NCBI RefSeq assembly: GCF_022170825.1
Contig: NZ_CP081878.1
Span: 274,001 to 338,000, forward strand
Reading direction: 5' to 3'
Source: Exiguobacterium acetylicum
Lineage (GTDB): Bacteria; Bacillota; Bacilli; Exiguobacteriales; Exiguobacteriaceae
DNA length: 64,000 nt
Shown: piece after piece, positions 1 to 64,000 of the stretch
Position numbering within the stretch: position 1 is the stretch's first letter
Layout of the letters: each line of letters begins with the position of its first letter
Translations under genes and position numbers: made by a program
The notes under the pieces: model-generated
Databases searched by the model: none
What the model was told of the DNA's origin: nothing
Seen by the model: the letters and a program-made list of their open reading frames with translations, nothing else

Positions 1-1018
1 TGAACGTACCGACGAATGGTGACCATGAAATCCACCAAGCCCAGTAGAAGATCGTCCAACCGTTAATCCACTCACGTTCATCTGGGTTAAAGGCAGATGC
101 CCGGAAACTCATGAGAGGTAAGTTCTGTAAATACGCTCCTGTTGTTTGGACGAAAAGATCCATGATGAAGCTGAACGGTCCGAGGAACATGACACCAATC
201 ATCAGTAGAGTCGCTAAGACGATATTGGCATTACTGAGGCGAACGATCCCTTTATCAAGACCAGACGCGGCACTAATCATATACAGTACCGAGACGACAA
301 CGATGATGATGATTTGTGTCGTGAACGTATTCGGGACACTGCTCGTCAGGAAGTTGAGTCCACCTGAGATTTGTTGCGCACCAAGACCGAGTGATGTTGC
401 GACACCAAAGGCTGTTGCAACGATTGCGAGTACTTCAACAGTTCCCTTACCAGCTGCTTCATAGCGCGGCTTCATTAGTGAAGCGACGGTATCTCCGATT
501 GTAGCGGGACGCCCCTTACGGAATGTCGAATAAGCAATCGCAAGCGCGACAACGGCATACAGTGCCCAAGGGTGTAGGCCCCAGTGGAAGAACGAATAAC
601 GCATCGCAAGAGGACCGGCTTCCGTCGGATCATTTGTTGCGATGGGTGGCGTATGGAAGTGAGTCAATGGCTCTGATACACCCCAGAAGACAAGACCAAT
701 TCCCATTCCGGCACTAAAGAGCATCGCGAACCAGGAAATGAGGCTGTATTCAGGACGGTCTGAATCCTTACCGAGCCGGATTGAACCGAAACGGGAAAAA
801 ACAAGGAAAATGGCAATTAAAAGAAATGCGCTCATTCCGAGAAGATAAAGCCAACCAAAACGGTTGGAGACAAATGATTGTGCTGTTGATGTGACATTTC
901 CAAGACTAGCTGCACCGATTAGGGATTCCGGTAAGATTCCCCATATGGTAAAGAGCACACAGAAAATGACGGATACCATAAAGACTTTTGTGATCTTACT
1001 TTTTCGATTATTTTCCAT
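1..1018 (-). CDS. BCCT family glycine betaine/choline/carnitine transporter, N-terminal part
   Basis: Reading leftward from ATG at 1018, an uninterrupted frame of 339 codons runs off the window edge, so the C-terminal third or more is missing. It carries the family signature around FSAGMGIGLVFWGVSEP, followed by FFHWGLHPWALYAVVALA and ATSLGLGAQQI, all typical of betaine-choline-carnitine carriers such as OpuD/BetL. Hydrophobic membrane segments fill the frame. The start is preceded by an AGAAGGTG ribosome site. The family takes up compatible solutes with sodium during osmotic stress. A SigB-like promoter lies about 70 bases upstream. The exact substrate cannot be read from the sequence. Confidence 0.93.
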   Translation of the reverse strand, partial: MENNRKSKITKVFMVSVIFCVLFTIWGILPESLIGAASLGNVTSTAQSFVSNRFGWLYLLGMSAFLLIAIFLVFSRFGSIRLGKDSDRPEYSLISWFAMLFSAGMGIGLVFWGVSEPLTHFHTPPIATNDPTEAGPLAMRYSFFHWGLHPWALYAVVALAIAYSTFRKGRPATIGDTVASLMKPRYEAAGKGTVEVLAIVATAFGVATSLGLGAQQISGGLNFLTSSVPNTFTTQIIIIVVVSVLYMISAASGLDKGIVRLSNANIVLATLLMIGVMFLGPFSFIMDLFVQTTGAYLQNLPLMSFRASAFNPDEREWINGWTIFYWAWWISWSPFVGTF

Positions 1019-1396
1019 CGTGTTCCACACCTTCTTTCGAATTTTACATGGTTGTTCTGTATCGAATGATAACAACGACATTGGTAATTCCCTGACTATC
1101 CGATAACAAAACCTAATCACGCAGGACACTACCGTAACAAACATTTGGGTGGAAAAGCAAACCGACTGGGAAATGAATGCCAAGAAATCTTCTGATTATG
1201 GGGAAGGATAAGCAAAAAATGGCTCAATTTCAGGTAATTAAAATGATGCGAAAATAAAGAAATAGAGAATGTTAGTACTCTTATTTCCCGTTTCCTCTAA
1301 AAACTAACACAATGACTGATATGAGCAAATCAGAGGCACTCGGAAAACAGATTTGATATAACAAAAGCAGTCATCATTTTGAAGGAGGCATTACTC
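1019..1396. other. 378-base intergenic region between divergent genes
   Basis: This stretch separates the leftward BCCT gene from the rightward nitroreductase gene. I see no coding frame with a ribosome site. The left part holds the candidate SigB promoter listed separately. Close to the right gene is a TGATATAAC sequence near 1354 that could be a -10 region, but no convincing -35 goes with it. No terminator hairpin or riboswitch was recognised. Confidence 0.5.
1087..1112 (-). promoter_or_regulatory. candidate SigB-type promoter for the BCCT transporter
   Basis: On the minus strand GTTTTG is followed after 14 bases by GGGAAT, close to the general-stress sigma consensus GTTTAA-N12..15-GGGTAT. 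It sits about 70 bases before the BCCT start, a reasonable leader length. SigB control of osmolyte carriers is known in Bacillus. Each hexamer has deviations, so this is a candidate only. Confidence 0.35.
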
Positions 1397-2068
1397 ATGG
1401 AAAAAGAACAACAAAAACAAGCAATTCTTGAAGCATTTCAATCTCGTCATGCCACGAAGACATTTAACGGTCAAGTGATCCCAGAAGACGATTTCCGGTT
1501 CATTTTAGAAACGGCGTGTCTGTCACCGAGCTCGTTCGGATATGAGCCATGGAACATGCTCGTCATTCAAAATCCAGAAATCCGAGAAGCCTTAAAAGAA
1601 ATTTCTTGGGGCGCACAAGGACAATTACCGACAGCGAGTCACTTCGTCTTGTTCCTCGCCCGGACAGGAGAACAGATGCAGGCTGATGGTCCACATGTCA
1701 CGCAGATGATGGATTTCCTTGGTCTATCCGAAGAAGCAAAAGCCGGACGTACCAAGCGATACGGTCTATTTTTAGAAGAGGATTTTGCGATTGGTAATAA
1801 TCCGAAAGCAATGGAAGACTGGGCGGCGAAACAAGCCTATATCGCGCTCGGAAACATGATGTCGACGGCTGCACAAATCGGAATCGATTCTTGTCCGATC
1901 GAAGGGTTCGACCAACAAGCAGTTGAGGAATTACTCGTCGATCGTGGACTGCTCGATCGTTCTGTTTTCACGGTTCCCGTCATGGTCGCATTCGGTTACC
2001 GGGCAGACGAACCGAAACGCGATAAACAACGTCGTCCACTTGATGAAATCGTGACGTTCGTCGAGTAA
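1397..2068 (+). CDS. NAD(P)H-dependent nitroreductase family oxidoreductase
   Basis: The 223-residue product has the nitroreductase fold pattern: an N-terminal SRHATKTFNG segment that contacts FMN, the SPSSFGYEPW helix start, and a C-terminal glycine-containing FGYRADEPKRDKQRRP segment. Length and sequence resemble the YfkO/NfsB-type enzymes of Bacillus, which transfer electrons from NAD(P)H through FMN to nitro compounds or quinones in the cytoplasm. The ATG at 1397 is chosen because GAAGGAGG stands 8 bases before it. An in-frame TTG at 1379 lies inside or before that ribosome site. The gene appears to stand alone. The physiological substrate is unknown. Confidence 0.88.
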   Translation: MEKEQQKQAILEAFQSRHATKTFNGQVIPEDDFRFILETACLSPSSFGYEPWNMLVIQNPEIREALKEISWGAQGQLPTASHFVLFLARTGEQMQADGPHVTQMMDFLGLSEEAKAGRTKRYGLFLEEDFAIGNNPKAMEDWAAKQAYIALGNMMSTAAQIGIDSCPIEGFDQQAVEELLVDRGLLDRSVFTVPVMVAFGYRADEPKRDKQRRPLDEIVTFVE

Positions 2069-2212
2069 AGACGGAAGACAAAAATTTTCGAATTATATAG
2101 AAGTTTCTTTCGAAATTCGGTATACTCGCATTTGTATGATTAAGAAGCGCCGTAAACGCCACTCGCATACGAACAACTTTTGTCTTGATGAAAGAAAGGG
2201 GTTCTATCGCAA

Positions 2213-3055
2213 ATGGAACAAAAATTAAAGTTATGGTTCACGGAACACCAAACGGAAGATTACGGTATCACATTCCGTGTCAACCACGTTTATGAGAGCG
2301 AACAAACGGAGTTTCAACGCCTAGAGATGGTTGAAACGGACGAGTTCGGTACGATGTTGTTACTTGACGGAATGGTCATGACGACAGATAAGGACGAGTT
2401 CGTTTACCACGAGATGGTCGCGCACGTCCCATTGTTCACACACCCGAATCCAAAATCGGTTCTGGTCGTTGGTGGAGGAGACGGCGGAGTCATCCGTGAA
2501 GTCTTGAAACACCCGTCCGTCGAAAAAGCTGTTTTGGTTGAAATCGACGGAAAAGTCATCGAGTATTCGAAAAAATACCTCCCGAACATTGCAGGTGGAT
2601 TGGACGATGCACGCGTCGAAGTCATCGTTGGGGATGGATTCATGCATATCGCAGAAGCAGAAAACGAGTATGATGTCATCATGGTCGACTCGACAGAACC
2701 AGTTGGTCCAGCGGTCAACTTGTTTACGAAAGGCTTCTACTCTGGTATTTCAAAAGCATTGAAAGAAGACGGCATTTTCGTCGCACAATCGGATAACCCA
2801 TGGTTCACACCAGACTTGATCCGTGATGTTCAACGCGACGTCAAAGAAATCTTCCCGATCACGAAGCTCTACATCGCAAACGTTCCGACATACCCAAGTG
2901 GTCTTTGGACGTTCACGATCGGATCAAAGAAACACGATCCGCTTGCGGTCGCACCAGAGCGTTTCCACGAGATCGACACGAAGTATTACACGCCTGAGCT
3001 TCACACGGCAGCCTTCGCGCTTCCGAAGTTCGTTAAAGATTTGACGAACGGCTGA
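2213..3055 (+). CDS. speE: spermidine synthase (polyamine aminopropyltransferase)
   Basis: The product of 280 residues transfers an aminopropyl group from decarboxylated S-adenosylmethionine to putrescine. It shows the N-terminal beta domain, the nucleotide-binding [16 protein letters not shown] motif, the acidic [16 protein letters not shown] strand end, and the catalytic region [11 protein letters not shown] with its Asp. Length matches Bacillus SpeE. GAAAGGGG precedes the start, and TATACT at 2121 may be its -10. Agmatinase follows on the same strand after a 15-bp hairpin, giving the usual speE-speB arrangement in which SpeB supplies putrescine from agmatine. Confidence 0.96.
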
Positions 3056-3080
3056 GTTCAGTCACTATAGACACACATGA

Positions 3081-3113
3081 ACAGAGCGGTTTCGATCTTC
3101 GAAATCGCTCTGT
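3081..3113 (+). other. 15-bp hairpin between speE and speB, no U-tract
   Basis: ACAGAGCGGTTTCGA at 3081-3095 pairs with 3099-3113 with one G-T wobble and a three-base loop. It is followed by TGTCAGG rather than a run of T. It therefore looks like an mRNA-stabilising or partial-attenuation stem inside the speE-speB transcript more than a full terminator. Confidence 0.6.
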
Positions 3114-3171
3114 TGTCAGGTAAAGAGGCGTTTGCATCAGCAAACGGCAAATGAACAGGGGGAAATGGATC

Positions 3172-4044
3172 ATGCGTTTTGATGAAGCATATTCAGGAAA
3201 AGTCTTTATCGCGAGTCAACCGACTCACGAAGATGCAAAAGGAATTTTATACGGCATGCCGATGGACTGGACGGTTAGTTTTCGTCCGGGTTCGCGATTC
3301 GGTCCGGCACGTATCCGTGAAGTCTCACTTGGTCTAGAAGAATATAGCCCATACTTAGATGGTGACATCGCCGACGCGAAGTTGTTTGACGCGGGAGATA
3401 TCCCGTTACCATTCGGGAATGCACAAAAATCACTTGATATGATTGAAGAATACGTCGATTCGTTACTGACAGCAGGCAAGTTCCCGCTCGGTATGGGTGG
3501 CGAACATTTAGTCACATGGCCCGTCGTCAAAGCGTTCGATAAACACTATGATGATTTCGTCGTGCTTCACTTTGATGCACATACGGACTTACGTGACGAG
3601 TATGAAGGAGAGCCATTGTCGCACTCGACACCACTCAAGAAGATCGCAAACTTGATCGGACCAGAGAATTGCTATTCGTTCGGGATTCGTTCTGGTATGA
3701 AAGAAGAGTTCGAATGGGCGAAGACGTCAGGTTACAACCTCTTCAAATACGAGATCGTCGAGCCGCTTCGTCAAGTTCTTCCAACACTTGCGGGTAAAAA
3801 GGTCTACGTCACGATCGACATCGATGTTCTCGATCCATCAGCGGCACCAGGGACAGGGACACAAGAAATCGGTGGGGTGACGACGAAGGAATTGCTCGAA
3901 GTCGTGCACATGATCGCGCGTGCAGACGTCGACGTCATCGGTGCTGATTTAGTAGAAGTATGCCCAGCGTATGACCAATCGGATATGACAGCGATCGCAG
4001 CAGCGAAAGTACTACGCGAGATGATGATTGGATTCATTAAATGA
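3172..4044 (+). CDS. speB: agmatinase
   Basis: Agmatinase hydrolyses agmatine to putrescine and urea with two manganese ions. The ureohydrolase metal ligands are visible as GMGGEHL, HFDAHTDL and TIDIDVLDP. From ATG 3172 the protein has 290 residues and begins MRFDEAYSGKVFIAS, nearly identical to Bacillus SpeB. The upstream ATG at 3151 would add seven residues overlapping the ribosome site (AGGGGGAAA), so it is rejected. It follows speE and probably shares its transcript. The gene ends at a strong terminator shared with the convergent exporter gene. Confidence 0.96.
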   Translation: MRFDEAYSGKVFIASQPTHEDAKGILYGMPMDWTVSFRPGSRFGPARIREVSLGLEEYSPYLDGDIADAKLFDAGDIPLPFGNAQKSLDMIEEYVDSLLTAGKFPLGMGGEHLVTWPVVKAFDKHYDDFVVLHFDAHTDLRDEYEGEPLSHSTPLKKIANLIGPENCYSFGIRSGMKEEFEWAKTSGYNLFKYEIVEPLRQVLPTLAGKKVYVTIDIDVLDPSAAPGTGTQEIGGVTTKELLEVVHMIARADVDVIGADLVEVCPAYDQSDMTAIAAAKVLREMMIGFIK

Positions 4045-4049
4045 AAAGA

Positions 4050-4087
4050 CAAAAGAGACCAGACGTGATGTCGGTCTCTTTTGTTTT
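4050..4087 (+). terminator. rho-independent terminator after speB
   Basis: CAAAAGAGACC at 4050-4060 pairs perfectly with 4073-4083, then TTTT. The A-rich left arm means it can also serve the converging leftward lysE-type gene. Confidence 0.85.
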
Positions 4088-4089
4088 GC

Positions 4090-4683
4090 TCAGAGGAAGA
4101 ACTGAATCATTCCGAATAACCCAAATTCAATGATCAGACTAGCAGACGTCCACTGAATGATACGTAAAACGGGTGTCGCAAGCTGATGTTTAAGCAGATG
4201 CGTGATGTTCGCCAAGATGATCCACCAAGCGGCAGAACCAAGAAAAATACCGATCAAAAATAGAACTGCATCTTGCCCGTTCGTCATCGTCAACTCAAAC
4301 CGTGCAAACAACGCAAGGAACAGTGTGATCGTCATTGGATTTAAGAACGTCAAGAGTAAGACAGACAGATAGGCACTCAACCGTGACGAGGCCGTATCAG
4401 CAATCGACGCTTTTGAAGAAGCTTGAAACATCGACCAGCCGATGTAACACAAAAACAAACTACCAATCAGTTGCATCCAGGACGCTTGAGTTAATAAAGA
4501 TTGAACGAGCGAAAAACCGGACAACGCGAGCAATCCGTAGGTGAAATCTGCGGTTGCGGCCCCGAGTCCGGAAACGATACCGGAAACCCGTCCGTGTCGA
4601 AGTGTCCGCTGCATACAGAGTAGCCCGATTGGACCGACGGGCGCTGCTAACGCAAATCCGATTCCAAAACCGGTCGTGAACAT
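4090..4683 (-). CDS. LysE/RhtB family amino-acid exporter
   Basis: The 197-residue membrane protein has about six hydrophobic segments and starts with GFGIGFALAAPVGPIGLLCM, the conserved first helix of LysE translocators, followed by the charged GLGAATADFTYG turn. The family exports amino acids or related metabolites across the cytoplasmic membrane. Its start overlaps the stop of an Lrp/AsnC-type regulator gene by one base, so the two are translated together. That pairing is classical: an Lrp-like sensor of an amino acid controls the exporter for it. The cargo cannot be told. Confidence 0.9.
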   Translation of the reverse strand: MFTTGFGIGFALAAPVGPIGLLCMQRTLRHGRVSGIVSGLGAATADFTYGLLALSGFSLVQSLLTQASWMQLIGSLFLCYIGWSMFQASSKASIADTASSRLSAYLSVLLLTFLNPMTITLFLALFARFELTMTNGQDAVLFLIGIFLGSAAWWIILANITHLLKHQLATPVLRIIQWTSASLIIEFGLFGMIQFFL

Positions 4684-5141
4684 CAGTCGACCTCTGGTAA
4701 CGGAAAGTGAAGCGATTCCTTTTCCGTTCGCATGATGATTGTCGTCTTCGTACGTAAAATTCCTGATAATCCTTTAATCTGATAGGTAATGATCTCATCA
4801 AGTTGTTCTGTATCGCGACAGCGGATTTTGAGTAGATAATCATCGTCACCCGCGATGTGATGACAATCGAGTACGTGTTCGATTTGTTTGATCCGTTCAA
4901 GAAATGGTGCCCGATGTTCCGGTCGTTCGAGTGAGACGGCGACGAACGCAGCAAGACGATAATCAAAAGAAGCCGGATTTAGCACCGTCGTTAACTGACG
5001 AATGATGTCTTGTTCTTGTAAACGCGTGACGCGCTCCGCAACTGCCGGTGCTGATAAGCCGATGTGCTGTGCAAGTGTCGACCATTTCATACGGGCATCT
5101 TTTCTTAAAAATTCAATTATTTTTAAATCGTAGGAATCCAT
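4683..5141 (-). CDS. Lrp/AsnC family transcriptional regulator
   Basis: The 152-residue protein has an N-terminal winged helix-turn-helix (LRKDARMKWSTLAQHIGLSA, then VAERVTRLQEQDII) and a C-terminal RAM/AsnC ligand domain with the typical DCHHIAGDDDYLLKIRC core. Such proteins form octameric rings that bind an amino acid. It probably controls the overlapping LysE-type exporter and itself. An AT-rich inverted repeat (TTATTT-CGA-AAATAA at 5179-5193) lies 40 bases upstream and may be its operator. AGAAGG precedes the ATG. Confidence 0.92.
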   Translation of the reverse strand: MDSYDLKIIEFLRKDARMKWSTLAQHIGLSAPAVAERVTRLQEQDIIRQLTTVLNPASFDYRLAAFVAVSLERPEHRAPFLERIKQIEHVLDCHHIAGDDDYLLKIRCRDTEQLDEIITYQIKGLSGILRTKTTIIMRTEKESLHFPLPEVD

Positions 5142-5178
5142 AACTTAAAACCTTCTTTTCTATTGTTATTTAGATTAT

Positions 5179-5193
5179 TTTATTTCGAAAATA
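5179..5193. promoter_or_regulatory. AT-rich inverted repeat upstream of the Lrp-type gene
   Basis: TTATTT and AAATAA flank CGA between the divergent regulator gene and the DUF4397 gene. Lrp-family sites are AT-rich palindromes, so autoregulation is plausible. The repeat is short and the assignment is tentative. Confidence 0.3.
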
Positions 5194-5361
5194 AATAAAA
5201 AGTCAATCTGTTTTAGAACAAGTTCATAGCACACTGAAATCTTTACACATTTACGGCAGTGTCTTAAGTTTAAGATGTCACCACGAAGGAAATGTTCTGA
5301 AGTGTAAGAACATTGGTTTGAGAGCGATGTACATTTGACAATTAGAAAGGTGGAAGAAAAG

Positions 5362-6150
5362 ATGAAGAAACTCTTATCGTTTGTGACCGCTACGTTACTG
5401 TTTGCACTATTCGTGCTACCAGTAGGCGCAGCAGATGACGCAATGGTTCGTGTCATTCATGCTTCACCAGATGCTCCGGCAGTCGATATCGCGGTCGATG
5501 GCAAAAAAGCGGTATCAGGAGCAAAATTCAAAGATGTCACAGATTACCTCACACTACCAGCTGGCGAACATAAAGTAGAAGTATTCGCTGCAGGAACAAC
5601 AGAAGATCCTGTGCTCTCTCAAACACTCAACGTAGAAGCTGGTAAATTCTACTCGGTCGCAGCAATCGGCAAATTAGCTGATATCAAACTTGCAGTCATG
5701 GAAGACAACGGTAAAGGCGAAGACGGAAAATCAATGGTTCGTGTCGCACACTTTGCACCGGATGCACCGGCTGTTGATGTCGCACCAAAAGGTGGAGATC
5801 CACTCTTCAGCAACCTTGAATTCTCAAAAGTCTCTGACTACGGCACACTCGATGCAGGCACATATGATCTTGAAGTCCGTCCTGCAGGCGCAACGGATGT
5901 CGTTAAAGCACTTGATGGTATCAAACTCGACAGTGGTAAAAACTATACAGCACTCGCAATCGGATTACTTGAAGGCGAACCAGCATTTGATGTCCTCTTG
6001 ATCCCAGACGGTGGTGAAATGGCATCGATGCCAGAAACAGGACTTGGTGGTTCATCTGATACGGCTTCTGCTACACCATGGGCAGTCGCAGCAGCAGCTG
6101 CCTTGTTAGTAGGTACAGCGTATGTCGTCCGTCGTAAACAAGACGCTTAA
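5362..6150 (+). CDS. DUF4397 surface protein with MPETG sortase signal
   Basis: The 262-residue precursor has a Sec signal peptide (MKKLLSF...PVGAADD) and two tandem DUF4397 repeats that begin VRVIHASPDAPAVD and VRVAHFAPDAPAVD. It ends with a sorting signal: MPETGLGG at about residue 223, a hydrophobic stretch, and RRKQDA. It should be cleaved at MPET-G and linked to the cell wall. The next gene, overlapping by 29 bases, encodes a class F sortase, the obvious enzyme for the job. The ATG at 5362 is chosen because AAAGGTGG precedes it and a signal peptide follows directly. The domain function is unknown. Confidence 0.9.
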   Translation: MKKLLSFVTATLLFALFVLPVGAADDAMVRVIHASPDAPAVDIAVDGKKAVSGAKFKDVTDYLTLPAGEHKVEVFAAGTTEDPVLSQTLNVEAGKFYSVAAIGKLADIKLAVMEDNGKGEDGKSMVRVAHFAPDAPAVDVAPKGGDPLFSNLEFSKVSDYGTLDAGTYDLEVRPAGATDVVKALDGIKLDSGKNYTALAIGLLEGEPAFDVLLIPDGGEMASMPETGLGGSSDTASATPWAVAAAAALLVGTAYVVRRKQDA

Positions 6151-6730
6151 GAGTAGCTTACTCCTTTTACTCGTATTAGCCGGATGTCAATCAGGTTCAC
6201 TTCCAGAGAAGACTACAAAACCGGATCAACCGAAAGTTACAGAAACAACGCCCTCTTCGTCTACGGACTCAGCTTCAGTGGACGAAGAGGCATTCATTCC
6301 GACACGCATTGTAATCCCGACACTCGATGTGAAAACAAACATTGAAGTGGTTGGGAAGGATAAACAAGGACGGATGGATGTTCCGAAACAAACCGATCAA
6401 GTCGCTTGGTATAAGTACGGTGCAAAAGCCGGACAAACTGGAAATGTTGTACTAGCCGGACACTTGGATGATAAAGACGGTCCCGCTGTTTTTTATGATT
6501 TAGCCAAGCTGAAAAAAGGGCAACGGATTGAAGTGACGGGTAAAGCAGGACAACAGGTATCATACGTGGTGACGAACGTCATGTCCTATCCTGTCGATGA
6601 AGCGCCTGTCGGATCAATCTTCGGTGCGACCGTCATGAATAAACTGACGCTCATTTCATGCATTGGTACGTTTTCAGAATCAAAAGGATACGATCAGCGT
6701 CTTGTCGTCACAGCAGAACAAGACGAGTAA
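6122..6730 (+). CDS. class F sortase, lipoprotein-type N-terminus
   Basis: The 202-residue protein has a lipobox (LVLAGC, Cys22), a Ser/Thr/Pro-rich linker, and a sortase core with the catalytic triad visible as His114 (LAGHLDDKDGP), Cys180 (TLISC) and Arg193 (DQRLVV). Sortases cleave LPXTG-like signals and join the Thr to peptidoglycan or a pilin. Being a lipoprotein would tether it to the outer membrane leaflet in place of the usual transmembrane helix. The start lies inside the end of the substrate gene with only a weak AGTAGG site, so coupled translation is likely. It may also process the second MPxTGLGG protein at 41.8-43.2 kb. Confidence 0.88.
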   Translation: MSSVVNKTLKSSLLLLLVLAGCQSGSLPEKTTKPDQPKVTETTPSSSTDSASVDEEAFIPTRIVIPTLDVKTNIEVVGKDKQGRMDVPKQTDQVAWYKYGAKAGQTGNVVLAGHLDDKDGPAVFYDLAKLKKGQRIEVTGKAGQQVSYVVTNVMSYPVDEAPVGSIFGATVMNKLTLISCIGTFSESKGYDQRLVVTAEQDE

Positions 6731-6733
6731 AGC

Positions 6734-6787
6734 AAAAACAGGCATCTCTTATTTCGGTCATGACCGAGAATAAAAGATGCCTGTTTT
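6734..6787. terminator. long bidirectional terminator between sortase and HemAT genes
   Basis: AAAAACAGGCATCT... pairs with ...AGATGCCTGTTTTT in a stem of about 26 bp with one mismatch and one bulge, with A and T runs at the two ends. It serves both converging genes. Confidence 0.9.
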
Positions 6788-8089
6788 TTAATGCGTTTCG
6801 GAAGCGGCGACGAGATCCGTTGTCAGTGTCGTCAAGCCTTGTGTCGTCTTGCTGAGTCCTTGGATCGTCTCGACGATTTGTCCAAGGTTTTCTTTGTTGC
6901 GACCAAACAAGGTGAGGGAATTCTCCATCTCGCTCTTGACTGTCTGGATCCCTTGTTTGACTTGTTGAAGCTCTTGCTGAGATGCGGTGTTGGCGCGTGT
7001 AATGTCTTCCATCTGAGAAACGAGTTGTGTGATATTACCATTGTTCTTTTGAATCAGACCATTGATACTGCTACTTAATGACTTGGCATTTTCAGCAAGG
7101 TTTCGGACTTCGGTCGCGACGACAGCAAAACCTTTGCCGTGTTCACCGGCACGTGCTGCTTCAATCGAAGCATTCAACGCGAGTAAATTCGTCTGATTGG
7201 CGATCGCTTCGATACTTTGCGTCATCTGGACGATATCGTCTGATGTCGTTTTCAATTCATGAATGCTTTCAAGCGAAGTACCGACTTGTTGCGTTGATTG
7301 TGCGAATTGTTGCTCCATCTGTTGCATCTGTCGTTCGTTCGCAATCGTCATTTGGACGAGTTGTTGACTCGTTTGTTCCGTTTGAGCGGTTTCTGCTAAT
7401 ACTTGTGAAGCCCGGCGACTCGTTTCGACGATAGCATGATCCGTATGTTCGACTGAGCTTGCGACTTCTTGACTGACACGAACGACATCTGTCAAAAGTT
7501 GACGGCGTGATTCGTTCGCTGCTGTCACTTCATGAAGACGAGAATCGACATACTGGCTCGTCACGATCTGAGCATCTAAGTTCATCGCATGTGTCAAGGC
7601 GAGTACGGCTGTTGTCAGTTGCGCTGGATCATGCTGATAATGTTCGACGATTTTTGGAATCAACAGCGTCTGAAACGCAGCGTACGAAGCGATGAACCAA
7701 GTGACGGGAACGAAGTTATGTTTATGCGTTTGTCCCATCCGTGTCCGCATCGCAAGGAAGGATTCATCCATGTTTCCTGTCAGAAGACTCGTGAAGTAGT
7801 CGGCGAAGACTTTTTTCAGTCGTTCGCGTGTCGATGATTGTTTCGCAATCGTTGCCATCTCTGGATTCAATAGAAGATGATCAAGCACTTGCTCGAGGAC
7901 CTCATCTAAGATGCCTTGAACGACAGGTGCCATCGATTTGAGCGTCTGTAGCTGTTCTTCTGTATAGCCCATGTATACCAGACGGGATGTGAGATCAGGA
8001 TCTGCCGTCTTCGTGATGAGACGGGAATCAGGAAAGCCGATTGTAGCTTGATAAACCGAAGTAGTCTTACTTTTAAAAGGGTTACGCAC
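6788..8089 (-). CDS. hemAT: globin-coupled methyl-accepting chemotaxis protein (aerotaxis sensor)
   Basis: The 433-residue soluble receptor has an N-terminal protoglobin domain (about residues 20-185). His122 in RMGQTHKHN aligns with the proximal haem ligand of Bacillus HemAT. A C-terminal chemoreceptor signalling domain carries the canonical tip [20 protein letters not shown]. It has no membrane segment. HemAT binds oxygen at haem and steers the CheA kinase. The GTG at 8089 is chosen because GGAGG stands 6 bases before it and the length then matches Bacillus HemAT (432). The longer in-frame extension to 8236 runs through the terminator of the upstream gene and is not credible. Confidence 0.92.
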
Positions 8090-8212
8090 GTAGTTGCCTC
8101 CAATACTCAAGATGTGAATAAAATGATGTCTGTTTCTTATCGGTTCATCTTGACGAAGCGATACTGATTTTCGAAAAAAAGACGAGAATATTGAAAAACA
8201 TTGACCGGAAAC

Positions 8213-8239
8213 AAAAAAACTCATGGCAAGTGCCATGAG
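8213..8239 (-). terminator. terminator after the 74-residue gene
   Basis: CTCATGGCA and TGCCATGAG form a perfect 9-bp stem with a two-base loop, followed on the minus strand by seven T. Confidence 0.8.
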
Positions 8240-8260
8240 GAGAATAGAAAAAGGACAGGA

Positions 8261-8485
8261 TTAGACCGGTTGATCTTCCTGGAATGCTTTTTTAGCGTCC
8301 ACGATCGAGCGCATTCGTTGAACGCAAGCTTGAACGAATTGAATGTCAATGGAGGTGAAACGGGTGACAGGTCCACGGGCTGACTCAGCACTGAATGTGA
8401 AGGTTCCGAGATTCCAAAGTTCGATTTTAAATCGTTTTCCTTTGTTGTCGTCGAAGTGTTCTACGAATTCGATTTTCGGTACCAT
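8261..8485 (-). CDS. small conserved-looking protein of unknown function (74 aa)
   Basis: It is not recognised. It is a soluble protein with mixed charge, a beta-rich first half (KGKRFKIELWNLGTFTFSAES) and a helical, basic second half. Its reality is supported by a strong AAGGAGGGG ribosome site 6 bases before the ATG and by a perfect terminator 20 bases after the stop. It lies alone between the copper operon and hemAT on the same strand, separated from both by terminators, so it has its own transcript. Confidence 0.7.
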   Translation of the reverse strand: MVPKIEFVEHFDDNKGKRFKIELWNLGTFTFSAESARGPVTRFTSIDIQFVQACVQRMRSIVDAKKAFQEDQPV

Positions 8486-8522
8486 ACGAACCCCTCCTTA
8501 CTCCGTACATTCCCGCTTTTCA

Positions 8523-8566
8523 AAAAATAAAAAAGCCAAACTGCGTGTTAAAAACAGTTTGGCTTA
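8523..8566 (-). terminator. terminator of the csoR-copA-copZ operon
   Basis: AAGCCAAACTG and CAGTTTGGCTT form an 11-bp stem just past the copZ stop, followed on the minus strand by TTTTTATTTTTTG. Confidence 0.85.
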
Positions 8567-8571
8567 AAAAT

Positions 8572-8778
8572 TTATACAGTTGGCACATCGTAGCCGATTT
8601 CTTCGATCGCATCGACGAGGCGCTCGCGGGCAACATCCTCATGTTGTACGGTGACTTGGTTTTGTTCGAGCGAAACAGAAGCACTACGTACACCTTCCAC
8701 TTCAGATAAAGCAGATTCGACACTCGCTTTACAGTGATTACATGTCATACCGATAACAGATAACGTTGTTTCTTTCAT
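8572..8778 (-). CDS. copZ: copper chaperone CopZ
   Basis: The 68-residue protein is a single heavy-metal-associated domain with the GMTCNHCKASVESAL copper site (CxxC). CopZ carries Cu(I) in the cytoplasm to the CopA ATPase and to the CsoR repressor. Its start overlaps the copA stop in an ATGA arrangement, and GGAGGATCATC lies in the end of copA. It is the last gene of csoR-copA-copZ before a strong terminator. Confidence 0.96.
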   Translation of the reverse strand: MKETTLSVIGMTCNHCKASVESALSEVEGVRSASVSLEQNQVTVQHEDVARERLVDAIEEIGYDVPTV

Positions 8779-10904
8779 GATGATGATCCTCCTTCAGATA
8801 ATGGGATACGTTTTAATCGTAACGCATTCGTTACGACAGAGACAGAGCTGAATGCCATCGCTGCCCCCGCAAGCCAGGGAGCAAGTAGACCAAGAAAAGC
8901 GACGGGGATACCAATTGTGTTGTAACCGAGTGCAAAGACGAGGTTTTGGCGAATGTTCTTCATCGTCTGCTCACTCAGTTCGATCGCAAGTAAGACTTGC
9001 TTTAAATCGTGTCCGAGTAACGTCACATCAGCTGCTTCAAGCGCGACATCCGTTCCGCTACCTAGTGCGATGCCGACATCTGCTGTCACGAGCGCAGGGG
9101 CGTCATTGATACCGTCTCCCACCATCGCAACACGTTTCGTTTGTTGAAGTGATTGAATGACATCTGCCTTTTCAATGGGGAGGACGTCAGCAAAAACAAA
9201 CGCTGGGTCCAGTCCCAGTTCTTGAGCTAAATGATCAGCGACTTCCCGGCGGTCACCGGTCAAGAGATATACTTCTTTTGTCTCGCGCAACCGCTGGATC
9301 GTTTCTTTCGCTGAATCTTTTAGCGCGTCACGGATGGCGTATCCGGCCGCGACTTCTCCATCAACAGCGACGTATACGAGAGTCGCTCCAGGTGATGTCC
9401 AATCAGGAAGAACGATGTTTCGTTCCTGCATCATTCGCGCCGATCCGACGATGAGATCATGTCCCATGATTTGTCCCGTGATCCCACGTCCTGATTCGAC
9501 GTGGAACCGTTCGATATCAAAGACGACATCCCGTTCTGCTGTGATGGCGCGAGCAAGAGGGTGTTCCGATTGCCGTTCAAGCGCAGCAGCAAAATCGAGC
9601 GCAGTCTCCGTACCGAACGTCTCGACGACGACCGGACGACCAACTGTCAACGTTCCGGTCTTATCAAAGACGACGGCGTCGACATGCTGGAGGTTCTCGA
9701 GTTGAGCACCGCCTTTAAAGAGGATTCCTCGCTCAGCACCTTTTCCAGTGCCGACCATGATGGAAGTTGGTGTCGCCAGTCCGAGCGCACATGGACAAGC
9801 GATGACGAGCACCGCGATGGCCGGACGAATCGCTTCTGCGAAGGATCCACTGATCATCCACCAAGCGGCTAACGTCAAAAGAGCGATCGCGACGACGATG
9901 GGTACGAACACACCAGAAATACGATCCGCTTGTCGCTGGATAGGTGCTTTTTCAGTCTGCGCTTGTTCGACTACACGGATGATTTGCGAGAGAACCGTCG
10001 CTTGTCCAATCTTTGTCGCTTCGACTTGTAACGATCCATTTGTATTCAGCGTACCACCAATGACAGATGCGCCAATCGTCTTACGAACAGGTACGGACTC
10101 ACCCGTCAACATCGATTCATCGAGATACGCATCACCTGCACGAATGACACCATCTGTCGGAATTTTGTTCCCAGGTTTTACGAGTAAGATCATACCAGTT
10201 TGAATCGCATCGATGGAGACAGTTCGTTCCTGTCCATCTTCTAACACGACGGCTTCTTTCGCTTGCAGAGAGAGCAAGCTTTTAATGGCTCCTGTCGTCT
10301 GTTGTTTCGCACGATCTTCGAGGACTTTACCAAGCAAGACGAGTGTAATCAAAATGGCGCTTGTCTCAAAGTAGAGGTGCGGCATATCAGAGACAAGTAG
10401 CATTTCGGCAACTGAATAGAAGTAGGCAGCTGACGTTCCGAGCGCGACAAGGACGTCCATGTTTGCACTACCACTCCGTAAACTTTTATAGGCTCCGCTA
10501 TAAAACGGCGCACCAATAATGAATTGAACCGGAGTCGCTAAGGCGAACTGGAGCCAAGGATTCATTAAGACAGGCAGGTGGAACGGACTGTTAGGGATGT
10601 GAACCAACATGCTAGCAAGTAACGGGAGCGATAGAATGGCTGCGATGATGAAACGATAGAGCATCCGACGATTTGTCTTCGCTGCGTGTGGTGCTTGTTT
10701 GACCGTTGCCTCATAGCCGATTTTCCGGATTTTTTCGATGATCGCTTGATCATCATAGGCATCGGAAATCGAGACACGAGCGGTTTCAAGCGGCAAGTTG
10801 ACCGTTGCTTCGACCCCGTCCATCCGGTTGAGGACTTTTTCAATCCGGGCGGAGCAGGCGGCACACGTCATCCCTTCAATATCAAACTCAATCGTTTTTG
10901 ACAC
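8775..10904 (-). CDS. copA: copper-exporting P-type ATPase
   Basis: The 709-residue P1B-ATPase exports Cu(I) through the membrane at the cost of ATP. It has one N-terminal metal domain (GMTCAACSARIEKV, Cys14 and Cys17), eight hydrophobic segments, the transport CPC motif (IACPCALGLATP), the phosphorylation site DKTGTLTVG, the SEHPLARAI nucleotide loop and the GDGINDAPAL hinge. Many relatives have two N-terminal domains; here there is one. The GTG start follows GGAGGG. It is 13 bases downstream of csoR and overlaps copZ. Confidence 0.97.
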   Translation of the reverse strand: MSKTIEFDIEGMTCAACSARIEKVLNRMDGVEATVNLPLETARVSISDAYDDQAIIEKIRKIGYEATVKQAPHAAKTNRRMLYRFIIAAILSLPLLASMLVHIPNSPFHLPVLMNPWLQFALATPVQFIIGAPFYSGAYKSLRSGSANMDVLVALGTSAAYFYSVAEMLLVSDMPHLYFETSAILITLVLLGKVLEDRAKQQTTGAIKSLLSLQAKEAVVLEDGQERTVSIDAIQTGMILLVKPGNKIPTDGVIRAGDAYLDESMLTGESVPVRKTIGASVIGGTLNTNGSLQVEATKIGQATVLSQIIRVVEQAQTEKAPIQRQADRISGVFVPIVVAIALLTLAAWWMISGSFAEAIRPAIAVLVIACPCALGLATPTSIMVGTGKGAERGILFKGGAQLENLQHVDAVVFDKTGTLTVGRPVVVETFGTETALDFAAALERQSEHPLARAITAERDVVFDIERFHVESGRGITGQIMGHDLIVGSARMMQERNIVLPDWTSPGATLVYVAVDGEVAAGYAIRDALKDSAKETIQRLRETKEVYLLTGDRREVADHLAQELGLDPAFVFADVLPIEKADVIQSLQQTKRVAMVGDGINDAPALVTADVGIALGSGTDVALEAADVTLLGHDLKQVLLAIELSEQTMKNIRQNLVFALGYNTIGIPVAFLGLLAPWLAGAAMAFSSVSVVTNALRLKRIPLSEGGSSS

Positions 10905-10917
10905 CAGAAAACCCTCC

Positions 10918-11214
10918 TTATTTTTTCAGACGAGCAATGACTGCCATCAACTCATCGACGTAAGCGTCTGTACTGTCTTTACGGGTGGCGACTTCATGCA
11001 TGCACATCTTGACATGGCGTTCGATGATTTGTAGTTCGACTTGTCGTAGAGCTGCTTGAATCGATGCTGTCTGCGTCAAAATATCGATACAATATCGGTC
11101 TTCAGAAACCATATTGGCAATACCACGGACTTGCCCTTCAATGCGTTTCAATCGTTTCATCAACGCATCTTGTTCTTCGTTCGTCCGTGGAACAACGGGG
11201 TGATCGTGTGTCAT
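10918..11214 (-). CDS. csoR: copper-sensing repressor CsoR
   Basis: The 98-residue all-helical repressor has the Cu(I) ligands of the family in the right places: Cys42 (RYCIDIL), His67 and Cys71 (ERHVKMC). The N-terminal His/Asp-rich tail and RLKRIEGQVRGI helix are also typical. Without copper it blocks its own operon; Cu(I) binding releases the DNA. It is the first gene of csoR-copA-copZ, with a GC-rich palindromic operator about 50 bases upstream. Confidence 0.96.
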   Translation of the reverse strand: MTHDHPVVPRTNEEQDALMKRLKRIEGQVRGIANMVSEDRYCIDILTQTASIQAALRQVELQIIERHVKMCMHEVATRKDSTDAYVDELMAVIARLKK

Positions 11215-11258
11215 AGTCGTACCTCCTTTGGTGATCTTGTTATTATCTTTACTCTAAC

Positions 11259-11285
11259 ATATAGGTATGGGGGGTACCAGTATAT
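11259..11285. promoter_or_regulatory. candidate CsoR operator
   Basis: ATAGGTATGGGGGGTACCAG contains GGTA and TACC half-sites around a G-run with AT flanks, matching the TACC-Gn-GGTA style of CsoR sites upstream of copper operons in Bacillales. It lies just ahead of a GATAAT-type -10 for csoR. Confidence 0.6.
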
Positions 11286-11295
11286 AGCTTAAGCG

Positions 11296-11329
11296 ATAAA
11301 AAAAGCAGTCGCGAGAGGCGACTGCTTTT
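11296..11329 (-). terminator. terminator after the DHA2 exporter gene
   Basis: AAAAGCAGTCGC pairs with GCGACTGCTTTT around a five-base loop. On the minus strand it ends in seven T. Confidence 0.85.
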
Positions 11330-11333
11330 ACAC

Positions 11334-12869
11334 TTATTGATTGGAAACTTGTGGTTTGACGATCGTTTCGTTCAATGATCGTTGATCGCTGATGATGTCC
11401 TCTGCTTGTGTCGCACGCTTGATGAAGAAAGCAAGGACGAATGCTAAAGCAGCAATGAACGTCGAGATGAAGAACGCATAGTTGATCCCGTCAAGCGTCG
11501 CTTGCATCGTGATCTGCTGTTTTAAAGCAGCCGCCGCTTCAGCAGTCGGTTGACTTGTCATGTTTTTAGCCGCTTCCGCTGCGAGTTCCGTTCCACGTGT
11601 CTTCGCATGCGTCGACATGATCGTAACGAGCAATGCTGTTCCAATCGCACCGGATACTTGTTGAAGTGTATTGTTCATCGCCGTTCCGTGTGGATAGTAG
11701 CGTGTTGGTAACTGGTTCAAACCGTTCGTTGAGACTGGCATCATGACCATTGACATCCCGAACATCCGCAATGAATAGAGGACAATCAGATGTGTGTACG
11801 TTGTATCCATCTCAAGCTGACTGAAGTAATAACTTGTGACGACTGTGATGAATAAACCAGTCAACGCAAGAGGACGACCGCCGATTTTATCGAACAGTTT
11901 CCCGTTGATCGGTGACATGACTGCCATCAAGATGGCACCCGGTAACAACATGAGACCGGCATCAAGTGGCGAGATGCCACGAATCGTCTGGACATAGATC
12001 GGAAGCAATAACATGCCCGAGAACATCGCCATCGTCACGACCATCGAAATGGCAGAAGATAAGGCGAACATCGGATAACGGTAAATTTTAAAGTTGAGCA
12101 TCGGACGTTCCATATGGAGCTGACGGTAAATGAATGTCACGAGCGCAATCACACCAACAATCAAGGCGCCGTAAACATGGAAACTGTCCCATCCTTTAGA
12201 ACCAGCGGAGCTGAACCCATACAGTAAACCACCAAAACCGAGTGACGAAAGTGCAACGGAAGTCAGATCGATGCGAGTGTCTGAGCGTTCCTTAACGTCA
12301 CGGAGCAAGAAGAAACCAGCGACGAGAACGATTAAGGCGATCGGTGTGATGAAGTGGAACAACATCCGCCAATCATAGTGCTCGATGATCCAACCAGACA
12401 ATGTCGGTCCGATTGCTGGAGCACCCATCATGATCAATCCGAAGAAGCCCATCGCTGTTCCGCGTTTTTCAATTGGGAAGCTGACGAGCATGACGTTCAT
12501 CAGTAATGGCATCATGATCGCAGAACCAGACGCTTGAATCATTCGTCCTGCGAGTAGCACAGGGAAGACTTCAGCGAATCCTGCTAAAATCGTTCCGGTC
12601 GAGAAGAGAGTCATCGCTAGTAAGAAGAGACGACGGACCGAATACTTTTGAATCAAGAAAGCCGATGTCGGAATTAAGACACCGTTGACGAGCATGAAAC
12701 CAGTCGAGAGCCATTGAGCGGTCGATGGTTCAATCGCTAAGTCCTTCATGATCGAAGGAAGGGCGATATTGAGTAAGGTATTATTTAAGAAAGCAATGAA
12801 TGCCCCAATCATCAAAACAGCAAGAATGCCATAGGGAGGTCGGGATGTGTGAGTAGCGCTTTGTTGCAT
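11334..12869 (-). CDS. MFS multidrug exporter, DHA2 (EmrB/QacA) family
   Basis: The 511-residue protein has about 14 hydrophobic helices. The segments FLNNTLLNIALPSIMKDL and GRMIQASGSAIMMPLL are typical of DHA2 proton-driven drug exporters, as is the LPTRYYPHGTAMNNTLQQVSGAIG stretch. Related Bacillus proteins (LmrB, Mdr) export lincomycin, quinolones or other compounds. It is monocistronic, with AGGAGG before the start and a terminator behind. The leader contains a partly symmetrical ATAGAACGACCGTATAG at 12905-12921 that could bind a TetR-type repressor, but no such gene is nearby. Confidence 0.88.
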   Translation of the reverse strand: MQQSATHTSRPPYGILAVLMIGAFIAFLNNTLLNIALPSIMKDLAIEPSTAQWLSTGFMLVNGVLIPTSAFLIQKYSVRRLFLLAMTLFSTGTILAGFAEVFPVLLAGRMIQASGSAIMMPLLMNVMLVSFPIEKRGTAMGFFGLIMMGAPAIGPTLSGWIIEHYDWRMLFHFITPIALIVLVAGFFLLRDVKERSDTRIDLTSVALSSLGFGGLLYGFSSAGSKGWDSFHVYGALIVGVIALVTFIYRQLHMERPMLNFKIYRYPMFALSSAISMVVTMAMFSGMLLLPIYVQTIRGISPLDAGLMLLPGAILMAVMSPINGKLFDKIGGRPLALTGLFITVVTSYYFSQLEMDTTYTHLIVLYSLRMFGMSMVMMPVSTNGLNQLPTRYYPHGTAMNNTLQQVSGAIGTALLVTIMSTHAKTRGTELAAEAAKNMTSQPTAEAAAALKQQITMQATLDGINYAFFISTFIAALAFVLAFFIKRATQAEDIISDQRSLNETIVKPQVSNQ

Positions 12870-12904
12870 GAGTATCCTCCTAACTAAACTAACGGTACAT
12901 ATTT

Positions 12905-12921
12905 CTATACGGTCGTTCTAT
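12905..12921. promoter_or_regulatory. imperfect palindrome in the exporter leader
   Basis: CTATACGGTCGTTCTAT lies about 40 bases upstream of the drug exporter start. Imperfect TAGA/CTAT half-sites around a CGNNCG centre recall TetR-family operators such as those of Bacillus lmr genes. Match is modest. Confidence 0.22.
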
Positions 12922-13040
12922 CTGTAGTTTATCTTAATCCGATTTAGTTCGAATTACAAATAATAATAGCTAAGAAAGATAATTTTATTTTTTGTGTAAC
13001 ATTGAAAGCGTTTTTCTAATAAGGCAAAACGAGATGAACA

Positions 13041-13081
13041 AAAAAGTGCAATCCTTCTCGTTAGAGAAAAATTGCACTTTG
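13041..13081 (-). terminator. terminator of the gabD/TPP-enzyme/ytxJ transcript
   Basis: AAAGTGCAAT pairs with ATTGCACTTT and an inner TTCTC/GAGAA stem. On the minus strand it is followed by TTTTTTG. A second hairpin lies between this and the ytxJ stop. Confidence 0.85.
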
Positions 13082-13086
13082 TCTTT

Positions 13087-13118
13087 AGTATGAAACAGCC
13101 CGGAGGTAGTTTCATACT
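13087..13118 (-). terminator. second hairpin in tandem after ytxJ
   Basis: AGTATGAAAC and GTTTCATACT form a perfect 10-bp stem with a 12-base loop, directly after the ytxJ stop and before the U-tailed terminator. It has no T-run of its own and may protect the 3' end. Confidence 0.55.
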
Positions 13119-13122
13119 AGCG

Positions 13123-13449
13123 TTACTGGACGTTCGTTTCGAGCGCATCTTTCGTAATATCGTAATGAGATGCTGTCCAAACGGACTTACCATCTTGAAT
13201 GAACAAGACTTGGGGTGACTCGTGTCGAACGCTATAGTGCTCGGCAATATGGTTCGACAATGTCCGAGCTTCTTGAACAAAGAGGTACGCCGTTGGAACA
13301 GACGTTTCATCGGCGAACTTCGTATACTCAGAAAAGCCAGCAGCGCTGATTGGGCATGTCGTACTGTGTTTGCAGATCACGAACGCTGTGTGTTCGGAAG
13401 CAAATTGATCAAAATCAGAAATCGATTGCAGTTTACGTGGTTGTGTCAT
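13123..13449 (-). CDS. ytxJ: bacillithiol-system redox protein YtxJ (monothiol thioredoxin fold)
   Basis: The 108-residue product has the same length as Bacillus YtxJ and its HSTTCPIS active-site segment (Cys32, with another Cys at 26), in a thioredoxin-like fold ending QVLFIQDGKSVW. YtxJ proteins act with bacillithiol, the Firmicute glutathione substitute, probably removing bacillithiol from protein cysteines. The ATG at 13449 is preceded by GGAGGG; an upstream frame to 13482 would overlap the neighbouring gene. It starts four bases after the TPP-enzyme gene stop and is thus part of that operon. Confidence 0.88.
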   Translation of the reverse strand: MTQPRKLQSISDFDQFASEHTAFVICKHSTTCPISAAGFSEYTKFADETSVPTAYLFVQEARTLSNHIAEHYSVRHESPQVLFIQDGKSVWTASHYDITKDALETNVQ

Positions 13450-13453
13450 ATTT

Positions 13454-15082
13454 TCACCCTCCATACGTCCGGAGACGTTCACTTAACTTTAGATTTTCCC
13501 GGTAATCGACCGGACAGTCAATTAAAACGGGTCCATCGCTCGCAAATGCTTGATCAAGACAGTGTGCAAGGGAACCGTGTTCACCGACACGAAGACCGAG
13601 TGCTCCGAAGGCATGAGCCAGTTGAACGAGATCCGGATTGTCGAACGTGATGTAGGACGAACGTCCGTAAGCTTGTTGTTGTTTCCATTCAATGAGTCCA
13701 TACGTTCCGTCACGCCAAATCAACACGACGAGCGGGAGTTTCAAGCGAACGGCAGTTTCAAGGTCCTGTCCATTCATCAAGAAGGCACCGTCTCCGGCAG
13801 CGCAGACGATTCGCCGGTCCGGATATAATAGCTTGGCTGCGAGCGCACTCGATAAACCATAGCCCATCGAAGCAAACCCGTTCGAAATGAATAATTGATT
13901 CGGACGCGTCGTTTGATAATGACGAGCGAGCCACACCTTATGAGCGCCGACGTCCGAGAAGACCATCCCATTCTCTCCGACAGTTCGCTCGAGTTCACGA
14001 ACGATACTTTGCGGGTGCAAAGGAAGTGCGAGCGAATACGTTTCTTGGATTTCTTCGCGTAATTTATCGCGATCGTGTTGCCAGCCGTCCCACGCGCGCT
14101 CGGGAAGTAACGGAGTCAACACAGTCAGCAATTCATCAAGTGGTCCGACTAAGTTCGCCACGACCGGGTAGTACGCATCGATTTCGTGCGGATTCGTATC
14201 GAGATGGACGACAGGTGTCTTTTTCGGGTTCCATTTTTGTGGGGGCAATTCGGTAATATCGTAGCCGACCGTAATGATGAGGTCACTCGCCTCAAGAATT
14301 CGCTGATTGTAATCGACGTCTGGTAAACCAATCGTGTGTGCAGCAAGTGGGTGATGCGAGGAAATCGCGCCTTTTCCCATCATCGTCTCAACGACAGGAA
14401 CCTGCAGTTTTTCAACGAATATTCGAAACGCATCAAGTGCTTGTTGCCTATGAATACCGAAACCAGCAATGATGACCGGCTGTTTTGCTCGCTCAATCAG
14501 ACGTAAAACGTCCGGGTCATCAATCGTTAAGGAGTGAAGATAGGTCGGTGCGCTATCACTTTGCATCGGTGTCATCGGTTGATCGCGTTCTTGTTTTGCG
14601 ATGTCTTCCGGAAAAGAGATGTGTGTCGCTCCCGGCTTTTCACTGCTCGCTGTCGCAAAGGCACGACGTACGATTTCCGGAATGACCTCTGCCGTCAAAA
14701 CGGACGTGCTTGATTTCGTGACAGGACGATACAGGTCAACGAGATCAAACATTTGGTGCGACGCCTTATGTTGGCGTGCCGTTGCGCCTTGACCCGTGAT
14801 GGCGACGACAGGGGAGTGATCCATCGTTGCACTCGCGATACCGGTCATCATATTGGTCGCGCCAGGACCAAGCGTCGACAGGCAAACACCCGGTCGTCCG
14901 CTCAGACGACCGAACATCGCTGCCATGAAAGCGGCATTCGTTTCATGGCGTGTCGTAATGAAGGTGATCGATGAACGACTGAGTGATTCGAGCAATGTGA
15001 TGTTTTCTTCTCCAGGAACGCCAAAAATATGTGTGACACCCTCTGCTTCTAAACATTGAACGAACCAATCCGCCGCGTTCAC
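13454..15082 (-). CDS. TPP-dependent enzyme of the acetolactate synthase family; possible 2-oxoglutarate decarboxylase
   Basis: The 542-residue protein has the three-domain layout of ThDP decarboxylases. It shows the N-terminal activating Glu in GVPGEENI, RHETNAAFMAAMFGRL, a central FAD/nucleotide-like domain, and the C-terminal ThDP motif GDGAFLMNGQDLETAV. By homology it would be called acetolactate synthase large subunit. It is, however, not in an ilv cluster and has no regulatory subunit. Its GTG overlaps by four bases the stop of a succinate-semialdehyde dehydrogenase gene. In some cyanobacteria the same pair, also annotated as acetolactate synthase, converts 2-oxoglutarate to succinate. 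That role is an inference here. Confidence 0.8.
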   Translation of the reverse strand: MNAADWFVQCLEAEGVTHIFGVPGEENITLLESLSRSSITFITTRHETNAAFMAAMFGRLSGRPGVCLSTLGPGATNMMTGIASATMDHSPVVAITGQGATARQHKASHQMFDLVDLYRPVTKSSTSVLTAEVIPEIVRRAFATASSEKPGATHISFPEDIAKQERDQPMTPMQSDSAPTYLHSLTIDDPDVLRLIERAKQPVIIAGFGIHRQQALDAFRIFVEKLQVPVVETMMGKGAISSHHPLAAHTIGLPDVDYNQRILEASDLIITVGYDITELPPQKWNPKKTPVVHLDTNPHEIDAYYPVVANLVGPLDELLTVLTPLLPERAWDGWQHDRDKLREEIQETYSLALPLHPQSIVRELERTVGENGMVFSDVGAHKVWLARHYQTTRPNQLFISNGFASMGYGLSSALAAKLLYPDRRIVCAAGDGAFLMNGQDLETAVRLKLPLVVLIWRDGTYGLIEWKQQQAYGRSSYITFDNPDLVQLAHAFGALGLRVGEHGSLAHCLDQAFASDGPVLIDCPVDYRENLKLSERLRTYGG

Positions 15083-16515
15083 GCTAAACCACCGATTGAG
15101 ATATATTTCGTCTCGAGATAGGCTTCGAGCCCTTCGCTGCCACCTTCACGACCGACACCGGACTGCTTCATGCCACCAAATGGTGCTTGTGCTGCTGAAG
15201 GGACCCCATCATTCCAACCGACGATTCCGTAATCGAGCCCTTCGATCGCACGGATCGCGCGGGCATAATCCTTCGTAAAGACGTAGGAAGCGAGACCGAA
15301 TGGAGTCTGGTTCGCATAATGGACCGCTTCTTCGTCTGAACTGACACGTTGTACTGGTGCGACCGGACCAAACGTCTCTTCGTTCATGATCAACATGCCT
15401 GGTTTCACATCAGCTAGAACGGTTGCCTCATAATAATAGACGTCATTCTCTTCATCAGCGTTACCAGTGCCGCCTGTGACGACTCGCGCACCAGCGGATG
15501 TCGCATCGTCGACGTGTTTTTTTACTTTATCGTAACCGGACTTATTGATCATCGGTCCGATCTTCGTCTCAGCCTCAAGACCATTTCCGGTCTTCAGCTT
15601 CGCCGTTTCTTGTCCGAGTTTTTCAACGAACGCGTCATAAATCGAGTCGGATACGTAAATCCGGTTTCCACAGACACACGTCTGTCCGCCATTGCGGAAT
15701 TTTGACTTGATCGTCTCAGCAACAGCTAAATCAAGGTCGCAGTCATCAAAAACAAGGATTGGTGCGTGACCACCGAGTTCAAGCGACATTGCCTTGATTG
15801 TCTCTGCTCCTTGTGCCATCAATGTCCGTCCGACTTCTGTTGAACCGGTGAAGGTAATCTTATCAACGTGTGGATGTGTCGCGAGTGATTCGCCAAGTGC
15901 TTTCCCGCTACCCGTCACCGCATTAACGACACCTTCAGGAATCCCGACTTCCTGACACAGTTCAAGGAGACGAAGAGCGGTCAGCGGAGTCGCTGTTGGT
16001 GGTTTTAGGACAAACGTGCACCCAGCGACGAGTGCCGGAGCTAATTTTCGTGTAATCATAGCAGCTGGAAAGTTCCACGGTGTGATCGCAGCAACGACAC
16101 CGACCGGCTGTTTGATGACTTGTAATCGTTTGCCTGCATCATGCGTCGGAATGACGCGACCATAAGCACGTTTTCCTTCTTCCGCAAACCACTTGACGAA
16201 GTTTGCTGCATACTGGACTTCACCTTCTGATTCGGCAAGTGGTTTCCCCATCTCAAGTGTCATCAAGCGAGCCAGTTCATCCTTTTTCTCGATCATCTTC
16301 GTATACAACTTCTCGAGTAATTCAGCTCGTTCATAGACTGTTCGTTTTGACCAGTCAGGAAACGCTTTTCGCGCTGCTTCCACGGCATCGTTGACATCTT
16401 CTTTCGTGCCGTTTGGTACACTACCGACGACTTCCCCGGTCGCCGGATTTGTAACGTCCGTTCGTTCTCGTCCATGATCGAGCCATTGTCCATCGATGAA
16501 AAATTGTCCATTCAT
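15079..16515 (-). CDS. gabD: NAD(P)-dependent succinate-semialdehyde dehydrogenase
   Basis: The 478-residue aldehyde dehydrogenase has the family landmarks: AITPWNFPAAMITRKLAPAL, TGSTEVGRTL, the general base Glu in SLELGGHAP, the nucleophilic Cys in GGQTCVCGNR (the paired Cys typical of SSADH) and EETFGPVAP. It oxidises succinic semialdehyde to succinate. It is the first gene of an operon with the TPP enzyme and ytxJ. No GABA transaminase gene is adjacent, so the semialdehyde probably comes from the TPP enzyme. GGGGGATTTT precedes the start. Confidence 0.9.
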   Translation of the reverse strand: MNGQFFIDGQWLDHGRERTDVTNPATGEVVGSVPNGTKEDVNDAVEAARKAFPDWSKRTVYERAELLEKLYTKMIEKKDELARLMTLEMGKPLAESEGEVQYAANFVKWFAEEGKRAYGRVIPTHDAGKRLQVIKQPVGVVAAITPWNFPAAMITRKLAPALVAGCTFVLKPPTATPLTALRLLELCQEVGIPEGVVNAVTGSGKALGESLATHPHVDKITFTGSTEVGRTLMAQGAETIKAMSLELGGHAPILVFDDCDLDLAVAETIKSKFRNGGQTCVCGNRIYVSDSIYDAFVEKLGQETAKLKTGNGLEAETKIGPMINKSGYDKVKKHVDDATSAGARVVTGGTGNADEENDVYYYEATVLADVKPGMLIMNEETFGPVAPVQRVSSDEEAVHYANQTPFGLASYVFTKDYARAIRAIEGLDYGIVGWNDGVPSAAQAPFGGMKQSGVGREGGSEGLEAYLETKYISIGGLA

Positions 16516-16734
16516 CCTGAAAATCCCCCTTTTTTTATGTGCATTGATAAGGGTATACCCGAACGACGAAAAAAAGATTCACTTTGGGAAGGAAAGGTTA
16601 TGCAAAAGGGTAGAAATCGACCGATAAACAGTGTAGGATAATTCAGTAAATGTAATGTAAAACAACATGAAATATTCAGCGTGAACAAAGAGTGACAGTA
16701 GTTGATGTGAAATGGTGGAATCACCCCTGAGACA

Positions 16735-16762
16735 TTGACTTTAGAAGTGGATTTGATAAGAT
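16735..16762 (+). promoter_or_regulatory. SigA-type promoter for the alpha-glucosidase gene
   Basis: TTGACT and TAAGAT are separated by 16 bases. The predicted start point falls in the LacI-type operator that follows. Confidence 0.6.
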
Positions 16763-16775
16763 GAAGGTAGAGGAT

Positions 16776-16794
16776 TTGCGCAATCGGTTGCGCT
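16776..16794. promoter_or_regulatory. LacI/MalR-type operator
   Basis: TTGCGCAATCGGTTGCGCT has perfect GCGCAA/TTGCGC arms around a CG-centred spacer, the form bound by LacI-family sugar repressors including maltose regulators. It sits right after the -10, ideal for repression. No lacI-type gene is in this window. Confidence 0.7.
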
Positions 16795-16865
16795 GTAAAT
16801 GATAACTATTTAATGGATGACAAAAAAGCTCACTAATGACTGACCTACGAGAGGATTCACGACAC

Positions 16866-18566
16866 ATGACACAAATGATACCGCGCCCTGAAACGGCCCA
16901 ACAAACAATTACACGAGCTTGGTGGAAAGAAGCAGTTGCTTACCAAATCTACCCACGCAGCTTTTATGACGCAAACAACGATGGAATCGGCGATATTCCG
17001 GGTATCATCGCAAAACTCGATTATTTGAAGGATCTTGGCGTTGATGTGCTTTGGATTTGTCCGATGTTCAAATCGCCAAATGATGATAATGGCTATGACA
17101 TTAGTGATTATGAAGACATCATGGATGAATTCGGTACGATGGCTGACTTCGATCTCTTAATGGAAGAAGCGCATAAACGTGACATTAAGGTCTTGCTCGA
17201 TCTCGTTGTCAACCACACGTCTGATGAACATCCGTGGTTCATTGAATCACGTTCATCAAAAGACAACGAGAAACGCGACTGGTACATCTGGAAAGATGCG
17301 ATCAATGGTGGTGAACCGAATAACTGGGAAAGTATCTTTGGTGGATCAGCATGGGAATATGATGAAAAGACAGAGCAATACTTCTTGCACGTCTTCTCAC
17401 GTCGTCAGCCGGACTTGAACTGGCAAAACCGTGATATGCGTCAAGCCGTCTATACGATGATCAACTGGTGGCTCGATAAAGGAATCGATGGTTTCCGCAT
17501 CGATGCGATCAGTCATATTAACAAAGACCAGTCGTTCGCAGACCTCCCGAACCCACTCGGTATGCCGTATGTGCCGTCATTCGATATGCACATGAACGTC
17601 GAAGGAATTCATGCCTATCTCGAAGAGTTAAAGGATGAGACATTCTCGAAATACGACATCATGACAGTCGGAGAAGCGAACGGCGTAACACCGGAAGAAG
17701 CAGATCTTTGGGTTGGAGAAGAAAACGGTAAGATGAACATGGTCTTCCAGTTCGAACATATGGATCTTTGGCGTGCCGATGCTGAAAAAGGCGTTGACGT
17801 CGTCAAACTCAAACAAGTGTTGACGAAATGGCAAAAAGGACTTGAAGCAACAGGGTGGAACGCACTGTACCTCGAAAACCACGATAAGGTTCGTTCGGTT
17901 TCCCTTTGGGGTGACGAAGAACAGTACTGGAAAGAGAGTGCGAAGTCGCTTGCGATGATGTATTTCTTCATGCAAGGTACACCGTTCATCTATCAAGGAC
18001 AAGAAATCGGCATGACAAACGTTCAGTTCCCGGACATCTCAGATTATGACGATGTTGCGACGAAGAACATGTACGATATGCAACTCGCTTCCGGGAAAAC
18101 ACATGAAGAGATCATGGAAGTCATCTGGAACTCGTCCCGTGATAACTCACGGACACCAATGCAATGGACGAACGAGCAAAACGGTGGTTTCTCGAATCGA
18201 TCCCCATGGTTCGGCGTTAATCCGAACTACGCGGATATCAACGTTGCGTCGCAAGAACAAGACGAAGATTCAATCTTGAACTTCTATAAACGAATGATTC
18301 AAATCCGTAAGATGGAAGAGACATTGATTTACGGGGCATACGATCTCATCTTACCGGAAGATACGAAAGTCTATGCGTATACACGGACGCTTGGTAACGA
18401 GCAATTCTTGATCGTCACGAACTTAAAAGGCGAGACGGCAGAAATCGATACGGACATCATCTTGCACTCGGACAATATGTTGCTCGGTAACTATCCGACG
18501 ATGCACCATGAAGGAACTGAACTGGAACTTCGTCCATTCGAAGCACGTCTGTACCGTGTACGCTAA
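16866..18566 (+). CDS. GH13 alpha-glucosidase / oligo-1,6-glucosidase
   Basis: The 566-residue cytoplasmic enzyme splits alpha-glucosidic bonds of short maltose- or isomaltose-type sugars. GH13 regions are clear: DVLWICPMFKSP, DLVVNHTSDEHPWF, the nucleophile in GFRIDAISH, the acid/base in TVGEANG, and LENHDKVRS. The residue after the nucleophile is Ala instead of the Val of typical oligo-1,6-glucosidases, which hints at alpha-1,4 preference, though this is only an indicator. The ATG at 16866 follows AGAGGA; the one at 16836 has no ribosome site. It is controlled by the operator at 16776. Confidence 0.9.
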   Translation: MTQMIPRPETAQQTITRAWWKEAVAYQIYPRSFYDANNDGIGDIPGIIAKLDYLKDLGVDVLWICPMFKSPNDDNGYDISDYEDIMDEFGTMADFDLLMEEAHKRDIKVLLDLVVNHTSDEHPWFIESRSSKDNEKRDWYIWKDAINGGEPNNWESIFGGSAWEYDEKTEQYFLHVFSRRQPDLNWQNRDMRQAVYTMINWWLDKGIDGFRIDAISHINKDQSFADLPNPLGMPYVPSFDMHMNVEGIHAYLEELKDETFSKYDIMTVGEANGVTPEEADLWVGEENGKMNMVFQFEHMDLWRADAEKGVDVVKLKQVLTKWQKGLEATGWNALYLENHDKVRSVSLWGDEEQYWKESAKSLAMMYFFMQGTPFIYQGQEIGMTNVQFPDISDYDDVATKNMYDMQLASGKTHEEIMEVIWNSSRDNSRTPMQWTNEQNGGFSNRSPWFGVNPNYADINVASQEQDEDSILNFYKRMIQIRKMEETLIYGAYDLILPEDTKVYAYTRTLGNEQFLIVTNLKGETAEIDTDIILHSDNMLLGNYPTMHHEGTELELRPFEARLYRVR

Positions 18567-18576
18567 TATATTTTGA

Positions 18577-18608
18577 ACGGATTCGAAGCACAGCGAATCC
18601 GTTTTTTT
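18577..18608 (+). terminator. terminator after the alpha-glucosidase gene
   Basis: ACGGATTCG pairs with CGAATCCGT over an eight-base loop, followed by seven T. Confidence 0.88.
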
Positions 18609-18674
18609 ATTGCGCGTAAGCAGAAGGTGCATCAGACGAAAAAATCGTGTACGCTAAACGATGAGGTGATAGAA

Positions 18675-19097
18675 GTGAAACCAGTACAGTACCCGGTGTC
18701 ATTGCGACAAGTGACGACGATCGAAGACGGTCCGATGCGTGAATCGGTCGAGCTTGAGGCAGACGGCACGTTGTTCGAAACAAAAGACGGCTTTGCCGTG
18801 AAGTTCGTTCAACCGGATGAACAACCGATTGATACGACGATCAAATGGTCGAAAGACCAGATCGCCTTGAATCGAAAAGGGCCTGTTGCGATGCATCATG
18901 TCTTCATTTTAGGGGAGACAACAAAAAGCCAGTATGGTAGTCAATTCGGTCAAATGTTGATGGAAACAGACACGGAGACGATTGAGATGCAATTACAACG
19001 GATGCAGTTCCGCTATACATTAAAAATGAATGGACAAGCAGTCGGTACGTATACGATTGATTTAACTTGGGAACGGAGTGAGACGAATGGCATTTGA
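18675..19097 (+). CDS. DUF1934 (YwiB-like) beta-barrel protein
   Basis: The 140-residue product resembles the DUF1934/YwiB family, a small calycin-like beta-barrel of unknown role. Recognisable parts are the FETKDGFAVKFVQPDE strand pair, GPVAMHHVF and the C-terminal FRYTLKMNGQAVGTYTIDL. The GTG at 18675 is chosen because GAGGTGAT precedes it at normal distance. Upstream in-frame codons run into the terminator of the previous gene. Its end overlaps the next gene by 11 bases, so the two are cotranslated. Confidence 0.72.
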   Translation: MKPVQYPVSLRQVTTIEDGPMRESVELEADGTLFETKDGFAVKFVQPDEQPIDTTIKWSKDQIALNRKGPVAMHHVFILGETTKSQYGSQFGQMLMETDTETIEMQLQRMQFRYTLKMNGQAVGTYTIDLTWERSETNGI

Positions 19098-19506
19098 ACA
19101 AACAGTACGTCAAATGGAACAGATGATGGAAGAAGAGTGGTTCGAGTGGCTCGAAAACGATGAGCCTCGCTACAACGAATGGCGTGATCAACTTGAAGGA
19201 CTCGCAGAACAGGTTATTACGGAGTATAATCCGAAGGTCGATCCGGAAGCGATCGATACGCTTCTTTTAATCAACGAAGAATTACCTGTCTTATACGGCG
19301 AAGATATCGTCATGCTGTACACAGCGCTCTTAAAAGCACGTCAGGAAGACGATCAAGTATACGAACGTTACTTGACGATCCTTGGTGCATTCGCGGACGA
19401 ACAGCATCCAGCAATCCGTGAAGTCGAAAAGTTAGTAGCGAAAAAAGACTATAAAAATGCTTTTGCACGTGCAGTCCGTCTGCCACACTCACTCGGCTTG
19501 GAGTAA
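19087..19506 (+). CDS. acidic helical protein of unknown function (139 aa)
   Basis: I do not recognise it. It is strongly acidic and almost wholly helical by composition (QMEQMMEEEWFEWLEND, then EDIVMLYTALLKARQEDDQ), with no membrane segment or obvious motif. The ATG at 19087 follows GGAGTGAGACGA. It overlaps the DUF1934 gene and ends at a terminator, so the pair forms a small operon and may work together. Confidence 0.7.
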   Translation: MAFEQTVRQMEQMMEEEWFEWLENDEPRYNEWRDQLEGLAEQVITEYNPKVDPEAIDTLLLINEELPVLYGEDIVMLYTALLKARQEDDQVYERYLTILGAFADEQHPAIREVEKLVAKKDYKNAFARAVRLPHSLGLE

Positions 19507-19516
19507 ACAATCAATC

Positions 19517-19550
19517 AGACCATCTTATTTTTTAGCAAGATGGTCTTTTT
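19517..19550 (+). terminator. terminator after the 139-residue gene
   Basis: AGACCATCTT pairs with AAGATGGTCT, followed by TTTTT. Confidence 0.85.
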
Positions 19551-19563
19551 AGGAGGAAGCGTC

Positions 19564-20001
19564 ATGTATCCACTCTATCGAATCATTGTCGCGATCATCC
19601 GTAAGGACGGTCAACTGCTCATCGTCAATAATCAATCGGGTCAGGAGAAGCGGTGGAGTTTACCCGGGGGACAAATTGAAGCGGGGGAGACGCTGGAGCA
19701 GGCACTTCATCGCGAGGTCGCTGAAGAAACGGGACTGATAGTCACGGCAGCATCATTTGCTTTTTTAACGGAGAACTTCATGCCAACTCATCAAGCACAC
19801 AGTCTCGTGACTTATTTTGATTGCGAGGTGAGCGGAGTACTTGATCCGAATGATCCTGACGAAGAAATCGTCGAGACGAAGTGGATCAACCAAAGGGAGC
19901 TAACGGAATACATCACAAGTGAGGACGTTCGTCTTCCGCTATGTACATATTTAACAGAGCAACACAAAGGTTATTACATGTTTGAAGAGATGAAGTGGTA
20001 A
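19564..20001 (+). CDS. NUDIX hydrolase
   Basis: The 145-residue protein has a complete Nudix box, GGQIEAGETLEQALHREV followed by AEETGL, which binds magnesium and hydrolyses nucleoside diphosphates linked to another group. The beta strand IVAIIRKDGQLLIVNN precedes it, as in MutT-like enzymes. AGGAGGAAG precedes the ATG at 19564. It stands alone between two terminators. Substrate unknown. Confidence 0.88.
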   Translation: MYPLYRIIVAIIRKDGQLLIVNNQSGQEKRWSLPGGQIEAGETLEQALHREVAEETGLIVTAASFAFLTENFMPTHQAHSLVTYFDCEVSGVLDPNDPDEEIVETKWINQRELTEYITSEDVRLPLCTYLTEQHKGYYMFEEMKW

Positions 20002-20004
20002 GCA

Positions 20005-20050
20005 AAAAGAACGGACTTGCTCCTGAAAAGGGATGGTCCGTTCTTTTGTT
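20005..20050 (+). terminator. terminator after the NUDIX gene
   Basis: AAAAGAACGGAC pairs with GTCCGTTCTTTT around a 19-base loop, then TTTG. Confidence 0.8.
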
Positions 20051-20191
20051 TAGAATGGCATATTTGACGTAGGAAATCTGACTAAGCATGTCTATCGAGA
20101 AAGCGCATATGACAAATTACTTTTAATAAATTTAAGTCATTTTTAAAGCATATTGAGCCAATCAATCAAAAGGAAATTTATTTGAAAATTT

Positions 20192-20211
20192 ATGAATGAA
20201 TAGTCATTCAT
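20192..20211. promoter_or_regulatory. FadR-type operator upstream of fadF
   Basis: ATGAATGA-ATAG-TCATTCAT is a perfect 8-base inverted repeat with the same half-site as the Bacillus fatty-acid-degradation repressor FadR (TGAATGA...TCATTCA). It lies 57 bases before the fadF start. Confidence 0.8.
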
Positions 20212-20268
20212 TATGTGCTATACTCATTTCAACACAACTGCTTTAGGGGGAAAGGGGTTTGTTCGAAC

Positions 20269-22404
20269 ATGAATACGTTTTTACTCATTAACTGGATTGC
20301 CTTCCTACTCGTCATCGGCTATGCGGGCTATCTATTCACGTCACTCGTCAAAAGTCGTTATGCCGCCATTAAACGGGGGAAAAAGGCGGAGTGGACACTG
20401 ACGAACAAAGAACGACTAGACGCGGTCTTAGTCAACGTCTTCGGGCAAAAGAAATTATTAAAGGATAAGAAAAGTGGCGCCATCCACGTCATGATGTTCT
20501 ACGGTTTCTTACTTGTTCAATTCGGAGCGATTGATTTTATCTGGAAAGGACTCGCCGTCGGTCAGCGTTTCCCGCACGTCCCACTCGGTCCGCTCTATCC
20601 GATTTTTACATTTTTCCAAGAAATCGTCATGCTCGTCATCTTGATTGCCGTCGTTTGGGGATTTTATCGCCGATACGTCGAGAAACTTGTCCGCTTGAAA
20701 CGGAATTTCATGGCAGGTCTTGCCTTGATCTTCATCGGTGGTTTGATGGTCGCCGTCCTATTCGGAAACGGATTTTTCCTTGTCTATGAGAATCATTCGA
20801 CGTTCGGTGAACCGGTCGCTTCAAGCATCGCATTCTTATTCAATTGGGTACCGGAATCAGTTGCGTTCGGATTATTCGTTTTCTTCTGGTGGGTACACTT
20901 GCTGTTCTTACTTAGCTTCATGGTCTACATCCCGCAAGGTAAGCACGCTCACTTGATTGCTGGTACAGCAAACGTCTGGCTTGGTCGAACGTCAAAAGTC
21001 GGTCGTTTGGCACCGATTGATCTATCGGTCATGGAAGAAGCAGAAGACGACGAAGCGGAATTTAGCTTCGGGGTCAACCGAATCGAAGATTTCAATCAGA
21101 AACAGCTCGTTGATCTATATGCTTGTGTTGAGTGTGGACGCTGTACGAATATGTGTCCGGCAAGCGGTACAGGAAAAATGCTGTCGCCGATGGATTTGAT
21201 CGTTAAATTACGGGACCATCTCAACATGAAAACGGCAGCGATCACGCAACGCTCGCCATGGGCACCTGCCTTTGCGTTTGAAGGATCGCAAGGCAACCAA
21301 ATCGCTTCACTGGCAGCAGCAGGGCAAATGGACATCGTTCCGGATTCATTGATTGGGAATGTCATTACGGAAGAAGAGATCTGGGCGTGTACGACATGTC
21401 GGAATTGTGAAGATCAGTGTCCGGTCATGAACGAACATGTTGATAAGATCATCGACCTCCGTCGCCATCTCGTTATGATGGAAGGCAAGATGGATCCGGA
21501 GATGCAACGGACGATGGCAAACATCGAACGTCAAGGTAATCCGTGGGGGATGAACCGGAAAGAACGCGAAAACTGGCGTAAAAACCGGGATGAGCTCGTC
21601 GTTCCGACAGCGAAGGAGAAGAAAAAAGCGGGCGAAGACTTCGAGTACTTGTTCTGGGTCGGTGCGATGGGATCGTACGATAACCGAAGTCAAAAAATCG
21701 CCATGGCATTTGCGCGGATTCTGAACGAGGCAGACATCTCGTTTGCGATTCTCGGAAATGACGAGAAGAACTCGGGGGATACACCACGTCGAATCGGAAA
21801 CGAAGTGTTGTTCCAGGAACTCGCAGAAGCAAATATCAAATCATTTGAGAAGTATGGCGTCAAAAAGATCGTCACGATCGACCCACATGCTTACAACACG
21901 TTTAAAAATGAGTATCCGGACTTCGGACTCAATCCAGATGTCGAAGTGTATCACCATACCGAGTTGCTCGCACGTTTGATTGACGAAAAACGGATTACAC
22001 CGCTCCACGAGGTCAAGGAGCGTGTCGTCTATCACGATTCGTGTTATCTCGGTCGTTACAATGATATTTACGACGCACCACGTTATATTCTCGAGAAGAT
22101 TCCTGGCATTACGCTCGTTGAGACGGAACGCAACCGCGAAAAAGGAATGTGTTGCGGTGCTGGTGGCGGGATGATGTGGCAAGAAGAGAAAGTCGGCGCA
22201 CGGGTCAATGTTGCGCGGACGGAACAATTACTGACGGTTCAACCATCCGTCATCGGGTCAGCATGTCCGTACTGTCTGACGATGCTCAGTGACGGAACAA
22301 AGGCGAAGGAAGTCGACGAGGCAGTCGCCACGTACGACGTCGTTGAGCTATTAGAACGGTCGATCGTTGGTACTCCAGTCGAAGAATCAGTTGCGACAGT
22401 CTAA
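20269..22404 (+). CDS. fadF: membrane iron-sulfur oxidoreductase FadF
   Basis: The 711-residue protein combines an N-terminal cytochrome-b/NarI-like membrane domain of five or six helices, two 4Fe-4S motifs (CVECGRCTNMCP and CTTCRNCEDQCP), and a C-terminal CCG domain pair (HDSCYLGRYN, CCGAGGGMMW, SACPYC) as in heterodisulfide reductase and glycolate oxidase subunits. Bacillus FadF (YwjF) has this layout and is thought to pass electrons from the acyl-CoA dehydrogenase flavoprotein to menaquinone. The FadR-type box upstream supports the assignment to fatty-acid oxidation. GGGGGAAAGGGG precedes the ATG at 20269; the earlier ATG-like codon at 20215 lies within the operator leader. Confidence 0.9.
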   Translation: MNTFLLINWIAFLLVIGYAGYLFTSLVKSRYAAIKRGKKAEWTLTNKERLDAVLVNVFGQKKLLKDKKSGAIHVMMFYGFLLVQFGAIDFIWKGLAVGQRFPHVPLGPLYPIFTFFQEIVMLVILIAVVWGFYRRYVEKLVRLKRNFMAGLALIFIGGLMVAVLFGNGFFLVYENHSTFGEPVASSIAFLFNWVPESVAFGLFVFFWWVHLLFLLSFMVYIPQGKHAHLIAGTANVWLGRTSKVGRLAPIDLSVMEEAEDDEAEFSFGVNRIEDFNQKQLVDLYACVECGRCTNMCPASGTGKMLSPMDLIVKLRDHLNMKTAAITQRSPWAPAFAFEGSQGNQIASLAAAGQMDIVPDSLIGNVITEEEIWACTTCRNCEDQCPVMNEHVDKIIDLRRHLVMMEGKMDPEMQRTMANIERQGNPWGMNRKERENWRKNRDELVVPTAKEKKKAGEDFEYLFWVGAMGSYDNRSQKIAMAFARILNEADISFAILGNDEKNSGDTPRRIGNEVLFQELAEANIKSFEKYGVKKIVTIDPHAYNTFKNEYPDFGLNPDVEVYHHTELLARLIDEKRITPLHEVKERVVYHDSCYLGRYNDIYDAPRYILEKIPGITLVETERNREKGMCCGAGGGMMWQEEKVGARVNVARTEQLLTVQPSVIGSACPYCLTMLSDGTKAKEVDEAVATYDVVELLERSIVGTPVEESVATV

Positions 22405-22421
22405 AAAATAGAAATCAATGG

Positions 22422-22463
22422 ACGGTTACTCTCTTAAATAAAAGGGAGTGACCGTTTTATTTT
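22422..22463 (+). terminator. terminator after fadF
   Basis: ACGGTTACTC pairs with GAGTGACCGT using one G-T wobble, followed by TTTATTTT. Confidence 0.75.
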
Positions 22464-22536
22464 GAAAAAGCGCGACGTTTTACTGTATGGTTTTGACGTG
22501 ATAAGATAAAAAGAACTAGCTATGGAAAGGAGGTGA

Positions 22537-22932
22537 GAATCTTTTGGGAAGGCGTTACTTCGAATCGGTCAGGTCGCGGAGACCACCGGCTTATCAAAAC
22601 GAACGATCGATTACTATACATCACTTGGTCTGTTAACACCAGAGCGCACCGCGTCTGGCTACCGTCTGTATGACGAATCGGTCATTCATCAAATCGAAAA
22701 GATTGAATATTTGAAGTCTCAACGGCTTTCCCTGCAAGAGATTCTTGCTTCTTTTACGGAACGGGAACAAAAAACAGGAGAGACGATTTATCAGGAAGTG
22801 AAACAACTTCAGGCGACGGTTGAAGGACTCGAGCAGCGTTTGTTACATTCGACGGACGTCGAAAAACAAGCGATCCGTTTAGAACTATCACGGCGTCTCA
22901 CATTGATTGCTTCCTTGATTGCACAGCTTTAA
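22537..22932 (+). CDS. MerR family transcriptional regulator with unresolved 5' end
   Basis: In one frame from the stop at 22534 the protein reads LRIGQVAETTGLSKRTIDYY, then LGLLTPERTASGYRLYDES, a standard MerR winged helix, followed by a long coiled coil (total about 130 residues). No ATG, GTG or TTG occurs in this frame before the helix-turn-helix. A perfect AAGGAGGTGA ribosome site at 22527 is followed by a TTG at 22544, but that is one base out of frame. A single extra G in the GGG run would join them. So this is a frameshift, a sequencing error or an unusual start. A TTG at 22711 would drop the DNA-binding domain. It precedes a CNNM transporter gene, as yhdQ does yhdP in Bacillus. Confidence 0.7.
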   Translation, partial: ESFGKALLRIGQVAETTGLSKRTIDYYTSLGLLTPERTASGYRLYDESVIHQIEKIEYLKSQRLSLQEILASFTEREQKTGETIYQEVKQLQATVEGLEQRLLHSTDVEKQAIRLELSRRLTLIASLIAQL

Positions 22933-22950
22933 TACAAAACAATGGAGGTG

Positions 22951-22966
22951 ACCCCTGTTTAGGGGA
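22951..22966 (+). promoter_or_regulatory. hairpin between ribosome site and TTG start
   Basis: CCCCT-GTTT-AGGGG forms a 5-bp stem exactly between the GGAGGTG site (22944-22950) and the TTG start at 22969. Unfolded, the spacing is 18 bases, too long. Folded, it shrinks to a usable distance. Start efficiency may therefore depend on the hairpin. Confidence 0.5.
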
Positions 22967-22968
22967 TT

Positions 22969-24291
22969 TTGGATACTATATTATTCATCAATTTATTTTT
23001 AGTGGTCTTGTTGATTGCGTTGACGGCGTTTTTCGTCGGATCGGAATTTGCTGTCGTTAAAGTCCGGATGTCGCGTTTGGATCAGATGATTCAAGAGGGG
23101 AATAAGAGTGCCGTGCTTGCGAAAAAAATCGCCGGTGATCTCGATTACTACTTGTCAGCCTGTCAGCTTGGTATCACGGTCACAGCACTTGGTCTTGGGG
23201 CCCTCGGTGAACCGACGGTCGAAAAGATTTTGCACCCTGTCTTTGATGACTTCGGCATCTCTGCTGCGGTTTCAACGCTCTTATCGTTTGGTATCGCGTT
23301 CGTATCCGTAACGTTCTTACACGTCGTCATCGGTGAACTCGCTCCGAAGACACTTGCGATTCAGTATGCAGAACGGATGACATTACTATTTGCTCGTCCA
23401 CTTTACGTGTTCGGTAAAATCATGTATCCGTTCATCTGGTTACTCAACGGTTCAGCTCGCTTGTTCCTCGGTCTGTTCGGCGTCAAACCAGCAGGGCACG
23501 AACAAGCCCACTCGGAAGATGAATTGAAAATCATCATGGCGCAAAGTTTCCAAAGTGGTGAAATCAACCAAACGGAACTTGCCCTCATGCAGAACGTTTT
23601 TGCGTTTGATGAGCACATCGTCAAAGACTTGATGGTGCCGCGGATGCGGATGGAGACAATCTCGGAACGTTTAACGAAAGATGAACTGATGGAAATCTTC
23701 ATGGATAATCCGTACACGCGTTACCCGGTCACAGAAGAAAATGATAAAGATCGGATTCTCGGATACGTCAACGTCAAGGAAGTCTTGACGGATTATGCGA
23801 ACGGAAATGAGCATCCGGTGACGCATTATATCAAGGATTTACCGGTTGTTTCGGAAGTGACGTCACTTCAAGAAACGTTACGGAAGATGAAACGGACCCG
23901 GACCCATCTCGTTCTCGTCGTCGATGAATATGGTGGAACAGCAGGTCTCGTCTCGATGGAAGACTTACTCGAAGAAATCGTCGGTGAAATCCGTGATGAA
24001 TTCGATGCGGATGAAATCGAAGAAATCGAACAGGTTAAATCGGATGAGTTCCTACTCGACGGTACAGTCCTGCTCGCGGACTTAGAAGACCGCTTCAATA
24101 TTCGCTTTACGAATGTCGAAGATGTCGATACAATCGGTGGTTGGATTCAGATGCACAACATTGATCTCCAACCAGGTGAACACATCGACACACCAGACTT
24201 CTCAGTCGAAGTGATGGAGATGGAAAACTATCAAATCAACCGCGTCAAAATTTGGTTGCATCCAGCTGAACAAGTAGAAGCAGAAGGATAA
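22969..24291 (+). CDS. CNNM/CorC family divalent-cation transporter (hemolysin-like)
   Basis: The 440-residue protein has an N-terminal DUF21/CNNM membrane domain of about four helices (FFVGSEFAVVKVRMSRLD, VIGELAPKTLAIQ), a CBS-domain pair with VKDLMVPRMRME and VVDEYGGTAGLVSMEDLLE, and a C-terminal CorC/HlyC transporter-associated domain. Bacillus relatives (YhdP/MpfA, YugS) act in magnesium efflux. The start is a TTG at 22969, because a stop codon lies 9 bases upstream in frame. The ribosome site is separated from it by a hairpin. A MerR-type regulator gene ends 36 bases upstream. Confidence 0.88.
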   Translation: MDTILFINLFLVVLLIALTAFFVGSEFAVVKVRMSRLDQMIQEGNKSAVLAKKIAGDLDYYLSACQLGITVTALGLGALGEPTVEKILHPVFDDFGISAAVSTLLSFGIAFVSVTFLHVVIGELAPKTLAIQYAERMTLLFARPLYVFGKIMYPFIWLLNGSARLFLGLFGVKPAGHEQAHSEDELKIIMAQSFQSGEINQTELALMQNVFAFDEHIVKDLMVPRMRMETISERLTKDELMEIFMDNPYTRYPVTEENDKDRILGYVNVKEVLTDYANGNEHPVTHYIKDLPVVSEVTSLQETLRKMKRTRTHLVLVVDEYGGTAGLVSMEDLLEEIVGEIRDEFDADEIEEIEQVKSDEFLLDGTVLLADLEDRFNIRFTNVEDVDTIGGWIQMHNIDLQPGEHIDTPDFSVEVMEMENYQINRVKIWLHPAEQVEAEG

Positions 24292-24293
24292 AA

Positions 24294-24330
24294 TAGTCGG
24301 TTCCTCATCGAGGAGCCGGCTTTTTTTTTT
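24294..24330 (+). terminator. terminator after the CNNM gene
   Basis: GTCGGTTCCTC and GAGGAGCCGGC form an 11-bp stem with wobble pairs, followed by ten T. Confidence 0.9.
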
Positions 24331-24473
24331 GCATCATATCAGTCAAAAAATCAAGAATGGACGGATTGTGCGAACTTTCGGCAGTCATGATAGGAGAATG
24401 ACTAGTGAAGCGGGAATGTAATCTACAGTTACTTTATTGTTGAATCGCGTCCCATGAAACGAGGAGGTATTCC

Positions 24474-26150
24474 GTGCTCGAGCAGATTCCATTTTTACTG
24501 AGTCGTTTAGGTATGTTAGCACTGTTAGCCTTTCTATTATCCCAGTGGCGCATTTCCCGATACATATTCAAAATGGACCGTGGAATGAACCTTCCACTTC
24601 TTTTTGCGTTCGTGTCATCTGGTATTTTGATGAATTACGCGGGGATCGAACTTTCGCAAGATACGACGATTGATCCGTTACTCGGATTAGCTGTCGAAAA
24701 GGATGCCCTGTTGCTCGATACACGACTGGCTGTCATCGTAACGAGTGGTTTGATTGGTGGACCGGTGGTCGGTGGGATCACGGGATGTTTAGTCGGTCTG
24801 CACCGTTACGTGCTCGGTTCGTTAGGGGCAGAAGCAGGCTGGATCATTGCGATGCTCGCTGGACTTGCGAGCGGATGGTACCGGAAGCGGTGGCGTTTGC
24901 ATGATGGTTATGCGCTCGTTCCACCAATCGGTATCGTATTGACTGCGTTGTTATTCGAGAGCGGTATCACATTATTGCTTGCCCCGGATACGACAGAGGC
25001 ACTTGATTTGATGAGCCGTGCCGCTTTTCCGTTACTGTTCGCAAACACATGCGGTGTCATCCTGTTCATCATGATTTTACGGACACAACTTCGGCTCGAG
25101 GGAGCGCTCTTCGTCCGCCAGACTGAGCGTTCCGATCGTCTACTGCAAGCGTTACAACCATTACGAAAGCAGGGATTGACCTCGGAAGTCGCGCGACAAA
25201 TCGGAGCGACATTATTAAAAGAAACGAAGATGCAACGAATCGTGTTGATCGGGGCGACAGAAGTCGTCATCGATATGACTGATCAGCAACCTGCCGTCTG
25301 TGGCGAGCAGCCGAGACGTGAAGAACAACGATGGATTGAGGCGGAAGAACCAGTGCGACAAGAAGATGAGCAGACGGGACAAATTTTGAGTTTTCATCCG
25401 ATGCGGATCAACGGTCAAAAAGCGGGTGTCATCTGTTATTTCTCAAAGGATTTATTTGATGACACCGTGGAGCGGATGACAGAACAACTCGTCGGTTTGT
25501 TAGCTCGAGAGCTGAACATACACCGGGAAGAGCAATTGACCCGATTAAGTGGACGAAAAATGAAACCGATGTTACATGTGACCTATCTCAAAGGGATCAT
25601 TGAAGAGATTCAACGGACAGCCGATCCAGGAACTCCTGTGAAACATCAACTGAATGCGTTGCTTCAACTTTTGACGGCAGCGACGCGACATGATGAACAC
25701 CCGTTGCGTGAAGAACTAGCGACATTAAAGGCATATTTATCACTCGAAGGAACACGACGCCGTCCCAACCAACTGACTTCCGCTGATATTACGGTCGATC
25801 TTGATATCGAGACTGCCGTTGAAGAATACTTCGTTTTCCCCTTTCTCGTGACACAGCTTGTCGATAATGCACTGCGTCATGCGTTCGTAAAAGCAGGACG
25901 ACATCACCGGATTGATGTCCGTGCCTTTAAGGCGACGAGGGACTGGGTCATCGAAGTCACGGACAATGGGCAGGGTATGCCGTTTAATGTAATGCAACAA
26001 TTGGAGCAAAAGGAAGCGGGGGATTCAAATCTGTTCTTGATTCGACGAGCGTTAGACGTGACATACGGTCCGGTTGCGACATTACATGTCCACTCGATCA
26101 TCAATCAAGGAACACGCATCGAAGTCCGGTTACCTCTTCCATCCCTCTGA
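24474..26150 (+). CDS. LytS-like membrane sensor kinase with altered histidine box, no partner regulator
   Basis: The 558-residue protein has a 5TM-5TMR_LYT membrane domain (residues 1-205), a GAF-like middle (225-350), a His_kinase-type segment and a C-terminal ATPase domain. N465 in QLVDNALRH and the G-box VTDNGQGMP are present. LytS-type kinases normally carry the H-box HPHFLFNALNTI. Here the aligned stretch reads KPMLHVTYLKGI, so the usual phosphate-accepting His is Met366, with a His two residues later. No LytTR-type regulator gene is adjacent. It may be a degenerate or non-phosphorylating sensor. The GTG start follows GAGGAGGT. Confidence 0.8.
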   Translation: MLEQIPFLLSRLGMLALLAFLLSQWRISRYIFKMDRGMNLPLLFAFVSSGILMNYAGIELSQDTTIDPLLGLAVEKDALLLDTRLAVIVTSGLIGGPVVGGITGCLVGLHRYVLGSLGAEAGWIIAMLAGLASGWYRKRWRLHDGYALVPPIGIVLTALLFESGITLLLAPDTTEALDLMSRAAFPLLFANTCGVILFIMILRTQLRLEGALFVRQTERSDRLLQALQPLRKQGLTSEVARQIGATLLKETKMQRIVLIGATEVVIDMTDQQPAVCGEQPRREEQRWIEAEEPVRQEDEQTGQILSFHPMRINGQKAGVICYFSKDLFDDTVERMTEQLVGLLARELNIHREEQLTRLSGRKMKPMLHVTYLKGIIEEIQRTADPGTPVKHQLNALLQLLTAATRHDEHPLREELATLKAYLSLEGTRRRPNQLTSADITVDLDIETAVEEYFVFPFLVTQLVDNALRHAFVKAGRHHRIDVRAFKATRDWVIEVTDNGQGMPFNVMQQLEQKEAGDSNLFLIRRALDVTYGPVATLHVHSIINQGTRIEVRLPLPSL

Positions 26151-26182
26151 CAACAATGGCATTTCGCCGTTGTTGTTTTTTT
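26150..26182 (+). terminator. terminator after the LytS-like gene
   Basis: ACAACAATGGC pairs with GCCGTTGTTGT apart from one mismatch, followed by seven T. Confidence 0.88.
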
Positions 26183-26239
26183 GTCTCGTTCCGAGGGTAA
26201 AAAGGAAAACAGGAAAATGTAACGTACAGGAGGAAACAA

Positions 26240-27271
26240 ATGATGATTACGATAACTAAAGTGGGACAGTTCGGTGATGAGTCCTTGCTCTGCTTTACTT
26301 TACAGAATGCGCACGGACATAGCGTCGATATCTTGAACCGAGGGGCGAAGATTCTTGCCATACGTGTTCCAGATCAACAAGGAGCGATCGAAAACGTCGT
26401 ACTCGCATTTGATGACCTGTCGGAATATCAGGATGATCCACATCATTTAGGGGCAACGATCGGACGTGTCGGGGGACGAATTGCGAACGGAGCGTTCGCG
26501 CTTGAAGGGATGACATATGTCCTGGAACAAAATGAGGGTGATCATCATCTGCACGGTGGAAGCGAAAACTGGGCGAACCGGATGTTCACGCACGAAATCA
26601 ATGAGAACGATCTGATTCTACGCTTAGATAGTCCAAGCGGTGAGAACGGGTATCCCGGTCATTTGTCGTTCACTTTGACATTCAAATGGACGGATGAGGA
26701 TGTTCTTCAGATTCATTATGAGGCGGAGACGACGGCTTCGACACCATTCAGTCCGACGAACCATACGTACTTTAATTTGACGGGTGAAGCAAAAACGACG
26801 ATCGAACAGCATGTCCTACAAATGGATGCTCCTTTTTATGTACCGTTAACGAAAGATGCTGTACCGACCGGTGACATCCTCCCTGTGGCAGGAACTGTCT
26901 TTGATTTTTCGGAAGCGCGTCCACTACATGAAGTGACACACGCACCAGACGAAGAACTACGCCAAGCAGGTAGTGGTGTTGATCACCCCTTCTTGCTCAG
27001 AGAAAGCGGAGAAATCGTTCTCGACGAACCAATCAGCGGTCGACGATTACGGGTCGTGACCGATCAACCGGGAGTCGTTGTTTACACTGCCAATCACTTG
27101 TCAGGTGACTTCACGATTTGTGGTCGTCGTGCGACACCGTATCTTGGAATCTGTTTTGAGACACAAGGATTACCAGATGCAATCAACCAACCGAATTTTC
27201 CTTCTGTCGTCTTGCATGCTGGCGAGCACTATCATAAGCACACATCGTTTCATTTTCAGGTGATGTCATGA
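26240..27271 (+). CDS. galM: aldose 1-epimerase (mutarotase)
   Basis: The 343-residue protein belongs to the galactose mutarotase family, which interconverts alpha and beta sugar anomers in the cytoplasm. The catalytic His is seen in FSPTNHTYFNL and the catalytic Glu in CFETQGLPDAIN. GRVGGRIANGAF and HLHGG are also conserved. AGGAGG precedes the start. No gal operon genes are adjacent; it follows an unrelated sensor gene and a terminator. Confidence 0.92.
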   Translation: MMITITKVGQFGDESLLCFTLQNAHGHSVDILNRGAKILAIRVPDQQGAIENVVLAFDDLSEYQDDPHHLGATIGRVGGRIANGAFALEGMTYVLEQNEGDHHLHGGSENWANRMFTHEINENDLILRLDSPSGENGYPGHLSFTLTFKWTDEDVLQIHYEAETTASTPFSPTNHTYFNLTGEAKTTIEQHVLQMDAPFYVPLTKDAVPTGDILPVAGTVFDFSEARPLHEVTHAPDEELRQAGSGVDHPFLLRESGEIVLDEPISGRRLRVVTDQPGVVVYTANHLSGDFTICGRRATPYLGICFETQGLPDAINQPNFPSVVLHAGEHYHKHTSFHFQVMS

Positions 27272-27340
27272 CGTTTCTTGCGATTTCCACTTCTGTATAT
27301 GGTAGGATAAAGCGAGAAGAATCTAACGGAGGCTAGGGAA

Positions 27341-28195
27341 ATGACTAAAATAGCATGGGTGACCGATAGTATGGCCTATTTCACGAAGGAAGAGGCAGAA
27401 ACGATCGGCGTCAATGTCGTACCGATTCAAATCTTGCTTGGTGATACGGCGTATCAAGAGAATGCCATCACAGTCGAGCGATTGTTCCGTGCACTTGATG
27501 CGGACAAGAAACTGATTGCAAAAACATCGCAACCAATCTTTGGTGAGTTCGTCGGGACATACGAACGGCTGAAAGAAGAAGGATATGACTGCGCGATTGC
27601 GGTGCATTGTACGAACGGACTCTCAAGTACCGTCCAAAGCTCAGCATCAGCAGCGGAAGCAGCAAGCTTTCCCGTTCACATCATCGACTCGCATACAGCG
27701 TTCGAGAACCAGCAGGAATTCATTCGTTACGGGATGGAACTCGAGGCACAGGGGAAATCCGTCGAGGAAATCGTAGCAGCCTTACAAGCGTTGACGAAGA
27801 AGACGCATTTCTATATGATCGTCGGTAATATGGAGACGATGCGTCGAGGTGGACGTGTTTCGTCGGGAGATTTGTTCCTTGCGAACTTACTCAGCATTAA
27901 ACCAATCATCACGACGGACGAAGCAGGAAAAATCGTTCCATTCAAAAAAGCACGTTCGCTGAAAAAAGCCTACATCGAAATGGTGAAACAAATCGATGAG
28001 TCGATGCGTCAGCATACGTTCTACAAGAATCGGATTTATGTCGCGACGACGATGGCACCGGAAATGGCGGCTGAATTGCGTCAACAAGTCGCAGCGAAGT
28101 TCCCGGATCTGACGATTCTTGAAGGGACGTTTGGTCCTGCGATCGGAACGCATGCCGGAGCAGAGACAGTCGGTTTATTCTGGATGAATGACTAA
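27341..28195 (+). CDS. DegV family fatty-acid-binding protein
   Basis: The 284-residue protein has the DegV fold. It starts with KIAWVTDSMAYF, followed by KTSQPIFGEFVGTYE, the HCTNGLSST loop that holds the fatty-acid carboxylate, and the C-terminal ATTMAPEMA domain. DegV/FakB proteins bind a fatty acid and present it to the FakA kinase for phospholipid synthesis. GGAGGCTAGGGAA precedes the ATG. The gene is followed directly by the inverted-repeat element, which probably terminates it. Confidence 0.9.
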   Translation: MTKIAWVTDSMAYFTKEEAETIGVNVVPIQILLGDTAYQENAITVERLFRALDADKKLIAKTSQPIFGEFVGTYERLKEEGYDCAIAVHCTNGLSSTVQSSASAAEAASFPVHIIDSHTAFENQQEFIRYGMELEAQGKSVEEIVAALQALTKKTHFYMIVGNMETMRRGGRVSSGDLFLANLLSIKPIITTDEAGKIVPFKKARSLKKAYIEMVKQIDESMRQHTFYKNRIYVATTMAPEMAAELRQQVAAKFPDLTILEGTFGPAIGTHAGAETVGLFWMND

Positions 28196-28211
28196 ACTGA
28201 AACGGATACGA

Positions 28212-28461
28212 CAAGGGGCTGACTCAAAAGTCAGACTCTACAAAGTTAGGGTGGCAGAACGATAATCTGCCACCCTTATCTTGTAACAAAAAGAATGACG
28301 CGTCGCACGCAACTCCTACAGGAAAAAGCGCATCTTTGCGCTGTCAGAGACAAACAAGACCCGCTCTCCTGCTTAAATGAAGCAGGAAAACTGGCTTGTG
28401 TCTCGCCTGAGGAAAGGGCGTGAAAAGACGCGTCATTCTTTTTTTGAGTCAGACTCCTTGT
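28212..28461. repeat. 250-base element with terminal and nested inverted repeats (MITE-like or structured RNA)
   Basis: The ends, CAAGGGGCTGACTCAAAA at 28212 and its near inverse ending in GACTCCTTG at 28461, match over about 18 of 20 positions. Inside lie AGGGTGGCAG/CTGCCACCCT (28248-28276), a perfect 17-base pair AAAAAGAATGACGCGTC (28287-28303)/28428-28444, and shorter stems such as CTCCTGCTT/AAGCAGGA. No coding frame with a ribosome site is present. Similar small palindromic elements with an ACTCCTnCAGGAAAA core are scattered in Bacillales genomes, as far as I recall. It fills the space between two converging genes and can act as a terminator both ways. Confidence 0.7.
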
Positions 28462-28466
28462 TTCGT

Positions 28467-28817
28467 TCAAGCTGTAAGTGTGATTCCAAGGAAAGCTGCA
28501 AGAATTCCGAAACCGTAGCTCGAGATGAGATAGAGGGTGAGCACTTTACGATTTCCGTCCTGAAATAGCTGCAATGTCTCGATTTTAAACGTTGAGAATG
28601 TCGTAAATGATCCGAGGAAGCCGGTACCTAAGAGTAACGTCCATGTCGTATCGAGATGCGCCCCGATGACGAGTCCAAGTAAAAATGAACCGAGTACGTT
28701 AATCAGGAACGTCGCCAGTGGAAATTCGCGTTTCCAAACCGTCTTCATCCATTGACTGACGGCGAACCGACTGATAGCGCCACAAAAAGCACCGATGGCA
28801 AGGGAGAGTAATTCCAT
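28467..28817 (-). CDS. crcB: fluoride channel subunit FluC/CrcB (second of pair)
   Basis: The 116-residue protein has four hydrophobic helices and the Fluc signatures GAFCGAISRFAVSQW, FLINVLGSFLLG and GTGFLGSFTTFSTF. Fluc proteins form dual-topology dimers that let fluoride leave the cell. It begins immediately after the stop of another crcB gene, and such pairs usually form a heterodimer with one subunit in each orientation. The gene ends next to the inverted-repeat element. Confidence 0.95.
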   Translation of the reverse strand: MELLSLAIGAFCGAISRFAVSQWMKTVWKREFPLATFLINVLGSFLLGLVIGAHLDTTWTLLLGTGFLGSFTTFSTFKIETLQLFQDGNRKVLTLYLISSYGFGILAAFLGITLTA

Positions 28818-29216
28818 TCACTCACGTCCTTTCGTCACGCGACGTAGCCGTCTTGTCCCAAGCGTATAACCGAGATAAGACAGGAATAAGCCACCAAACA
28901 GACTGATGAGAACATATAAAAGGGCATCCGTTACATGATGTGTTTGGATTAAGGTCACCGTTTCTACACTGAACGTCGAGAACGTCGTGAACGATCCAAT
29001 GAATCCTGTTCCGATTGCTGTAATCGCATACTGGTGTAAGAGTTTCGTTCGAAATAAAAAGTGTGTCGCATAGCCGAGCAGAAAGCTCCCAATTAAGTTG
29101 ATTGCAAGCGTCGGCCACGGGAAAGGACCGGTCGTCAAGTCGCCAATCAGCAGTCCGAGTCCATAACGAGCAGAGGCTCCAAGAATACCTGCGAGACCTA
29201 CGAGTACATAGAGCAT
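28818..29216 (-). CDS. crcB: fluoride channel subunit FluC/CrcB (first of pair)
   Basis: The 132-residue protein shows LAGILGASARYGLGLLIG, LAINLIGSFLLGYATH and GTGFIGSFTTFSTFS, the same elements as its neighbour. It has a basic C-terminus (TRRLRRVTKGRE), whereas its partner ends neutral, fitting opposite membrane orientation by the positive-inside rule. GAGGATTC precedes the ATG. No fluoride riboswitch was recognised in the 150 bases upstream. Confidence 0.95.
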   Translation of the reverse strand: MLYVLVGLAGILGASARYGLGLLIGDLTTGPFPWPTLAINLIGSFLLGYATHFLFRTKLLHQYAITAIGTGFIGSFTTFSTFSVETVTLIQTHHVTDALLYVLISLFGGLFLSYLGYTLGTRRLRRVTKGRE

Positions 29217-29371
29217 ATGAATCCTCTTTTCTTGAAAAAAGTCTACATTAAACGTACTCCTGGCTTTAAGAAAGCGTCAAGAAAAAAAGTCACGCGAGGG
29301 ACTTAACGATTGAATTCTTTCTACCGATGAACAACTGTATGACTTTAATAAGGTGAAGGAGTTTGAACAAG

Positions 29372-30841
29372 ATGGTATCTGCCCTCGAGCAACAAAGTAC
29401 AAAGATTTTGTCCCGCCTGATTGCAACGTTAATTACCATTGCGCATCCATTGATTTTTTTATTTGCCCAAATGAATTACGTTCCGATCAGTGTGTTTTAT
29501 CAGTTTTTAGTCGGTGGTTTGATCTTGACGGTCGCGTTGCTTGCTGGCAACCGTCTACTTGGACATCGTCCGAGTGGGAAATACGTCCAAGTGACGTTAA
29601 CCTATTTCGTACTCGCTTTAGTCTTGACGACATTACCGTCGCCAAGCATTTGGACGATCGTCTATCTCTATTTGACGATTTCGATCGTCTACTTGATTCC
29701 AAGCCTCGTTATTCTTGCAGGAATTCTTGGACTCATCGAAATGATAATATTCACGATACTTGGAACAATCGTCTTTACGAATACATTTGACTTGATCGTC
29801 GCCTATGTCATCTATTTGATGATTTTCTCGGCTGCTGTCTTCGTTGCCGTCTTCGGACGAAATGTCATGCGCGCAGTCCGCCAAGAACAAGAGCGGTCGG
29901 AAGCTTACGCGGCAACATCGCAAGTTGCGCTTGAACAAACGGCAGCAACCGCAACGGAAGTGACGACGTTCACAGAAGAGATGAGCGAAACAGTCGATGC
30001 TGCGAAGGATTCTTTCAGTCAGGTCGATCTAGCGATGCAACAGCTGGCACATGATGCAGCAGGTAGCGTCCAAGCGATTCGTGAAATCCGCCAATTGAAC
30101 GAACAACAAGTCAACCGGATGCAAGACGTGACGGTTTCCGTCGACCACGCACTCGATCGGAGTTCTTCATCACGAACGACAGCCGAACAAAGCAGGCAGA
30201 CGATTGGTCTTGCTGGACAATCCTTACAACAATTGACGACGAGCATGGATGAGTCTGTCACGTCATTCGGACAACTCGCTGGGCGGTTCCAAGAAATTGT
30301 TGCGATCACGTCGAGCATCAATGCGATTGCGGCTCAGACAAACTTACTCAGTCTGAATGCTTCGATTGAAGCAGCTCGTGCTGGCGAGTTCGGGAAAGGC
30401 TTTACGGTCGTTGCGCAAGAAATTCGTAATCTATCAGCACAAACGGCAGAAGCGTCAAAGGAAATCAATGCAATCATTGAACGTGTGGATCAAGACGTCA
30501 CACAAACTGGTAATTCGATTCATGCGAGTACGACACTGCTACGAGAGCAGGAAGAACGGATGGCAGAGAGTCAGTTAGCCCTGCAGACGATCGAGACGGA
30601 TGCGACAGAAGTCGTTGGTTCGATCCAGTCGGCGCAGACCCAGTTCGCGACGATGACGAGTAGTCTTACTGCTATTACGACAGCAACCGGTCAACTCGAT
30701 ACATTCATGAACGCTTTACTTTCACAAAGTGAATCATTATCCGGTCTGACACGCCATCAAGTCGGACAGGTCATGGAACTGCAACAAGCGATTCACGCCT
30801 TGAACGAAACAGCGTCAACCCTTCAGCAGACGAACGCTTAA
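29372..30841 (+). CDS. methyl-accepting chemotaxis protein with membrane-embedded sensor
   Basis: The 489-residue receptor has six hydrophobic helices in residues 15-175 with only short loops, so it has no large extracellular ligand domain and no HAMP. A cytoplasmic signalling domain follows, with the canonical tip [20 protein letters not shown]. It probably senses the membrane state or a lipophilic signal. The ATG at 29372 is preferred because AAGGAG is 10 bases before it. The TTG at 29363 lies just one base after the same site. A weak hairpin follows the stop. Confidence 0.88.
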
Positions 30842-30845
30842 CGAG

Positions 30846-30875
30846 ACAGCTCCTCATCGATTGATGGGGAGCTGT
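30846..30875 (+). terminator. hairpin after the chemoreceptor gene
   Basis: ACAGCTCC...GGGAGCTGT gives a stable stem with an inner CATC/GATG, but the tail is TGTGTG and not a T-run, so termination may be partial. Confidence 0.5.
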
Positions 30876-30952
30876 TGTGTGTCTGCGACAGTTTGTCGTT
30901 GCAACGGACGGGGAACAAGATAGGGAACGATTATTGAAGGAGGAGTCAACGG

Positions 30953-31888
30953 ATGAAGGCAGCTTACATTGAACAGTATGGTGGATCGGAACAATTTAAG
31001 GTTGGAGAACTGGATAAGCCCGTCATTGGACCAGACGATGTCTTGATTGAAGTCTATGCCGCAAGTGTCAACCCAGTCGACTGGAAGTTACGCGAAGGAT
31101 ACTTGCGTGAGATGTTGAGCTATGAGATGCCGCTTGTCATCGGCTGGGACGTTGCTGGTGTGATTCAAGAAGTCGGAGCGAACGTCTCGGATCTTCAAGT
31201 CGGAGATGCGGTCTTCAGTCGTCCGGAAATTGCCCGTCAAGGAACGTATGCAGAGTACGTTGCAGTCGATGCACATCTTGTCGTGAAAAAACCAGAATCA
31301 CTCAGTTTTGCTGAAGCGGCTTCTCTTCCGCTGGTCTCGCATACCGCATGGCAGGTCATGTTCGAAGTGATGGATGCGAAACCAGGTGACCGGATTTTCA
31401 TTGGTGCCGGATCAGGGGGCGTCGGAACGGTTGCGATTCAACTCGCGAAAGCGAATGGCTTATACGTCATTACATCGACAAGTACGAAAAACGTTGACTG
31501 GGTGAAAGCGCTTGGAGCAGACGAAGTCATCGATTACAAACAAGAAAATCCAGCTGATCGTGTCCAGGACGTCGATTTTGTGTTTGATACGATGGGCGGC
31601 GATAAACAAGGTGAGTTGTATCAAATGCTAAAGCCGAACGGGATGCTCGTCTCGATCTCAACACCACCTGATGAAGACAAAGCGAAAGAGCACAATGCAC
31701 GTTCTGCGTATGTCTTCATGCAACCGACCGGTGAGCGTTTGCAGCATATCGCAAAAGCAGTCGAGCGTGGCGAGTTACAGCCTGTCGTTGATCGGATCTT
31801 TGATCTCGATCACATCAAGGAAGCCCACGATTATGGTGAAGAAGGGCATGCTAAAGGAAAAATCGTCATCCGAGTCAAAGGAGAATGA
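30953..31888 (+). CDS. NADP-dependent quinone oxidoreductase-like MDR protein
   Basis: The 311-residue protein belongs to the medium-chain dehydrogenase superfamily. It has the GroES-like start (VLIEVYAASVNPVDWKLREG), GWDVAGVIQEVG and the nucleotide-binding GAGSGGVGTVAIQLAK. The Cys/His zinc ligands of alcohol dehydrogenases are missing, so it is of the zeta-crystallin/quinone reductase type. Such enzymes reduce quinones or enones with NADPH and often help in electrophile stress. GAAGGAGG precedes the ATG and a clear terminator follows. Confidence 0.9.
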   Translation: MKAAYIEQYGGSEQFKVGELDKPVIGPDDVLIEVYAASVNPVDWKLREGYLREMLSYEMPLVIGWDVAGVIQEVGANVSDLQVGDAVFSRPEIARQGTYAEYVAVDAHLVVKKPESLSFAEAASLPLVSHTAWQVMFEVMDAKPGDRIFIGAGSGGVGTVAIQLAKANGLYVITSTSTKNVDWVKALGADEVIDYKQENPADRVQDVDFVFDTMGGDKQGELYQMLKPNGMLVSISTPPDEDKAKEHNARSAYVFMQPTGERLQHIAKAVERGELQPVVDRIFDLDHIKEAHDYGEEGHAKGKIVIRVKGE

Positions 31889-31896
31889 GTGAGAAG

Positions 31897-31923
31897 AAGA
31901 GCGCTAAATTCAGCGCTCTTTTT
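31897..31923 (+). terminator. terminator after the MDR gene
   Basis: AAGAGCGCT and AGCGCTCTT form a perfect 9-bp stem, then TTT. Confidence 0.85.
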
Positions 31924-32057
31924 GTATGTTGTCAATCCATTTTTCGAACCTAAAACAAAAAAATACCTGGTCAAAAAAGTGTAAAGGGTAAGGTGTTGCT
32001 TCTTCCTATACTAAGGCTATCAGATGTGAGTCAGCCAAATTAAAAGGAGGAAGTAAC

Positions 32058-32642
32058 ATGAAAAAAGGATTTAAGTGGGCAGGAATCATTGTAATCGGAG
32101 CAGTCATTCTCGGAAATCTGGGGGATGACGAAGATCAAGCAGCACCTGAGAAAAAAGTGGAAGTTCAACAAGAAGCAGTTAAGTCAGAAGCAAAACCAGT
32201 GAAAGCAAAGGCAGCCGCAAAGCCGGTCAAGAAAACGTACGGGATTAATGATGAGGTGAAGGTCGGTAAACTGACGTACGTCGTCAATGACGTCAAAATG
32301 GTCGATACGCTATCGAATGTCCTTGGCGAAAAGAAAACATCAGGACAATTCTTAGTCATCGGTCTGACGATTCTAAACGGAGATAAGGAAGAGCGATTCG
32401 TCGACAGCAATATGTTTAAAGTCAATGTCGGCGATACGGAATACTCAGCCGACACAGAACTCGATCTCTATGCGAATGAAGACGGAATGGGGTTCTTCTT
32501 AGAGACGATTAATCCGAATATCGAAAAAACCGGCAACATCGTCTTCGAATTACCGAAACAAGTCAAAAGTCCGCTGCTTGAAGTCTCATCTGGCTTTGGC
32601 TGGGCAGGTGGACAATCAAAAGAGATTCAATTGACACAATAA
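32058..32642 (+). CDS. DUF4352 extracellular protein
   Basis: The 194-residue protein has a single N-terminal hydrophobic segment (GFKWAGIIVIGAVILGNLG) that anchors or exports it, an Ala/Lys/Pro-rich linker (residues 35-65) and a C-terminal immunoglobulin-like DUF4352 domain (YGINDEVKVGKLTYVVNDVK to the end). Its role is unknown; such domains are common on Firmicute surfaces. AAGGAGG precedes the ATG. Monocistronic. Confidence 0.8.
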   Translation: MKKGFKWAGIIVIGAVILGNLGDDEDQAAPEKKVEVQQEAVKSEAKPVKAKAAAKPVKKTYGINDEVKVGKLTYVVNDVKMVDTLSNVLGEKKTSGQFLVIGLTILNGDKEERFVDSNMFKVNVGDTEYSADTELDLYANEDGMGFFLETINPNIEKTGNIVFELPKQVKSPLLEVSSGFGWAGGQSKEIQLTQ

Positions 32643-32648
32643 GCATCA

Positions 32649-32696
32649 AGAAAGGGAGTAGTGGACAAATGCCCGCTACTCCCTTCAGTTTTTTAC
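32649..32696. terminator. bidirectional terminator, DUF4352 gene and nucleotidyltransferase gene
   Basis: AAGGGAGTAG pairs with CTACTCCCTT and is followed by CAGTTTTTT. The left side on the minus strand is less T-rich. Confidence 0.78.
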
Positions 32697-33475
32697 GATC
32701 GAGATTGTTGGATCAGTAGCTCAGGTGTCAATCGATCAAGTAATTCGAGCGTCTCTGGATGAGCGGCGAGCGTCCGGTCGAGTGCTTTCCGTTCTGTCTC
32801 GAGACACGCTAGATAACGCTGAGCCGCTTCTGCGTGCGTGGCTGGTGTAAGGACGTCATAGATTGCTTCAAGAGCAAGGCGAGGAATGTCAGGCAACGTC
32901 GTCGGAATCGTCTTCAATCCGAGTTGCGCTCGATTCGGAGCATGGTGATGGAGCAATACTTTCGCGAACTTGATCAAAGCGCTACGTAGCATCTCAACCG
33001 CCCATAAGTCATTTCCCCGTGCCGCTGCTTTTTTGTATTGGAATAAGAACCAGACGGCATCAATTGCTTCATCGGTCGCTTCTTGAGCGGAAAGCGTCAA
33101 GTCACATGTATCTGTGTAATCTATCAGCTGTTGCTTCGGGTCGTACAGAACACGTAGTTGATCCTTATGATTCAGCGAGTCGAGTGTCACCGTGAATAAA
33201 TCGATATGTAGGAAATCATCGTAGACGACAATCATTTGTGGCGCGATGATGTCGATTTCATCTTTCCAGATGATTGGGCGATAGGCGGCTAGGTGCGACA
33301 AACGACGGGATAAGAATTTCGTTTGGCGTTCTTCCGAGACAAGGCAGTACAGATCGATGTCTGAATGAACATCTTCTTCTCCCCGTCCGAACGATCCTTT
33401 CAAGAAGATGGCTTCGACAGCAGGATCTTGTGTGAGTCGAGCAACGAGCTGCTCGATCGCATGAAGTTGATGCAT
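32693..33475 (-). CDS. nucleotidyltransferase-domain protein
   Basis: The 260-residue protein starts with a pol-beta-type nucleotidyltransferase domain: FLKGSFGRGEEDVHSDIDLYCL holds the GS motif and the two metal-binding Asp, and a third acidic residue lies in LHIDLFTVT. A helical C-terminal domain follows, as in aminoglycoside and other small-molecule nucleotidyltransferases. Whether it modifies an antibiotic or another substrate cannot be told. GGAAAGGAATGAGTCCTC leads into the ATG. It ends in the shared terminator. Confidence 0.8.
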   Translation of the reverse strand: MHQLHAIEQLVARLTQDPAVEAIFLKGSFGRGEEDVHSDIDLYCLVSEERQTKFLSRRLSHLAAYRPIIWKDEIDIIAPQMIVVYDDFLHIDLFTVTLDSLNHKDQLRVLYDPKQQLIDYTDTCDLTLSAQEATDEAIDAVWFLFQYKKAAARGNDLWAVEMLRSALIKFAKVLLHHHAPNRAQLGLKTIPTTLPDIPRLALEAIYDVLTPATHAEAAQRYLACLETERKALDRTLAAHPETLELLDRLTPELLIQQSRS

Positions 33476-33545
33476 GAGGACTCATTCCTTTCCGAAAACA
33501 GAAGTCTATTAGGTCAGTATACGGGATAATAGACAGTTTATTCCA

Positions 33546-33580
33546 TAAAAAAAGAGAAATCGCATCGAAATGGACTTCTC
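33546..33580 (-). terminator. terminator of the HxlR gene, overlapping its stop codon
   Basis: GAGAAATC and GACTTCTC pair with one G-T wobble, followed on the minus strand by seven T. The right arm includes the first base of the stop codon's neighbourhood. Confidence 0.65.
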
Positions 33581-33929
33581 ATTGTGAAGCAGACGTTAGT
33601 TTGTCTTTATTTTCGAGATGAATGACGTGCTGTTCGCCCCAGGCATTGATTGCGTCAAGGACCGGAATGAGTGTCCGTCCATAGTCCGTCAGCGAGTACT
33701 CGACACGTGGTGGGACTTCCTGATAAATCTCGCGGTGGACGATGTCATTCAGTTCGAGCTCACGTAGTTGAGCCGTCAGCATCTTTTGCGTGATGTTTGG
33801 TAATTGTCGTTTCAGTTCACTGAAGCGGAGTGTTCCGCGCGTGATCAATACAAGTAAAATCGACGGTTTCCATTTCCCGGTCAAGATTTCGAGTGCCGTC
33901 TCGACACGACAACTTGGTGTCTCTTCCAT
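33579..33929 (-). CDS. HxlR/DUF24 family regulator, CatR-like
   Basis: The 116-residue winged-helix protein has a Cys at position 7 (EETPSCRVETALEILTGKWK). This is the redox-sensing Cys position of YodB and CatR in Bacillus, which react with quinones and diamide. The typical RFSELKRQLPNITQKMLTAQ recognition helix follows. It is divergent from a catE-like dioxygenase gene, the known target of YodB/CatR. I infer that it represses catE until an electrophile modifies Cys7. Confidence 0.85.
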   Translation of the reverse strand: MEETPSCRVETALEILTGKWKPSILLVLITRGTLRFSELKRQLPNITQKMLTAQLRELELNDIVHREIYQEVPPRVEYSLTDYGRTLIPVLDAINAWGEQHVIHLENKDKLTSASQ

Positions 33930-34050
33930 CGGTCTTCCTCCTTCATGGTATCGTTGAGGATACTATACCACTTATTCGTGCCTACTTCCGCTTCCGTCGC
34001 TTCCGCGTAATAATAGAGGTACGAGCTATATAGTTGAAGGAGGAAACAAG

Positions 34051-34914
34051 ATGTCCATTCACCCACAGATTACACTCGGTCCTGTTCGCTTGCGTGTGAC
34101 GGATCTCGATCGTTCCGTTTCATTTTATACCGGATCACTCGGATTACGTGTGCTGACACAAACTGAACAATTGACTGTGCTCGGCGCACAAGGTACACCA
34201 CTTGTTGAGCTGGAAGTCCATCCGAACGCCCGCCGTTTTCCACCGAACTCGGTTACCGGGTTATACCACTTTGCGATTTTATTACCAAACCGAAAAGAAC
34301 TCGGCTTCGTCATCCGGAACCTGATCGCTCAAGGCATTGAAATTGGTCAAGGTGACCATCTTGTCAGTGAAGCGTTTTATTTATCGGACCCAGATGGGAA
34401 CGGCATTGAGATTTATGCCGATCGTCCGCGTGACACGTGGACGTATGAAGCGAATGGCGACGTCAAGATGACGACCGATCCTGTCGACTGGCAAAGCATG
34501 CTCGTTGAAGCAGGAGAAGAAGATTGGTATGGCATGCCAAGCGAGACCGTCATGGGACACATGCACTTTCACGTTAAGACACTCGAAGCAGCGCGGAAGT
34601 TTTATATCGAGACACTCGGCTTTGAGGTGGCGGCTGATGCTTCCCGCATGCGGGCGTTATTCGTTGCTGCTGGCGGTTACCATCACCATATCGGTCTGAA
34701 CGTCTGGTCTGGAGTCAACGCACCGACGAATCCGAAAGATGCAGTCGGACTCGTCTACTGGACGTTACGTTATCCTGATCAAGCGACGCTTCAGACGGCG
34801 ATCGAGACGTTAAAGGTTTCTGCTTACACTGTTACGGATCAAGCAGGAGATGTATATGTGACCGATGATGCCGGTATTACGGTTCGATTGACTGTAGCAC
34901 GACTAGAAAATTAA
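34051..34914 (+). CDS. catE: VOC family catechol 2,3-dioxygenase-like protein
   Basis: The 287-residue protein has two vicinal-oxygen-chelate modules. Metal ligands lie in TGLYHFAILLPNRKELG, GIEIYADRPRDTW, MHFHV and GGYHHHIGLNVW. The sequence closely follows Bacillus CatE, which opens the ring of catechol and protects against catechol and quinone stress. It is controlled from a 120-base region shared with the divergent HxlR gene. GAAGGAGG precedes the ATG. Confidence 0.9.
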   Translation: MSIHPQITLGPVRLRVTDLDRSVSFYTGSLGLRVLTQTEQLTVLGAQGTPLVELEVHPNARRFPPNSVTGLYHFAILLPNRKELGFVIRNLIAQGIEIGQGDHLVSEAFYLSDPDGNGIEIYADRPRDTWTYEANGDVKMTTDPVDWQSMLVEAGEEDWYGMPSETVMGHMHFHVKTLEAARKFYIETLGFEVAADASRMRALFVAAGGYHHHIGLNVWSGVNAPTNPKDAVGLVYWTLRYPDQATLQTAIETLKVSAYTVTDQAGDVYVTDDAGITVRLTVARLEN

Positions 34915-34926
34915 GGACGTTGCACC

Positions 34927-34968
34927 AACCCCTGTCTACACGAAATAATCGTGTCGATGGGGGTTTTA
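34927..34968 (+). terminator. terminator after catE
   Basis: AACCCC...ACACGA pairs with TCGTGT...GGGGTT around a five-base loop, then TTTATATTT. Confidence 0.8.
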
Positions 34969-35014
34969 TATTTGCATGGATAAAGGCTAGAGGAGGATAG
35001 GAAGAACGGAAGAG

Positions 35015-35902
35015 TCACTGATGAAGTGCTTTCTCTAAAAGGATTTCATAAAACGAACGCGATAATGTTGCTTGGTGTGGATAACCGAGTACTTCATAAA
35101 TCATTAAGGCTCGTTCGACATACATCGTTCCTGTCGTTACATCACCTTGCGCAATCAGTAGGAGACCGGTATAAAAGCTGTGTGAATTTCGATAGAACAT
35201 CGCTTCGACACCTTGGGTAAAGTCATCGAGCTGCAGGAGTAACACCTGTGCCATGTCCAGTTCATTCGTCATGATCAATTCATGGATTTCATTGATCAAT
35301 AACGTATAGATGATGGTCCGTCCACGTTTGAATTGTTTATAGCGATCTAAGGAAGGGAGAATGCTACGGAAGTACTCCACTTTTCTTTCATAGTCGATGA
35401 AGTCGAGCGTATTCGCCAAAAAACGTAGTTCACCAATTGTCCACGTTTCAATACGGTCCAAGTAATCAAGAATCGTTTGACGAGTATCTTCTGCAATGGC
35501 CTCTTTTGAAAAGACACCATATTGATTGAAATGAGTCAGTTGTTCGATACGAGCATCGAGTTCAGCAATTCGCAAACTGTTCTGATAAGACTCCGGTAAA
35601 TCGTAATACTGCGATCTAAGAAGAATCAACCCGTCGATGTCGTTCGCATTCCCCTTTAATCCGTATTCATCATAAAATTGCTCGATGAGTGATTCCTTGA
35701 ATCCATGATGGATGTAAAGAAACTCATCAATTTCCATTCCGAGTCGTTCGAGGAGTAACTGGATCAGGTGAAAGGATATCTCGTGTTTTCCTTGTTCAAA
35801 GCGAATCGCATAAGATTTAGACATGACAGAATCGTAGAGTTGCTTCTGTGTCATTCCTTTTTTGATTCGCAATTCTCTCAATAATTCTCCGTGAGATGGC
35901 AT
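35015..35902 (-). CDS. Rgg/GadR/MutR-like transcriptional regulator
   Basis: The 295-residue protein has an N-terminal XRE helix-turn-helix (LLRELRIKKGMTQKQLYD, then YAIRFEQGKHEIS) and a long helical, TPR-like C-terminal domain of the size found in Rgg proteins. Rgg-type regulators in streptococci bind short secreted hydrophobic peptides and control bacteriocin or surface genes. It is divergent from a CPBP-family protease gene, a common immunity or peptide-processing partner. I found no clear short-peptide gene in the 180-base gap. AGGAGG precedes the ATG. Confidence 0.78.
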   Translation of the reverse strand: MPSHGELLRELRIKKGMTQKQLYDSVMSKSYAIRFEQGKHEISFHLIQLLLERLGMEIDEFLYIHHGFKESLIEQFYDEYGLKGNANDIDGLILLRSQYYDLPESYQNSLRIAELDARIEQLTHFNQYGVFSKEAIAEDTRQTILDYLDRIETWTIGELRFLANTLDFIDYERKVEYFRSILPSLDRYKQFKRGRTIIYTLLINEIHELIMTNELDMAQVLLLQLDDFTQGVEAMFYRNSHSFYTGLLLIAQGDVTTGTMYVERALMIYEVLGYPHQATLSRSFYEILLEKALHQ

Positions 35903-36019
35903 GATAAGTCCTCCTGTTTAAAAGACATTACGCTAAAGGATAGGTCTAATAAATCAACAAGTATCTTATAGAGAGGTATTAAATAGGAGACTATTGGAAT
36001 CATACCCGTATTTACGTCT

Positions 36020-36025
36020 TATAAT
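36020..36025 (+). promoter_or_regulatory. -10 box of the CPBP protease gene
   Basis: A perfect TATAAT stands 58 bases before the CPBP gene start. No good -35 is seen at the right distance (GAATCA at best), which suggests activation by the divergent Rgg-like protein. Confidence 0.4.
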
Positions 36026-36082
36026 TCAAGTATCAAAAAAGCGCATGGTAAGTCCCGAGTCATGAATGAAGGAGGAACAGGA

Positions 36083-36688
36083 ATGAAGACGATGCGGACA
36101 ACGAATGGTGGGTTACTAGTCGGGTCACTACTACTGTTAGTTGGTTTTGTTGCATTGGTGCAGTTTGACTGGGCGTGGTGGGCATTATTCTTGTGCGGGC
36201 TTGTTGCATGGGCAGTTACTTTCAAAAAAGATAGTCTACAAGCGGTTACGTTTCCAAAGAAGTTATGGATGATTCCGGTCGGTGCGCTGCTCTACGTCGT
36301 CTTAAGCATACTCATCGGATTGATTGCTAGCTCGACTGGACTGGAGTGGGCAGCTAATCCAGCTTCTGGTCACTTGGGGCAGATTGCCTTCATGCTTCCA
36401 TTCATGTTGATGGGGGAAGAGTTGCTTGGGATTGGAATATTGGAAGGGGCAAGAAGTAAAGGGTTATCGATGTGGACGAGTACCCTGTTGAGTGCTGTTG
36501 TGTTCGGTCTCATTCATATTCCGTCATACTGGGACGGCTCACTCGTATCGACTCTCCTGCACGTATTATTACTTCAAGGTGTAGCACGGCTGATCTTCAA
36601 CTATGTTTATATCAAAACAGGTCGCAGTATTTTTGGGTCATGGATTTCTCACATGATCGTTGATTTTGTTGTATTATCCATTTTTTAA
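36083..36688 (+). CDS. CPBP family intramembrane glutamic protease
   Basis: The 201-residue protein has about six hydrophobic helices and the CPBP/Abi signatures: GEELLGIGILEG (catalytic Glu pair), FGLIHIPSY (FxxxH) and SWISHMIVDFV (HxxxB). Relatives process prenylated proteins in eukaryotes and provide bacteriocin immunity or peptide maturation in Firmicutes. The Arg of the usual EExxxR is not present at that place. AAGGAGGAAC precedes the ATG at 36083. The divergent Rgg-like gene probably regulates it. Confidence 0.82.
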   Translation: MKTMRTTNGGLLVGSLLLLVGFVALVQFDWAWWALFLCGLVAWAVTFKKDSLQAVTFPKKLWMIPVGALLYVVLSILIGLIASSTGLEWAANPASGHLGQIAFMLPFMLMGEELLGIGILEGARSKGLSMWTSTLLSAVVFGLIHIPSYWDGSLVSTLLHVLLLQGVARLIFNYVYIKTGRSIFGSWISHMIVDFVVLSIF

Positions 36689-36691
36689 AGA

Positions 36692-36734
36692 AAAACATCC
36701 AGCAGTGGACGTTGGGTCTGCTGCTGGATGTTTT
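36692..36734. terminator. bidirectional terminator between CPBP and NIPSNAP-NUDIX genes
   Basis: AAAACATCCAGCAG pairs perfectly with CTGCTGGATGTTTT (14 bp). Confidence 0.88.
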
Positions 36735-36747
36735 CATGTATAGAATA

Positions 36748-37533
36748 TTAGCGTGATGACGACGTTGTATTACCGTCATACCGGCTGATCAATTCATATG
36801 GTCTGACTTTATATAAGGCGTGTGGGAAGTAGTGTGGATCCATCGCATCAAGCGTCCGTAACTGGAAGTGCTCCCGTTTGATGTATTCACTCAGCGAGTC
36901 ACGCGTCAGCGGGAAGAAGCCGACATCCGTCGTTTCACCTTCTTGTGTCGCGAGTTCACCGCCCGTGGCTTTCCCGCGGAAACAGACGCAAAGGACGTGA
37001 CTTGAGACATTTTGATAAATGCCGGTAATCCCATCGATCGTGACATCGACACCGGTCTCTTCTTTGACTTCTCGTTTGATGGCGTCAAGAATCGACTCGT
37101 GATTTTCGACTTGTCCGCCCGGCATCTCGTACGTATCACCACGATGGAGGTTACGGACGAGTAGAACTTCACCCGCATCGTTCGTAATATATGCGGTCAC
37201 ACTAACGATAGCGCGAGGCGGGGCATACGTACCAGTCGACGTCATGAAGTCTTCATACGATTTGATATATAAATTTTTGCCAAGGCGTGCGCGCTTCTTC
37301 ATCGCTTCACGACGTAAGGCACTATTGCGGACATCACGATCGACTTGTTCGTAATGTTCCCGGTCACGATATTCCCAAATGGCGATGACTTCATCTTCTG
37401 CCTCGGTCACCCAGCGACCAACAAGACGGGCACCATGGCTAACTTGAAGCGGGTACAAATAGGTATGGAAAAACTCAGTAAATTCTTCTAGGCGTTCGGG
37501 ACGAATCGTATAGGTCTTCCGGCGATGTAACAT
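36748..37533 (-). CDS. NIPSNAP-NUDIX fusion protein
   Basis: The 261-residue protein joins an N-terminal NIPSNAP-like ferredoxin-fold domain (about residues 1-100: RRKTYTIRPERLEEFTEFFH, VGRWVTEAEDEVIAIWEYRD) to a C-terminal NUDIX hydrolase (about 110-255) with a complete box, GGQVENHESILDAIKREV then KEETGV. NIPSNAP domains often occur in small monooxygenase-like dimers; fused to NUDIX they may aid dimerisation or bind the substrate. The ATG at 37533 follows AGGAGG; the longer frame to 37659 runs through a hairpin. Substrate unknown. Confidence 0.82.
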   Translation of the reverse strand: MLHRRKTYTIRPERLEEFTEFFHTYLYPLQVSHGARLVGRWVTEAEDEVIAIWEYRDREHYEQVDRDVRNSALRREAMKKRARLGKNLYIKSYEDFMTSTGTYAPPRAIVSVTAYITNDAGEVLLVRNLHRGDTYEMPGGQVENHESILDAIKREVKEETGVDVTIDGITGIYQNVSSHVLCVCFRGKATGGELATQEGETTDVGFFPLTRDSLSEYIKREHFQLRTLDAMDPHYFPHALYKVRPYELISRYDGNTTSSSR

Positions 37534-37597
37534 GGAAATTCCTCCTATCAGATGAGCGTTCAAATGTACGTTGTACCCCTTCTCGAACGAACGGATG

Positions 37598-37633
37598 AAA
37601 CCCTTTTTCTCAATGTATGAAAAAGGGTTTTTT
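37598..37633 (+). terminator. orphan rightward terminator in a divergent promoter region
   Basis: AAACCCTTTTTC pairs perfectly with GAAAAAGGGTTT and ends in T6 on the plus strand. No plus-strand gene precedes it, since the genes on both sides point away. It could end a small or antisense RNA starting within the NIPSNAP-NUDIX region. Confidence 0.6.
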
Positions 37634-37806
37634 GTTGAACGATAGTGTAGAAATTTCATACGGTGTAAGTGACTTTAAAGAATCGATGACGATCTCTTTT
37701 GTTCGGAAAAGTGTAACTAAAGAAGAAGTTAAGAAATGGACAGGGCTCAACTTTAGAAAAATCGGGGATACTACATATAGAGAGAAACAGAAAGAAGGGA
37801 TACGTG

Positions 37807-38388
37807 ATGGATATCATGGCACTCGTCCGCCTGGCTGGCGGAATCATGTTCACCCCATTGTCGGACGATGTCTTGATGATGAGTTTTGCAGCATTACGTT
37901 TACGAGAGGGGATGTACCCGATCGTCATCTGGTTGACCGCTTGGCCGGTCTTCTTCATTGCTTTTACATGGTTTTATTTACTTGCACGGTTCTTCCGTGA
38001 GATTCCGCTTGTTAAACGCTGGATGAAGTCACGTTTCTTGGAACGAGCAGAAACAATTATTGAACGGCGTGGATTATGGGCAATTGGATTATCGTTCTTC
38101 TTACCTGGCGTTCGTCATCCGATTCATTACGTCGCAGGACTCCTCGGATATCCGTTACCACGTTATCTCTTGATGACGTTTCTAGCAGCAGGTGTTTATA
38201 CAGGACTTTGGACGTTTTTGATCGTCCGGATCGGAGAAGCTGTCACGTGGTCGGAACTGTGGAACTGGTTACAAGTGAATCCCGGAATTGTCGGCTCTGT
38301 CTTAATCATCGTGATTGGGATTGCAGTAATCGGTATCGTGCATCATCGTCGTCAAAAGGATACGGTGGAAGAGAGTTCTTCGATTTAA
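37807..38388 (+). CDS. DedA/VTT family membrane protein
   Basis: The 193-residue protein has five or six hydrophobic segments and the DedA features: the re-entrant loop PLSDDVLMMSFAALRL (the acidic pair), and FLPGVRHPIHYVAGLLGYP with the conserved Gly and Arg. DedA proteins are proton-dependent lipid flippases or transporters needed for envelope homeostasis. AGAAGGGA precedes the ATG at 37807; the GTG directly before it is less well spaced. The gene is alone on its transcript. Confidence 0.87.
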   Translation: MDIMALVRLAGGIMFTPLSDDVLMMSFAALRLREGMYPIVIWLTAWPVFFIAFTWFYLLARFFREIPLVKRWMKSRFLERAETIIERRGLWAIGLSFFLPGVRHPIHYVAGLLGYPLPRYLLMTFLAAGVYTGLWTFLIVRIGEAVTWSELWNWLQVNPGIVGSVLIIVIGIAVIGIVHHRRQKDTVEESSSI

Positions 38389-38406
38389 ACTATAGGGAAT
38401 ACGTGA

Positions 38407-38434
38407 GCGAATCCAACGTCGGATTCGCTTTTTT
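38407..38434 (+). terminator. terminator after the DedA gene
   Basis: GCGAATCC and GGATTCGC, 8-bp perfect stem, followed by TTTTTT. Confidence 0.88.
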
Positions 38435-38601
38435 AGATGAAGTTTGGTTTTATGAATAAGGATAGTTTTTTGAAATAAGAAGTAACCTGCAAAATAAGTG
38501 AAATCATTGTCAAAAAAAGACGTTTTTCACTTCTTAAAACTTACGCGATTTACACACTGTATTGGCAATTTATCGTCACAAGAAAGTGGCTGAAATTGGA
38601 T

Positions 38602-38617
38602 TGTAAACGCTTATACT
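38602..38617 (+). promoter_or_regulatory. cre-like sequence overlapping the -10 of the PepSY gene
   Basis: TGTAAACGCTTATA matches the catabolite-response consensus TGWAANCGNTNWCA except near its end, and it overlaps a TATACT -10 box at 38612. This suggests CcpA control, but the match is not perfect. Confidence 0.35.
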
Positions 38618-38665
38618 AGGAGGTGTTCACAGAGTGGACATATTTATTGCTAAAGGAGGATACAT

Positions 38666-40033
38666 ATGAATCTCATGCAGACGGAAGAGAAGGTCAAAAA
38701 AGCACCGACTTCTTCTGCTTACCGGACGATTTGGCGGTGGCATTTTTATGCTGGAATCATTTTTGCACCGTTCCTAGTCATGCTTGCTGTGACAGGATCC
38801 ATTTATCTTTTTAAGCCACAAATCGAAAACGTCCTGTATCAATCGTATTATGAAGTTACACCACAAGCAGATCGCATCACTGCGACGGAACAGATTGATC
38901 GCGTCAAAGTGAAGTATCCCGATGCACTTGTCACGTCGTACCGACCGGGTGAATCCGACGATCGATCCAGTGAAGTGAAGGTCTCGTCACCAGACATGTC
39001 GGCGACGGTCTTCGTCAATCCGTATTCAGGTAAGATCATCGGAACATTATCAGACGATGACCGAATCATGAATAAAATCGAAGAGATCCACGGGGAACTG
39101 ATGGCGGGAACGACTGGCGACCGGATCGTTGAACTCGTTGCCTGCTGGGCGATCGTCTTGATCGTAACGGGATTGTTCTTATGGTTCCCACGTAAGCAAA
39201 AGGGACTGTCAGGTGTCTTGTTCCCACGTCTTCGTCAAGGCAAGAAGTTATTCCATCGTGATCTCCACGCTGTTCCAGCATTCTGGATCACAGCAGGGAT
39301 GCTGTTCCTGATCTTGACTGGCTTACCGTGGTCCGGTTTCTGGGGAACGAACTTCCAGTCCCTTGTCACGAACCAAGGGCTTGGTTATCCACCGTCCATC
39401 TGGGGTGGGGAGGCACCGACGTCAACACTTCAAACGAAGGATATCGCGGAAGTCCCGTGGGCTGCCGAAACACTTGATGTCCCGCAATCGAAAGTTGAAG
39501 GTGCTGTTCCAGCCTCGATCGATGACATCGTTGCGATTGGAAAACAACAAGGGATGGACCCAAGCTTTAAGATTAGCATCCCAAGTGATCCAAGCGGGGT
39601 CTATACACTGTCTGCGTATCCGGCGAAAGCACAGGATGAAGCGACGATCCATCTTGATCAATATTCCGGTGCCGTGCTCGCCGATTACCGCTATGACAAC
39701 TATGGTGTCGTCGGGAAGATCGTCGCGACTGGAATTACGCTTCATAAAGGAACGGAATTCGGCTGGTTCAACCAATTGATCAGTCTGTTGATTTGTCTTG
39801 GAATTATTCTCGTGGCAGTCAGTGGTTTCTATCTCTGGCTGAAGCGAAAACCAAGTAAGGGAATGGGGGCACCGAAAGGTCCAAAAACATTCATGCTGAA
39901 AGGATTCCTCGCCATACTCGTCGTGCTTGGTATCGTATTCCCGCTCGTCGGACTGTCGTTGCTCGTCGTTTGGCTACTTGATTTCCTCGTTATTCGTCGT
40001 ATTCCAAGTGTAAGGAGGTTCTTCAATGCGTAA
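38666..40033 (+). CDS. PepSY-domain membrane protein (PiuB-like)
   Basis: The 455-residue protein has four or five membrane helices and PepSY domains in the outer loops (ITATEQIDRVKVKYPDALVTS and the strand ATIHLDQYSGAVLADYRYDN). WRWHFYAGIIFAPFLVMLAVTG, LHAVPAFWITAGMLFLILTG and ITLHKGTEFGWFNQLISL carry the conserved His. Such proteins may reduce or import metals (iron/haem-related). The next gene, overlapping by 8 bases, encodes a FixH/YtkA-like lipoprotein. AAGGAGG precedes the ATG. Confidence 0.88.
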   Translation: MNLMQTEEKVKKAPTSSAYRTIWRWHFYAGIIFAPFLVMLAVTGSIYLFKPQIENVLYQSYYEVTPQADRITATEQIDRVKVKYPDALVTSYRPGESDDRSSEVKVSSPDMSATVFVNPYSGKIIGTLSDDDRIMNKIEEIHGELMAGTTGDRIVELVACWAIVLIVTGLFLWFPRKQKGLSGVLFPRLRQGKKLFHRDLHAVPAFWITAGMLFLILTGLPWSGFWGTNFQSLVTNQGLGYPPSIWGGEAPTSTLQTKDIAEVPWAAETLDVPQSKVEGAVPASIDDIVAIGKQQGMDPSFKISIPSDPSGVYTLSAYPAKAQDEATIHLDQYSGAVLADYRYDNYGVVGKIVATGITLHKGTEFGWFNQLISLLICLGIILVAVSGFYLWLKRKPSKGMGAPKGPKTFMLKGFLAILVVLGIVFPLVGLSLLVVWLLDFLVIRRIPSVRRFFNA

Positions 40034-40517
40034 ATCTAAATCGATGCAAACACTCGTGCTCGTCGGACTGCTCGTCACGACGACGAGCCTTGCCGGTTGT
40101 GCGGTCGATTCCGATGCTGCAGAACAGTATGTCGTATCTAAGCCATTATCAATCAAAATGAATGTCCCGACAGACGTACAACCGGACGCCAAGAAAAAGC
40201 AGACGTTTGAAGCAACGGTCTGGCGTGAAGCGAAACCGGCTCAAAAAGTCGATTACGTTCACTTTGAGATTTGGAAAGCAGATGGAACAGTCCGTTATAG
40301 CATGGAACCGGCAGAAGAGATGCAGCCAGGTGTTTATACGATTGCAAAAGTACTGCCGAAGTCCGGGCTGTATTATGTCAAAGCCCATGCAAGCAGTGAA
40401 GGCGCGATGATCATGCCAACACGGCAGTTCATCGTCGGTGAGTTATCGAAAGAAGATTTAAAAATCTTACAAGGTGGAGCAAAACCAGCTGGTGGGAGTA
40501 GCGGTCACCATCACTGA
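40026..40517 (+). CDS. FixH/YtkA-like lipoprotein with His tail
   Basis: The 163-residue protein has a lipobox (SLAGC, Cys25) and a YtkA/FixH-like beta-sandwich (FEATVWREAKPAQKVDYVHFEIW, EMQPGVYTIAKVLPKSGLYYVKAHASSEG). It ends in GGSSGHHH, a likely metal-binding tail. Homologous domains act in copper or cytochrome-oxidase metal handling. Translation is coupled to the PepSY gene, so they probably work together on one metal. AAGGAGG lies inside the preceding gene. Confidence 0.82.
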   Translation: MRKSKSMQTLVLVGLLVTTTSLAGCAVDSDAAEQYVVSKPLSIKMNVPTDVQPDAKKKQTFEATVWREAKPAQKVDYVHFEIWKADGTVRYSMEPAEEMQPGVYTIAKVLPKSGLYYVKAHASSEGAMIMPTRQFIVGELSKEDLKILQGGAKPAGGSSGHHH

Positions 40518-40527
40518 TAGAGGCATC

Positions 40528-40563
40528 AAAAAGAGAGGGCGGAATTTTCCGTCCTCTCTTTTT
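40528..40563. terminator. bidirectional terminator between FixH-like and TSP3 genes
   Basis: AAAAAGAGAGGGCGGAA pairs with TTCCGTCCTCTCTTTTT with one G-T wobble and a short loop. Confidence 0.9.
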
Positions 40564-40574
40564 AGCATACATTA

Positions 40575-41582
40575 TCAATCATCATCACCGTGATCGCCAT
40601 GATCATCTCCATGATCGTTGGAATCGTCATCTCCTTCATCATCGCCGGAATCATCCGATGAACCGTCGTCATCCGGGTGTTCATCTTCCGATTCAAGCTC
40701 CTGTCCATTGTAGAACTTGACTTGGACTTGTAGTGTTTTAATGTTTGGTAATTGAAGTGCCTGAGCGACTAATGCTAATACTTCTTCTTCTGTCATCGAT
40801 GGTGTGATGAGCAGACGGTCTTTTAATGTCGTAACGTTAGTGATACCAATCTCATCCTTAAAGCGTAGTTCTTTTCGCTGATGTTCAGTACTATAGCGCC
40901 ACTCGAACTTTTTCTTATTCGTATCTGTTACTTTGATTGTGATCCGTTTGAGTTCTTGATTATTTTGAACACCATCTTGATCCGTGTCTTCCTGATCATC
41001 TCGTGTTCCATCATGATCGCTATCTGCTTTTGTCGGATCGGAACCGAGTTCAAATTCATCTTCATTCAAAAGTGTATCTTGATCGCGGTCCTCTTCACTA
41101 TCTTTGATGCCATCACGATCGGAATCCTTTTTCAATGGTTGCGTACCCACGATGAACTCTTCTCGTGTCGTCAATCGATCCTGATCTTGGTCTTCTTTAT
41201 CGTCAGCAATACCATCTTGATCGGAATCCTTTTTCAACGGGTTCAGATGCGCTGTGTATTCTTGTTGATTCGTAAGTAAGTCGCGGTCCGAATCCTCTTT
41301 CCCATCCTTAATTCCGTCGCGGTCGGAATCCGATTTTGTTGGATTGAGACGAAGTTGATACTCTTGAGCATTCGTCAAACCATCACGATCGTGATCTTTT
41401 GTAGTGACTTGTTTTCCATATCCTAAATGATATTGTTTTTGCCACGCATCCGGGATACCGTTTTTGTCTTTATCTGCTTGCACGACAGGTTTCTTCTTCG
41501 CTTTACTTTTTGCTTCAACAGGTCCGACTGCTTGCGAGACGACGAGCGAAGCAAGTACTGCACCAATGACAATCCGTTTCAT
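40575..41582 (-). CDS. secreted calcium-binding thrombospondin type 3 repeat protein
   Basis: The 335-residue precursor has a signal peptide (MKRIVIGAVLASLVVSQAVG) and then six or more TSP3-type calcium repeats with cores such as DSDRDGIKDGKEDSDRD, DSDQDGIADDKEDQDQD and DSDHDGTRDDQEDTDQD. A globular part of about 90 residues follows, then an extremely acidic, His-containing tail (DDEGDDDSNDHGDDHGDHGDDD region). No sortase signal is present. It probably binds many calcium ions outside the cell. Function beyond that is unknown. It is divergent from the duplicated helical wall protein. Confidence 0.87.
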   Translation of the reverse strand: MKRIVIGAVLASLVVSQAVGPVEAKSKAKKKPVVQADKDKNGIPDAWQKQYHLGYGKQVTTKDHDRDGLTNAQEYQLRLNPTKSDSDRDGIKDGKEDSDRDLLTNQQEYTAHLNPLKKDSDQDGIADDKEDQDQDRLTTREEFIVGTQPLKKDSDRDGIKDSEEDRDQDTLLNEDEFELGSDPTKADSDHDGTRDDQEDTDQDGVQNNQELKRITIKVTDTNKKKFEWRYSTEHQRKELRFKDEIGITNVTTLKDRLLITPSMTEEEVLALVAQALQLPNIKTLQVQVKFYNGQELESEDEHPDDDGSSDDSGDDEGDDDSNDHGDDHGDHGDDD

Positions 41583-41630
41583 GAGTTCACTCCTGTTCTA
41601 TAAAAGATAAAAGATGAGGTTATAAGAAGA

Positions 41631-41674
41631 TTCTAATGAAATGATTAGAAAATAAGTCGGCTGTTTCGCGAAAC
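41631..41674. promoter_or_regulatory. two palindromes in the TSP3/helical-protein divergent region
   Basis: TTCTAAT-GAAATG-ATTAGAA (41631-41650) and GTTTCGCGAAAC (41663-41674) are both perfect inverted repeats. They lie between two divergent starts in AT-rich DNA, the usual place for operators. The regulators are unknown. Confidence 0.4.
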
Positions 41675-41827
41675 GAGTAAATAAAAACTAAAAAATAATT
41701 AAAGTGCTTCATAAGTTTATTTCTCCAGAAAAAATATTTTAAATAAAAAATGTAAAAAGATAAAACCATTCGTGAACTCCTTACGTTATCTATGTGAAGT
41801 CCAAAAAATCAAAGGGGTGTTCATAAG

Positions 41828-43195
41828 ATGAAGATGAAAAAGTCGTATCTCGCTGTTCCGCTTAGTGCCGCATTGTTGATTCCAGCAGCAGGTGTCAGTG
41901 CACATGGTCATGAGGACCATAGTAAGATGTCTCACAGTTCAGGAAAAGTCTCATTGGATGTCTCATCTCCAGCATCGGATCTACGAGCGACACTCGATCA
42001 AATTTTATCTGAACACGCGTATCTCGCAGTCGTCGCGATGCAAAAAGGAATTGATGGAAAAGAAGATTTTGAGCAAGCAGCCGGTGCGTTGAATCAAAAT
42101 ACGGATGATTTAGCGGCAGCTGTTGGTTCCGTCTACGGGGAAGAAGCAGGCGCTGCCTTTAAAGAAATCTGGGCTAGCCATATCGGTTACTTCGTCGATT
42201 ACGTCAAAGCGACTGGTGCCAAGGACGAAGACGCTAAGCAAAAAGCATTAAAAGAGCTCGATGAGTACCGCGTCGAACAGGCTGCTTTCCTTGATAAAGC
42301 AACGGAAGGACGTCTAAAGGCTGCAGATCTCGAAGCCGGACTTAAAGTCCATATCACACAACTGTTAACATCGTTTGATAGCTATGTAGCAGGCGATTAT
42401 GATGCTGCCTATAGCAACCTGCGTAAAGCGATCGAGCATATGTATATGGTCGGTGAAGGATTGTCTGGTGCAATCGTTGATCAGTACCCAGATAAATTTA
42501 AAAATACGAAAGTCGATACCCCAGCAGCAGACCTTCGTGCCGGACTGAACCGAAACTTCTCCGAACACGCAGCACTTGCGGTACTTGCGATGCAAAAAGG
42601 GATTGACGGTGCAAAAGACTTTGACGCGGCAGCCGGTGCCTTGAATCAAAATACGGATGACCTGACTGCTTCAATCGGTTCTGTTTACGGTAGTGAAGCA
42701 GCGCAACAATTTAAAAAGATTTGGTCGAGCCACATTGGCTACTTCGTCGACTATGTCAAAGCAACAGGTGCGAAAGATGATCAAGCACGCGACATGGCTG
42801 TGAAGGAACTTGATGAGTACCGTGTCGAACAGGCAGCATTCCTCGATGCAGCAACAGAAGGTCGCTTAAAAGCAAAAGATTTGGAAGAAGGACTGAAGGT
42901 CCACATCGACCAACTCTTACTTGCCTTCAACAGCTACAATGAAAAAGATTACGACAAAACGTACCCAGCGATTCGCGAAGCGTACGCGCATATGTACGGC
43001 GTAGGGGAAGGAACAGCGACAGCCATCGTCGATCAGTTCCCGGATAAATTCAAAGGTGCGCCTGGAATGCCGAACACAGGTCTCGGTGGTATGCAAGAAG
43101 CATCATCGACAACAGGTATCGTTTGGTCACTGCTTGGTATCGCAGCAGCATCGATCCTTGGATTCTTCGCACTCCGTCGTCGCCCGCAACAATAA
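41828..43195 (+). CDS. wall-anchored protein with two tandem helical repeats and MPNTG signal
   Basis: The 455-residue precursor has a signal peptide, a short His-rich segment (HGHEDHSKMSH), two copies of a helical module of about 175 residues (49-225 and 232-408) and a sorting signal MPNTGLGG at residue 414 with a hydrophobic stretch and RRRPQQ. The copies share SEHA(Y/A)LAV, MQKGIDG, GALNQNTDDL, IW(A/S)SHIGYFVDYVKATGAK and ELDEYRVEQAAFLD. Conserved His and Glu in each copy suggest a metal-binding four-helix bundle. CopC and copD genes follow. I do not recognise the module with certainty. Confidence 0.82.
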   Translation: MKMKKSYLAVPLSAALLIPAAGVSAHGHEDHSKMSHSSGKVSLDVSSPASDLRATLDQILSEHAYLAVVAMQKGIDGKEDFEQAAGALNQNTDDLAAAVGSVYGEEAGAAFKEIWASHIGYFVDYVKATGAKDEDAKQKALKELDEYRVEQAAFLDKATEGRLKAADLEAGLKVHITQLLTSFDSYVAGDYDAAYSNLRKAIEHMYMVGEGLSGAIVDQYPDKFKNTKVDTPAADLRAGLNRNFSEHAALAVLAMQKGIDGAKDFDAAAGALNQNTDDLTASIGSVYGSEAAQQFKKIWSSHIGYFVDYVKATGAKDDQARDMAVKELDEYRVEQAAFLDAATEGRLKAKDLEEGLKVHIDQLLLAFNSYNEKDYDKTYPAIREAYAHMYGVGEGTATAIVDQFPDKFKGAPGMPNTGLGGMQEASSTTGIVWSLLGIAAASILGFFALRRRPQQ

Positions 43196-43201
43196 AGGAC
43201 G

Positions 43202-43226
43202 ACCCGCTGGAAACAGCGGGTTTTCT
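43202..43226 (+). terminator. short terminator between the helical-protein gene and copC
   Basis: ACCCGCTG-GAAA-CAGCGGGT followed by TTTCTT. A GNRA-type loop makes it stable. It may let part of the transcripts continue into copC. Confidence 0.75.
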
Positions 43227-43258
43227 TGTACACATCAAGCAGAAAGGAGGTAAACGAC

Positions 43259-43786
43259 ATGCGCATCATCCGACTTGCACTTCTATTTCTGATTTGTCTG
43301 TTGCCTGTCTCGGTCGAAGCACACACGAGCTTAAAAAGTTCGAATCCGGCAGAAGGGGTCACATTATCTGAGCCAGTTGAGCGGATTCGCTTGACGTTCA
43401 GTGAAGCCGTTGAGAAAACGAGTACTTTGCGATTAGTAGACGCGAAGGGTGTCGAACAGTCGCTTGCAAAACCACTTATTATCGGAAATGAACTCAGTGC
43501 CGTCGTCTCGAATCCTTTAGCTGAAGGAAAATATACGATCGAGTGGGCGTCGATTTCTGATGATGGTCATCCGGTCAAAGGGACGATTCGTTTTACAGTA
43601 CTGGGTGGGGAAAAAACTGAAACGAAGACAGTCGAAAAGGCAGAGCCGATGGAAACGAAAGCATCGGTCGTGCCGGAAGCCGAGCCTGTTTCAAAAGGAC
43701 TCGTTCCAACACTGCTTCCTTGGATTGTCGGGGGGTTACTCGTTAGCATCATTGTACTTGTTCTGTTACGTCGTCGTTCAGCATGA
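43259..43786 (+). CDS. copC: CopC-domain copper-binding protein, membrane anchored
   Basis: The 175-residue protein has a signal peptide cut before HTSLKSSNPAEG, so that the first His becomes the N-terminal Cu(II) ligand as in CopC/YcnJ. It ends the beta-sandwich with ISDDGHPVKGTIRFTVLG, the second copper His region. A linker and a C-terminal membrane helix (LLPWIVGGLLVSIIVLVLL) keep it on the outer face. It overlaps copD by 4 bases. GAAAGGAGG precedes the ATG at 43259. It probably hands copper to CopD. Confidence 0.9.
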   Translation: MRIIRLALLFLICLLPVSVEAHTSLKSSNPAEGVTLSEPVERIRLTFSEAVEKTSTLRLVDAKGVEQSLAKPLIIGNELSAVVSNPLAEGKYTIEWASISDDGHPVKGTIRFTVLGGEKTETKTVEKAEPMETKASVVPEAEPVSKGLVPTLLPWIVGGLLVSIIVLVLLRRRSA

Positions 43787-44772
43787 GTGCGTTTATTGGG
43801 GAACTGCTCGTCTATCTAGGTGGCGCGATTTGGATGGGATATCTCGTCCTACGCTTTATTTCGACAGAACGTAAGCCAATGATCATAGACGGAACACGGT
43901 GGGCGGTAGTGGGACTCGGGATGCTTGTTCTTGGAACGAGTATCCCAGTCATCGGTGCCGTTCGTTTTCTACATTCGACGCAAACGATGACAGAGGCTCT
44001 ACGGACAGGACTACTAGATTTGCATATTGGTCGGATGTTTCTTGTCGTTTACTTTTCTGCTTTACTTTTACTACTCGTACTTGCTTGGCGAAAACAGTTG
44101 TCCGTCATATTAGCGGTCGTGACGATACCACTATGGGTTGGCATCGCAGGAACGAGTCATGCTGCGGCCAAATACGGTGCGCTCGGGTGGACGCTTCAAT
44201 TTAGTCATTTTCTATGTGTGACAGCTTGGATTGGTGTCGTCTTTTGGTTAGCGATCGGTGCTCGCTCGACCGAGCATTGGTCTGCTTTTTTAAGTTGGTT
44301 CAGTCCGTTCGCCCGGATTGCCTTTACTGGTGTCATCCTTTCAGGTGTGTTACTGATGCAACTGGCGATTCCGCTAGAACGCTATACGAATCTATGGGGC
44401 GTACCATATGGACAAGCGTTGTTACTGAAGCACATTTTATTGTTACCGCTTTTGTTCTACGCCTTTTGTAATGGCACGCTCGTTCGGCGGCGATTGCGTT
44501 TCGACTCGGCGTACGATCCACGCCCGTTACTTCGGATGGAGAGTATCATTTTAGTATTGCTGTTCATAGCGAGTGCATCACTTAGTCGACTGGAGCAACC
44601 GACGTTAGCGCAACTGCCGGTCAGTGCTCCAGCAGGAGACGGATGGATTTTGATGATCGGCATCGTCACTTTGCCGCTACTCGTACTTGGGTACCGTCGC
44701 CATGCGATTGGCGTCTTGCTTAGCTTGTTCAGTGTCAGTCTGATTTATCTCGGACTGCTGGCAACGGGATGA
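43783..44772 (+). CDS. copD: CopD family copper transport membrane protein
   Basis: The 329-residue protein has eight or nine membrane helices and the CopD features: GGAIWMGYLVLRF, GTSHAAAKYG, QFSHFLCVTAWIGVVFWLAIG and LLLKHILLLPLLFYAFCNG with conserved His. CopD with CopC is thought to bring copper into the cytoplasm, for example under copper limitation. In Bacillus YcnJ both domains are one protein; here they are two overlapping genes. Ends at a perfect palindromic terminator. Confidence 0.9.
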   Translation: MSAFIGELLVYLGGAIWMGYLVLRFISTERKPMIIDGTRWAVVGLGMLVLGTSIPVIGAVRFLHSTQTMTEALRTGLLDLHIGRMFLVVYFSALLLLLVLAWRKQLSVILAVVTIPLWVGIAGTSHAAAKYGALGWTLQFSHFLCVTAWIGVVFWLAIGARSTEHWSAFLSWFSPFARIAFTGVILSGVLLMQLAIPLERYTNLWGVPYGQALLLKHILLLPLLFYAFCNGTLVRRRLRFDSAYDPRPLLRMESIILVLLFIASASLSRLEQPTLAQLPVSAPAGDGWILMIGIVTLPLLVLGYRRHAIGVLLSLFSVSLIYLGLLATG

Positions 44773-44777
44773 AATAC

Positions 44778-44811
44778 AAAGAAGGTAGCGGATGCATCCG
44801 CTACCTTCTTT
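44778..44811. terminator. 34-base perfect palindrome, bidirectional terminator
   Basis: AAAGAAGGTAGCGGATG and its exact complement meet without any spacer at 44794/44795. The converging copD and acyltransferase genes both end within 50 bases. Confidence 0.85.
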
Positions 44812-44817
44812 CTTGTG

Positions 44818-46611
44818 TTATTTACTTGAAACAGCGCAATTCGTTGCTTTTGCGAGAATCTTCGAATAGGCACGTGCTCCCTTGATATTCAAATGCACAC
44901 CATCTTTTTCGAAGTAAGACGGATGTTTGACGGCAAGGGCATGCCAGTCGATGAGCGAAACACGTTTTCGTTTCGATGCCTCACGTAACATCTGATTGAC
45001 TTCTGCTTCCCACGGGCGTGGCACCCGTGCTGTCACGAGATAGATTTGATCGGCATTTGCGAATTGATCAAGTAACGTGTTCAACTGATCCTCCCGGAAG
45101 CTACCATTCGTTCCGAGATGAAGGATGACTTGGCGTCCATGCTGATTGTACGCCGCATACTGCTTACTGAGCGGAATCGCTTCTCGTAGTTGCCGTCCGA
45201 GTTTTGCATCGATCGTCAGTTGTTTGAGTGTACTGCCGAGATAATCCTCGACACCGAGCAGGACGGAGTCACCGATTGCAAGCGTTGGTCGACAGATTTT
45301 TCGTTGATCAGGTTTTGCTTTTGGTGTCGTCGGTTTGAGGACCGGTTTCGGTTTTTCTTTTGGCGCCGCTACCTTGTGGAAGGCAGGTTCTGGCTTCGGT
45401 GTATCGGAAACAGCGAGAATCGATAAGTTACCAATGAAGCTGACGACGAGGAGCGTCAATACGGCAACACTCGTCCATTGTATCGTTGAAAACTGACGTA
45501 ACTGACGCGGATGTAGCGATAAACGCTTCAAGTAACCAGATAGTCCATGCTGGCGGATCGGACGTTCGATGAAGCGGTACGATGCTTCTGTTAACGCAAC
45601 AAGTACAACGACGATCAATACAGTCCGAAGCAATGAGAACGTTCCGATCTGCTCGACTGGTGTCATCAGCGTGATGACGGGAAAATGCCATAAGTATAAA
45701 CCGTAGGACCGCTTGCCGATCGCAACAAGTGATGGATGCGCAAACCAACGACTCCAAACCGACGCCGGATGGGCAATCACAGCAATCAATAGTGCAGCAA
45801 GGACGGCGACAAGGAAAAAGCCACCGCGATATAAAAAGCTTCCGAACTCACTCGTGACGACCATCAGTAAAAGTAATAGGGGCAACGTAACAGCACCTGT
45901 TTGATTCAACAACCGGACACCGCGTTTTGGAATATCGAGCTTAAAGCGCGTCGGTTGCCATGCGAACGCAAGCAGACTCCCGATTAACAAGGCGAATAAC
46001 CGGGTATCCGTGCCGTAGTAGACACGACTTGGATCTTCACCGGGTGTGAACTGGATCGCCATCGCGAGAACGGATGCGCCAATCGCGACGCCGATCAATT
46101 GAAGGAACAGACGCCGATTTTTCATGCCGAACCAAAGTAGAATCGGGAAAAGCAGATAAAACTGCTCTTCGATTGCGAGTGACCACAGGTTTTGAATCGG
46201 TGACGGTTTACCGAACGACTCGAAATACGAGACGTCATGGAAGATATACCACCAGTTCGTTCCGTAAATGAGGGCAAAGGCACTGTCTTGGCGGACCGTA
46301 TGTAACAGCTCGCGTTCAAAGACGGTCACGTACCCGAGAACGAGCAACAGCATGACGAATAGGGCTGGGAACAGGCGACGGAAACGATGGATCCAAAACC
46401 GTTTCAAATCAAGGCGACCGGTCGTTTGCCACTCGCGTAACAAGAGACCAGTAATCAGGTAACCGGATAGGACGAAAAAGAGATCAACACCGAGGAAACC
46501 ACCAGAGAAGAAAGAGACGGATAGGTGGTAGAGAATGACAGACAGGACAGCGAAGGCGCGTAAGCCATCAAGCCCTGGCATATATGTAATCGAACGAGAC
46601 GAGGATTTCAT
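44818..46611 (-). CDS. oatA: OatA-like peptidoglycan O-acetyltransferase
   Basis: The 597-residue protein has an N-terminal acyltransferase-3 membrane domain of about eleven helices (MPGLDGLRAFAVLSVILYHL, GGFLGVDLFFVLSGYLITG, IEEQFYLLFPILL) and a C-terminal extracellular SGNH domain with the catalytic Ser in LAIGDSVLLG and the Asp-His pair in KDGVHLNIKGA. OatA acetylates muramic acid and makes the wall resist lysozyme. A Lys/Pro-rich linker joins the parts. It is monocistronic. GGAGT lies rather far from the ATG. Confidence 0.9.
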   Translation of the reverse strand: MKSSSRSITYMPGLDGLRAFAVLSVILYHLSVSFFSGGFLGVDLFFVLSGYLITGLLLREWQTTGRLDLKRFWIHRFRRLFPALFVMLLLVLGYVTVFERELLHTVRQDSAFALIYGTNWWYIFHDVSYFESFGKPSPIQNLWSLAIEEQFYLLFPILLWFGMKNRRLFLQLIGVAIGASVLAMAIQFTPGEDPSRVYYGTDTRLFALLIGSLLAFAWQPTRFKLDIPKRGVRLLNQTGAVTLPLLLLLMVVTSEFGSFLYRGGFFLVAVLAALLIAVIAHPASVWSRWFAHPSLVAIGKRSYGLYLWHFPVITLMTPVEQIGTFSLLRTVLIVVVLVALTEASYRFIERPIRQHGLSGYLKRLSLHPRQLRQFSTIQWTSVAVLTLLVVSFIGNLSILAVSDTPKPEPAFHKVAAPKEKPKPVLKPTTPKAKPDQRKICRPTLAIGDSVLLGVEDYLGSTLKQLTIDAKLGRQLREAIPLSKQYAAYNQHGRQVILHLGTNGSFREDQLNTLLDQFANADQIYLVTARVPRPWEAEVNQMLREASKRKRVSLIDWHALAVKHPSYFEKDGVHLNIKGARAYSKILAKATNCAVSSK

Positions 46612-46712
46612 AAGACACGAACAACTCCTTTAAAACGACAACTAATTTCTAACAGTCTTTAGTGTATCGAATTCCAATTTCAAAGAAGTGTCTAAGAAGT
46701 AACAACCTAGCC

Positions 46713-46743
46713 AAAAAAGCACCCGACGAGAGCATCGGGTGCT
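46713..46743 (-). terminator. terminator of the methyltransferase/two-component operon
   Basis: AGCACCCGA and TCGGGTGCT, then six T on the minus strand. Confidence 0.88.
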
Positions 46744-46746
46744 GAC

Positions 46747-48096
46747 TTACGAATGACGTGGAAAACGACAGATGACGGAAAAGCAGTTGTCTGCTGAAGT
46801 CAACTGGACACTTCCGTGATGACGCGCCATGATTTGTTGAATAATCGACAGACCGATACCGGAACCGCCGGAAGAGCGTGACGCGTCAGACGTTCCGAAC
46901 GGTGTCAACCACTCGTTTAATTCTTCTGGTGTATAGGTCTTGACGATCGCATTTGAACAAGTTAATTGAAGCATTTCTGGTTCCTCTTCGATTGTAATTC
47001 GAAGATCACCCGTCCCGTGGAGCGTTGCATTTCGCATCAAGTTCTCAAGTAATCGACGTAAGAGCATCGGATCAGCGAAGAGAGTCGCGTGTGCAGGACC
47101 ATCGACAGAAACAGAAGTGCCAGGAAACAGTTCCACTACTTGTTCCGTTAAGGTCATGAGATCAAGCGAAATTCGTTCGACTGGATAATCGGTATTCGAT
47201 AACTTAGCGAGTGTGAACAGTTCATCGATTCGTGAGGCGAGCGTCTCCGATTGACGGGTGACGATTGCAAGTAGCTCCGTGCGTTCCGTAGCGGATAACG
47301 TCTCGTGTTTTTCCGTCAGCCACTGGATGAAACCTTGAATCGAGGTCAACGGAGTCCTTAAATCATGCGATAGACTTGTAATCAGACGTAACTGCTCAAC
47401 GAACCGTTCCTGATCGCGAACGCGTAACGTTCTTAGTTCCTGTTCAATCCGTTCGATTGACTGGGCGAACAATTTGAACTCTTTTGGTCCTTTGACCGGC
47501 GGCAATGGATCTGTCGGCGGCGGTTCGACCGTCAAGCGTTCAAGCCGTCGTTCGAGTTCCCGGAACAATCCGGCAATCCAGCGTGTCAGGAGCAGTAAAA
47601 AGAGGATGAACAAGACGACTTGTAAGATAAAGAAGGCGTTCGAATTCCCGACTTGATATTCATTGAGTGTCGGTTTGTCGGTCTGAACAGTTAAAAAATA
47701 GCCAGGCTCACTAGTTCCAAGGTTGATTGCTTCAATATGGTGCAATGTCCGGACTTTTCCTGTGTCTGATGGCTCCCGCTCAGTTGGCGTTTGCTCAGCG
47801 AGCAGTCGGCTCGGTGTTAAGTCTTTCGGATACTTGTCGGAAGCGTTGATGCGACGACCGTTCGCATCGTATACCGCCCACTCATAAGGACCGGTCGGGG
47901 TTTGTCCGTTTTGATAGCGTGTGATGTCTTCTTTAACAGCGCTCACCGTGTCTTCTTCCGTCGTGTAGTAATAACGGGGAACGGTTTTCCCACCAAGCGG
48001 TAATTGACTTGCCAGGAACCAGGAGAGTGCTGTACTCAAAAATGCGGCAAGCAGTAGTAAGACGAGCATCCAGACCGTCAGTTTGATTCGTCTCAT
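46747..48096 (-). CDS. membrane sensor histidine kinase
   Basis: The 449-residue kinase has a first membrane helix (LTVWMLVLLLLAAFLSTAL), an outer sensor of about 125 residues, a second helix near residue 150-170, and a cytoplasmic HisKA domain with SLSHDLRTPLTSIQGF. The ATPase domain has LMRNATLHG (N-box) and GGSGIGLSII (G-box). It overlaps the response regulator gene by 4 bases. The sensor part is not similar to a family I know. Close relation to a target gene is not visible; OatA-like gene lies downstream after a terminator. Confidence 0.92.
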   Translation of the reverse strand: MRRIKLTVWMLVLLLLAAFLSTALSWFLASQLPLGGKTVPRYYYTTEEDTVSAVKEDITRYQNGQTPTGPYEWAVYDANGRRINASDKYPKDLTPSRLLAEQTPTEREPSDTGKVRTLHHIEAINLGTSEPGYFLTVQTDKPTLNEYQVGNSNAFFILQVVLFILFLLLLTRWIAGLFRELERRLERLTVEPPPTDPLPPVKGPKEFKLFAQSIERIEQELRTLRVRDQERFVEQLRLITSLSHDLRTPLTSIQGFIQWLTEKHETLSATERTELLAIVTRQSETLASRIDELFTLAKLSNTDYPVERISLDLMTLTEQVVELFPGTSVSVDGPAHATLFADPMLLRRLLENLMRNATLHGTGDLRITIEEEPEMLQLTCSNAIVKTYTPEELNEWLTPFGTSDASRSSGGSGIGLSIIQQIMARHHGSVQLTSADNCFSVICRFPRHS

Positions 48097-48782
48097 GGCT
48101 CGACCTTATAACCGACGCCCCAGACCGTCTGGAGGTAGCGCGGCTCTTTCGGGACATCCTCAATCTTGTCACGCAGTTTATGAATCAATACCATGACGGC
48201 GTTCGACGCGGAACCGAGTGCTTCTTCCTGCCAGACCCGTTCATACAGATCATCAGCCGAAAAGACGCGACGCGGGTGATTTAAGAAGAGCGCCAGGCAA
48301 TCGAATTCACGGCGGGTCAGGGCAAGCGGTATATCGTATTTAAAGATGACGCGTTCGTCTTCTTTAAGTGTGAATGGACCGACCTGAACGGCTGAAGCTG
48401 TAGCTGGGACGTGATATTGACTGACACGGCGGAGTAACGCCTTGACGCGCGCGACGACTTCAAGAGGATTAAACGGTTTGCCGATATAATCGTCTGCTCC
48501 GAAAGTCAGCCCTTGAATTTTATCCATATCTTCACGTTTTGCTGTTAGCATCAAGACAGGTAACGTATGCCCAGCAGCACGCGCCGCCTGAACGGTCGAA
48601 AAGCCGTCACGAACCGGCATCATGACGTCGAGTAACATTGCGTCAACCGGACGCGTTGCAAGAATCGTTAATGCTTCTTCACCATTTTCAGCTTCGATGA
48701 TCTCGTAGCCTTCATTTGTTAAATAGAGTCGAAGCAATTGACGGATATCCGCCTCGTCATCGACGATCAAAAGGGTAGGCAT
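48093..48782 (-). CDS. OmpR family response regulator
   Basis: The 229-residue protein has a receiver domain with the acidic pair in LLIVDDEADIR, the phosphorylated Asp in AMLLDVMMPVRDG and the Lys in GDDYIGKPFNP. A C-terminal winged helix follows (LTRREFDCLALFLNHPRRVFS, NAVMVLIHKLRDKI, VWGVGYK). It is the partner of the following kinase. Its start lies 26 bases inside the preceding methyltransferase gene with AGGAGG before it, so the three genes are expressed together. Confidence 0.95.
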   Translation of the reverse strand: MPTLLIVDDEADIRQLLRLYLTNEGYEIIEAENGEEALTILATRPVDAMLLDVMMPVRDGFSTVQAARAAGHTLPVLMLTAKREDMDKIQGLTFGADDYIGKPFNPLEVVARVKALLRRVSQYHVPATASAVQVGPFTLKEDERVIFKYDIPLALTRREFDCLALFLNHPRRVFSADDLYERVWQEEALGSASNAVMVLIHKLRDKIEDVPKEPRYLQTVWGVGYKVEP

Positions 48783-49335
48783 GATTCATTTCCTCCTGTT
48801 GCACTCCTTCATAAACGTAAGCAGGAGGCAGATTGTAAAGTGTGTGCGAATAACTGTGTTCTTGGAAATAATCCCGGAACATCTTGAACTGGAACCGGGT
48901 GTATTGAAAGGCGATGAAGTGACCGCCTGGTCGTAGTAACGTTTGGAACTGTGCTAATAAGTCATGCCGTAATGTTGCCGGAAACGACGCAAACGGGAGA
49001 CCACTGACGATGACGTCGATCTGTCCGCTCCACGAGTTGGATAATCCTTGAACATCACCAATGAAGAGGGTGACATTCGTTTCATGAGCAAGCAACTGCT
49101 CGAGTGCCGGACGGAACGTTTCGCTCCGTTCGCAAATTAAGAGATGCGTCTCCGGTGAACGAGCTGCCAGTAAGGCTTTTGTAATCGCACCGTCACCGGC
49201 TCCGACTTCAAGAATCTGACGTGGACGATCGGCGACGGCGCGCCGTGCCATCATCTCGGCAAGACGTGGACTACTCGGTGCGACGGCTCCTACGCGTAGT
49301 GGTGCGTGAAGTGCTTCTTTTAAGAAATCTAACAT
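48757..49335 (-). CDS. class I SAM-dependent methyltransferase, phospholipid methyltransferase-like
   Basis: The 192-residue protein begins FLKEALHAPLRVGAVAPSSP, the start seen in PmtA-like and rRNA-dimethylase-like enzymes, followed by the SAM-binding ILEVGAGDGAITKALL and the motif IVSGLPFASFP (post-I region). PmtA-type enzymes methylate phosphatidylethanolamine; this is only one possible substrate. The ATG at 49335 follows GGAAAG at normal distance; a start at 49365 has a poor ribosome site. It overlaps the response regulator gene, which is an uncommon combination. Confidence 0.82.
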   Translation of the reverse strand: MLDFLKEALHAPLRVGAVAPSSPRLAEMMARRAVADRPRQILEVGAGDGAITKALLAARSPETHLLICERSETFRPALEQLLAHETNVTLFIGDVQGLSNSWSGQIDVIVSGLPFASFPATLRHDLLAQFQTLLRPGGHFIAFQYTRFQFKMFRDYFQEHSYSHTLYNLPPAYVYEGVQQEEMNHAYPFDRR

Positions 49336-49497
49336 GAAAACCCTACTTTCCGTTGAGTATATCATGTAGTATGCACGTCGTCCCTTTCGAAAACAGGTGG
49401 AGAATTCTTAACTGAATCTTAAACATATCAATGCCTGATTTTCGGCGACATGACGATTGAACAAGTCGGTATACTAGAGACAAAGGAGGGGAAGGCA

Positions 49498-50541
49498 ATG
49501 GAACATCATACGTATTATGAAGCACTCGTTCGACGTGACGCGACGTACGAAGGGACGTTTTTCGTTGGGGTCAAGACGACGGGGATCTTTTGCCGTCCGA
49601 CGTGTCCAGCGCGAAAACCGAAAGCGGAGAACTGCGAGTTTTTCGAGACGGCGCAAGAGGCACTGCTTGCTTCTTATCGACCGTGCAGGCGGTGTCATCC
49701 GCTTGCTTATCCAGGCGATCATGGTACGATTCAACGCTTGATTGAAGCGGTTGAGGCGGAACCAGACAAACGCTTTAAGGAAGCGGATTTCCGAGCACTT
49801 GGTTTAGATGAATCAACGGCACGTCGTCAGTTCAAGAAGCGGTTCGGAATGACATTTGTCGCCTACGCCCGGGCAAGACGGATGGGTCTTGCGATGAAGG
49901 AGATTCGGACGGGGAAACCGGTCATTGAAGGACAGTTAACTGGTGGTTATGAATCTAGTAGCGGCTTTCGCGAAGCTTCAACACGGATACTCGGGGAGGC
50001 ACCGTCTCGTTTTAATGGACAGGTCTTGCGTGCGAAATGGCTCGATACGCCGCTCGGTTCGATGCTTGCGATTGCCGATGAACAGCAGTTGCATCTCCTT
50101 GAATTCGTCGATCGACGCGGACTCGAACGAGAAATCGAACAATTGCGTCAAAAAGCACGTGCCGTCATCGTTCCGGGGGAGTCACCCATCTTTGGACAGA
50201 TTGAAGCGGAGCTCCGTCGTTACTTCAAAGGCGAATCAGTGGCGTTTCAGACGCCACTGATGCGGTACGGAACGCCCTTTCAACGCCGCGTCTGGGAGGA
50301 ACTCGATCGGATTCCAAGTGGCGAGACAATCTCGTATCAAGAACTGGCGATCCGGATCGGTCAACCAACAGCCGTCCGTGCTGTCGCACGGGCAAACGGA
50401 GCAAACCAACTAGCGATCATCATTCCATGTCATCGGGTCATTCGAACGAATGGGGATTTAGGTGGATACGCAGGTGGACTTGCACGCAAGGAAACATTGC
50501 TCAAACTGGAGCGTACAAAGAGAGGACTGGATGTAGGATGA
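49498..50541 (+). CDS. ada: bifunctional Ada: methylphosphotriester sensor and O6-methylguanine-DNA methyltransferase
   Basis: The 347-residue protein has the whole E. coli Ada layout. The zinc domain has Cys32, Cys36, Cys63 and Cys66 (FCRPTCPARKP, CRRCHP), of which the first takes methyl groups from phosphotriesters. An AraC-type DNA-binding region follows (FVAYARARRMGLAMKEI), then a C-terminal Ogt domain with the acceptor Cys in IIIPCHRVIRTNGDLGGYAGG. Methylation turns it into an activator of repair genes. GGAGGGG precedes the ATG at 49498. In Bacillus adaA and adaB are separate; here they are fused. It overlaps an AlkD-like gene. Confidence 0.95.
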   Translation: MEHHTYYEALVRRDATYEGTFFVGVKTTGIFCRPTCPARKPKAENCEFFETAQEALLASYRPCRRCHPLAYPGDHGTIQRLIEAVEAEPDKRFKEADFRALGLDESTARRQFKKRFGMTFVAYARARRMGLAMKEIRTGKPVIEGQLTGGYESSSGFREASTRILGEAPSRFNGQVLRAKWLDTPLGSMLAIADEQQLHLLEFVDRRGLEREIEQLRQKARAVIVPGESPIFGQIEAELRRYFKGESVAFQTPLMRYGTPFQRRVWEELDRIPSGETISYQELAIRIGQPTAVRAVARANGANQLAIIIPCHRVIRTNGDLGGYAGGLARKETLLKLERTKRGLDVG

Positions 50542-51584
50542 GTTTGATTAAAGATGTTTTTTCACCGAGTTGGCTCGATCGCTTAGGAGAAGCGGTCGAT
50601 GTACCAGATTTTCGTAAGCGAGTTGAACGGGAGGACTGGGACGATCTTGCGTTTAAACAACGCGTCCGTCGTATTGCGGAGACGCTGGAATCCGTCCTGC
50701 CACCGTTTCCGGACTCGATCGGGGAGCTAGAGCGGCTTGCACCGCAGTTTACCGGGCTACCGGGTATTGTTTTTCCAGAGTATGTCGAACGGACCGCAAC
50801 ACTTACTGACTGGACGCTCGCGTTAGAAACACTCGTCAAGTTGACGCCGTATTCGACGTCGGAGTTCGCTGTCCGGCGTTTTCTACTCGCTGATCAAGAG
50901 CGTTATCTCGAGCAAGCACTCATGTGGACAACATCAGACGATGAACATGTCCGGCGCTTAGCATCCGAAGGGACACGACCGCGTCTGCCATGGGGACAAG
51001 CGATTCCGCGTCTGATTGCTGATCCGCGACCGGCGTTACCGATTCTTGATGCGTTACTACAGGATCCGTCACTCTACGTCCGAAAAAGTGTCGCTAATCA
51101 CTTGAATGATATTTCAAAGACGCATCCGGAATACCTAATCGAGCGGATTGAACGTCACTTAGGAACAGATCCGAATACGGATTGGATTTTACGTCATGCT
51201 TCGAGAACGTTACTGAAGCGTGGAAATCCAGAAGTGCTGCAGTTATTCGGGCACGTGACGCAAGGGGACGTGACAGTGGAAGATTTGAGCGTCTCGCCAG
51301 TGACGATTGGTCAAGAGTTACAGTTTTCGTTTCAAGTAAACAGTTCCGTTGAACAACGTCTGCGTCTTGAGTACGCGATTGATTATGTCAAACAACGTGG
51401 AACAAGTCGGAAGGTGTTTCAACTGCGGGAGCGGGAAGTCAAAGGTATCTTACAAGTCGAACGACGCCAATCGTTTCGGAACATGACGACGCGCGTCCAT
51501 TATCCTGGTACACATACATTGACGATTTTGATTAACGGAGAGGCTTACGCGACAGCAACGTTTGAGGTCGAGGAGGAGAGCTGA
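50538..51584 (+). CDS. DNA alkylation repair protein with HEAT repeats (AlkD-like)
   Basis: The 348-residue protein is built of helical repeats (DLAFKQRVRRIAETLE, EHVRRLASEGTRPRLPWG, LYVRKSVANHLNDISKTHP), the hallmark of AlkC/AlkD-type glycosylases. RLPW and NDISK are conserved in this group. A C-terminal beta domain of about 110 residues resembles the immunoglobulin-like end of AlkC proteins. It excises alkylated purines. It overlaps ada by ATGA, so it belongs to the adaptive response. The longer frame from 50427 lies within ada and is rejected. Confidence 0.88.
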   Translation: MSLIKDVFSPSWLDRLGEAVDVPDFRKRVEREDWDDLAFKQRVRRIAETLESVLPPFPDSIGELERLAPQFTGLPGIVFPEYVERTATLTDWTLALETLVKLTPYSTSEFAVRRFLLADQERYLEQALMWTTSDDEHVRRLASEGTRPRLPWGQAIPRLIADPRPALPILDALLQDPSLYVRKSVANHLNDISKTHPEYLIERIERHLGTDPNTDWILRHASRTLLKRGNPEVLQLFGHVTQGDVTVEDLSVSPVTIGQELQFSFQVNSSVEQRLRLEYAIDYVKQRGTSRKVFQLREREVKGILQVERRQSFRNMTTRVHYPGTHTLTILINGEAYATATFEVEEES

Positions 51585-51926
51585 ATGCAAGGACGACATC
51601 CAGATTTTACGACGTCGCGCCTGTTTGTTGAAGCGACGGATACTGCAACGGGTTGCAAGTGGACGCTGCATGCGTTACGTGAGAAAACGATTGTTGGAAC
51701 GATTATTTTTACATGGGAGGATTCAATCGGAAGTCTGCGATATACATCAAATGATGAAGACGATCAGAATGGTTATATCACAGAAGCACTGACTTCGATT
51801 CTCTCGTATCTCGCGCGGACGTTGTTACTGACGTGTGTCTACGGTGAAGCGGGCAGTGAGACGGTCTGGCATCGGAACGGATTTCATTTGCATGCTAATC
51901 GATATGAACGCGAACTGCATCATTAA
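51585..51926 (+). CDS. GNAT-like small protein
   Basis: The 113-residue product begins directly after the stop of the AlkD-like gene (GAGGAGAGCTGAATG). The C-terminal part, LLLTCVYGEAGSETVWHRNGFH, looks like the end of a GNAT acetyltransferase. The preceding part lacks a clear acetyl-CoA loop (Q/RxxGxG/A), so it may be an incomplete or degenerate member. As third gene of the ada operon it may act in the same stress. It ends at a strong terminator. Confidence 0.6.
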   Translation: MQGRHPDFTTSRLFVEATDTATGCKWTLHALREKTIVGTIIFTWEDSIGSLRYTSNDEDDQNGYITEALTSILSYLARTLLLTCVYGEAGSETVWHRNGFHLHANRYERELHH

Positions 51927-51960
51927 AACCCCGTCCTAAATAGCAGGACGGGGTTTGTTT
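51926..51960. terminator. terminator of the ada operon, overlapping the stop codon
   Basis: AAACCCCGTCCT and AGGACGGGGTTT form a perfect 12-bp stem; the first A belongs to the TAA stop. The converging P-loop gene ends at 51965. Confidence 0.88.
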
Positions 51961-51964
51961 GTGC

Positions 51965-52543
51965 TTAAACCGTTGTTTTGGACCAGTCGAAGTGCGCACA
52001 AATCGCTTCCGCACTTTCACGTGCACTCAACTGTTCCGTATCGAGGAAGAGATAGTTGACGTCCGGTAATTCGCCTGGCAGCGAGCGTGTCCGGTATCCG
52101 TCCGCCGTCTCGCGTAAGTCTTGTTCAGAAGCGGCAAGGTCACGCTTCGTTACTTTGTGCGTCAATCGATTTTCAGTCGTGTTCCGGTGCAGACGAGTTG
52201 CGACCGGCGCATCCAGTTCTACGATGTAGACGTCAGCACCCGCTTGTTCGAATAATTCGACCGTCTCTTCGATGAACTCGAGACCACCGCCTTCGACACC
52301 GAATAGACAGAGGAATGTAAACAGGACACCTTCGAGCGAACTGTTCGCCATCTCCTTGAACATCTCACGTCGGATCGTATCCTTTAAGCGGTGATGCGCG
52401 GGTTCTGAGAAATCAAAATAAGGCAATAACAAGTCGATCGTCTGATGGTTATGGAAGACTTTCATCTCCGTCAACTGTTCGATTTCCTGACCGATCGTCA
52501 TCTTTCCGACTGCTTGCGGACCGAGCAATAAAACAAATTTCAT
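51965..52543 (-). CDS. P-loop nucleoside/shikimate-kinase-like ATPase
   Basis: The 192-residue protein starts FVLLLGPQAVGKMTIGQEI, a Walker A motif of the small-molecule kinase type, with a later VYIVELDAP strand and an RLHRNTTENRLTHKVTKRD lid-like segment. Similar proteins are annotated as shikimate kinase-like or AAA-type. The substrate is unknown. GAGGTGCGCC precedes the ATG. Monocistronic. Confidence 0.78.
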   Translation of the reverse strand: MKFVLLLGPQAVGKMTIGQEIEQLTEMKVFHNHQTIDLLLPYFDFSEPAHHRLKDTIRREMFKEMANSSLEGVLFTFLCLFGVEGGGLEFIEETVELFEQAGADVYIVELDAPVATRLHRNTTENRLTHKVTKRDLAASEQDLRETADGYRTRSLPGELPDVNYLFLDTEQLSARESAEAICAHFDWSKTTV

Positions 52544-52603
52544 GGGCGCACCTCATTTCCTTTTTCTGCTAAGAATAGCACATTCCGACGAGTGACATCA
52601 CTA

Positions 52604-52630
52604 GAACGTTTGTTCGTAATTTGGTATAAT
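52604..52630 (+). promoter_or_regulatory. LexA (SOS) box and -10 upstream of the NUMOD4/HNH gene
   Basis: GAACGTTTGTTC at 52604-52615 fits the Firmicute SOS core GAAC-N4-GTTC exactly, and the flanks A...G are near CGAAC..GTTCG. The -10 TATAAT lies at 52625, so the box fills the space between -35 and -10, where LexA would block RNA polymerase. Confidence 0.6.
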
Positions 52631-52675
52631 TCAAGTATGAAGTCCTGTCGTGTCCTTGTCTGAAGGAGGACAACC

Positions 52676-53203
52676 ATGCAAGAACAATGGAAAGCCGTCA
52701 TCGGCTATGTAGGTATATACGAAGTCTCATCGCTTGGTCGCGTAAGATCGCTCGACCGGACGATCGTGACGTGTCGCGGTGTCCAGCAACGACGAAAAGG
52801 TGTCTTGCTCCGTCCGCGGCTCAATCGGGAAGGGTATCGCAAAGTCACGCTTTACCAACGTGGCCGAGGAGAACGGGTGCAGGTCGGAATGCTTGTCGCA
52901 CAAGCCTTTCTGACGGCTGACGTCACGGAAGCGCGACTCGTCCGGCACAACGGCAAACGGGCTGACGATCAGTTGTCGAACTTAGAGGTCCTACCTTCGA
53001 TTGATCAGCAATATAACGAACTACTTGGTGAGTTTGATCTCTTGTTACATCAACATGTGACGCTGTCACCGTTTCAGATTCGAACGATTCGTGCGCAGTA
53101 CGAAAAAGGGAAGACGATTCGTCAACTGGCAAAGCAGTATGATGTGACCGAGAACCGGATCCGGAACATCATCGATAAAAAGGAAGCACGTTATATCGGC
53201 TGA
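52676..53203 (+). CDS. NUMOD4/HNH-type protein with C-terminal helix-turn-helix
   Basis: The 175-residue protein has a NUMOD4 motif (WKAVIGYVGIYEVSSLGRVRSLDR), an HNH-like part (VAQAFLTADVTEARLVRHNGKRADDQLSNLEV) and a C-terminal DNA-binding helix pair (GKTIRQLAKQYDVTENRIRNI). Such proteins are usually homing endonucleases in phages. Here the first His of HNH and the second half are weakly kept (RHNGK, NLE), so nuclease activity is uncertain. It stands free in the chromosome with its own AAGGAGG and a LexA-type box, which points to a DNA-damage role. Confidence 0.75.
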   Translation: MQEQWKAVIGYVGIYEVSSLGRVRSLDRTIVTCRGVQQRRKGVLLRPRLNREGYRKVTLYQRGRGERVQVGMLVAQAFLTADVTEARLVRHNGKRADDQLSNLEVLPSIDQQYNELLGEFDLLLHQHVTLSPFQIRTIRAQYEKGKTIRQLAKQYDVTENRIRNIIDKKEARYIG

Positions 53204-53212
53204 GAACAGAGT

Positions 53213-53247
53213 AAAAAGAGCGCTTACCAGAAATGGTAGGCGCTCCT
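53213..53247 (-). terminator. terminator of the divergent-tip chemoreceptor gene
   Basis: GAGCGCTTACCA and TGGTAGGCGCTC pair with one internal mismatch around GAAA; T5 follows on the minus strand. Confidence 0.82.
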
Positions 53248-53252
53248 TTGAT

Positions 53253-54902
53253 TTAATCCGATTGTTCGCCGGCACGCACGGTCTGTTGTAGCGAACTGAT
53301 CCGTGACTCGAGTACGGCACTATGTGTCTTCAGTTCCGTCTGCTGGGTGACGTGGTGTTGCATTTGATCCCCGAGGACCTGGCTGTAAGAAGAGAGTTCT
53401 GACATCAACTGTTGAACGGACTGCAAGTGTTCCTGCATGTTCCACTGAACATCTGCGACGATCTGCCGTTGCTGTTCGACGGTACCAAGTGTCGTTTCAA
53501 TCGTCGTCGCTTCGGTCAGCATCTGTTGCAAGTGTGTAGTTGCCGTCTCGAGCTGTTGCGACGTTGAGAGAAAACGTTCCGTCATCTGCGAGAGTGCTTG
53601 TTCGACTTGCTCGAGTCCCGCCGTCCACATCTGATTGACCTGCCGAATATGGTCCGTACTCGTCCGAATATCGATTGCCAGTTTTTCGACTTCCTTGGCG
53701 ACGACGGTGAAGCCACGACCGGCTTCTCCGGCACGTGTTGCCTCAATCAACGCGTTCAGTGACAAACGACGCGTCTCTTCAGCAACGCGCTGAATGTGCG
53801 AGATCGAGGTCTCCATTTGTTGCTGTAGGTGTGAGGTCTGTTGCAAAATCTGTTCCGTCGCCTGCGATTGTTCCTTCAGTAAGTGGCTTTTTTGTTGCAA
53901 GGTCTCGAGTGTCGCATGATTCGTAAGGACAGTCTGTTGAAAACGGGTCACAGCGTGTTGACTGTTGAGAAGTGTCGTTTGCATTTCTTCTAAGGCATCA
54001 TGTCCTTGGGCAGTCAAACGCGTCGAAGCGACGATCGTTTGATCCATTTGCGTCGATTGCGCAAGTAAGGAACCAGCGACTTCATCGACAGCTTGGACCG
54101 ATCGATCCATCGCCGATAAGCGCGAGGAAAAGTGGGGCTGGACGGACTCGAGTTCCTGACTCGCTTGTTGCATCTCAGTCGTTAAGTCACTAATCTGTTG
54201 CATCAACTGATTGTATTGAAACGTTAGTTGTTGTAATTCAAAGGTCGTCGTCTTGAGCGTTAATGGACGATACGATCGTTTCGCATGCGCTTCTTCAATC
54301 TGTAAGGCAAGTTTTGCTAACGGCGCTAATTGTCGTTGAATCCGCCAACGGATCAATAGACTGATGCTGACAAGTGTAATCACACTGACCCAGACGAGTG
54401 TCCAAGCTAACTCGCGAGCAGGAGCGATTAATTTATCACGATCGGTCGTCAGCAAGATGACGTCATCAAGTTCCGGAATCGTCATCGCGACAAGAAACTG
54501 GTCCTGATGCGAAAAAGCATATGTACGCGCATTCTTTAAGTGCTGTAGTAGTTGTTTCCGTTTTGCCGGTTCGAGTGTCAGCGATCGGAACGCTTCATTC
54601 GTATTCAAGCTTTGGAAGCGAATCGTATAGTCATCGCGTGATAAGTCAGTTCGTTGTTGCTGTTGTAATCGTTTAATCGCACGCATACGATCTGTTGCGT
54701 CATCCGGATACGCCAGAAACGTTGCCCGGACGTTCGCATCGAACATCGTCAATTCACGCATTAACCGTTCCTCGGTCGAAGCGACGGACTGTTGATAGGA
54801 AGCGTAGACGCTTAGACCGCTGATCACGATCAGTCCGATGGCAACGATCGGAATCAACCATCCATTTAGTTGTTGTGCTAATAATCGTTTTTTCGTATGC
54901 AT
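53253..54902 (-). CDS. chemoreceptor-like protein with atypical signalling tip
   Basis: The 549-residue protein has two membrane helices (residues 14-35 and 165-187) with a 130-residue outer sensor, then a very Gln-rich coiled coil. The tip region (about 370-410) reads [26 protein letters not shown], in place of the usual [17 protein letters not shown] seen in the other three receptors here. The HAMP segment is poorly kept. It may bind CheA/CheW weakly or serve another partner. The ATG at 54902 follows GGAGGAG; the longer frame is rejected. Confidence 0.82.
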
Positions 54903-54991
54903 AAAAAATATCTCCTCCCGTGTACCTATCGGAAGGAGAAGAAGCAACATGTATGAAGGTCTTGTACGGCTTGTGTAAAGGTCTTGTGAAT

Positions 54992-55168
54992 CTAATTCAC
55001 GTAAATCGGAAGGACGGTCGCAAGATGCGTCATAAGTGCTTGTGTCTCTTCTTTTGGTTCAGACGTGACATAAATGATTAACGCAGCAGCGACAATGACG
55101 AAGATGGCGATGACAAGAATGATGAAGAACGGCATCTTACTTTTACGTTTTTCGGCTTGACGATCCAT
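54992..55168 (-). CDS. small single-pass membrane protein (58 aa)
   Basis: The protein has a basic N-terminus ([12 protein letters not shown]), one hydrophobic helix ([20 protein letters not shown]) and a short outer tail. AAGGGGGAATC precedes the ATG at 55168. It is not recognised. It lies 90 bases upstream of the atypical chemoreceptor on the same strand with no terminator between, so both may share a transcript. Confidence 0.6.
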
Positions 55169-55300
55169 GGAAGATTCCCCCTTAATGATGTAGACGATAG
55201 ACATATTTGTTTGATTCCCTCTCCTCTTGTTTGAAAACCTTGGAAAAAGAGGGGAATGTGCAACGTAACGGGAATAGAGTAGTCAACTAGAAAAAAGAGG

Positions 55301-55312
55301 GAGGACGTCCTC
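55301..55312 (+). promoter_or_regulatory. perfect palindrome covering the ribosome site of the diguanylate cyclase gene
   Basis: GAGGACGTCCTC directly precedes the GTG start and includes the GAGG core of the ribosome site. Pairing of GAGG with CCTC would hide it. The stem is only 4 bp, so the effect would be weak unless helped by a factor. Confidence 0.35.
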
Positions 55313-56407
55313 GTGCTCGAGTTGCTCAATTCGTTGTTGCTGAATTTTTCATTGTTGATCGCGACGCTCTTGTTTGCATTTTTACCGTTGCGCCGGATTG
55401 AGAGCATCTCGCCCGTATCCCCGCTTCATGTTCGTCTACTGATTGGCTGTATCGCTGGCATCATCGGCGCCTTATTGATTTTCAACAGTATCTCGTATGA
55501 CGTGGCAAAGATTGATTTGCGTCTCGTTGCACTCGTCACTGCTTATTTTTACGGTGGATTGGTCAGTGGAGGGGTGACGATGTTATTCATCGTCGGAGCA
55601 CGCTTTGCCGTCACACCGGCTGGTGAATATGAGGGATTAGTGCTGACGGCGCTGATTTGTGTCGCCTTACTTGTGACAGCCTCAATTTACCGGCGCTTCG
55701 CTGCGCAACGTTTAAAGGATTACCTCGTTTTGCTGGGCGCGGGGATTGCCTATAGTCTACCGGCGCTTTATTTATTGACGAACACGTTCGAACGGTTTTT
55801 AGAGATTGCGTTCGTCTACATCATCGTCATCATGATTGGTGGTTACGTGACCTATCGTTTCTTACAAGAACTAAGGAAGCACTTTTTATTCGTGCATACG
55901 CAACAAGAACTGGCTTTAACGGATGGGCTGACACAACTGGGAAATCGCCGGAAGCTGGATGAGACGTTAGCTGAGTACGCTAAGCATGGAACTGCCTTTT
56001 CCGCCCTCATTCTTGATCTTGATCACTTTAAATCAATCAACGATACATACGGACACGAAGGGGGCGACGTCGTCTTACGACAACTCAGCCATCTCTTGCA
56101 ATCGTATTGTCCAGAACAAGGAGTCGTCGGTCGGTACGGTGGTGAAGAGTTTGTCTTACTCTTGCCGGATGTACCACTTCGACAAGCGGAACGACTAGGG
56201 GAACGGATTCGTTCTGCCTGTGCCGATCAACACTTCGTTTATAAGGAACATCCCGTGTTTCATGTCACGTTATCGCTAGGCGTTGCCTCGTCCGATCAAG
56301 CATCAACCGTCTTTGAAACTGTCCAAAAGGCGGATCTCGCTTTATATGAAGCCAAACAAAGCGGACGGAACCGTGTCGTTGCGTACCGTGATCCGTCGTT
56401 GCGTTAA
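55313..56407 (+). CDS. membrane-bound diguanylate cyclase
   Basis: The 364-residue protein has a 5TM-5TMR_LYT-like membrane domain of six helices (residues 1-195) and a C-terminal GGDEF domain. DGLTQLGNRRKLDE, the metal-binding DLDHFKSINDTYGHEGGD and the active site RYGGEEF are intact, so it should make cyclic di-GMP from two GTP. No RxxD inhibitory site is seen four or five residues before GGEEF. The GTG at 55313 follows GGGAGGA at the right distance. The sensor helices are of the same type as in the LytS-like protein at 24.5 kb. Confidence 0.9.
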   Translation: MLELLNSLLLNFSLLIATLLFAFLPLRRIESISPVSPLHVRLLIGCIAGIIGALLIFNSISYDVAKIDLRLVALVTAYFYGGLVSGGVTMLFIVGARFAVTPAGEYEGLVLTALICVALLVTASIYRRFAAQRLKDYLVLLGAGIAYSLPALYLLTNTFERFLEIAFVYIIVIMIGGYVTYRFLQELRKHFLFVHTQQELALTDGLTQLGNRRKLDETLAEYAKHGTAFSALILDLDHFKSINDTYGHEGGDVVLRQLSHLLQSYCPEQGVVGRYGGEEFVLLLPDVPLRQAERLGERIRSACADQHFVYKEHPVFHVTLSLGVASSDQASTVFETVQKADLALYEAKQSGRNRVVAYRDPSLR

Positions 56408-56408
56408 A

Positions 56409-56446
56409 AAATCCCCCGTCCGACCAACTGGTCCGGCGGGGGATTT
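56409..56446. terminator. terminator between the cyclase gene and the NUDIX gene
   Basis: AAATCCCCCG and CGGGGGATTT with an inner CCGACCA/GGTCCGG make a stem of about 17 bp. Confidence 0.85.
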
Positions 56447-56450
56447 GTAT

Positions 56451-56858
56451 TCATGGCTGTAACAAGGAAAAAACATCGTACTGTTCAAAGTCAGCCAGAA
56501 TATTCGGTGCGATCAACTGACGGATCGTGGATTCGTCCGCCCAGAGATGAGCGTCGTGTTCTGCTGATAATTGAACGTCTGTCTGGTTCGTCGAGCAGAC
56601 GTACATCAACAAAATGATTTGCCGGTCAGGATGTGTCAGAAAACTCGAGGCGTAAAGCAGACGCTCCGGAGAAACCGTCAACTGTGTCTCTTCCTTAATT
56701 TCGCGAACGAGACTATCGAGCGGGAATTCACCGAAGTCCATCTTCCCACCCGGACATTCCCATGTTCCACCGCCAAAGTCAGCAGCAGCCCGCCGGACGA
56801 TCAGGAGACGTTGCTTGTGAATGATGATGCCCTTAACAGCAGGAACGATCTTCGTCAT
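56451..56858 (-). CDS. NUDIX hydrolase (MutT-like)
   Basis: The 135-residue protein has a Nudix box GGKMDFGEFPLDSLVREI then KEETQL, where the final Gly-hydrophobic pair of the consensus is Gln-Leu. WECPGGKMD precedes it. Substrate unknown; such enzymes clean up oxidised or unusual nucleotides. It overlaps the peptidase gene upstream by 4 bases and so is cotranslated. Confidence 0.87.
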   Translation of the reverse strand: MTKIVPAVKGIIIHKQRLLIVRRAAADFGGGTWECPGGKMDFGEFPLDSLVREIKEETQLTVSPERLLYASSFLTHPDRQIILLMYVCSTNQTDVQLSAEHDAHLWADESTIRQLIAPNILADFEQYDVFSLLQP

Positions 56859-57505
56859 CTGACTCGACTCTGCGATAACACGACGGGATTGGTTCCTTCT
56901 GTTTCGATCAGTTGCTGATTTTGTAAGTAGATACCGCTTGCGTCAGCAAGTCCATACGCCCAGCTTGTATTTTCTTCAGTAAAGGATTGCACGAGATGGG
57001 CAGCTTCGCCCCACGTCTCGTAATGCACACAGACAACCGCGTCTTTCAGTAAGGCAAGACCAGGTAAGCGAAGTCGTTGACCGTCTCGTTGATCGATTTT
57101 CGGAATCACACATTGTTCAGGCGAAACGAGGGCACCGGCCGAAAAACCGGCAATCGGTACGCCATTTGCGAAATGCGATTGGATGATGTCATCGAGTTCC
57201 GTATCGACAAGATAGCGCTGATAGAGCTCCGTCTCGCCACCAGAGATGATGATGCCCTGACACTGTTTCAATTGCGCGAGTTGCTCCTTTGTCGGTGCGT
57301 CAGACAATGGTAGATGGACAAAAGACGAAACGCCATCTTCCTGTAATGGTTCCGTATAGATCGAAGCATAGCCCAACCAATCTTTACCGGTCCGCGGAAC
57401 GTATAAAATCGCGATTGGTCCACCATTCGTTAACGCGGCAAATCGTGTTCGTAAGTGCGGTGTAAAAGGAGGACCGCCTCCAAATAGGAATAAGTGAGTC
57501 GGCAT
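56855..57505 (-). CDS. peptidase S51 / dipeptidase E-like protein
   Basis: The 216-residue protein has the class I glutamine-amidotransferase-like fold of peptidase E. FGGGPPFTP, IISGGETELYQRYL and the nucleophilic Ser in IAGFSAGALVSP are visible. Peptidase E cleaves Asp-X dipeptides; some relatives are cyanophycinases. A His for the triad is in AVVCVHYETWGE. AAAGGAGACA precedes the ATG. It lies 21 bases after a chemoreceptor gene and overlaps a NUDIX gene. Confidence 0.82.
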   Translation of the reverse strand: MPTHLFLFGGGPPFTPHLRTRFAALTNGGPIAILYVPRTGKDWLGYASIYTEPLQEDGVSSFVHLPLSDAPTKEQLAQLKQCQGIIISGGETELYQRYLVDTELDDIIQSHFANGVPIAGFSAGALVSPEQCVIPKIDQRDGQRLRLPGLALLKDAVVCVHYETWGEAAHLVQSFTEENTSWAYGLADASGIYLQNQQLIETEGTNPVVLSQSRVR

Positions 57506-57526
57506 GAGGCATGTCTCCTTTCAGAT

Positions 57527-59599
57527 TTAGTCCAGTGTATAGCGGTTGATCGTCTCGTGCAATTCACGAGAGAGCGTATAAATTTCTTCCGTTAGTGTAT
57601 GCACGACGTCCATTCGTTCACTGAAGGTGAGCGACTGCTCGGATGCCTGTTGATTGTCTTGAGCACTGGCGATGATTCCGGCACGTAGTTGTTCGGCTTG
57701 AGCGACGAGATGCGAAGCGGTCGACAAGACATCCCGGTTCGTTTCCGAAAGGGCGGACATATCGACGGTGACACCTTTTGACTGCGTGACAATCGAATCA
57801 AACGACTGCGTCGCTTCCGTGACACGTACGACGCCGTCCTGAACGGCGACGGTTCCGCGTGCCATGGCGTCTTCAAGTTGTTTTGTCTCGCGTTGAATCG
57901 AGTCGATCGTTTCTTGAACACGTCCCATCGATTGTTTCGACTGATTGGCAAGGTTCTGGATCTCGCGTGCGACGACGACGAATCCTTTTCCTTGCTCCCC
58001 GGCACGCGCCGCTTCAATCGAAGCGTTCAACGAGAGTAGATTCGTCTCGTTAGCAATCGATTCGATGATGCTGATGATTTCAAGAATATTTTGCGAAGCG
58101 GTTTGGACACGACGTGATTTATCGGCCGCTTCATCAATCGCGTTTTGAATCGATTGCATCTGTTCCGTCACTGCATGCAAGTCAGAACGTCCCGTTGTCG
58201 CGAGACTTTCAGAACGGCTGGCACTATCAACGACGAGTGCCGATGTTTGTGCTGTTTGCTCGATCGTCGCCGTTAAAGATTGTAAAGACGCCGTGTGTCC
58301 ATCGAACGCACCAGACTGTTGCTGAGCAGTTGCGGCAATTCCCGTCATCGCGTGCGCCATCTCTTTTGTCCCATGTCCTGTTTCTTCCGCTTCAACGACG
58401 AGTTCTGCGAGAGAGTCATCAATCGTCCGTGACATCGTATCGACCCGTTTCACGAGATCAATCAAAGACAGACGCATCGTCTCGAATAAACGGGAGAGCT
58501 GTCCAATCTCATCACGTGACGTCGCGACGACTGGTTGTGATAAGTCATGTTCGGCAATCGCGCCCGCACTGTGCAACAACGCCTGGATCGGTCGGACGAG
58601 TGTACGTGTGAAAAGAATCGCAGCGACTGCAACCAAGGCGATTAACGCCACTAAAGCAATCAATAACTTTTGGACGAAATCAGATAAGGAAGCAAAGACT
58701 TCTTCCGTATGAACCTCTGTGATCAGTCCCCAGTTCAGTCCAGCGAGTTGAAGCGGTGTGAACGACGTCACGACCTCGTGACCATCTGTATCTGTCAGTT
58801 CTGTCGTATTCGTTTTCCCGGCAATGACTTGCTTGACCGGAGTCGACTGAATGCGTTTTTCGCCGACTTCGGTTTGTTTCGTTGCTCGGAAATCGGACCG
58901 CAGACGTTGATCGGCACCGACGAGATACGATTCACCGGTCTTACCGAGACCAGCCGTTGTTTTCATGATTTTATTAATTTGATTTCCGTCAAGCTGCAGC
59001 GCAAGGACACCACGCGGTTGATTCGTTCCTGGATCAACATACGGAATCGCGAAGAAAGCAGCGGGAGCTTTCGAAGGTTCGTAATAGGCGTAATCAGCGA
59101 TGACGCCTTTTTGTTGTGTTAAAGCGTCCTGATACGCTTTTCCGAGTCCCGATGATTTGAGGTCACCAGTGACGACGTTCTGTCCGAGATCCGGTTCCTT
59201 AAACGCCGTATAGACGACATTCCCGTCCGGATCAATGAAGAAGACGTCATAGAAGCCGAACTGTTCGATGTACTGATTGAAATACGTATCGAATTTCTTC
59301 GCTTCTTGTTGGTAGGCGTCATTCGCCAGTCCACCGTCCGCAAACTGTTTCGTTAAAGGAGCGAATGCCTGCTGGACTTGTTCATTTTCAGCTAACGCTT
59401 CGAGATTCAAGAACTTCTCATCGATATGTTGCGTGACCGTTGCTTTTTTAGCATCACGAATCGCTTCAAGCTTTGAATAGGCCTCGTCTGTCAACGCACC
59501 TTTTGTTTCGACATACAAGAACGAGCCGATCAAAACGATCGGTACAATTGCAAGACCGAGAAAAGCGAGTAACATTTTCGGATACAGACCCCACTTCAT
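57527..59599 (-). CDS. methyl-accepting chemotaxis protein with Cache sensor
   Basis: The 690-residue receptor has two membrane helices (about 8-30 and 305-330), a large outer dCache-type domain between them ([62 protein letters not shown]), a HAMP domain ([20 protein letters not shown]) and a signalling domain with the canonical tip [20 protein letters not shown]. Cache domains bind small ligands such as amino acids. The ATG at 59599 is chosen because GGAGTG precedes it and the membrane helix follows. The longer frame is rejected. Confidence 0.93.
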
Positions 59600-59805
59600 C
59601 CGAACACACTCCGTTCTTATTGGATTTCTTTTAGTGTACGAAAGGAGACGGGACAGAAGTACTACATTACCATATATTTTAAATGACTTTATTTTCCTCA
59701 TACACTTTAAAATCAGGGTCAATGAGCCGATAGGAGCGTTACGAATGATATGATAAGAACATTTTTTGATGGGTGAGACTTTAAACCAAGAAAAAAATTG
59801 TGTCA

Positions 59806-59832
59806 GGTTAAAAATAACAAATGGGGTATAAT
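59806..59832 (+). promoter_or_regulatory. promoter of the unknown three-gene operon, SigB- or SigA-like
   Basis: GGTTAA, 12 bases, GGGTAT resembles a SigB promoter; the same place has a perfect TATAAT at 59827, which could serve SigA, though no good -35 is 17 bases before it. The start codon follows 30 bases later. Confidence 0.45.
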
Positions 59833-59861
59833 GGAAATATCAATTTTAGAGGATGATCACG

Positions 59862-60296
59862 ATGAAAACGGTCGAACAGATTTACTTTCGAGAGTCCGGC
59901 ATGGGAAGAGGCCAGACGTTTTGGTGGGACCGTGCAAGTCGGACGGTTCGAGCGGAAGATGAGGAAGAATTATTAGGTCCATGGTTTCCTCATGGATTAA
60001 TTTTACCCAACGAAATGGATCCGTTACTTATAAAACTGACGGAAGAGGATATCTACTTAATTGACATGTGGTCGGAGCGGTTTGATGCCGAGAAATGGCG
60101 GGAGTACTCGAATCCTGAAAGTTTTACTATGACGGACGGAACGGATTGGGAGATTCATGTGACGACAGAACACGGTACAGAAAAAGTGTCACGCTCAAAC
60201 GTCTTTCCACCAGGGTGGGAGATGATTCGAGAACTGCTATACGGTTATTACGATGCCGGGAGTAATCGAGAAGATGCAGAGTGGGAGGGTGAATAA
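59862..60296 (+). CDS. protein of unknown function (144 aa), first of three-gene operon
   Basis: I do not recognise it. It is soluble and acidic, with many Trp and Glu (GQTFWWDRASRTVRAEDEEE, EDIYLIDMWSERFDAEKWREY). The pattern looks like a mixed alpha/beta domain. The ATG at 59862 follows AGAGG at a good distance; the one at 59853 is too close to it. Its stop overlaps the next start (TAATG), so the genes are cotranslated. Confidence 0.68.
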   Translation: MKTVEQIYFRESGMGRGQTFWWDRASRTVRAEDEEELLGPWFPHGLILPNEMDPLLIKLTEEDIYLIDMWSERFDAEKWREYSNPESFTMTDGTDWEIHVTTEHGTEKVSRSNVFPPGWEMIRELLYGYYDAGSNREDAEWEGE

Positions 60297-60658
60297 TGAA
60301 ACGAGCATTACTGTATCTGATTCCGTTTGCGTGGCTCGGACCTTACCTCGATTGGAAAGTGGGTTCGATTTTTGGGTATGCCTTATTTTTGTTTGGACTC
60401 GGTGTTCTATCGTATTCACTTGCACGTAGTGGAAAACCGAAACACATCGTCATCGGCAACATGGTTACGTTTGCGATTTCGTACGGGATCGCGCTCAGCT
60501 TAGCGGAAGGGTATGGCGAAGGGTACTTCAAGCCATTGACAGTCAGTCAACTGGTTCTTGGATTGAGTGTATTAAATCTTGTTGTGCAAATACCGATTGT
60601 GATGAATGCGATTCAAAACAAAGTGATGAAAAAGGAGTTAGAAGGACATGACGGATGA
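60296..60658 (+). CDS. four-helix membrane protein of unknown function (120 aa)
   Basis: The protein has four hydrophobic stretches (LYLIPFAWLGPYL, SIFGYALFLFGLGVLSYSLA, HIVIGNMVTFAISYGIALSL, LTVSQLVLGLSVLNLVVQIPI) with a basic end. It is not recognised. It overlaps the genes on both sides by 1 and 11 bases, which indicates a tight operon. Likely a small integral membrane partner of the two soluble proteins. Confidence 0.72.
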   Translation: MKRALLYLIPFAWLGPYLDWKVGSIFGYALFLFGLGVLSYSLARSGKPKHIVIGNMVTFAISYGIALSLAEGYGEGYFKPLTVSQLVLGLSVLNLVVQIPIVMNAIQNKVMKKELEGHDG

Positions 60659-60911
60659 GAGCCAACAGTTACTTGATGTAATTCAGCGAATCCTAGAACG
60701 ACAATCGCCACTCGACTTAATCGATATCTACCAGCGTGTAAGACAAGCAGAACATTTGGATCTATCACGCTTTACATCAGAAGCAGGACTCGAGGCACGC
60801 ATTCGAAAATTGATTTACCTGCATGCGAGTGAGTGTGAATTGTACCGAGGAGAGCAGGATCTCTTTTACAGTGAGACGGGAAAAGGAACAGGACGCTGGG
60901 GACTGCGATGA
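60648..60911 (+). CDS. small protein of unknown function (87 aa), third of operon
   Basis: The protein is helical and charged (QLLDVIQRILERQSPLDLIDIYQRVR) with an aromatic end (EQDLFYSETGKGTGRWGLR). Its pattern of helix-helix-strand is weakly reminiscent of a winged helix, but I cannot name a family. AAGGAGTTAGAAGG precedes the ATG. Ends near the ridA terminator, which in the plus direction has no T-run. Confidence 0.65.
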   Translation: MTDESQQLLDVIQRILERQSPLDLIDIYQRVRQAEHLDLSRFTSEAGLEARIRKLIYLHASECELYRGEQDLFYSETGKGTGRWGLR

Positions 60912-60938
60912 AAAAAAGCTACGCAACGAGTGCGTAGC
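60911..60938 (-). terminator. terminator of ridA
   Basis: GCTACGCA and TGCGTAGC, 8-bp stem; seven T follow on the minus strand. Confidence 0.85.
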
Positions 60939-60945
60939 GATCCGG

Positions 60946-61332
60946 TCAAACGAGTCCTAAAATTTCGACTTCGACCAAGGCACCTTTTGGTAGTTCCTTA
61001 ACAGCGATACAAGACCGAGCTGGAAAGTGATCGTGCGGTGCGAAGTAATCAGAGTAGATCGTATTAAAAGAAGCGAAGTGTTCCATGCTTGTTAAGTAGC
61101 ATGTCGTCTTGACGACGCGGTCAGGTGTTAGTCCTGCTTCTTTCAGGATGGCGTCAACGTTTCGCATGACTTGTTCTGTCTGCTCGGTGATTCCGCCTGG
61201 TACGAGTTCACCTGTCGCTGGATCAATCGGGATTTGACCGGAAGCATAGAGTGTACCGCTCGCGATGAAGCCTTGTGAATAAGGACCGATTGCGGCAGGG
61301 GCGTTAGACGTTTCAATTTTTAAAAATGACAT
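60946..61332 (-). CDS. ridA: RidA family enamine/imine deaminase
   Basis: The 128-residue protein has the RidA pattern: NAPAAIGPYSQGF, LYASGQIPIDPATGELV, the carboxylate-binding Arg in FPARSCIAVKELPKGALVEVEI. RidA hydrolyses reactive enamines that PLP enzymes release. GGAGAGAAAT precedes the ATG. This is the last gene with normal composition; the DNA to its right becomes AT-rich within 20 bases of its start. Confidence 0.93.
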   Translation of the reverse strand: MSFLKIETSNAPAAIGPYSQGFIASGTLYASGQIPIDPATGELVPGGITEQTEQVMRNVDAILKEAGLTPDRVVKTTCYLTSMEHFASFNTIYSDYFAPHDHFPARSCIAVKELPKGALVEVEILGLV

Positions 61333-61339
61333 ATCTTAT

Positions 61340-61506
61340 TTCTCTCCATTCTTTTGGTAATAAGTACTTATTAGATAAAATACAATATAACTTCAAATTA
61401 CTTTTATTATAATCATTAACAATATAATATGAATAAAAAACCAAAAATGATATAATTTATTAGGGAAGTTGTGACAAATAAACATGAGAACTAAGGAGAA
61501 TTTATA
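61340..61506. promoter_or_regulatory. AT-rich leader and left edge of the accessory island
   Basis: The stretch is almost purely A and T, with a perfect TATAAT at 61451 and weaker copies at 61424. It probably carries the promoter for the ATPase gene. AAGGAG lies before the ATG at 61507. No direct repeat, tRNA end or integrase marks the border. Confidence 0.5.
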
Positions 61507-63243
61507 ATGCAAAATCAGGTTAATCCTTTTGTTTCATTTATGCATCAGTACGATTTAACTACAGCAGATTATTCGAAAATTTTTGACGAACATACTAAGA
61601 AAATCGAGTATAGCATTGATACAAATATTAACAAAAAAATTATCGAGGAGCTCTCAATATCTCCTCGCTCTATCATCATAACAGGTAATGCTGGAGATGG
61701 AAAAACCAGAATTTGTAGAAATGTATATGATCAATTAGTTGAGGAAGAGTTTAAAGGATGGCCAGAATCAGGTATAGCAGAGATTTCATATAAAAACTAT
61801 AGAATTCGAATAATAAAAGATTTATCGGAATTAAAAAATGAAGTTATCGTTGAAGAACTAAAAAAATTACAAGATTCCCTAGAAAACGATGAATCTAAGG
61901 TATATTTTCTCATTGCAGCTAATGAAGGGAAATTAACGCATACCCTTGTGAAATATTCTGAATTAAATAAATTAAAAAGTGTCGTCATTCCTCAATTTAT
62001 ATCAAACAATAAAGAACTAGAAATGACGAAAGAAATAAAAGTATATAACTTATTGTACGCATCATCGTCGATTTATGCTGAAAAAATCGTAGAAGGATGG
62101 AATGAAGAACAAAACTGGGATATTTGTAATGATTGTTCTAGTAAAAACATATGCATTATAAATAGCAATCATTTAGCTTTAAGTGATAAAACAACAAAAA
62201 ATCGAATGATGCGTATGTATAAATCTTTAGATATGAACGGTAAGCATATGACAATGCGAGAGCTACTCATTCACTTAGCCTATACGCAAACAGGCGGAAT
62301 GGCTTGCAAAGATATACATGAGGCTTCTAATAGTGAATCAATCCAAGCGTTAGCAAAAAAATCGTACTATGAGAACTTTTTTGGTAACAACCTTAGACCA
62401 GAAGTCTTTGAGGAAATTGGTGGCATCCAAGAATTTAAATCATTGGATCCTGGATACATTTCAGACTCTTTAATTGATGACTTTTTACTTAATGGTGACT
62501 TAAGTAGTAACGAACAAATAAAAGACACACATCACACTTTGTTTGGTAAAGATATTGATGTTGAAAACGGTGCTTATTATGAAGATGTAAAAATGTATCG
62601 TTCAAATATACATGGTGATAATGTGAACGGTGTTGAATTAATGAATAAATGGTTTCCTAGATTACGAAGAAAGTATTACTTTGAGTCTCAAGATAATAAA
62701 AAGGTTGAAAAATTAATCCCTTATCGTCACCGGTATGATTTTATAAGCATTCTTCATAGAGGAAAAATTGAACATAGCATAAAGGTTAAACTTGTAGATG
62801 GATTAAATACATTCTTCGCAAAGAGAATGGTGTATTCTCCTTCTCATCAGCTGTATGTATCTTCAGATAGTTTATTAGTTCATCAAATTATTGGGCTAGA
62901 TCAAGTGGAATTTCATATACAAGGTAAAAATGAAACAATAGATCAAACAGGTACAAAATTAACTTTGAGTGTACAAGGTGTAGAACTAGCTATTAATTTA
63001 GTGACTTTTGAATATCTAATGCGTTTGAGTAATGGGGGCATGTTAAACGTTTTGAGAGAACATGTAGAGATATTACTTAATAGTTTTCGAAATAGATTGA
63101 TTTCACTAAAAAAACAAGATGAAAATATTTTACAAATTTTGAAATTCGATCGTGTTCAAGGGGCATTTGTATTAGAGACAATTGAAATTAATGAAAATGG
63201 AGATACTGGTATAGATATTGATCCTGAAGATGATGATTTTTAA
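61507..63243 (+). CDS. P-loop ATPase of an AT-rich accessory island, possible defence component
   Basis: The 578-residue protein has a Walker A motif at residues 60-67 (IIITGNAGDGKT), a probable Walker B/sensor strand KVYFLIAANEGKLTH near 131-145, and a three-Cys cluster at 207-216 (WDICNDCSSKNIC) that may hold zinc or iron-sulfur. The rest is helical, with an acidic end (DIDPEDDDF). GNAGDGKT with a NEG loop and an inserted CxxC recall ATPases of phosphorothioation-linked restriction (DptF) and similar defence systems. This is a resemblance, not an identification. Codon use is AT-rich, unlike the other genes. A second gene follows 33 bases later. Confidence 0.75.
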   Translation: MQNQVNPFVSFMHQYDLTTADYSKIFDEHTKKIEYSIDTNINKKIIEELSISPRSIIITGNAGDGKTRICRNVYDQLVEEEFKGWPESGIAEISYKNYRIRIIKDLSELKNEVIVEELKKLQDSLENDESKVYFLIAANEGKLTHTLVKYSELNKLKSVVIPQFISNNKELEMTKEIKVYNLLYASSSIYAEKIVEGWNEEQNWDICNDCSSKNICIINSNHLALSDKTTKNRMMRMYKSLDMNGKHMTMRELLIHLAYTQTGGMACKDIHEASNSESIQALAKKSYYENFFGNNLRPEVFEEIGGIQEFKSLDPGYISDSLIDDFLLNGDLSSNEQIKDTHHTLFGKDIDVENGAYYEDVKMYRSNIHGDNVNGVELMNKWFPRLRRKYYFESQDNKKVEKLIPYRHRYDFISILHRGKIEHSIKVKLVDGLNTFFAKRMVYSPSHQLYVSSDSLLVHQIIGLDQVEFHIQGKNETIDQTGTKLTLSVQGVELAINLVTFEYLMRLSNGGMLNVLREHVEILLNSFRNRLISLKKQDENILQILKFDRVQGAFVLETIEINENGDTGIDIDPEDDDF

Positions 63244-63276
63244 ATCTAAGTAAAAGTGGTTGAAAGGGTGTTAGAG

Positions 63277-64000
63277 ATGCAAGAAGAAAGTACAAAATTT
63301 TCTAGTAAGATTGGTGCTGAAATATGGGGACATCGTTTTAAAGATGGACAGCGCGGACCAGAGTATACTTTAGAGTTTTTAAACGTATTTGCTGGAACAG
63401 GTTTTAGTCTAGAAAAGAAGTATTATGACCGAAGAAAAATGATTGAATTTCGCCAGTTTGTCTATGAAGGAGAGAAAGAGGGCGCAAAAGGTCATACTGC
63501 AATTTTTGAAGCAAAGAAAAAAGATGTAATTCAAAAGAAACTTGGAGTAAGTGAAAAACAATTAGAAGATTTACAAGTGTTCTTTAAAAATCTAACTATT
63601 CCTCTAATGACACCGATGGGAAAACCAGTTGATCGCTCTTGGTACGCTCAAATGATGTACCCTCTCCACGAGTCATTGCTTTTTTCTGAAGTTCGTGTAA
63701 ATAGAGATAAAGGTAACTCGAAAAATTTAACCATTAATTATGAACGTAATTTTTTTGCTCGTGGTGGAGAATTGTATTTTTTAATGTTGCATTATGGAAC
63801 CTTAAATAATCCTGAATTAAGGATTAGTATCGAGAAAAACATGAAAACACTACTATCTAGCTCTAGTGGGGTAATTGCTGTCATTAATCAAATTAATGAA
63901 GCATTTAGTGAGTATAGTACTGGAGATCAGCCGGCACCACTAATTAAAGATAAAGAATTATCGAATGTTATTACTAGTTGGGAAAGTAGTGAATATCCAA
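63277..64000 (+). CDS. unknown protein of the AT-rich island, N-terminal part
   Basis: From ATG 63277, preceded by GAAAGGGTG, 241 codons stay open to the window edge. The start reads QEESTKFSSKIGAEIWGHRFKDGQRGPEYT-like, then FLNVFAGTG, and further on NYERNFFARGGELYFLMLHYG. No transmembrane helix, nuclease or ATPase motif is seen. I do not recognise the family. Same orientation and composition as the ATPase gene suggest one operon. In dpt clusters a DptG protein follows DptF, but I cannot show similarity. Confidence 0.7.
   Translation, partial: MQEESTKFSSKIGAEIWGHRFKDGQRGPEYTLEFLNVFAGTGFSLEKKYYDRRKMIEFRQFVYEGEKEGAKGHTAIFEAKKKDVIQKKLGVSEKQLEDLQVFFKNLTIPLMTPMGKPVDRSWYAQMMYPLHESLLFSEVRVNRDKGNSKNLTINYERNFFARGGELYFLMLHYGTLNNPELRISIEKNMKTLLSSSSGVIAVINQINEAFSEYSTGDQPAPLIKDKELSNVITSWESSEYP

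Follow-up and report, generated by a model that had tools for sequence, protein, structure and literature searches.

An AT-rich island beside ridA in Exiguobacterium very probably holds a complete SspBCD-SspFGH phosphorothioate system with an unusual SspD

The SspBCD-SspFGH system was described in 2021 from Vibrio anguillarum FF-93 by Wang et al. (PMC8092258). Its hallmarks are a single-stranded phosphorothioate (PT) at CpsCA and PT-dependent protection, and unprotected SspFGH was toxic in the Vibrio work. No subunit is singled out there as the nuclease, and SspFGH is said to lack significant identity with DndFGH, yet shared characteristics are suspected. The modification module SspBCD is common to SspBCD-SspFGH and SspABCD-SspE, but SspE needs PT to act, whereas SspFGH acts on PT-free DNA (PMC8092258). 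Type 4 BREX also has homologues of SspB, SspC and SspD (PMC12839542, 2026).

DndFGH (DptFGH) is covered by Rakesh et al. 2024 (PMC10853773). There, DndH is given as an inactive methyltransferase followed by a nuclease and an FtsK/HerA part, and NERD and kinase domains are listed for some DndF proteins; the main text contains no SspF, SspG or SspH. In a brief remark, a 2025 review refers to sspFGH as "homologs" of dndFGH (PMC12707154). Literature searches, with thin coverage of subscription papers and preprints, gave no work linking SspG with DndG, and only PMC8092258 for SspH with a nuclease and for SspF with DndF. For Exiguobacterium and phosphorothioate, the titles retrieved comprised the Dnd database dndDB and, otherwise, subjects such as pesticides and mosquito gut microbes.

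The locus presented here lies at the right end of the window, a 64,000-nucleotide stretch of a 3.36 Mb Exiguobacterium acetylicum genome. An AT-rich island of about 14 kb begins in the last 2.7 kb of the window. The last three 1-kb segments have a GC content of 0.344, 0.313 and 0.327, and the lowest value among the other 61 is 0.402, in agreement with the drop directly after ridA reported in the initial annotation. The island continues in segment L002 (G000:C1:333001-353000; L002 position = window position - 59000), where G000 is the genome holding the window and G002, G003 etc. are comparison genomes. In L002, GC is 0.28-0.34 per kb from 2001 to 15000, and the low-GC stretch reaches to about 15.4 kb. 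The features are as follows, in window numbering unless L002 is given.

60946..61332, minus strand: ridA (Rid family; Pfam PF01042, E 6.9e-42), left flank of the variable site and outside the system
61333..61506, plus strand: AT-rich leader before sspF (GC 0.20)
61507..63243 (L002 2507-4243), plus strand: sspF, NTPase of 578 aa (PADLOC PDLC02796, E 3.8e-245)
63256 (GTG) or 63274 (ATG) to 64896 (L002 4256/4274-5896), plus strand: sspG (PADLOC PDLC02801)
L002 5926-11124, plus strand: sspH, 1732 aa (PADLOC PDLC02806, E 2.2e-92)
L002 11188-12054, plus strand: sspB (PADLOC PDLC02769, E 1.6e-55; PF13182, DUF4007, 1.5e-69)
L002 12051-15398, plus strand: sspC, 1115 aa (PADLOC PDLC02779, E 7e-95)
L002 15499-16383 (to 75383 in window numbering), minus strand: sspD, 294 aa (PADLOC PDLC02782, E 2.8e-12)

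The two same-strand genes read from the window, a 578-residue ATPase and a partner of at least 241 residues cut by the window end, are both present. The partner, sspG, has 248 aa from GTG or 242 aa from ATG inside the window, and its stop at L002 5896 gives a whole protein of 546 or 540 aa, respectively. The start of sspC overlaps the end of sspB, and sspD (GC 0.391) is convergent with sspC. Four promoter-like sites on both strands around the leader (L002 2300-2520) are near chance (shuffles 2.0 +/- 1.6), and no such sites were found around sspD (shuffles 4.6 +/- 1.8). Between sspC and sspD lies a hairpin of 20 pairs followed by a run rich in T (L002 15445-15492), which accounts for two of the three terminator-like sites of this region (shuffles 0.7 +/- 0.8). 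Thus, sspD probably has its own transcript.

All six island genes were assigned to Ssp families by PADLOC, in the order sspF-sspG-sspH-sspB-sspC, followed by sspD on the opposite strand. Very probably, sspF and sspG therefore open an island that encodes a complete SspBCD-SspFGH phosphorothioate restriction-modification system. By their PADLOC and Pfam matches, sspB (DUF4007) and the sspC ATPase lie side by side, as expected for this system, and SspB matches the solved SspB 6juf with an E of 9.2e-17. The SspD-type PAPS-reductase-like gene adjoins the other ssp genes; its PF01507 match is over the cut-off, while the PADLOC model PDLC02782 is matched weakly. Neither sspA nor sspE is among the eight PADLOC-scanned island and neighbour proteins. 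No cysteine desulfurase was found among the scanned neighbours; the genome has 11 family-level matches to PF00266 (aminotransferase class V), 10 of them over the cut-off.

As in V. anguillarum FF-93 (SspABCD-SspFGH), B, C, D, F, G and H stand side by side, SspF has a Walker A motif, and the C-terminus of SspH is FtsK-like; the missing adjacent sspA recalls loci of the same work in which IscS serves (PMC8092258). The locus differs from that of FF-93 in the order FGH-B-C and in a convergent sspD outside the operon. Its SspD belongs to a lineage apart from the other ssp-linked SspD proteins compared, a set that leaves out the Vibrio SspD. The view of the island as a transferred anti-phage module holds, as all six genes score as Ssp and the island occurs in some species only. 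The suggestion of a system not yet described falls, since it is already known as SspBCD-SspFGH (PMC8092258). Further right, where the initial annotation advised looking for a helicase, a nuclease, an FtsK-like protein or dnd genes, sspH-sspB-sspC-sspD are found; SspH brings both an FtsK-like domain and a nuclease signature, and no DndF, DndG or DndH model is matched at E<=0.01. What is new here is this signature, the fold match between SspG and DndG, and the separate SspD lineage, whereas the kind of system itself is known.

Relatives were collected by a profile scan of genome contigs with a 9-row SspF alignment, of which the best 80 of 270 loci were kept. These loci were chosen for having SspF, and 34 of them come from Bacilli by record title, a membership that is assumed for those other than Exiguobacterium and Paenibacillus. 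The order F-G-H-B-C is seen in 33 of the 34 Bacilli loci and B-C-D-F-G-H in one; sspH is split into three ORFs in L114 and sspB into two in L091. A homologue of sspD lies beside the ssp genes in all 34 Bacilli genomes, with 68-99% identity in 33 and as pieces of 57-75% in G445. It follows the other ssp genes on their own strand in 25 genomes and on the opposite strand in six, and it precedes them on the opposite strand in two and on their own strand in one. In a sample of 398 genomes from the phylum (G000 included), 13 match SspF at E<=0.001, some with weak scores. Each of the six genes differs from its counterparts in G002 and in G003 by more synonymous than nonsynonymous codon changes; the reading frames of sspF and sspC are broken in G002. 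The system may well be active in its Exiguobacterium host.

In SspF, the Walker A motif at G60-T67 (GNAGDGKT), the NEG-type loop at N139 and the cysteine cluster C207-x2-C210-x5-C216 are all where the initial annotation had placed or described them. Residues T59-T67, C210, C216 and C267 are invariant in the nine aligned sequences, and C207 is not. The PADLOC match spans residues 6-532. Solved relatives found by sequence are weak matches, with a best E of 0.11. The profile alignment of SspF with DndF (probability 90.8, E 1.2e-6; reversed control 0.1) is not confined to the Walker A region. Two relatives of SspF (L063 = G388; L136 = G153) are extended at the N-terminus by NERD and two kinase stretches, as described for some DndF proteins (PMC10853773).

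The part of SspG inside the window already matches PDLC02801 with an E of 9.8e-64, the whole protein with 5.4e-143. No solved relatives of SspG were found by sequence. A model of the E. antarcticum protein (54 sequences, mean pLDDT 90.3) matches DndG 7EXX in the PDB over 377 residues, with a VIA Z of 15.3, an rmsd of 7.7 and an identity of 10%, and the next match has a Z of 3.7; Foldseek gives an E of 2.8e-3 and a probability of 1.00 for the same structure. The sequence-profile comparison with DndG yielded no match (probability 1.2), so that the likeness is one of fold alone. With DndG as the single strong PDB match of the model, SspFGH appears to be the same machine as DndFGH.

SspH is the likely DNA cutter, with a putative PD-(D/E)XK nuclease site recognised in its sequence. 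All 52 full-length SspH proteins share D1113, E1136, K1138 and Q1155, which correspond to a PD-(D/E)XK signature, and position 1075 is E in 47, D in three and G in two of them. The set consists of the 49 out of 80 loci with an H ORF of >1500 aa together with G000, G015 and G057; rows that are nearly identical (L088/G000, L089/L090) each enter the count. Residues 952-1702 align with DndH of G010 by profile (probability 96.7, E 3.6e-10; reversed control 0.4), and the D and E-x-K of SspH fall over DDL and EVK of DndH. A weaker profile link between the SspH-like proteins of G015/G057 and DndH (probability 36.7), confined to the motor, was discarded. The FtsK motor itself is matched by PF01580 at 1482-1656 (E 5.3e-43).

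Residues 540-1380 of the E. antarcticum SspH were modelled with AF2 (48 sequences, mean pLDDT 80.5). In the model, residues 731-1012 adopt a class I methyltransferase fold (Z up to 16.4 over 185 residues, rmsd 3.1), while the methyltransferase motifs GxGxG after strand 1 and [DNS]PP[YFW] occur in 0 of the 48 sequences. SspH would thus consist of a motif-less methyltransferase fold, the PD-(D/E)XK signature and FtsK/HerA, which is the order of DndH, with the nuclease placed through signature and profile. Pfam searches of the 48 SspH segments gave no restriction nuclease among 25 of 54 families listed, and XPG_N once with an E of 0.055. VIA found no recognised PD-(D/E)XK entry among 50 matches listed. 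Among the listed Foldseek matches the only such entry is Card1 (6xl1; rank 28, E 0.028, prob 0.21), which presumably carries a PD-(D/E)XK domain. Neither fold search supports the nuclease domain itself; both lists are filled by the methyltransferase part. For the damage that SspFGH was reported to do to unmarked DNA, no nuclease had been named, and the SspH signature provides residues to test. Together with the SspG-DndG fold match, this signature joins two systems found unrelated in sequence by PMC8092258.

The sulfur-transfer enzyme of the island, SspD, is unusual for the known kind of system. The Bacilli SspD proteins form a separate lineage in sequence comparisons and appear nearer to the compared PAPS-reductase-like proteins of phages and plasmids than to the SspD of other loci. 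A tree of 61 sequences (FastTree, midpoint-rooted) was built from 31 Bacilli proteins, 20 from other ssp loci and 10 hand-picked mobile-element sequences. The 31 are 30 of the 34 found (four without locus sequence were left out) and G000, with near-identical sequences kept. The 20 are mostly from Chloroflexota and Clostridia MAGs, with the Vibrio, E. coli and Streptomyces SspD left out. The mobile-element set comprises four of 91 phage records, five of 30 plasmid records, and a single G017 locus taken for a prophage on the grounds of its many short ORFs. In the tree, Bacilli SspD is one group (support 0.784) joined to the 10 mobile-element proteins (0.755), and the 20 SspD of other loci stand apart (1.0). 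Identity to the G000 SspD is 30-41% for the mobile-element set and on average 22%, at most 24%, for the other ssp loci.

The PADLOC SspD model gives the same picture. Three tested SspD proteins of other loci score 6.3e-89 to 7e-115, compared with 2.8e-12 for G000, 4.3e-10 for the collinear Gottfriedia SspD and 2.1e-7 to 1.6e-16 for four tested phage, plasmid and prophage-type proteins. Systems with the weakly scoring Bacilli SspD may therefore be called incomplete. C117, C211 and C215 are present in all 61 sequences, and the PP-loop S40-G41-G42 in nearly all. The nearest solved relative is PptA (depositors' name; 21fy, E 3.2e-17), for which a literature search gave no relevant description. The separate lineage ties an enzyme of sulfur-based immunity to phage genes without an assigned role. 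A far-reaching reading, considered rather unlikely, is that Bacilli SspD and the phage and plasmid "PAPS reductase-like" proteins are one enzyme family, that phages would use them to load PT onto their own DNA via host SspBC or partners of their own and so pass SspFGH/DndFGH as self, and that the gene would be exchanged between islands and phages.

The order of an ATPase gene and a gene without known motif had also suggested dptF-dptG, i.e., a Dnd/Dpt system whose dndF (dptF) and dndG (dptG) are paired with double-stranded phosphorothioation by DndBCDE. The part of this proposal that stands is a distant kinship of all three restriction subunits, by profile for SspF with DndF and SspH with DndH, and by fold for SspG with DndG (cf. 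PMC10853773); the same ridA site also holds DndF and DndH in G010, DndH in G006 and, by ORF sizes only, such genes in G013. The sequence similarity is too low for the Dnd models, however: none of the G000 proteins matches DndF, DndG or DndH at E<=0.01, their best matches are Ssp models, and the modification genes are sspB (DUF4007) and sspC, so that the restriction subunits are paired with SspBCD and not with DndBCDE. Membership in Dnd is ruled out by the missing PADLOC model match, which makes this reading exceedingly improbable. MADS or another FtsK-containing system is given just as little credence. The C-terminus of SspH matches mad8 (E 2.8e-21), a neighbouring kinase-like protein does so weakly (E 0.00024), and SspG has a weak match to the MAD7 model (E 0.0051, far below the cut-off), but the mad8 match of SspH is limited to the motor domain (1492-1695). 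The eight PADLOC-scanned proteins include SspB and SspC and in that scan match no MADS model but mad8 and no methyltransferase model; with no methyltransferase-based modification genes among them, MADS was ruled out.

Slightly less remote, though still highly improbable, is a decayed or incomplete island. In this reading the PAPS-reductase-like gene on the opposite strand would have strayed in from a phage, leaving a system that lacks sspD and either no longer works or only restricts. Its convergent orientation to sspC, the greater closeness to the 10 mobile-element proteins than to the 20 other SspD, and the weak PADLOC score would all suit such an origin. Against it speaks that all 34 Bacilli genomes have a homologue linked to their ssp genes, 26 of them with both on one strand; on this ground a stray phage gene was rejected. 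Furthermore, sspD is the only PF01507 match of the G000 genome at E<=0.001, its product retains the PP-loop and the three cysteines, and its codon differences are 60 synonymous to 0 nonsynonymous vs G002 and 58 to 3 vs G003. Given the toxicity of unprotected SspFGH (PMC8092258), selection should act against losing only sspD.

For the complete SspBCD-SspFGH island, a mechanism can be proposed in which both the modification step, with its PT chemistry, and the attack on unmarked DNA follow the Vibrio work (PMC8092258). A housekeeping cysteine desulfurase would supply sulfur to SspD, a PP-loop ATP pyrophosphatase, and SspB (DUF4007 nickase) with SspC (ATPase) would insert this sulfur at short motifs in one strand of the DNA. 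SspF (NTPase), SspG and SspH would attack DNA without these marks. SspG, with its DndG-like fold, probably reads DNA, and the FtsK/HerA motor and PD-(D/E)XK site of SspH would cut it, with translocation feeding the nuclease. Cutting may be guided by SspG and the dead methyltransferase of SspH. Where sspD lies outside the operon on the other strand (8 of 34 loci), protection might, speculatively, be expressed independently of restriction. The analysis is computational throughout and comprises gene identities and order, patchy species presence, putative catalytic residues, domain order and kinship with DndFGH.

Within the genus, ridA is present in 19 of 19 genomes, and full-length island SspF in three (G000, G002 and G003), in each case directly after ridA and with sspG at the site. 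A location next to housekeeping genes in all relatives with normal composition, or a metabolic family for both proteins, would have spoken against the defence reading; neither applies. A fourth genome (G015) has an SspF-like protein that is distantly related; of the 15 genomes without an SspF match only G017 has an sspD relative (38%). Between G000 and G003, DNA identity is 88.7-92.9% for the ssp genes and 77.4% for ridA, which suggests that the island moved or was exchanged between lineages. This contrast is not seen between G000 and G002, with 93.1-95.2% for the ssp genes, 91.8% for ridA and 95.0% for lacI.

Other cargo is found at the ridA site, where 8 of 8 picked large ORFs from five genomes match PADLOC at E<=1e-10: DndF and DndH in G010, DndH in G006, a type I REase and DruE in G012, BrxC and PglX in G004, and MzaC in G005. 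G015 carries DruA and SspF/G/H-like proteins. The site thus looks like a defence hotspot in Exiguobacterium and, if it is one, could be mined for defence systems. An ORF of about 770 aa adjoining ridA, with PLD-like and helicase domains (Pfam, G015 copy), is homologous in 14 of the 16 island-free genomes. The same-sized ORFs of G006 and G013 are unrelated to it, and the three island genomes have only a 37-38% relative elsewhere in the genome. ORFs of matching sizes, a likeness of size only, also stand at the ridA site of G007, G013 and G018.

The ridA site in Exiguobacterium is likely a defence hotspot. It was compared across 19 genomes of the genus (loci L002 and L032-L049), and in the part of the cargo that was scanned, proteins of Ssp, Dnd, BREX, Druantia, type I and Mza systems were found behind ridA, varying by species. 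One of these sites, L047 in the genome G015, encodes DruA followed by SspF-, SspG- and SspH-like proteins (6039-15829). A search of the G015 genome yielded no sspD relative, and none of the seven scanned proteins of L047 matched SspB or SspC. The set is therefore possibly an FGH module working with a different partner. A similar F/G/H-like set is present in L071, the locus of genome G057.

In Jeotgalibacillus sp. ET6 (L098), SspF is only 39% alike to its counterpart in the E. acetylicum source genome, while SspD is 89% alike and SspC is unusually close. These similarities point to an apparent exchange of the modules for restriction and for modification. In the Clostridia-type loci L063, L065, L067, L068 and L069, an additional sspB/sspC-like pair, whole or partial, lies 3' of sspH, and in L063 NERD and kinase domains are fused to SspF.

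A class V aminotransferase, probably SspA, is encoded inside the ssp clusters of some relatives, L062 (3896-5092; genome G074), L121 and L130, whereas the E. acetylicum cluster contains none. The island of this genome is adjoined by the following gene:

L002 17464-17883, minus strand, HepT-family RNase toxin-like gene (NCBIfam NF047751, above cut-off)

SspD-like genes also occur on phages and plasmids. In phage HanShotFirst (L199, 1495-2828) such a gene adjoins a NifU-like gene, and on Rossellomorea and Streptomyces plasmids (L083 and L085) a DNA cytosine methyltransferase is encoded nearby, neighbours that hint at a DNA-modifying role.

Reading frames are broken in three loci, including that of the island carrier G002 (L032), which may reflect sequencing error or decay:

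L032 1523-3139 and 11074-14420, end of sspF and sspC, interrupted frames
L114 13272-18384, sspH, split into three ORFs
L091 18688-20158, sspB, split into two ORFs
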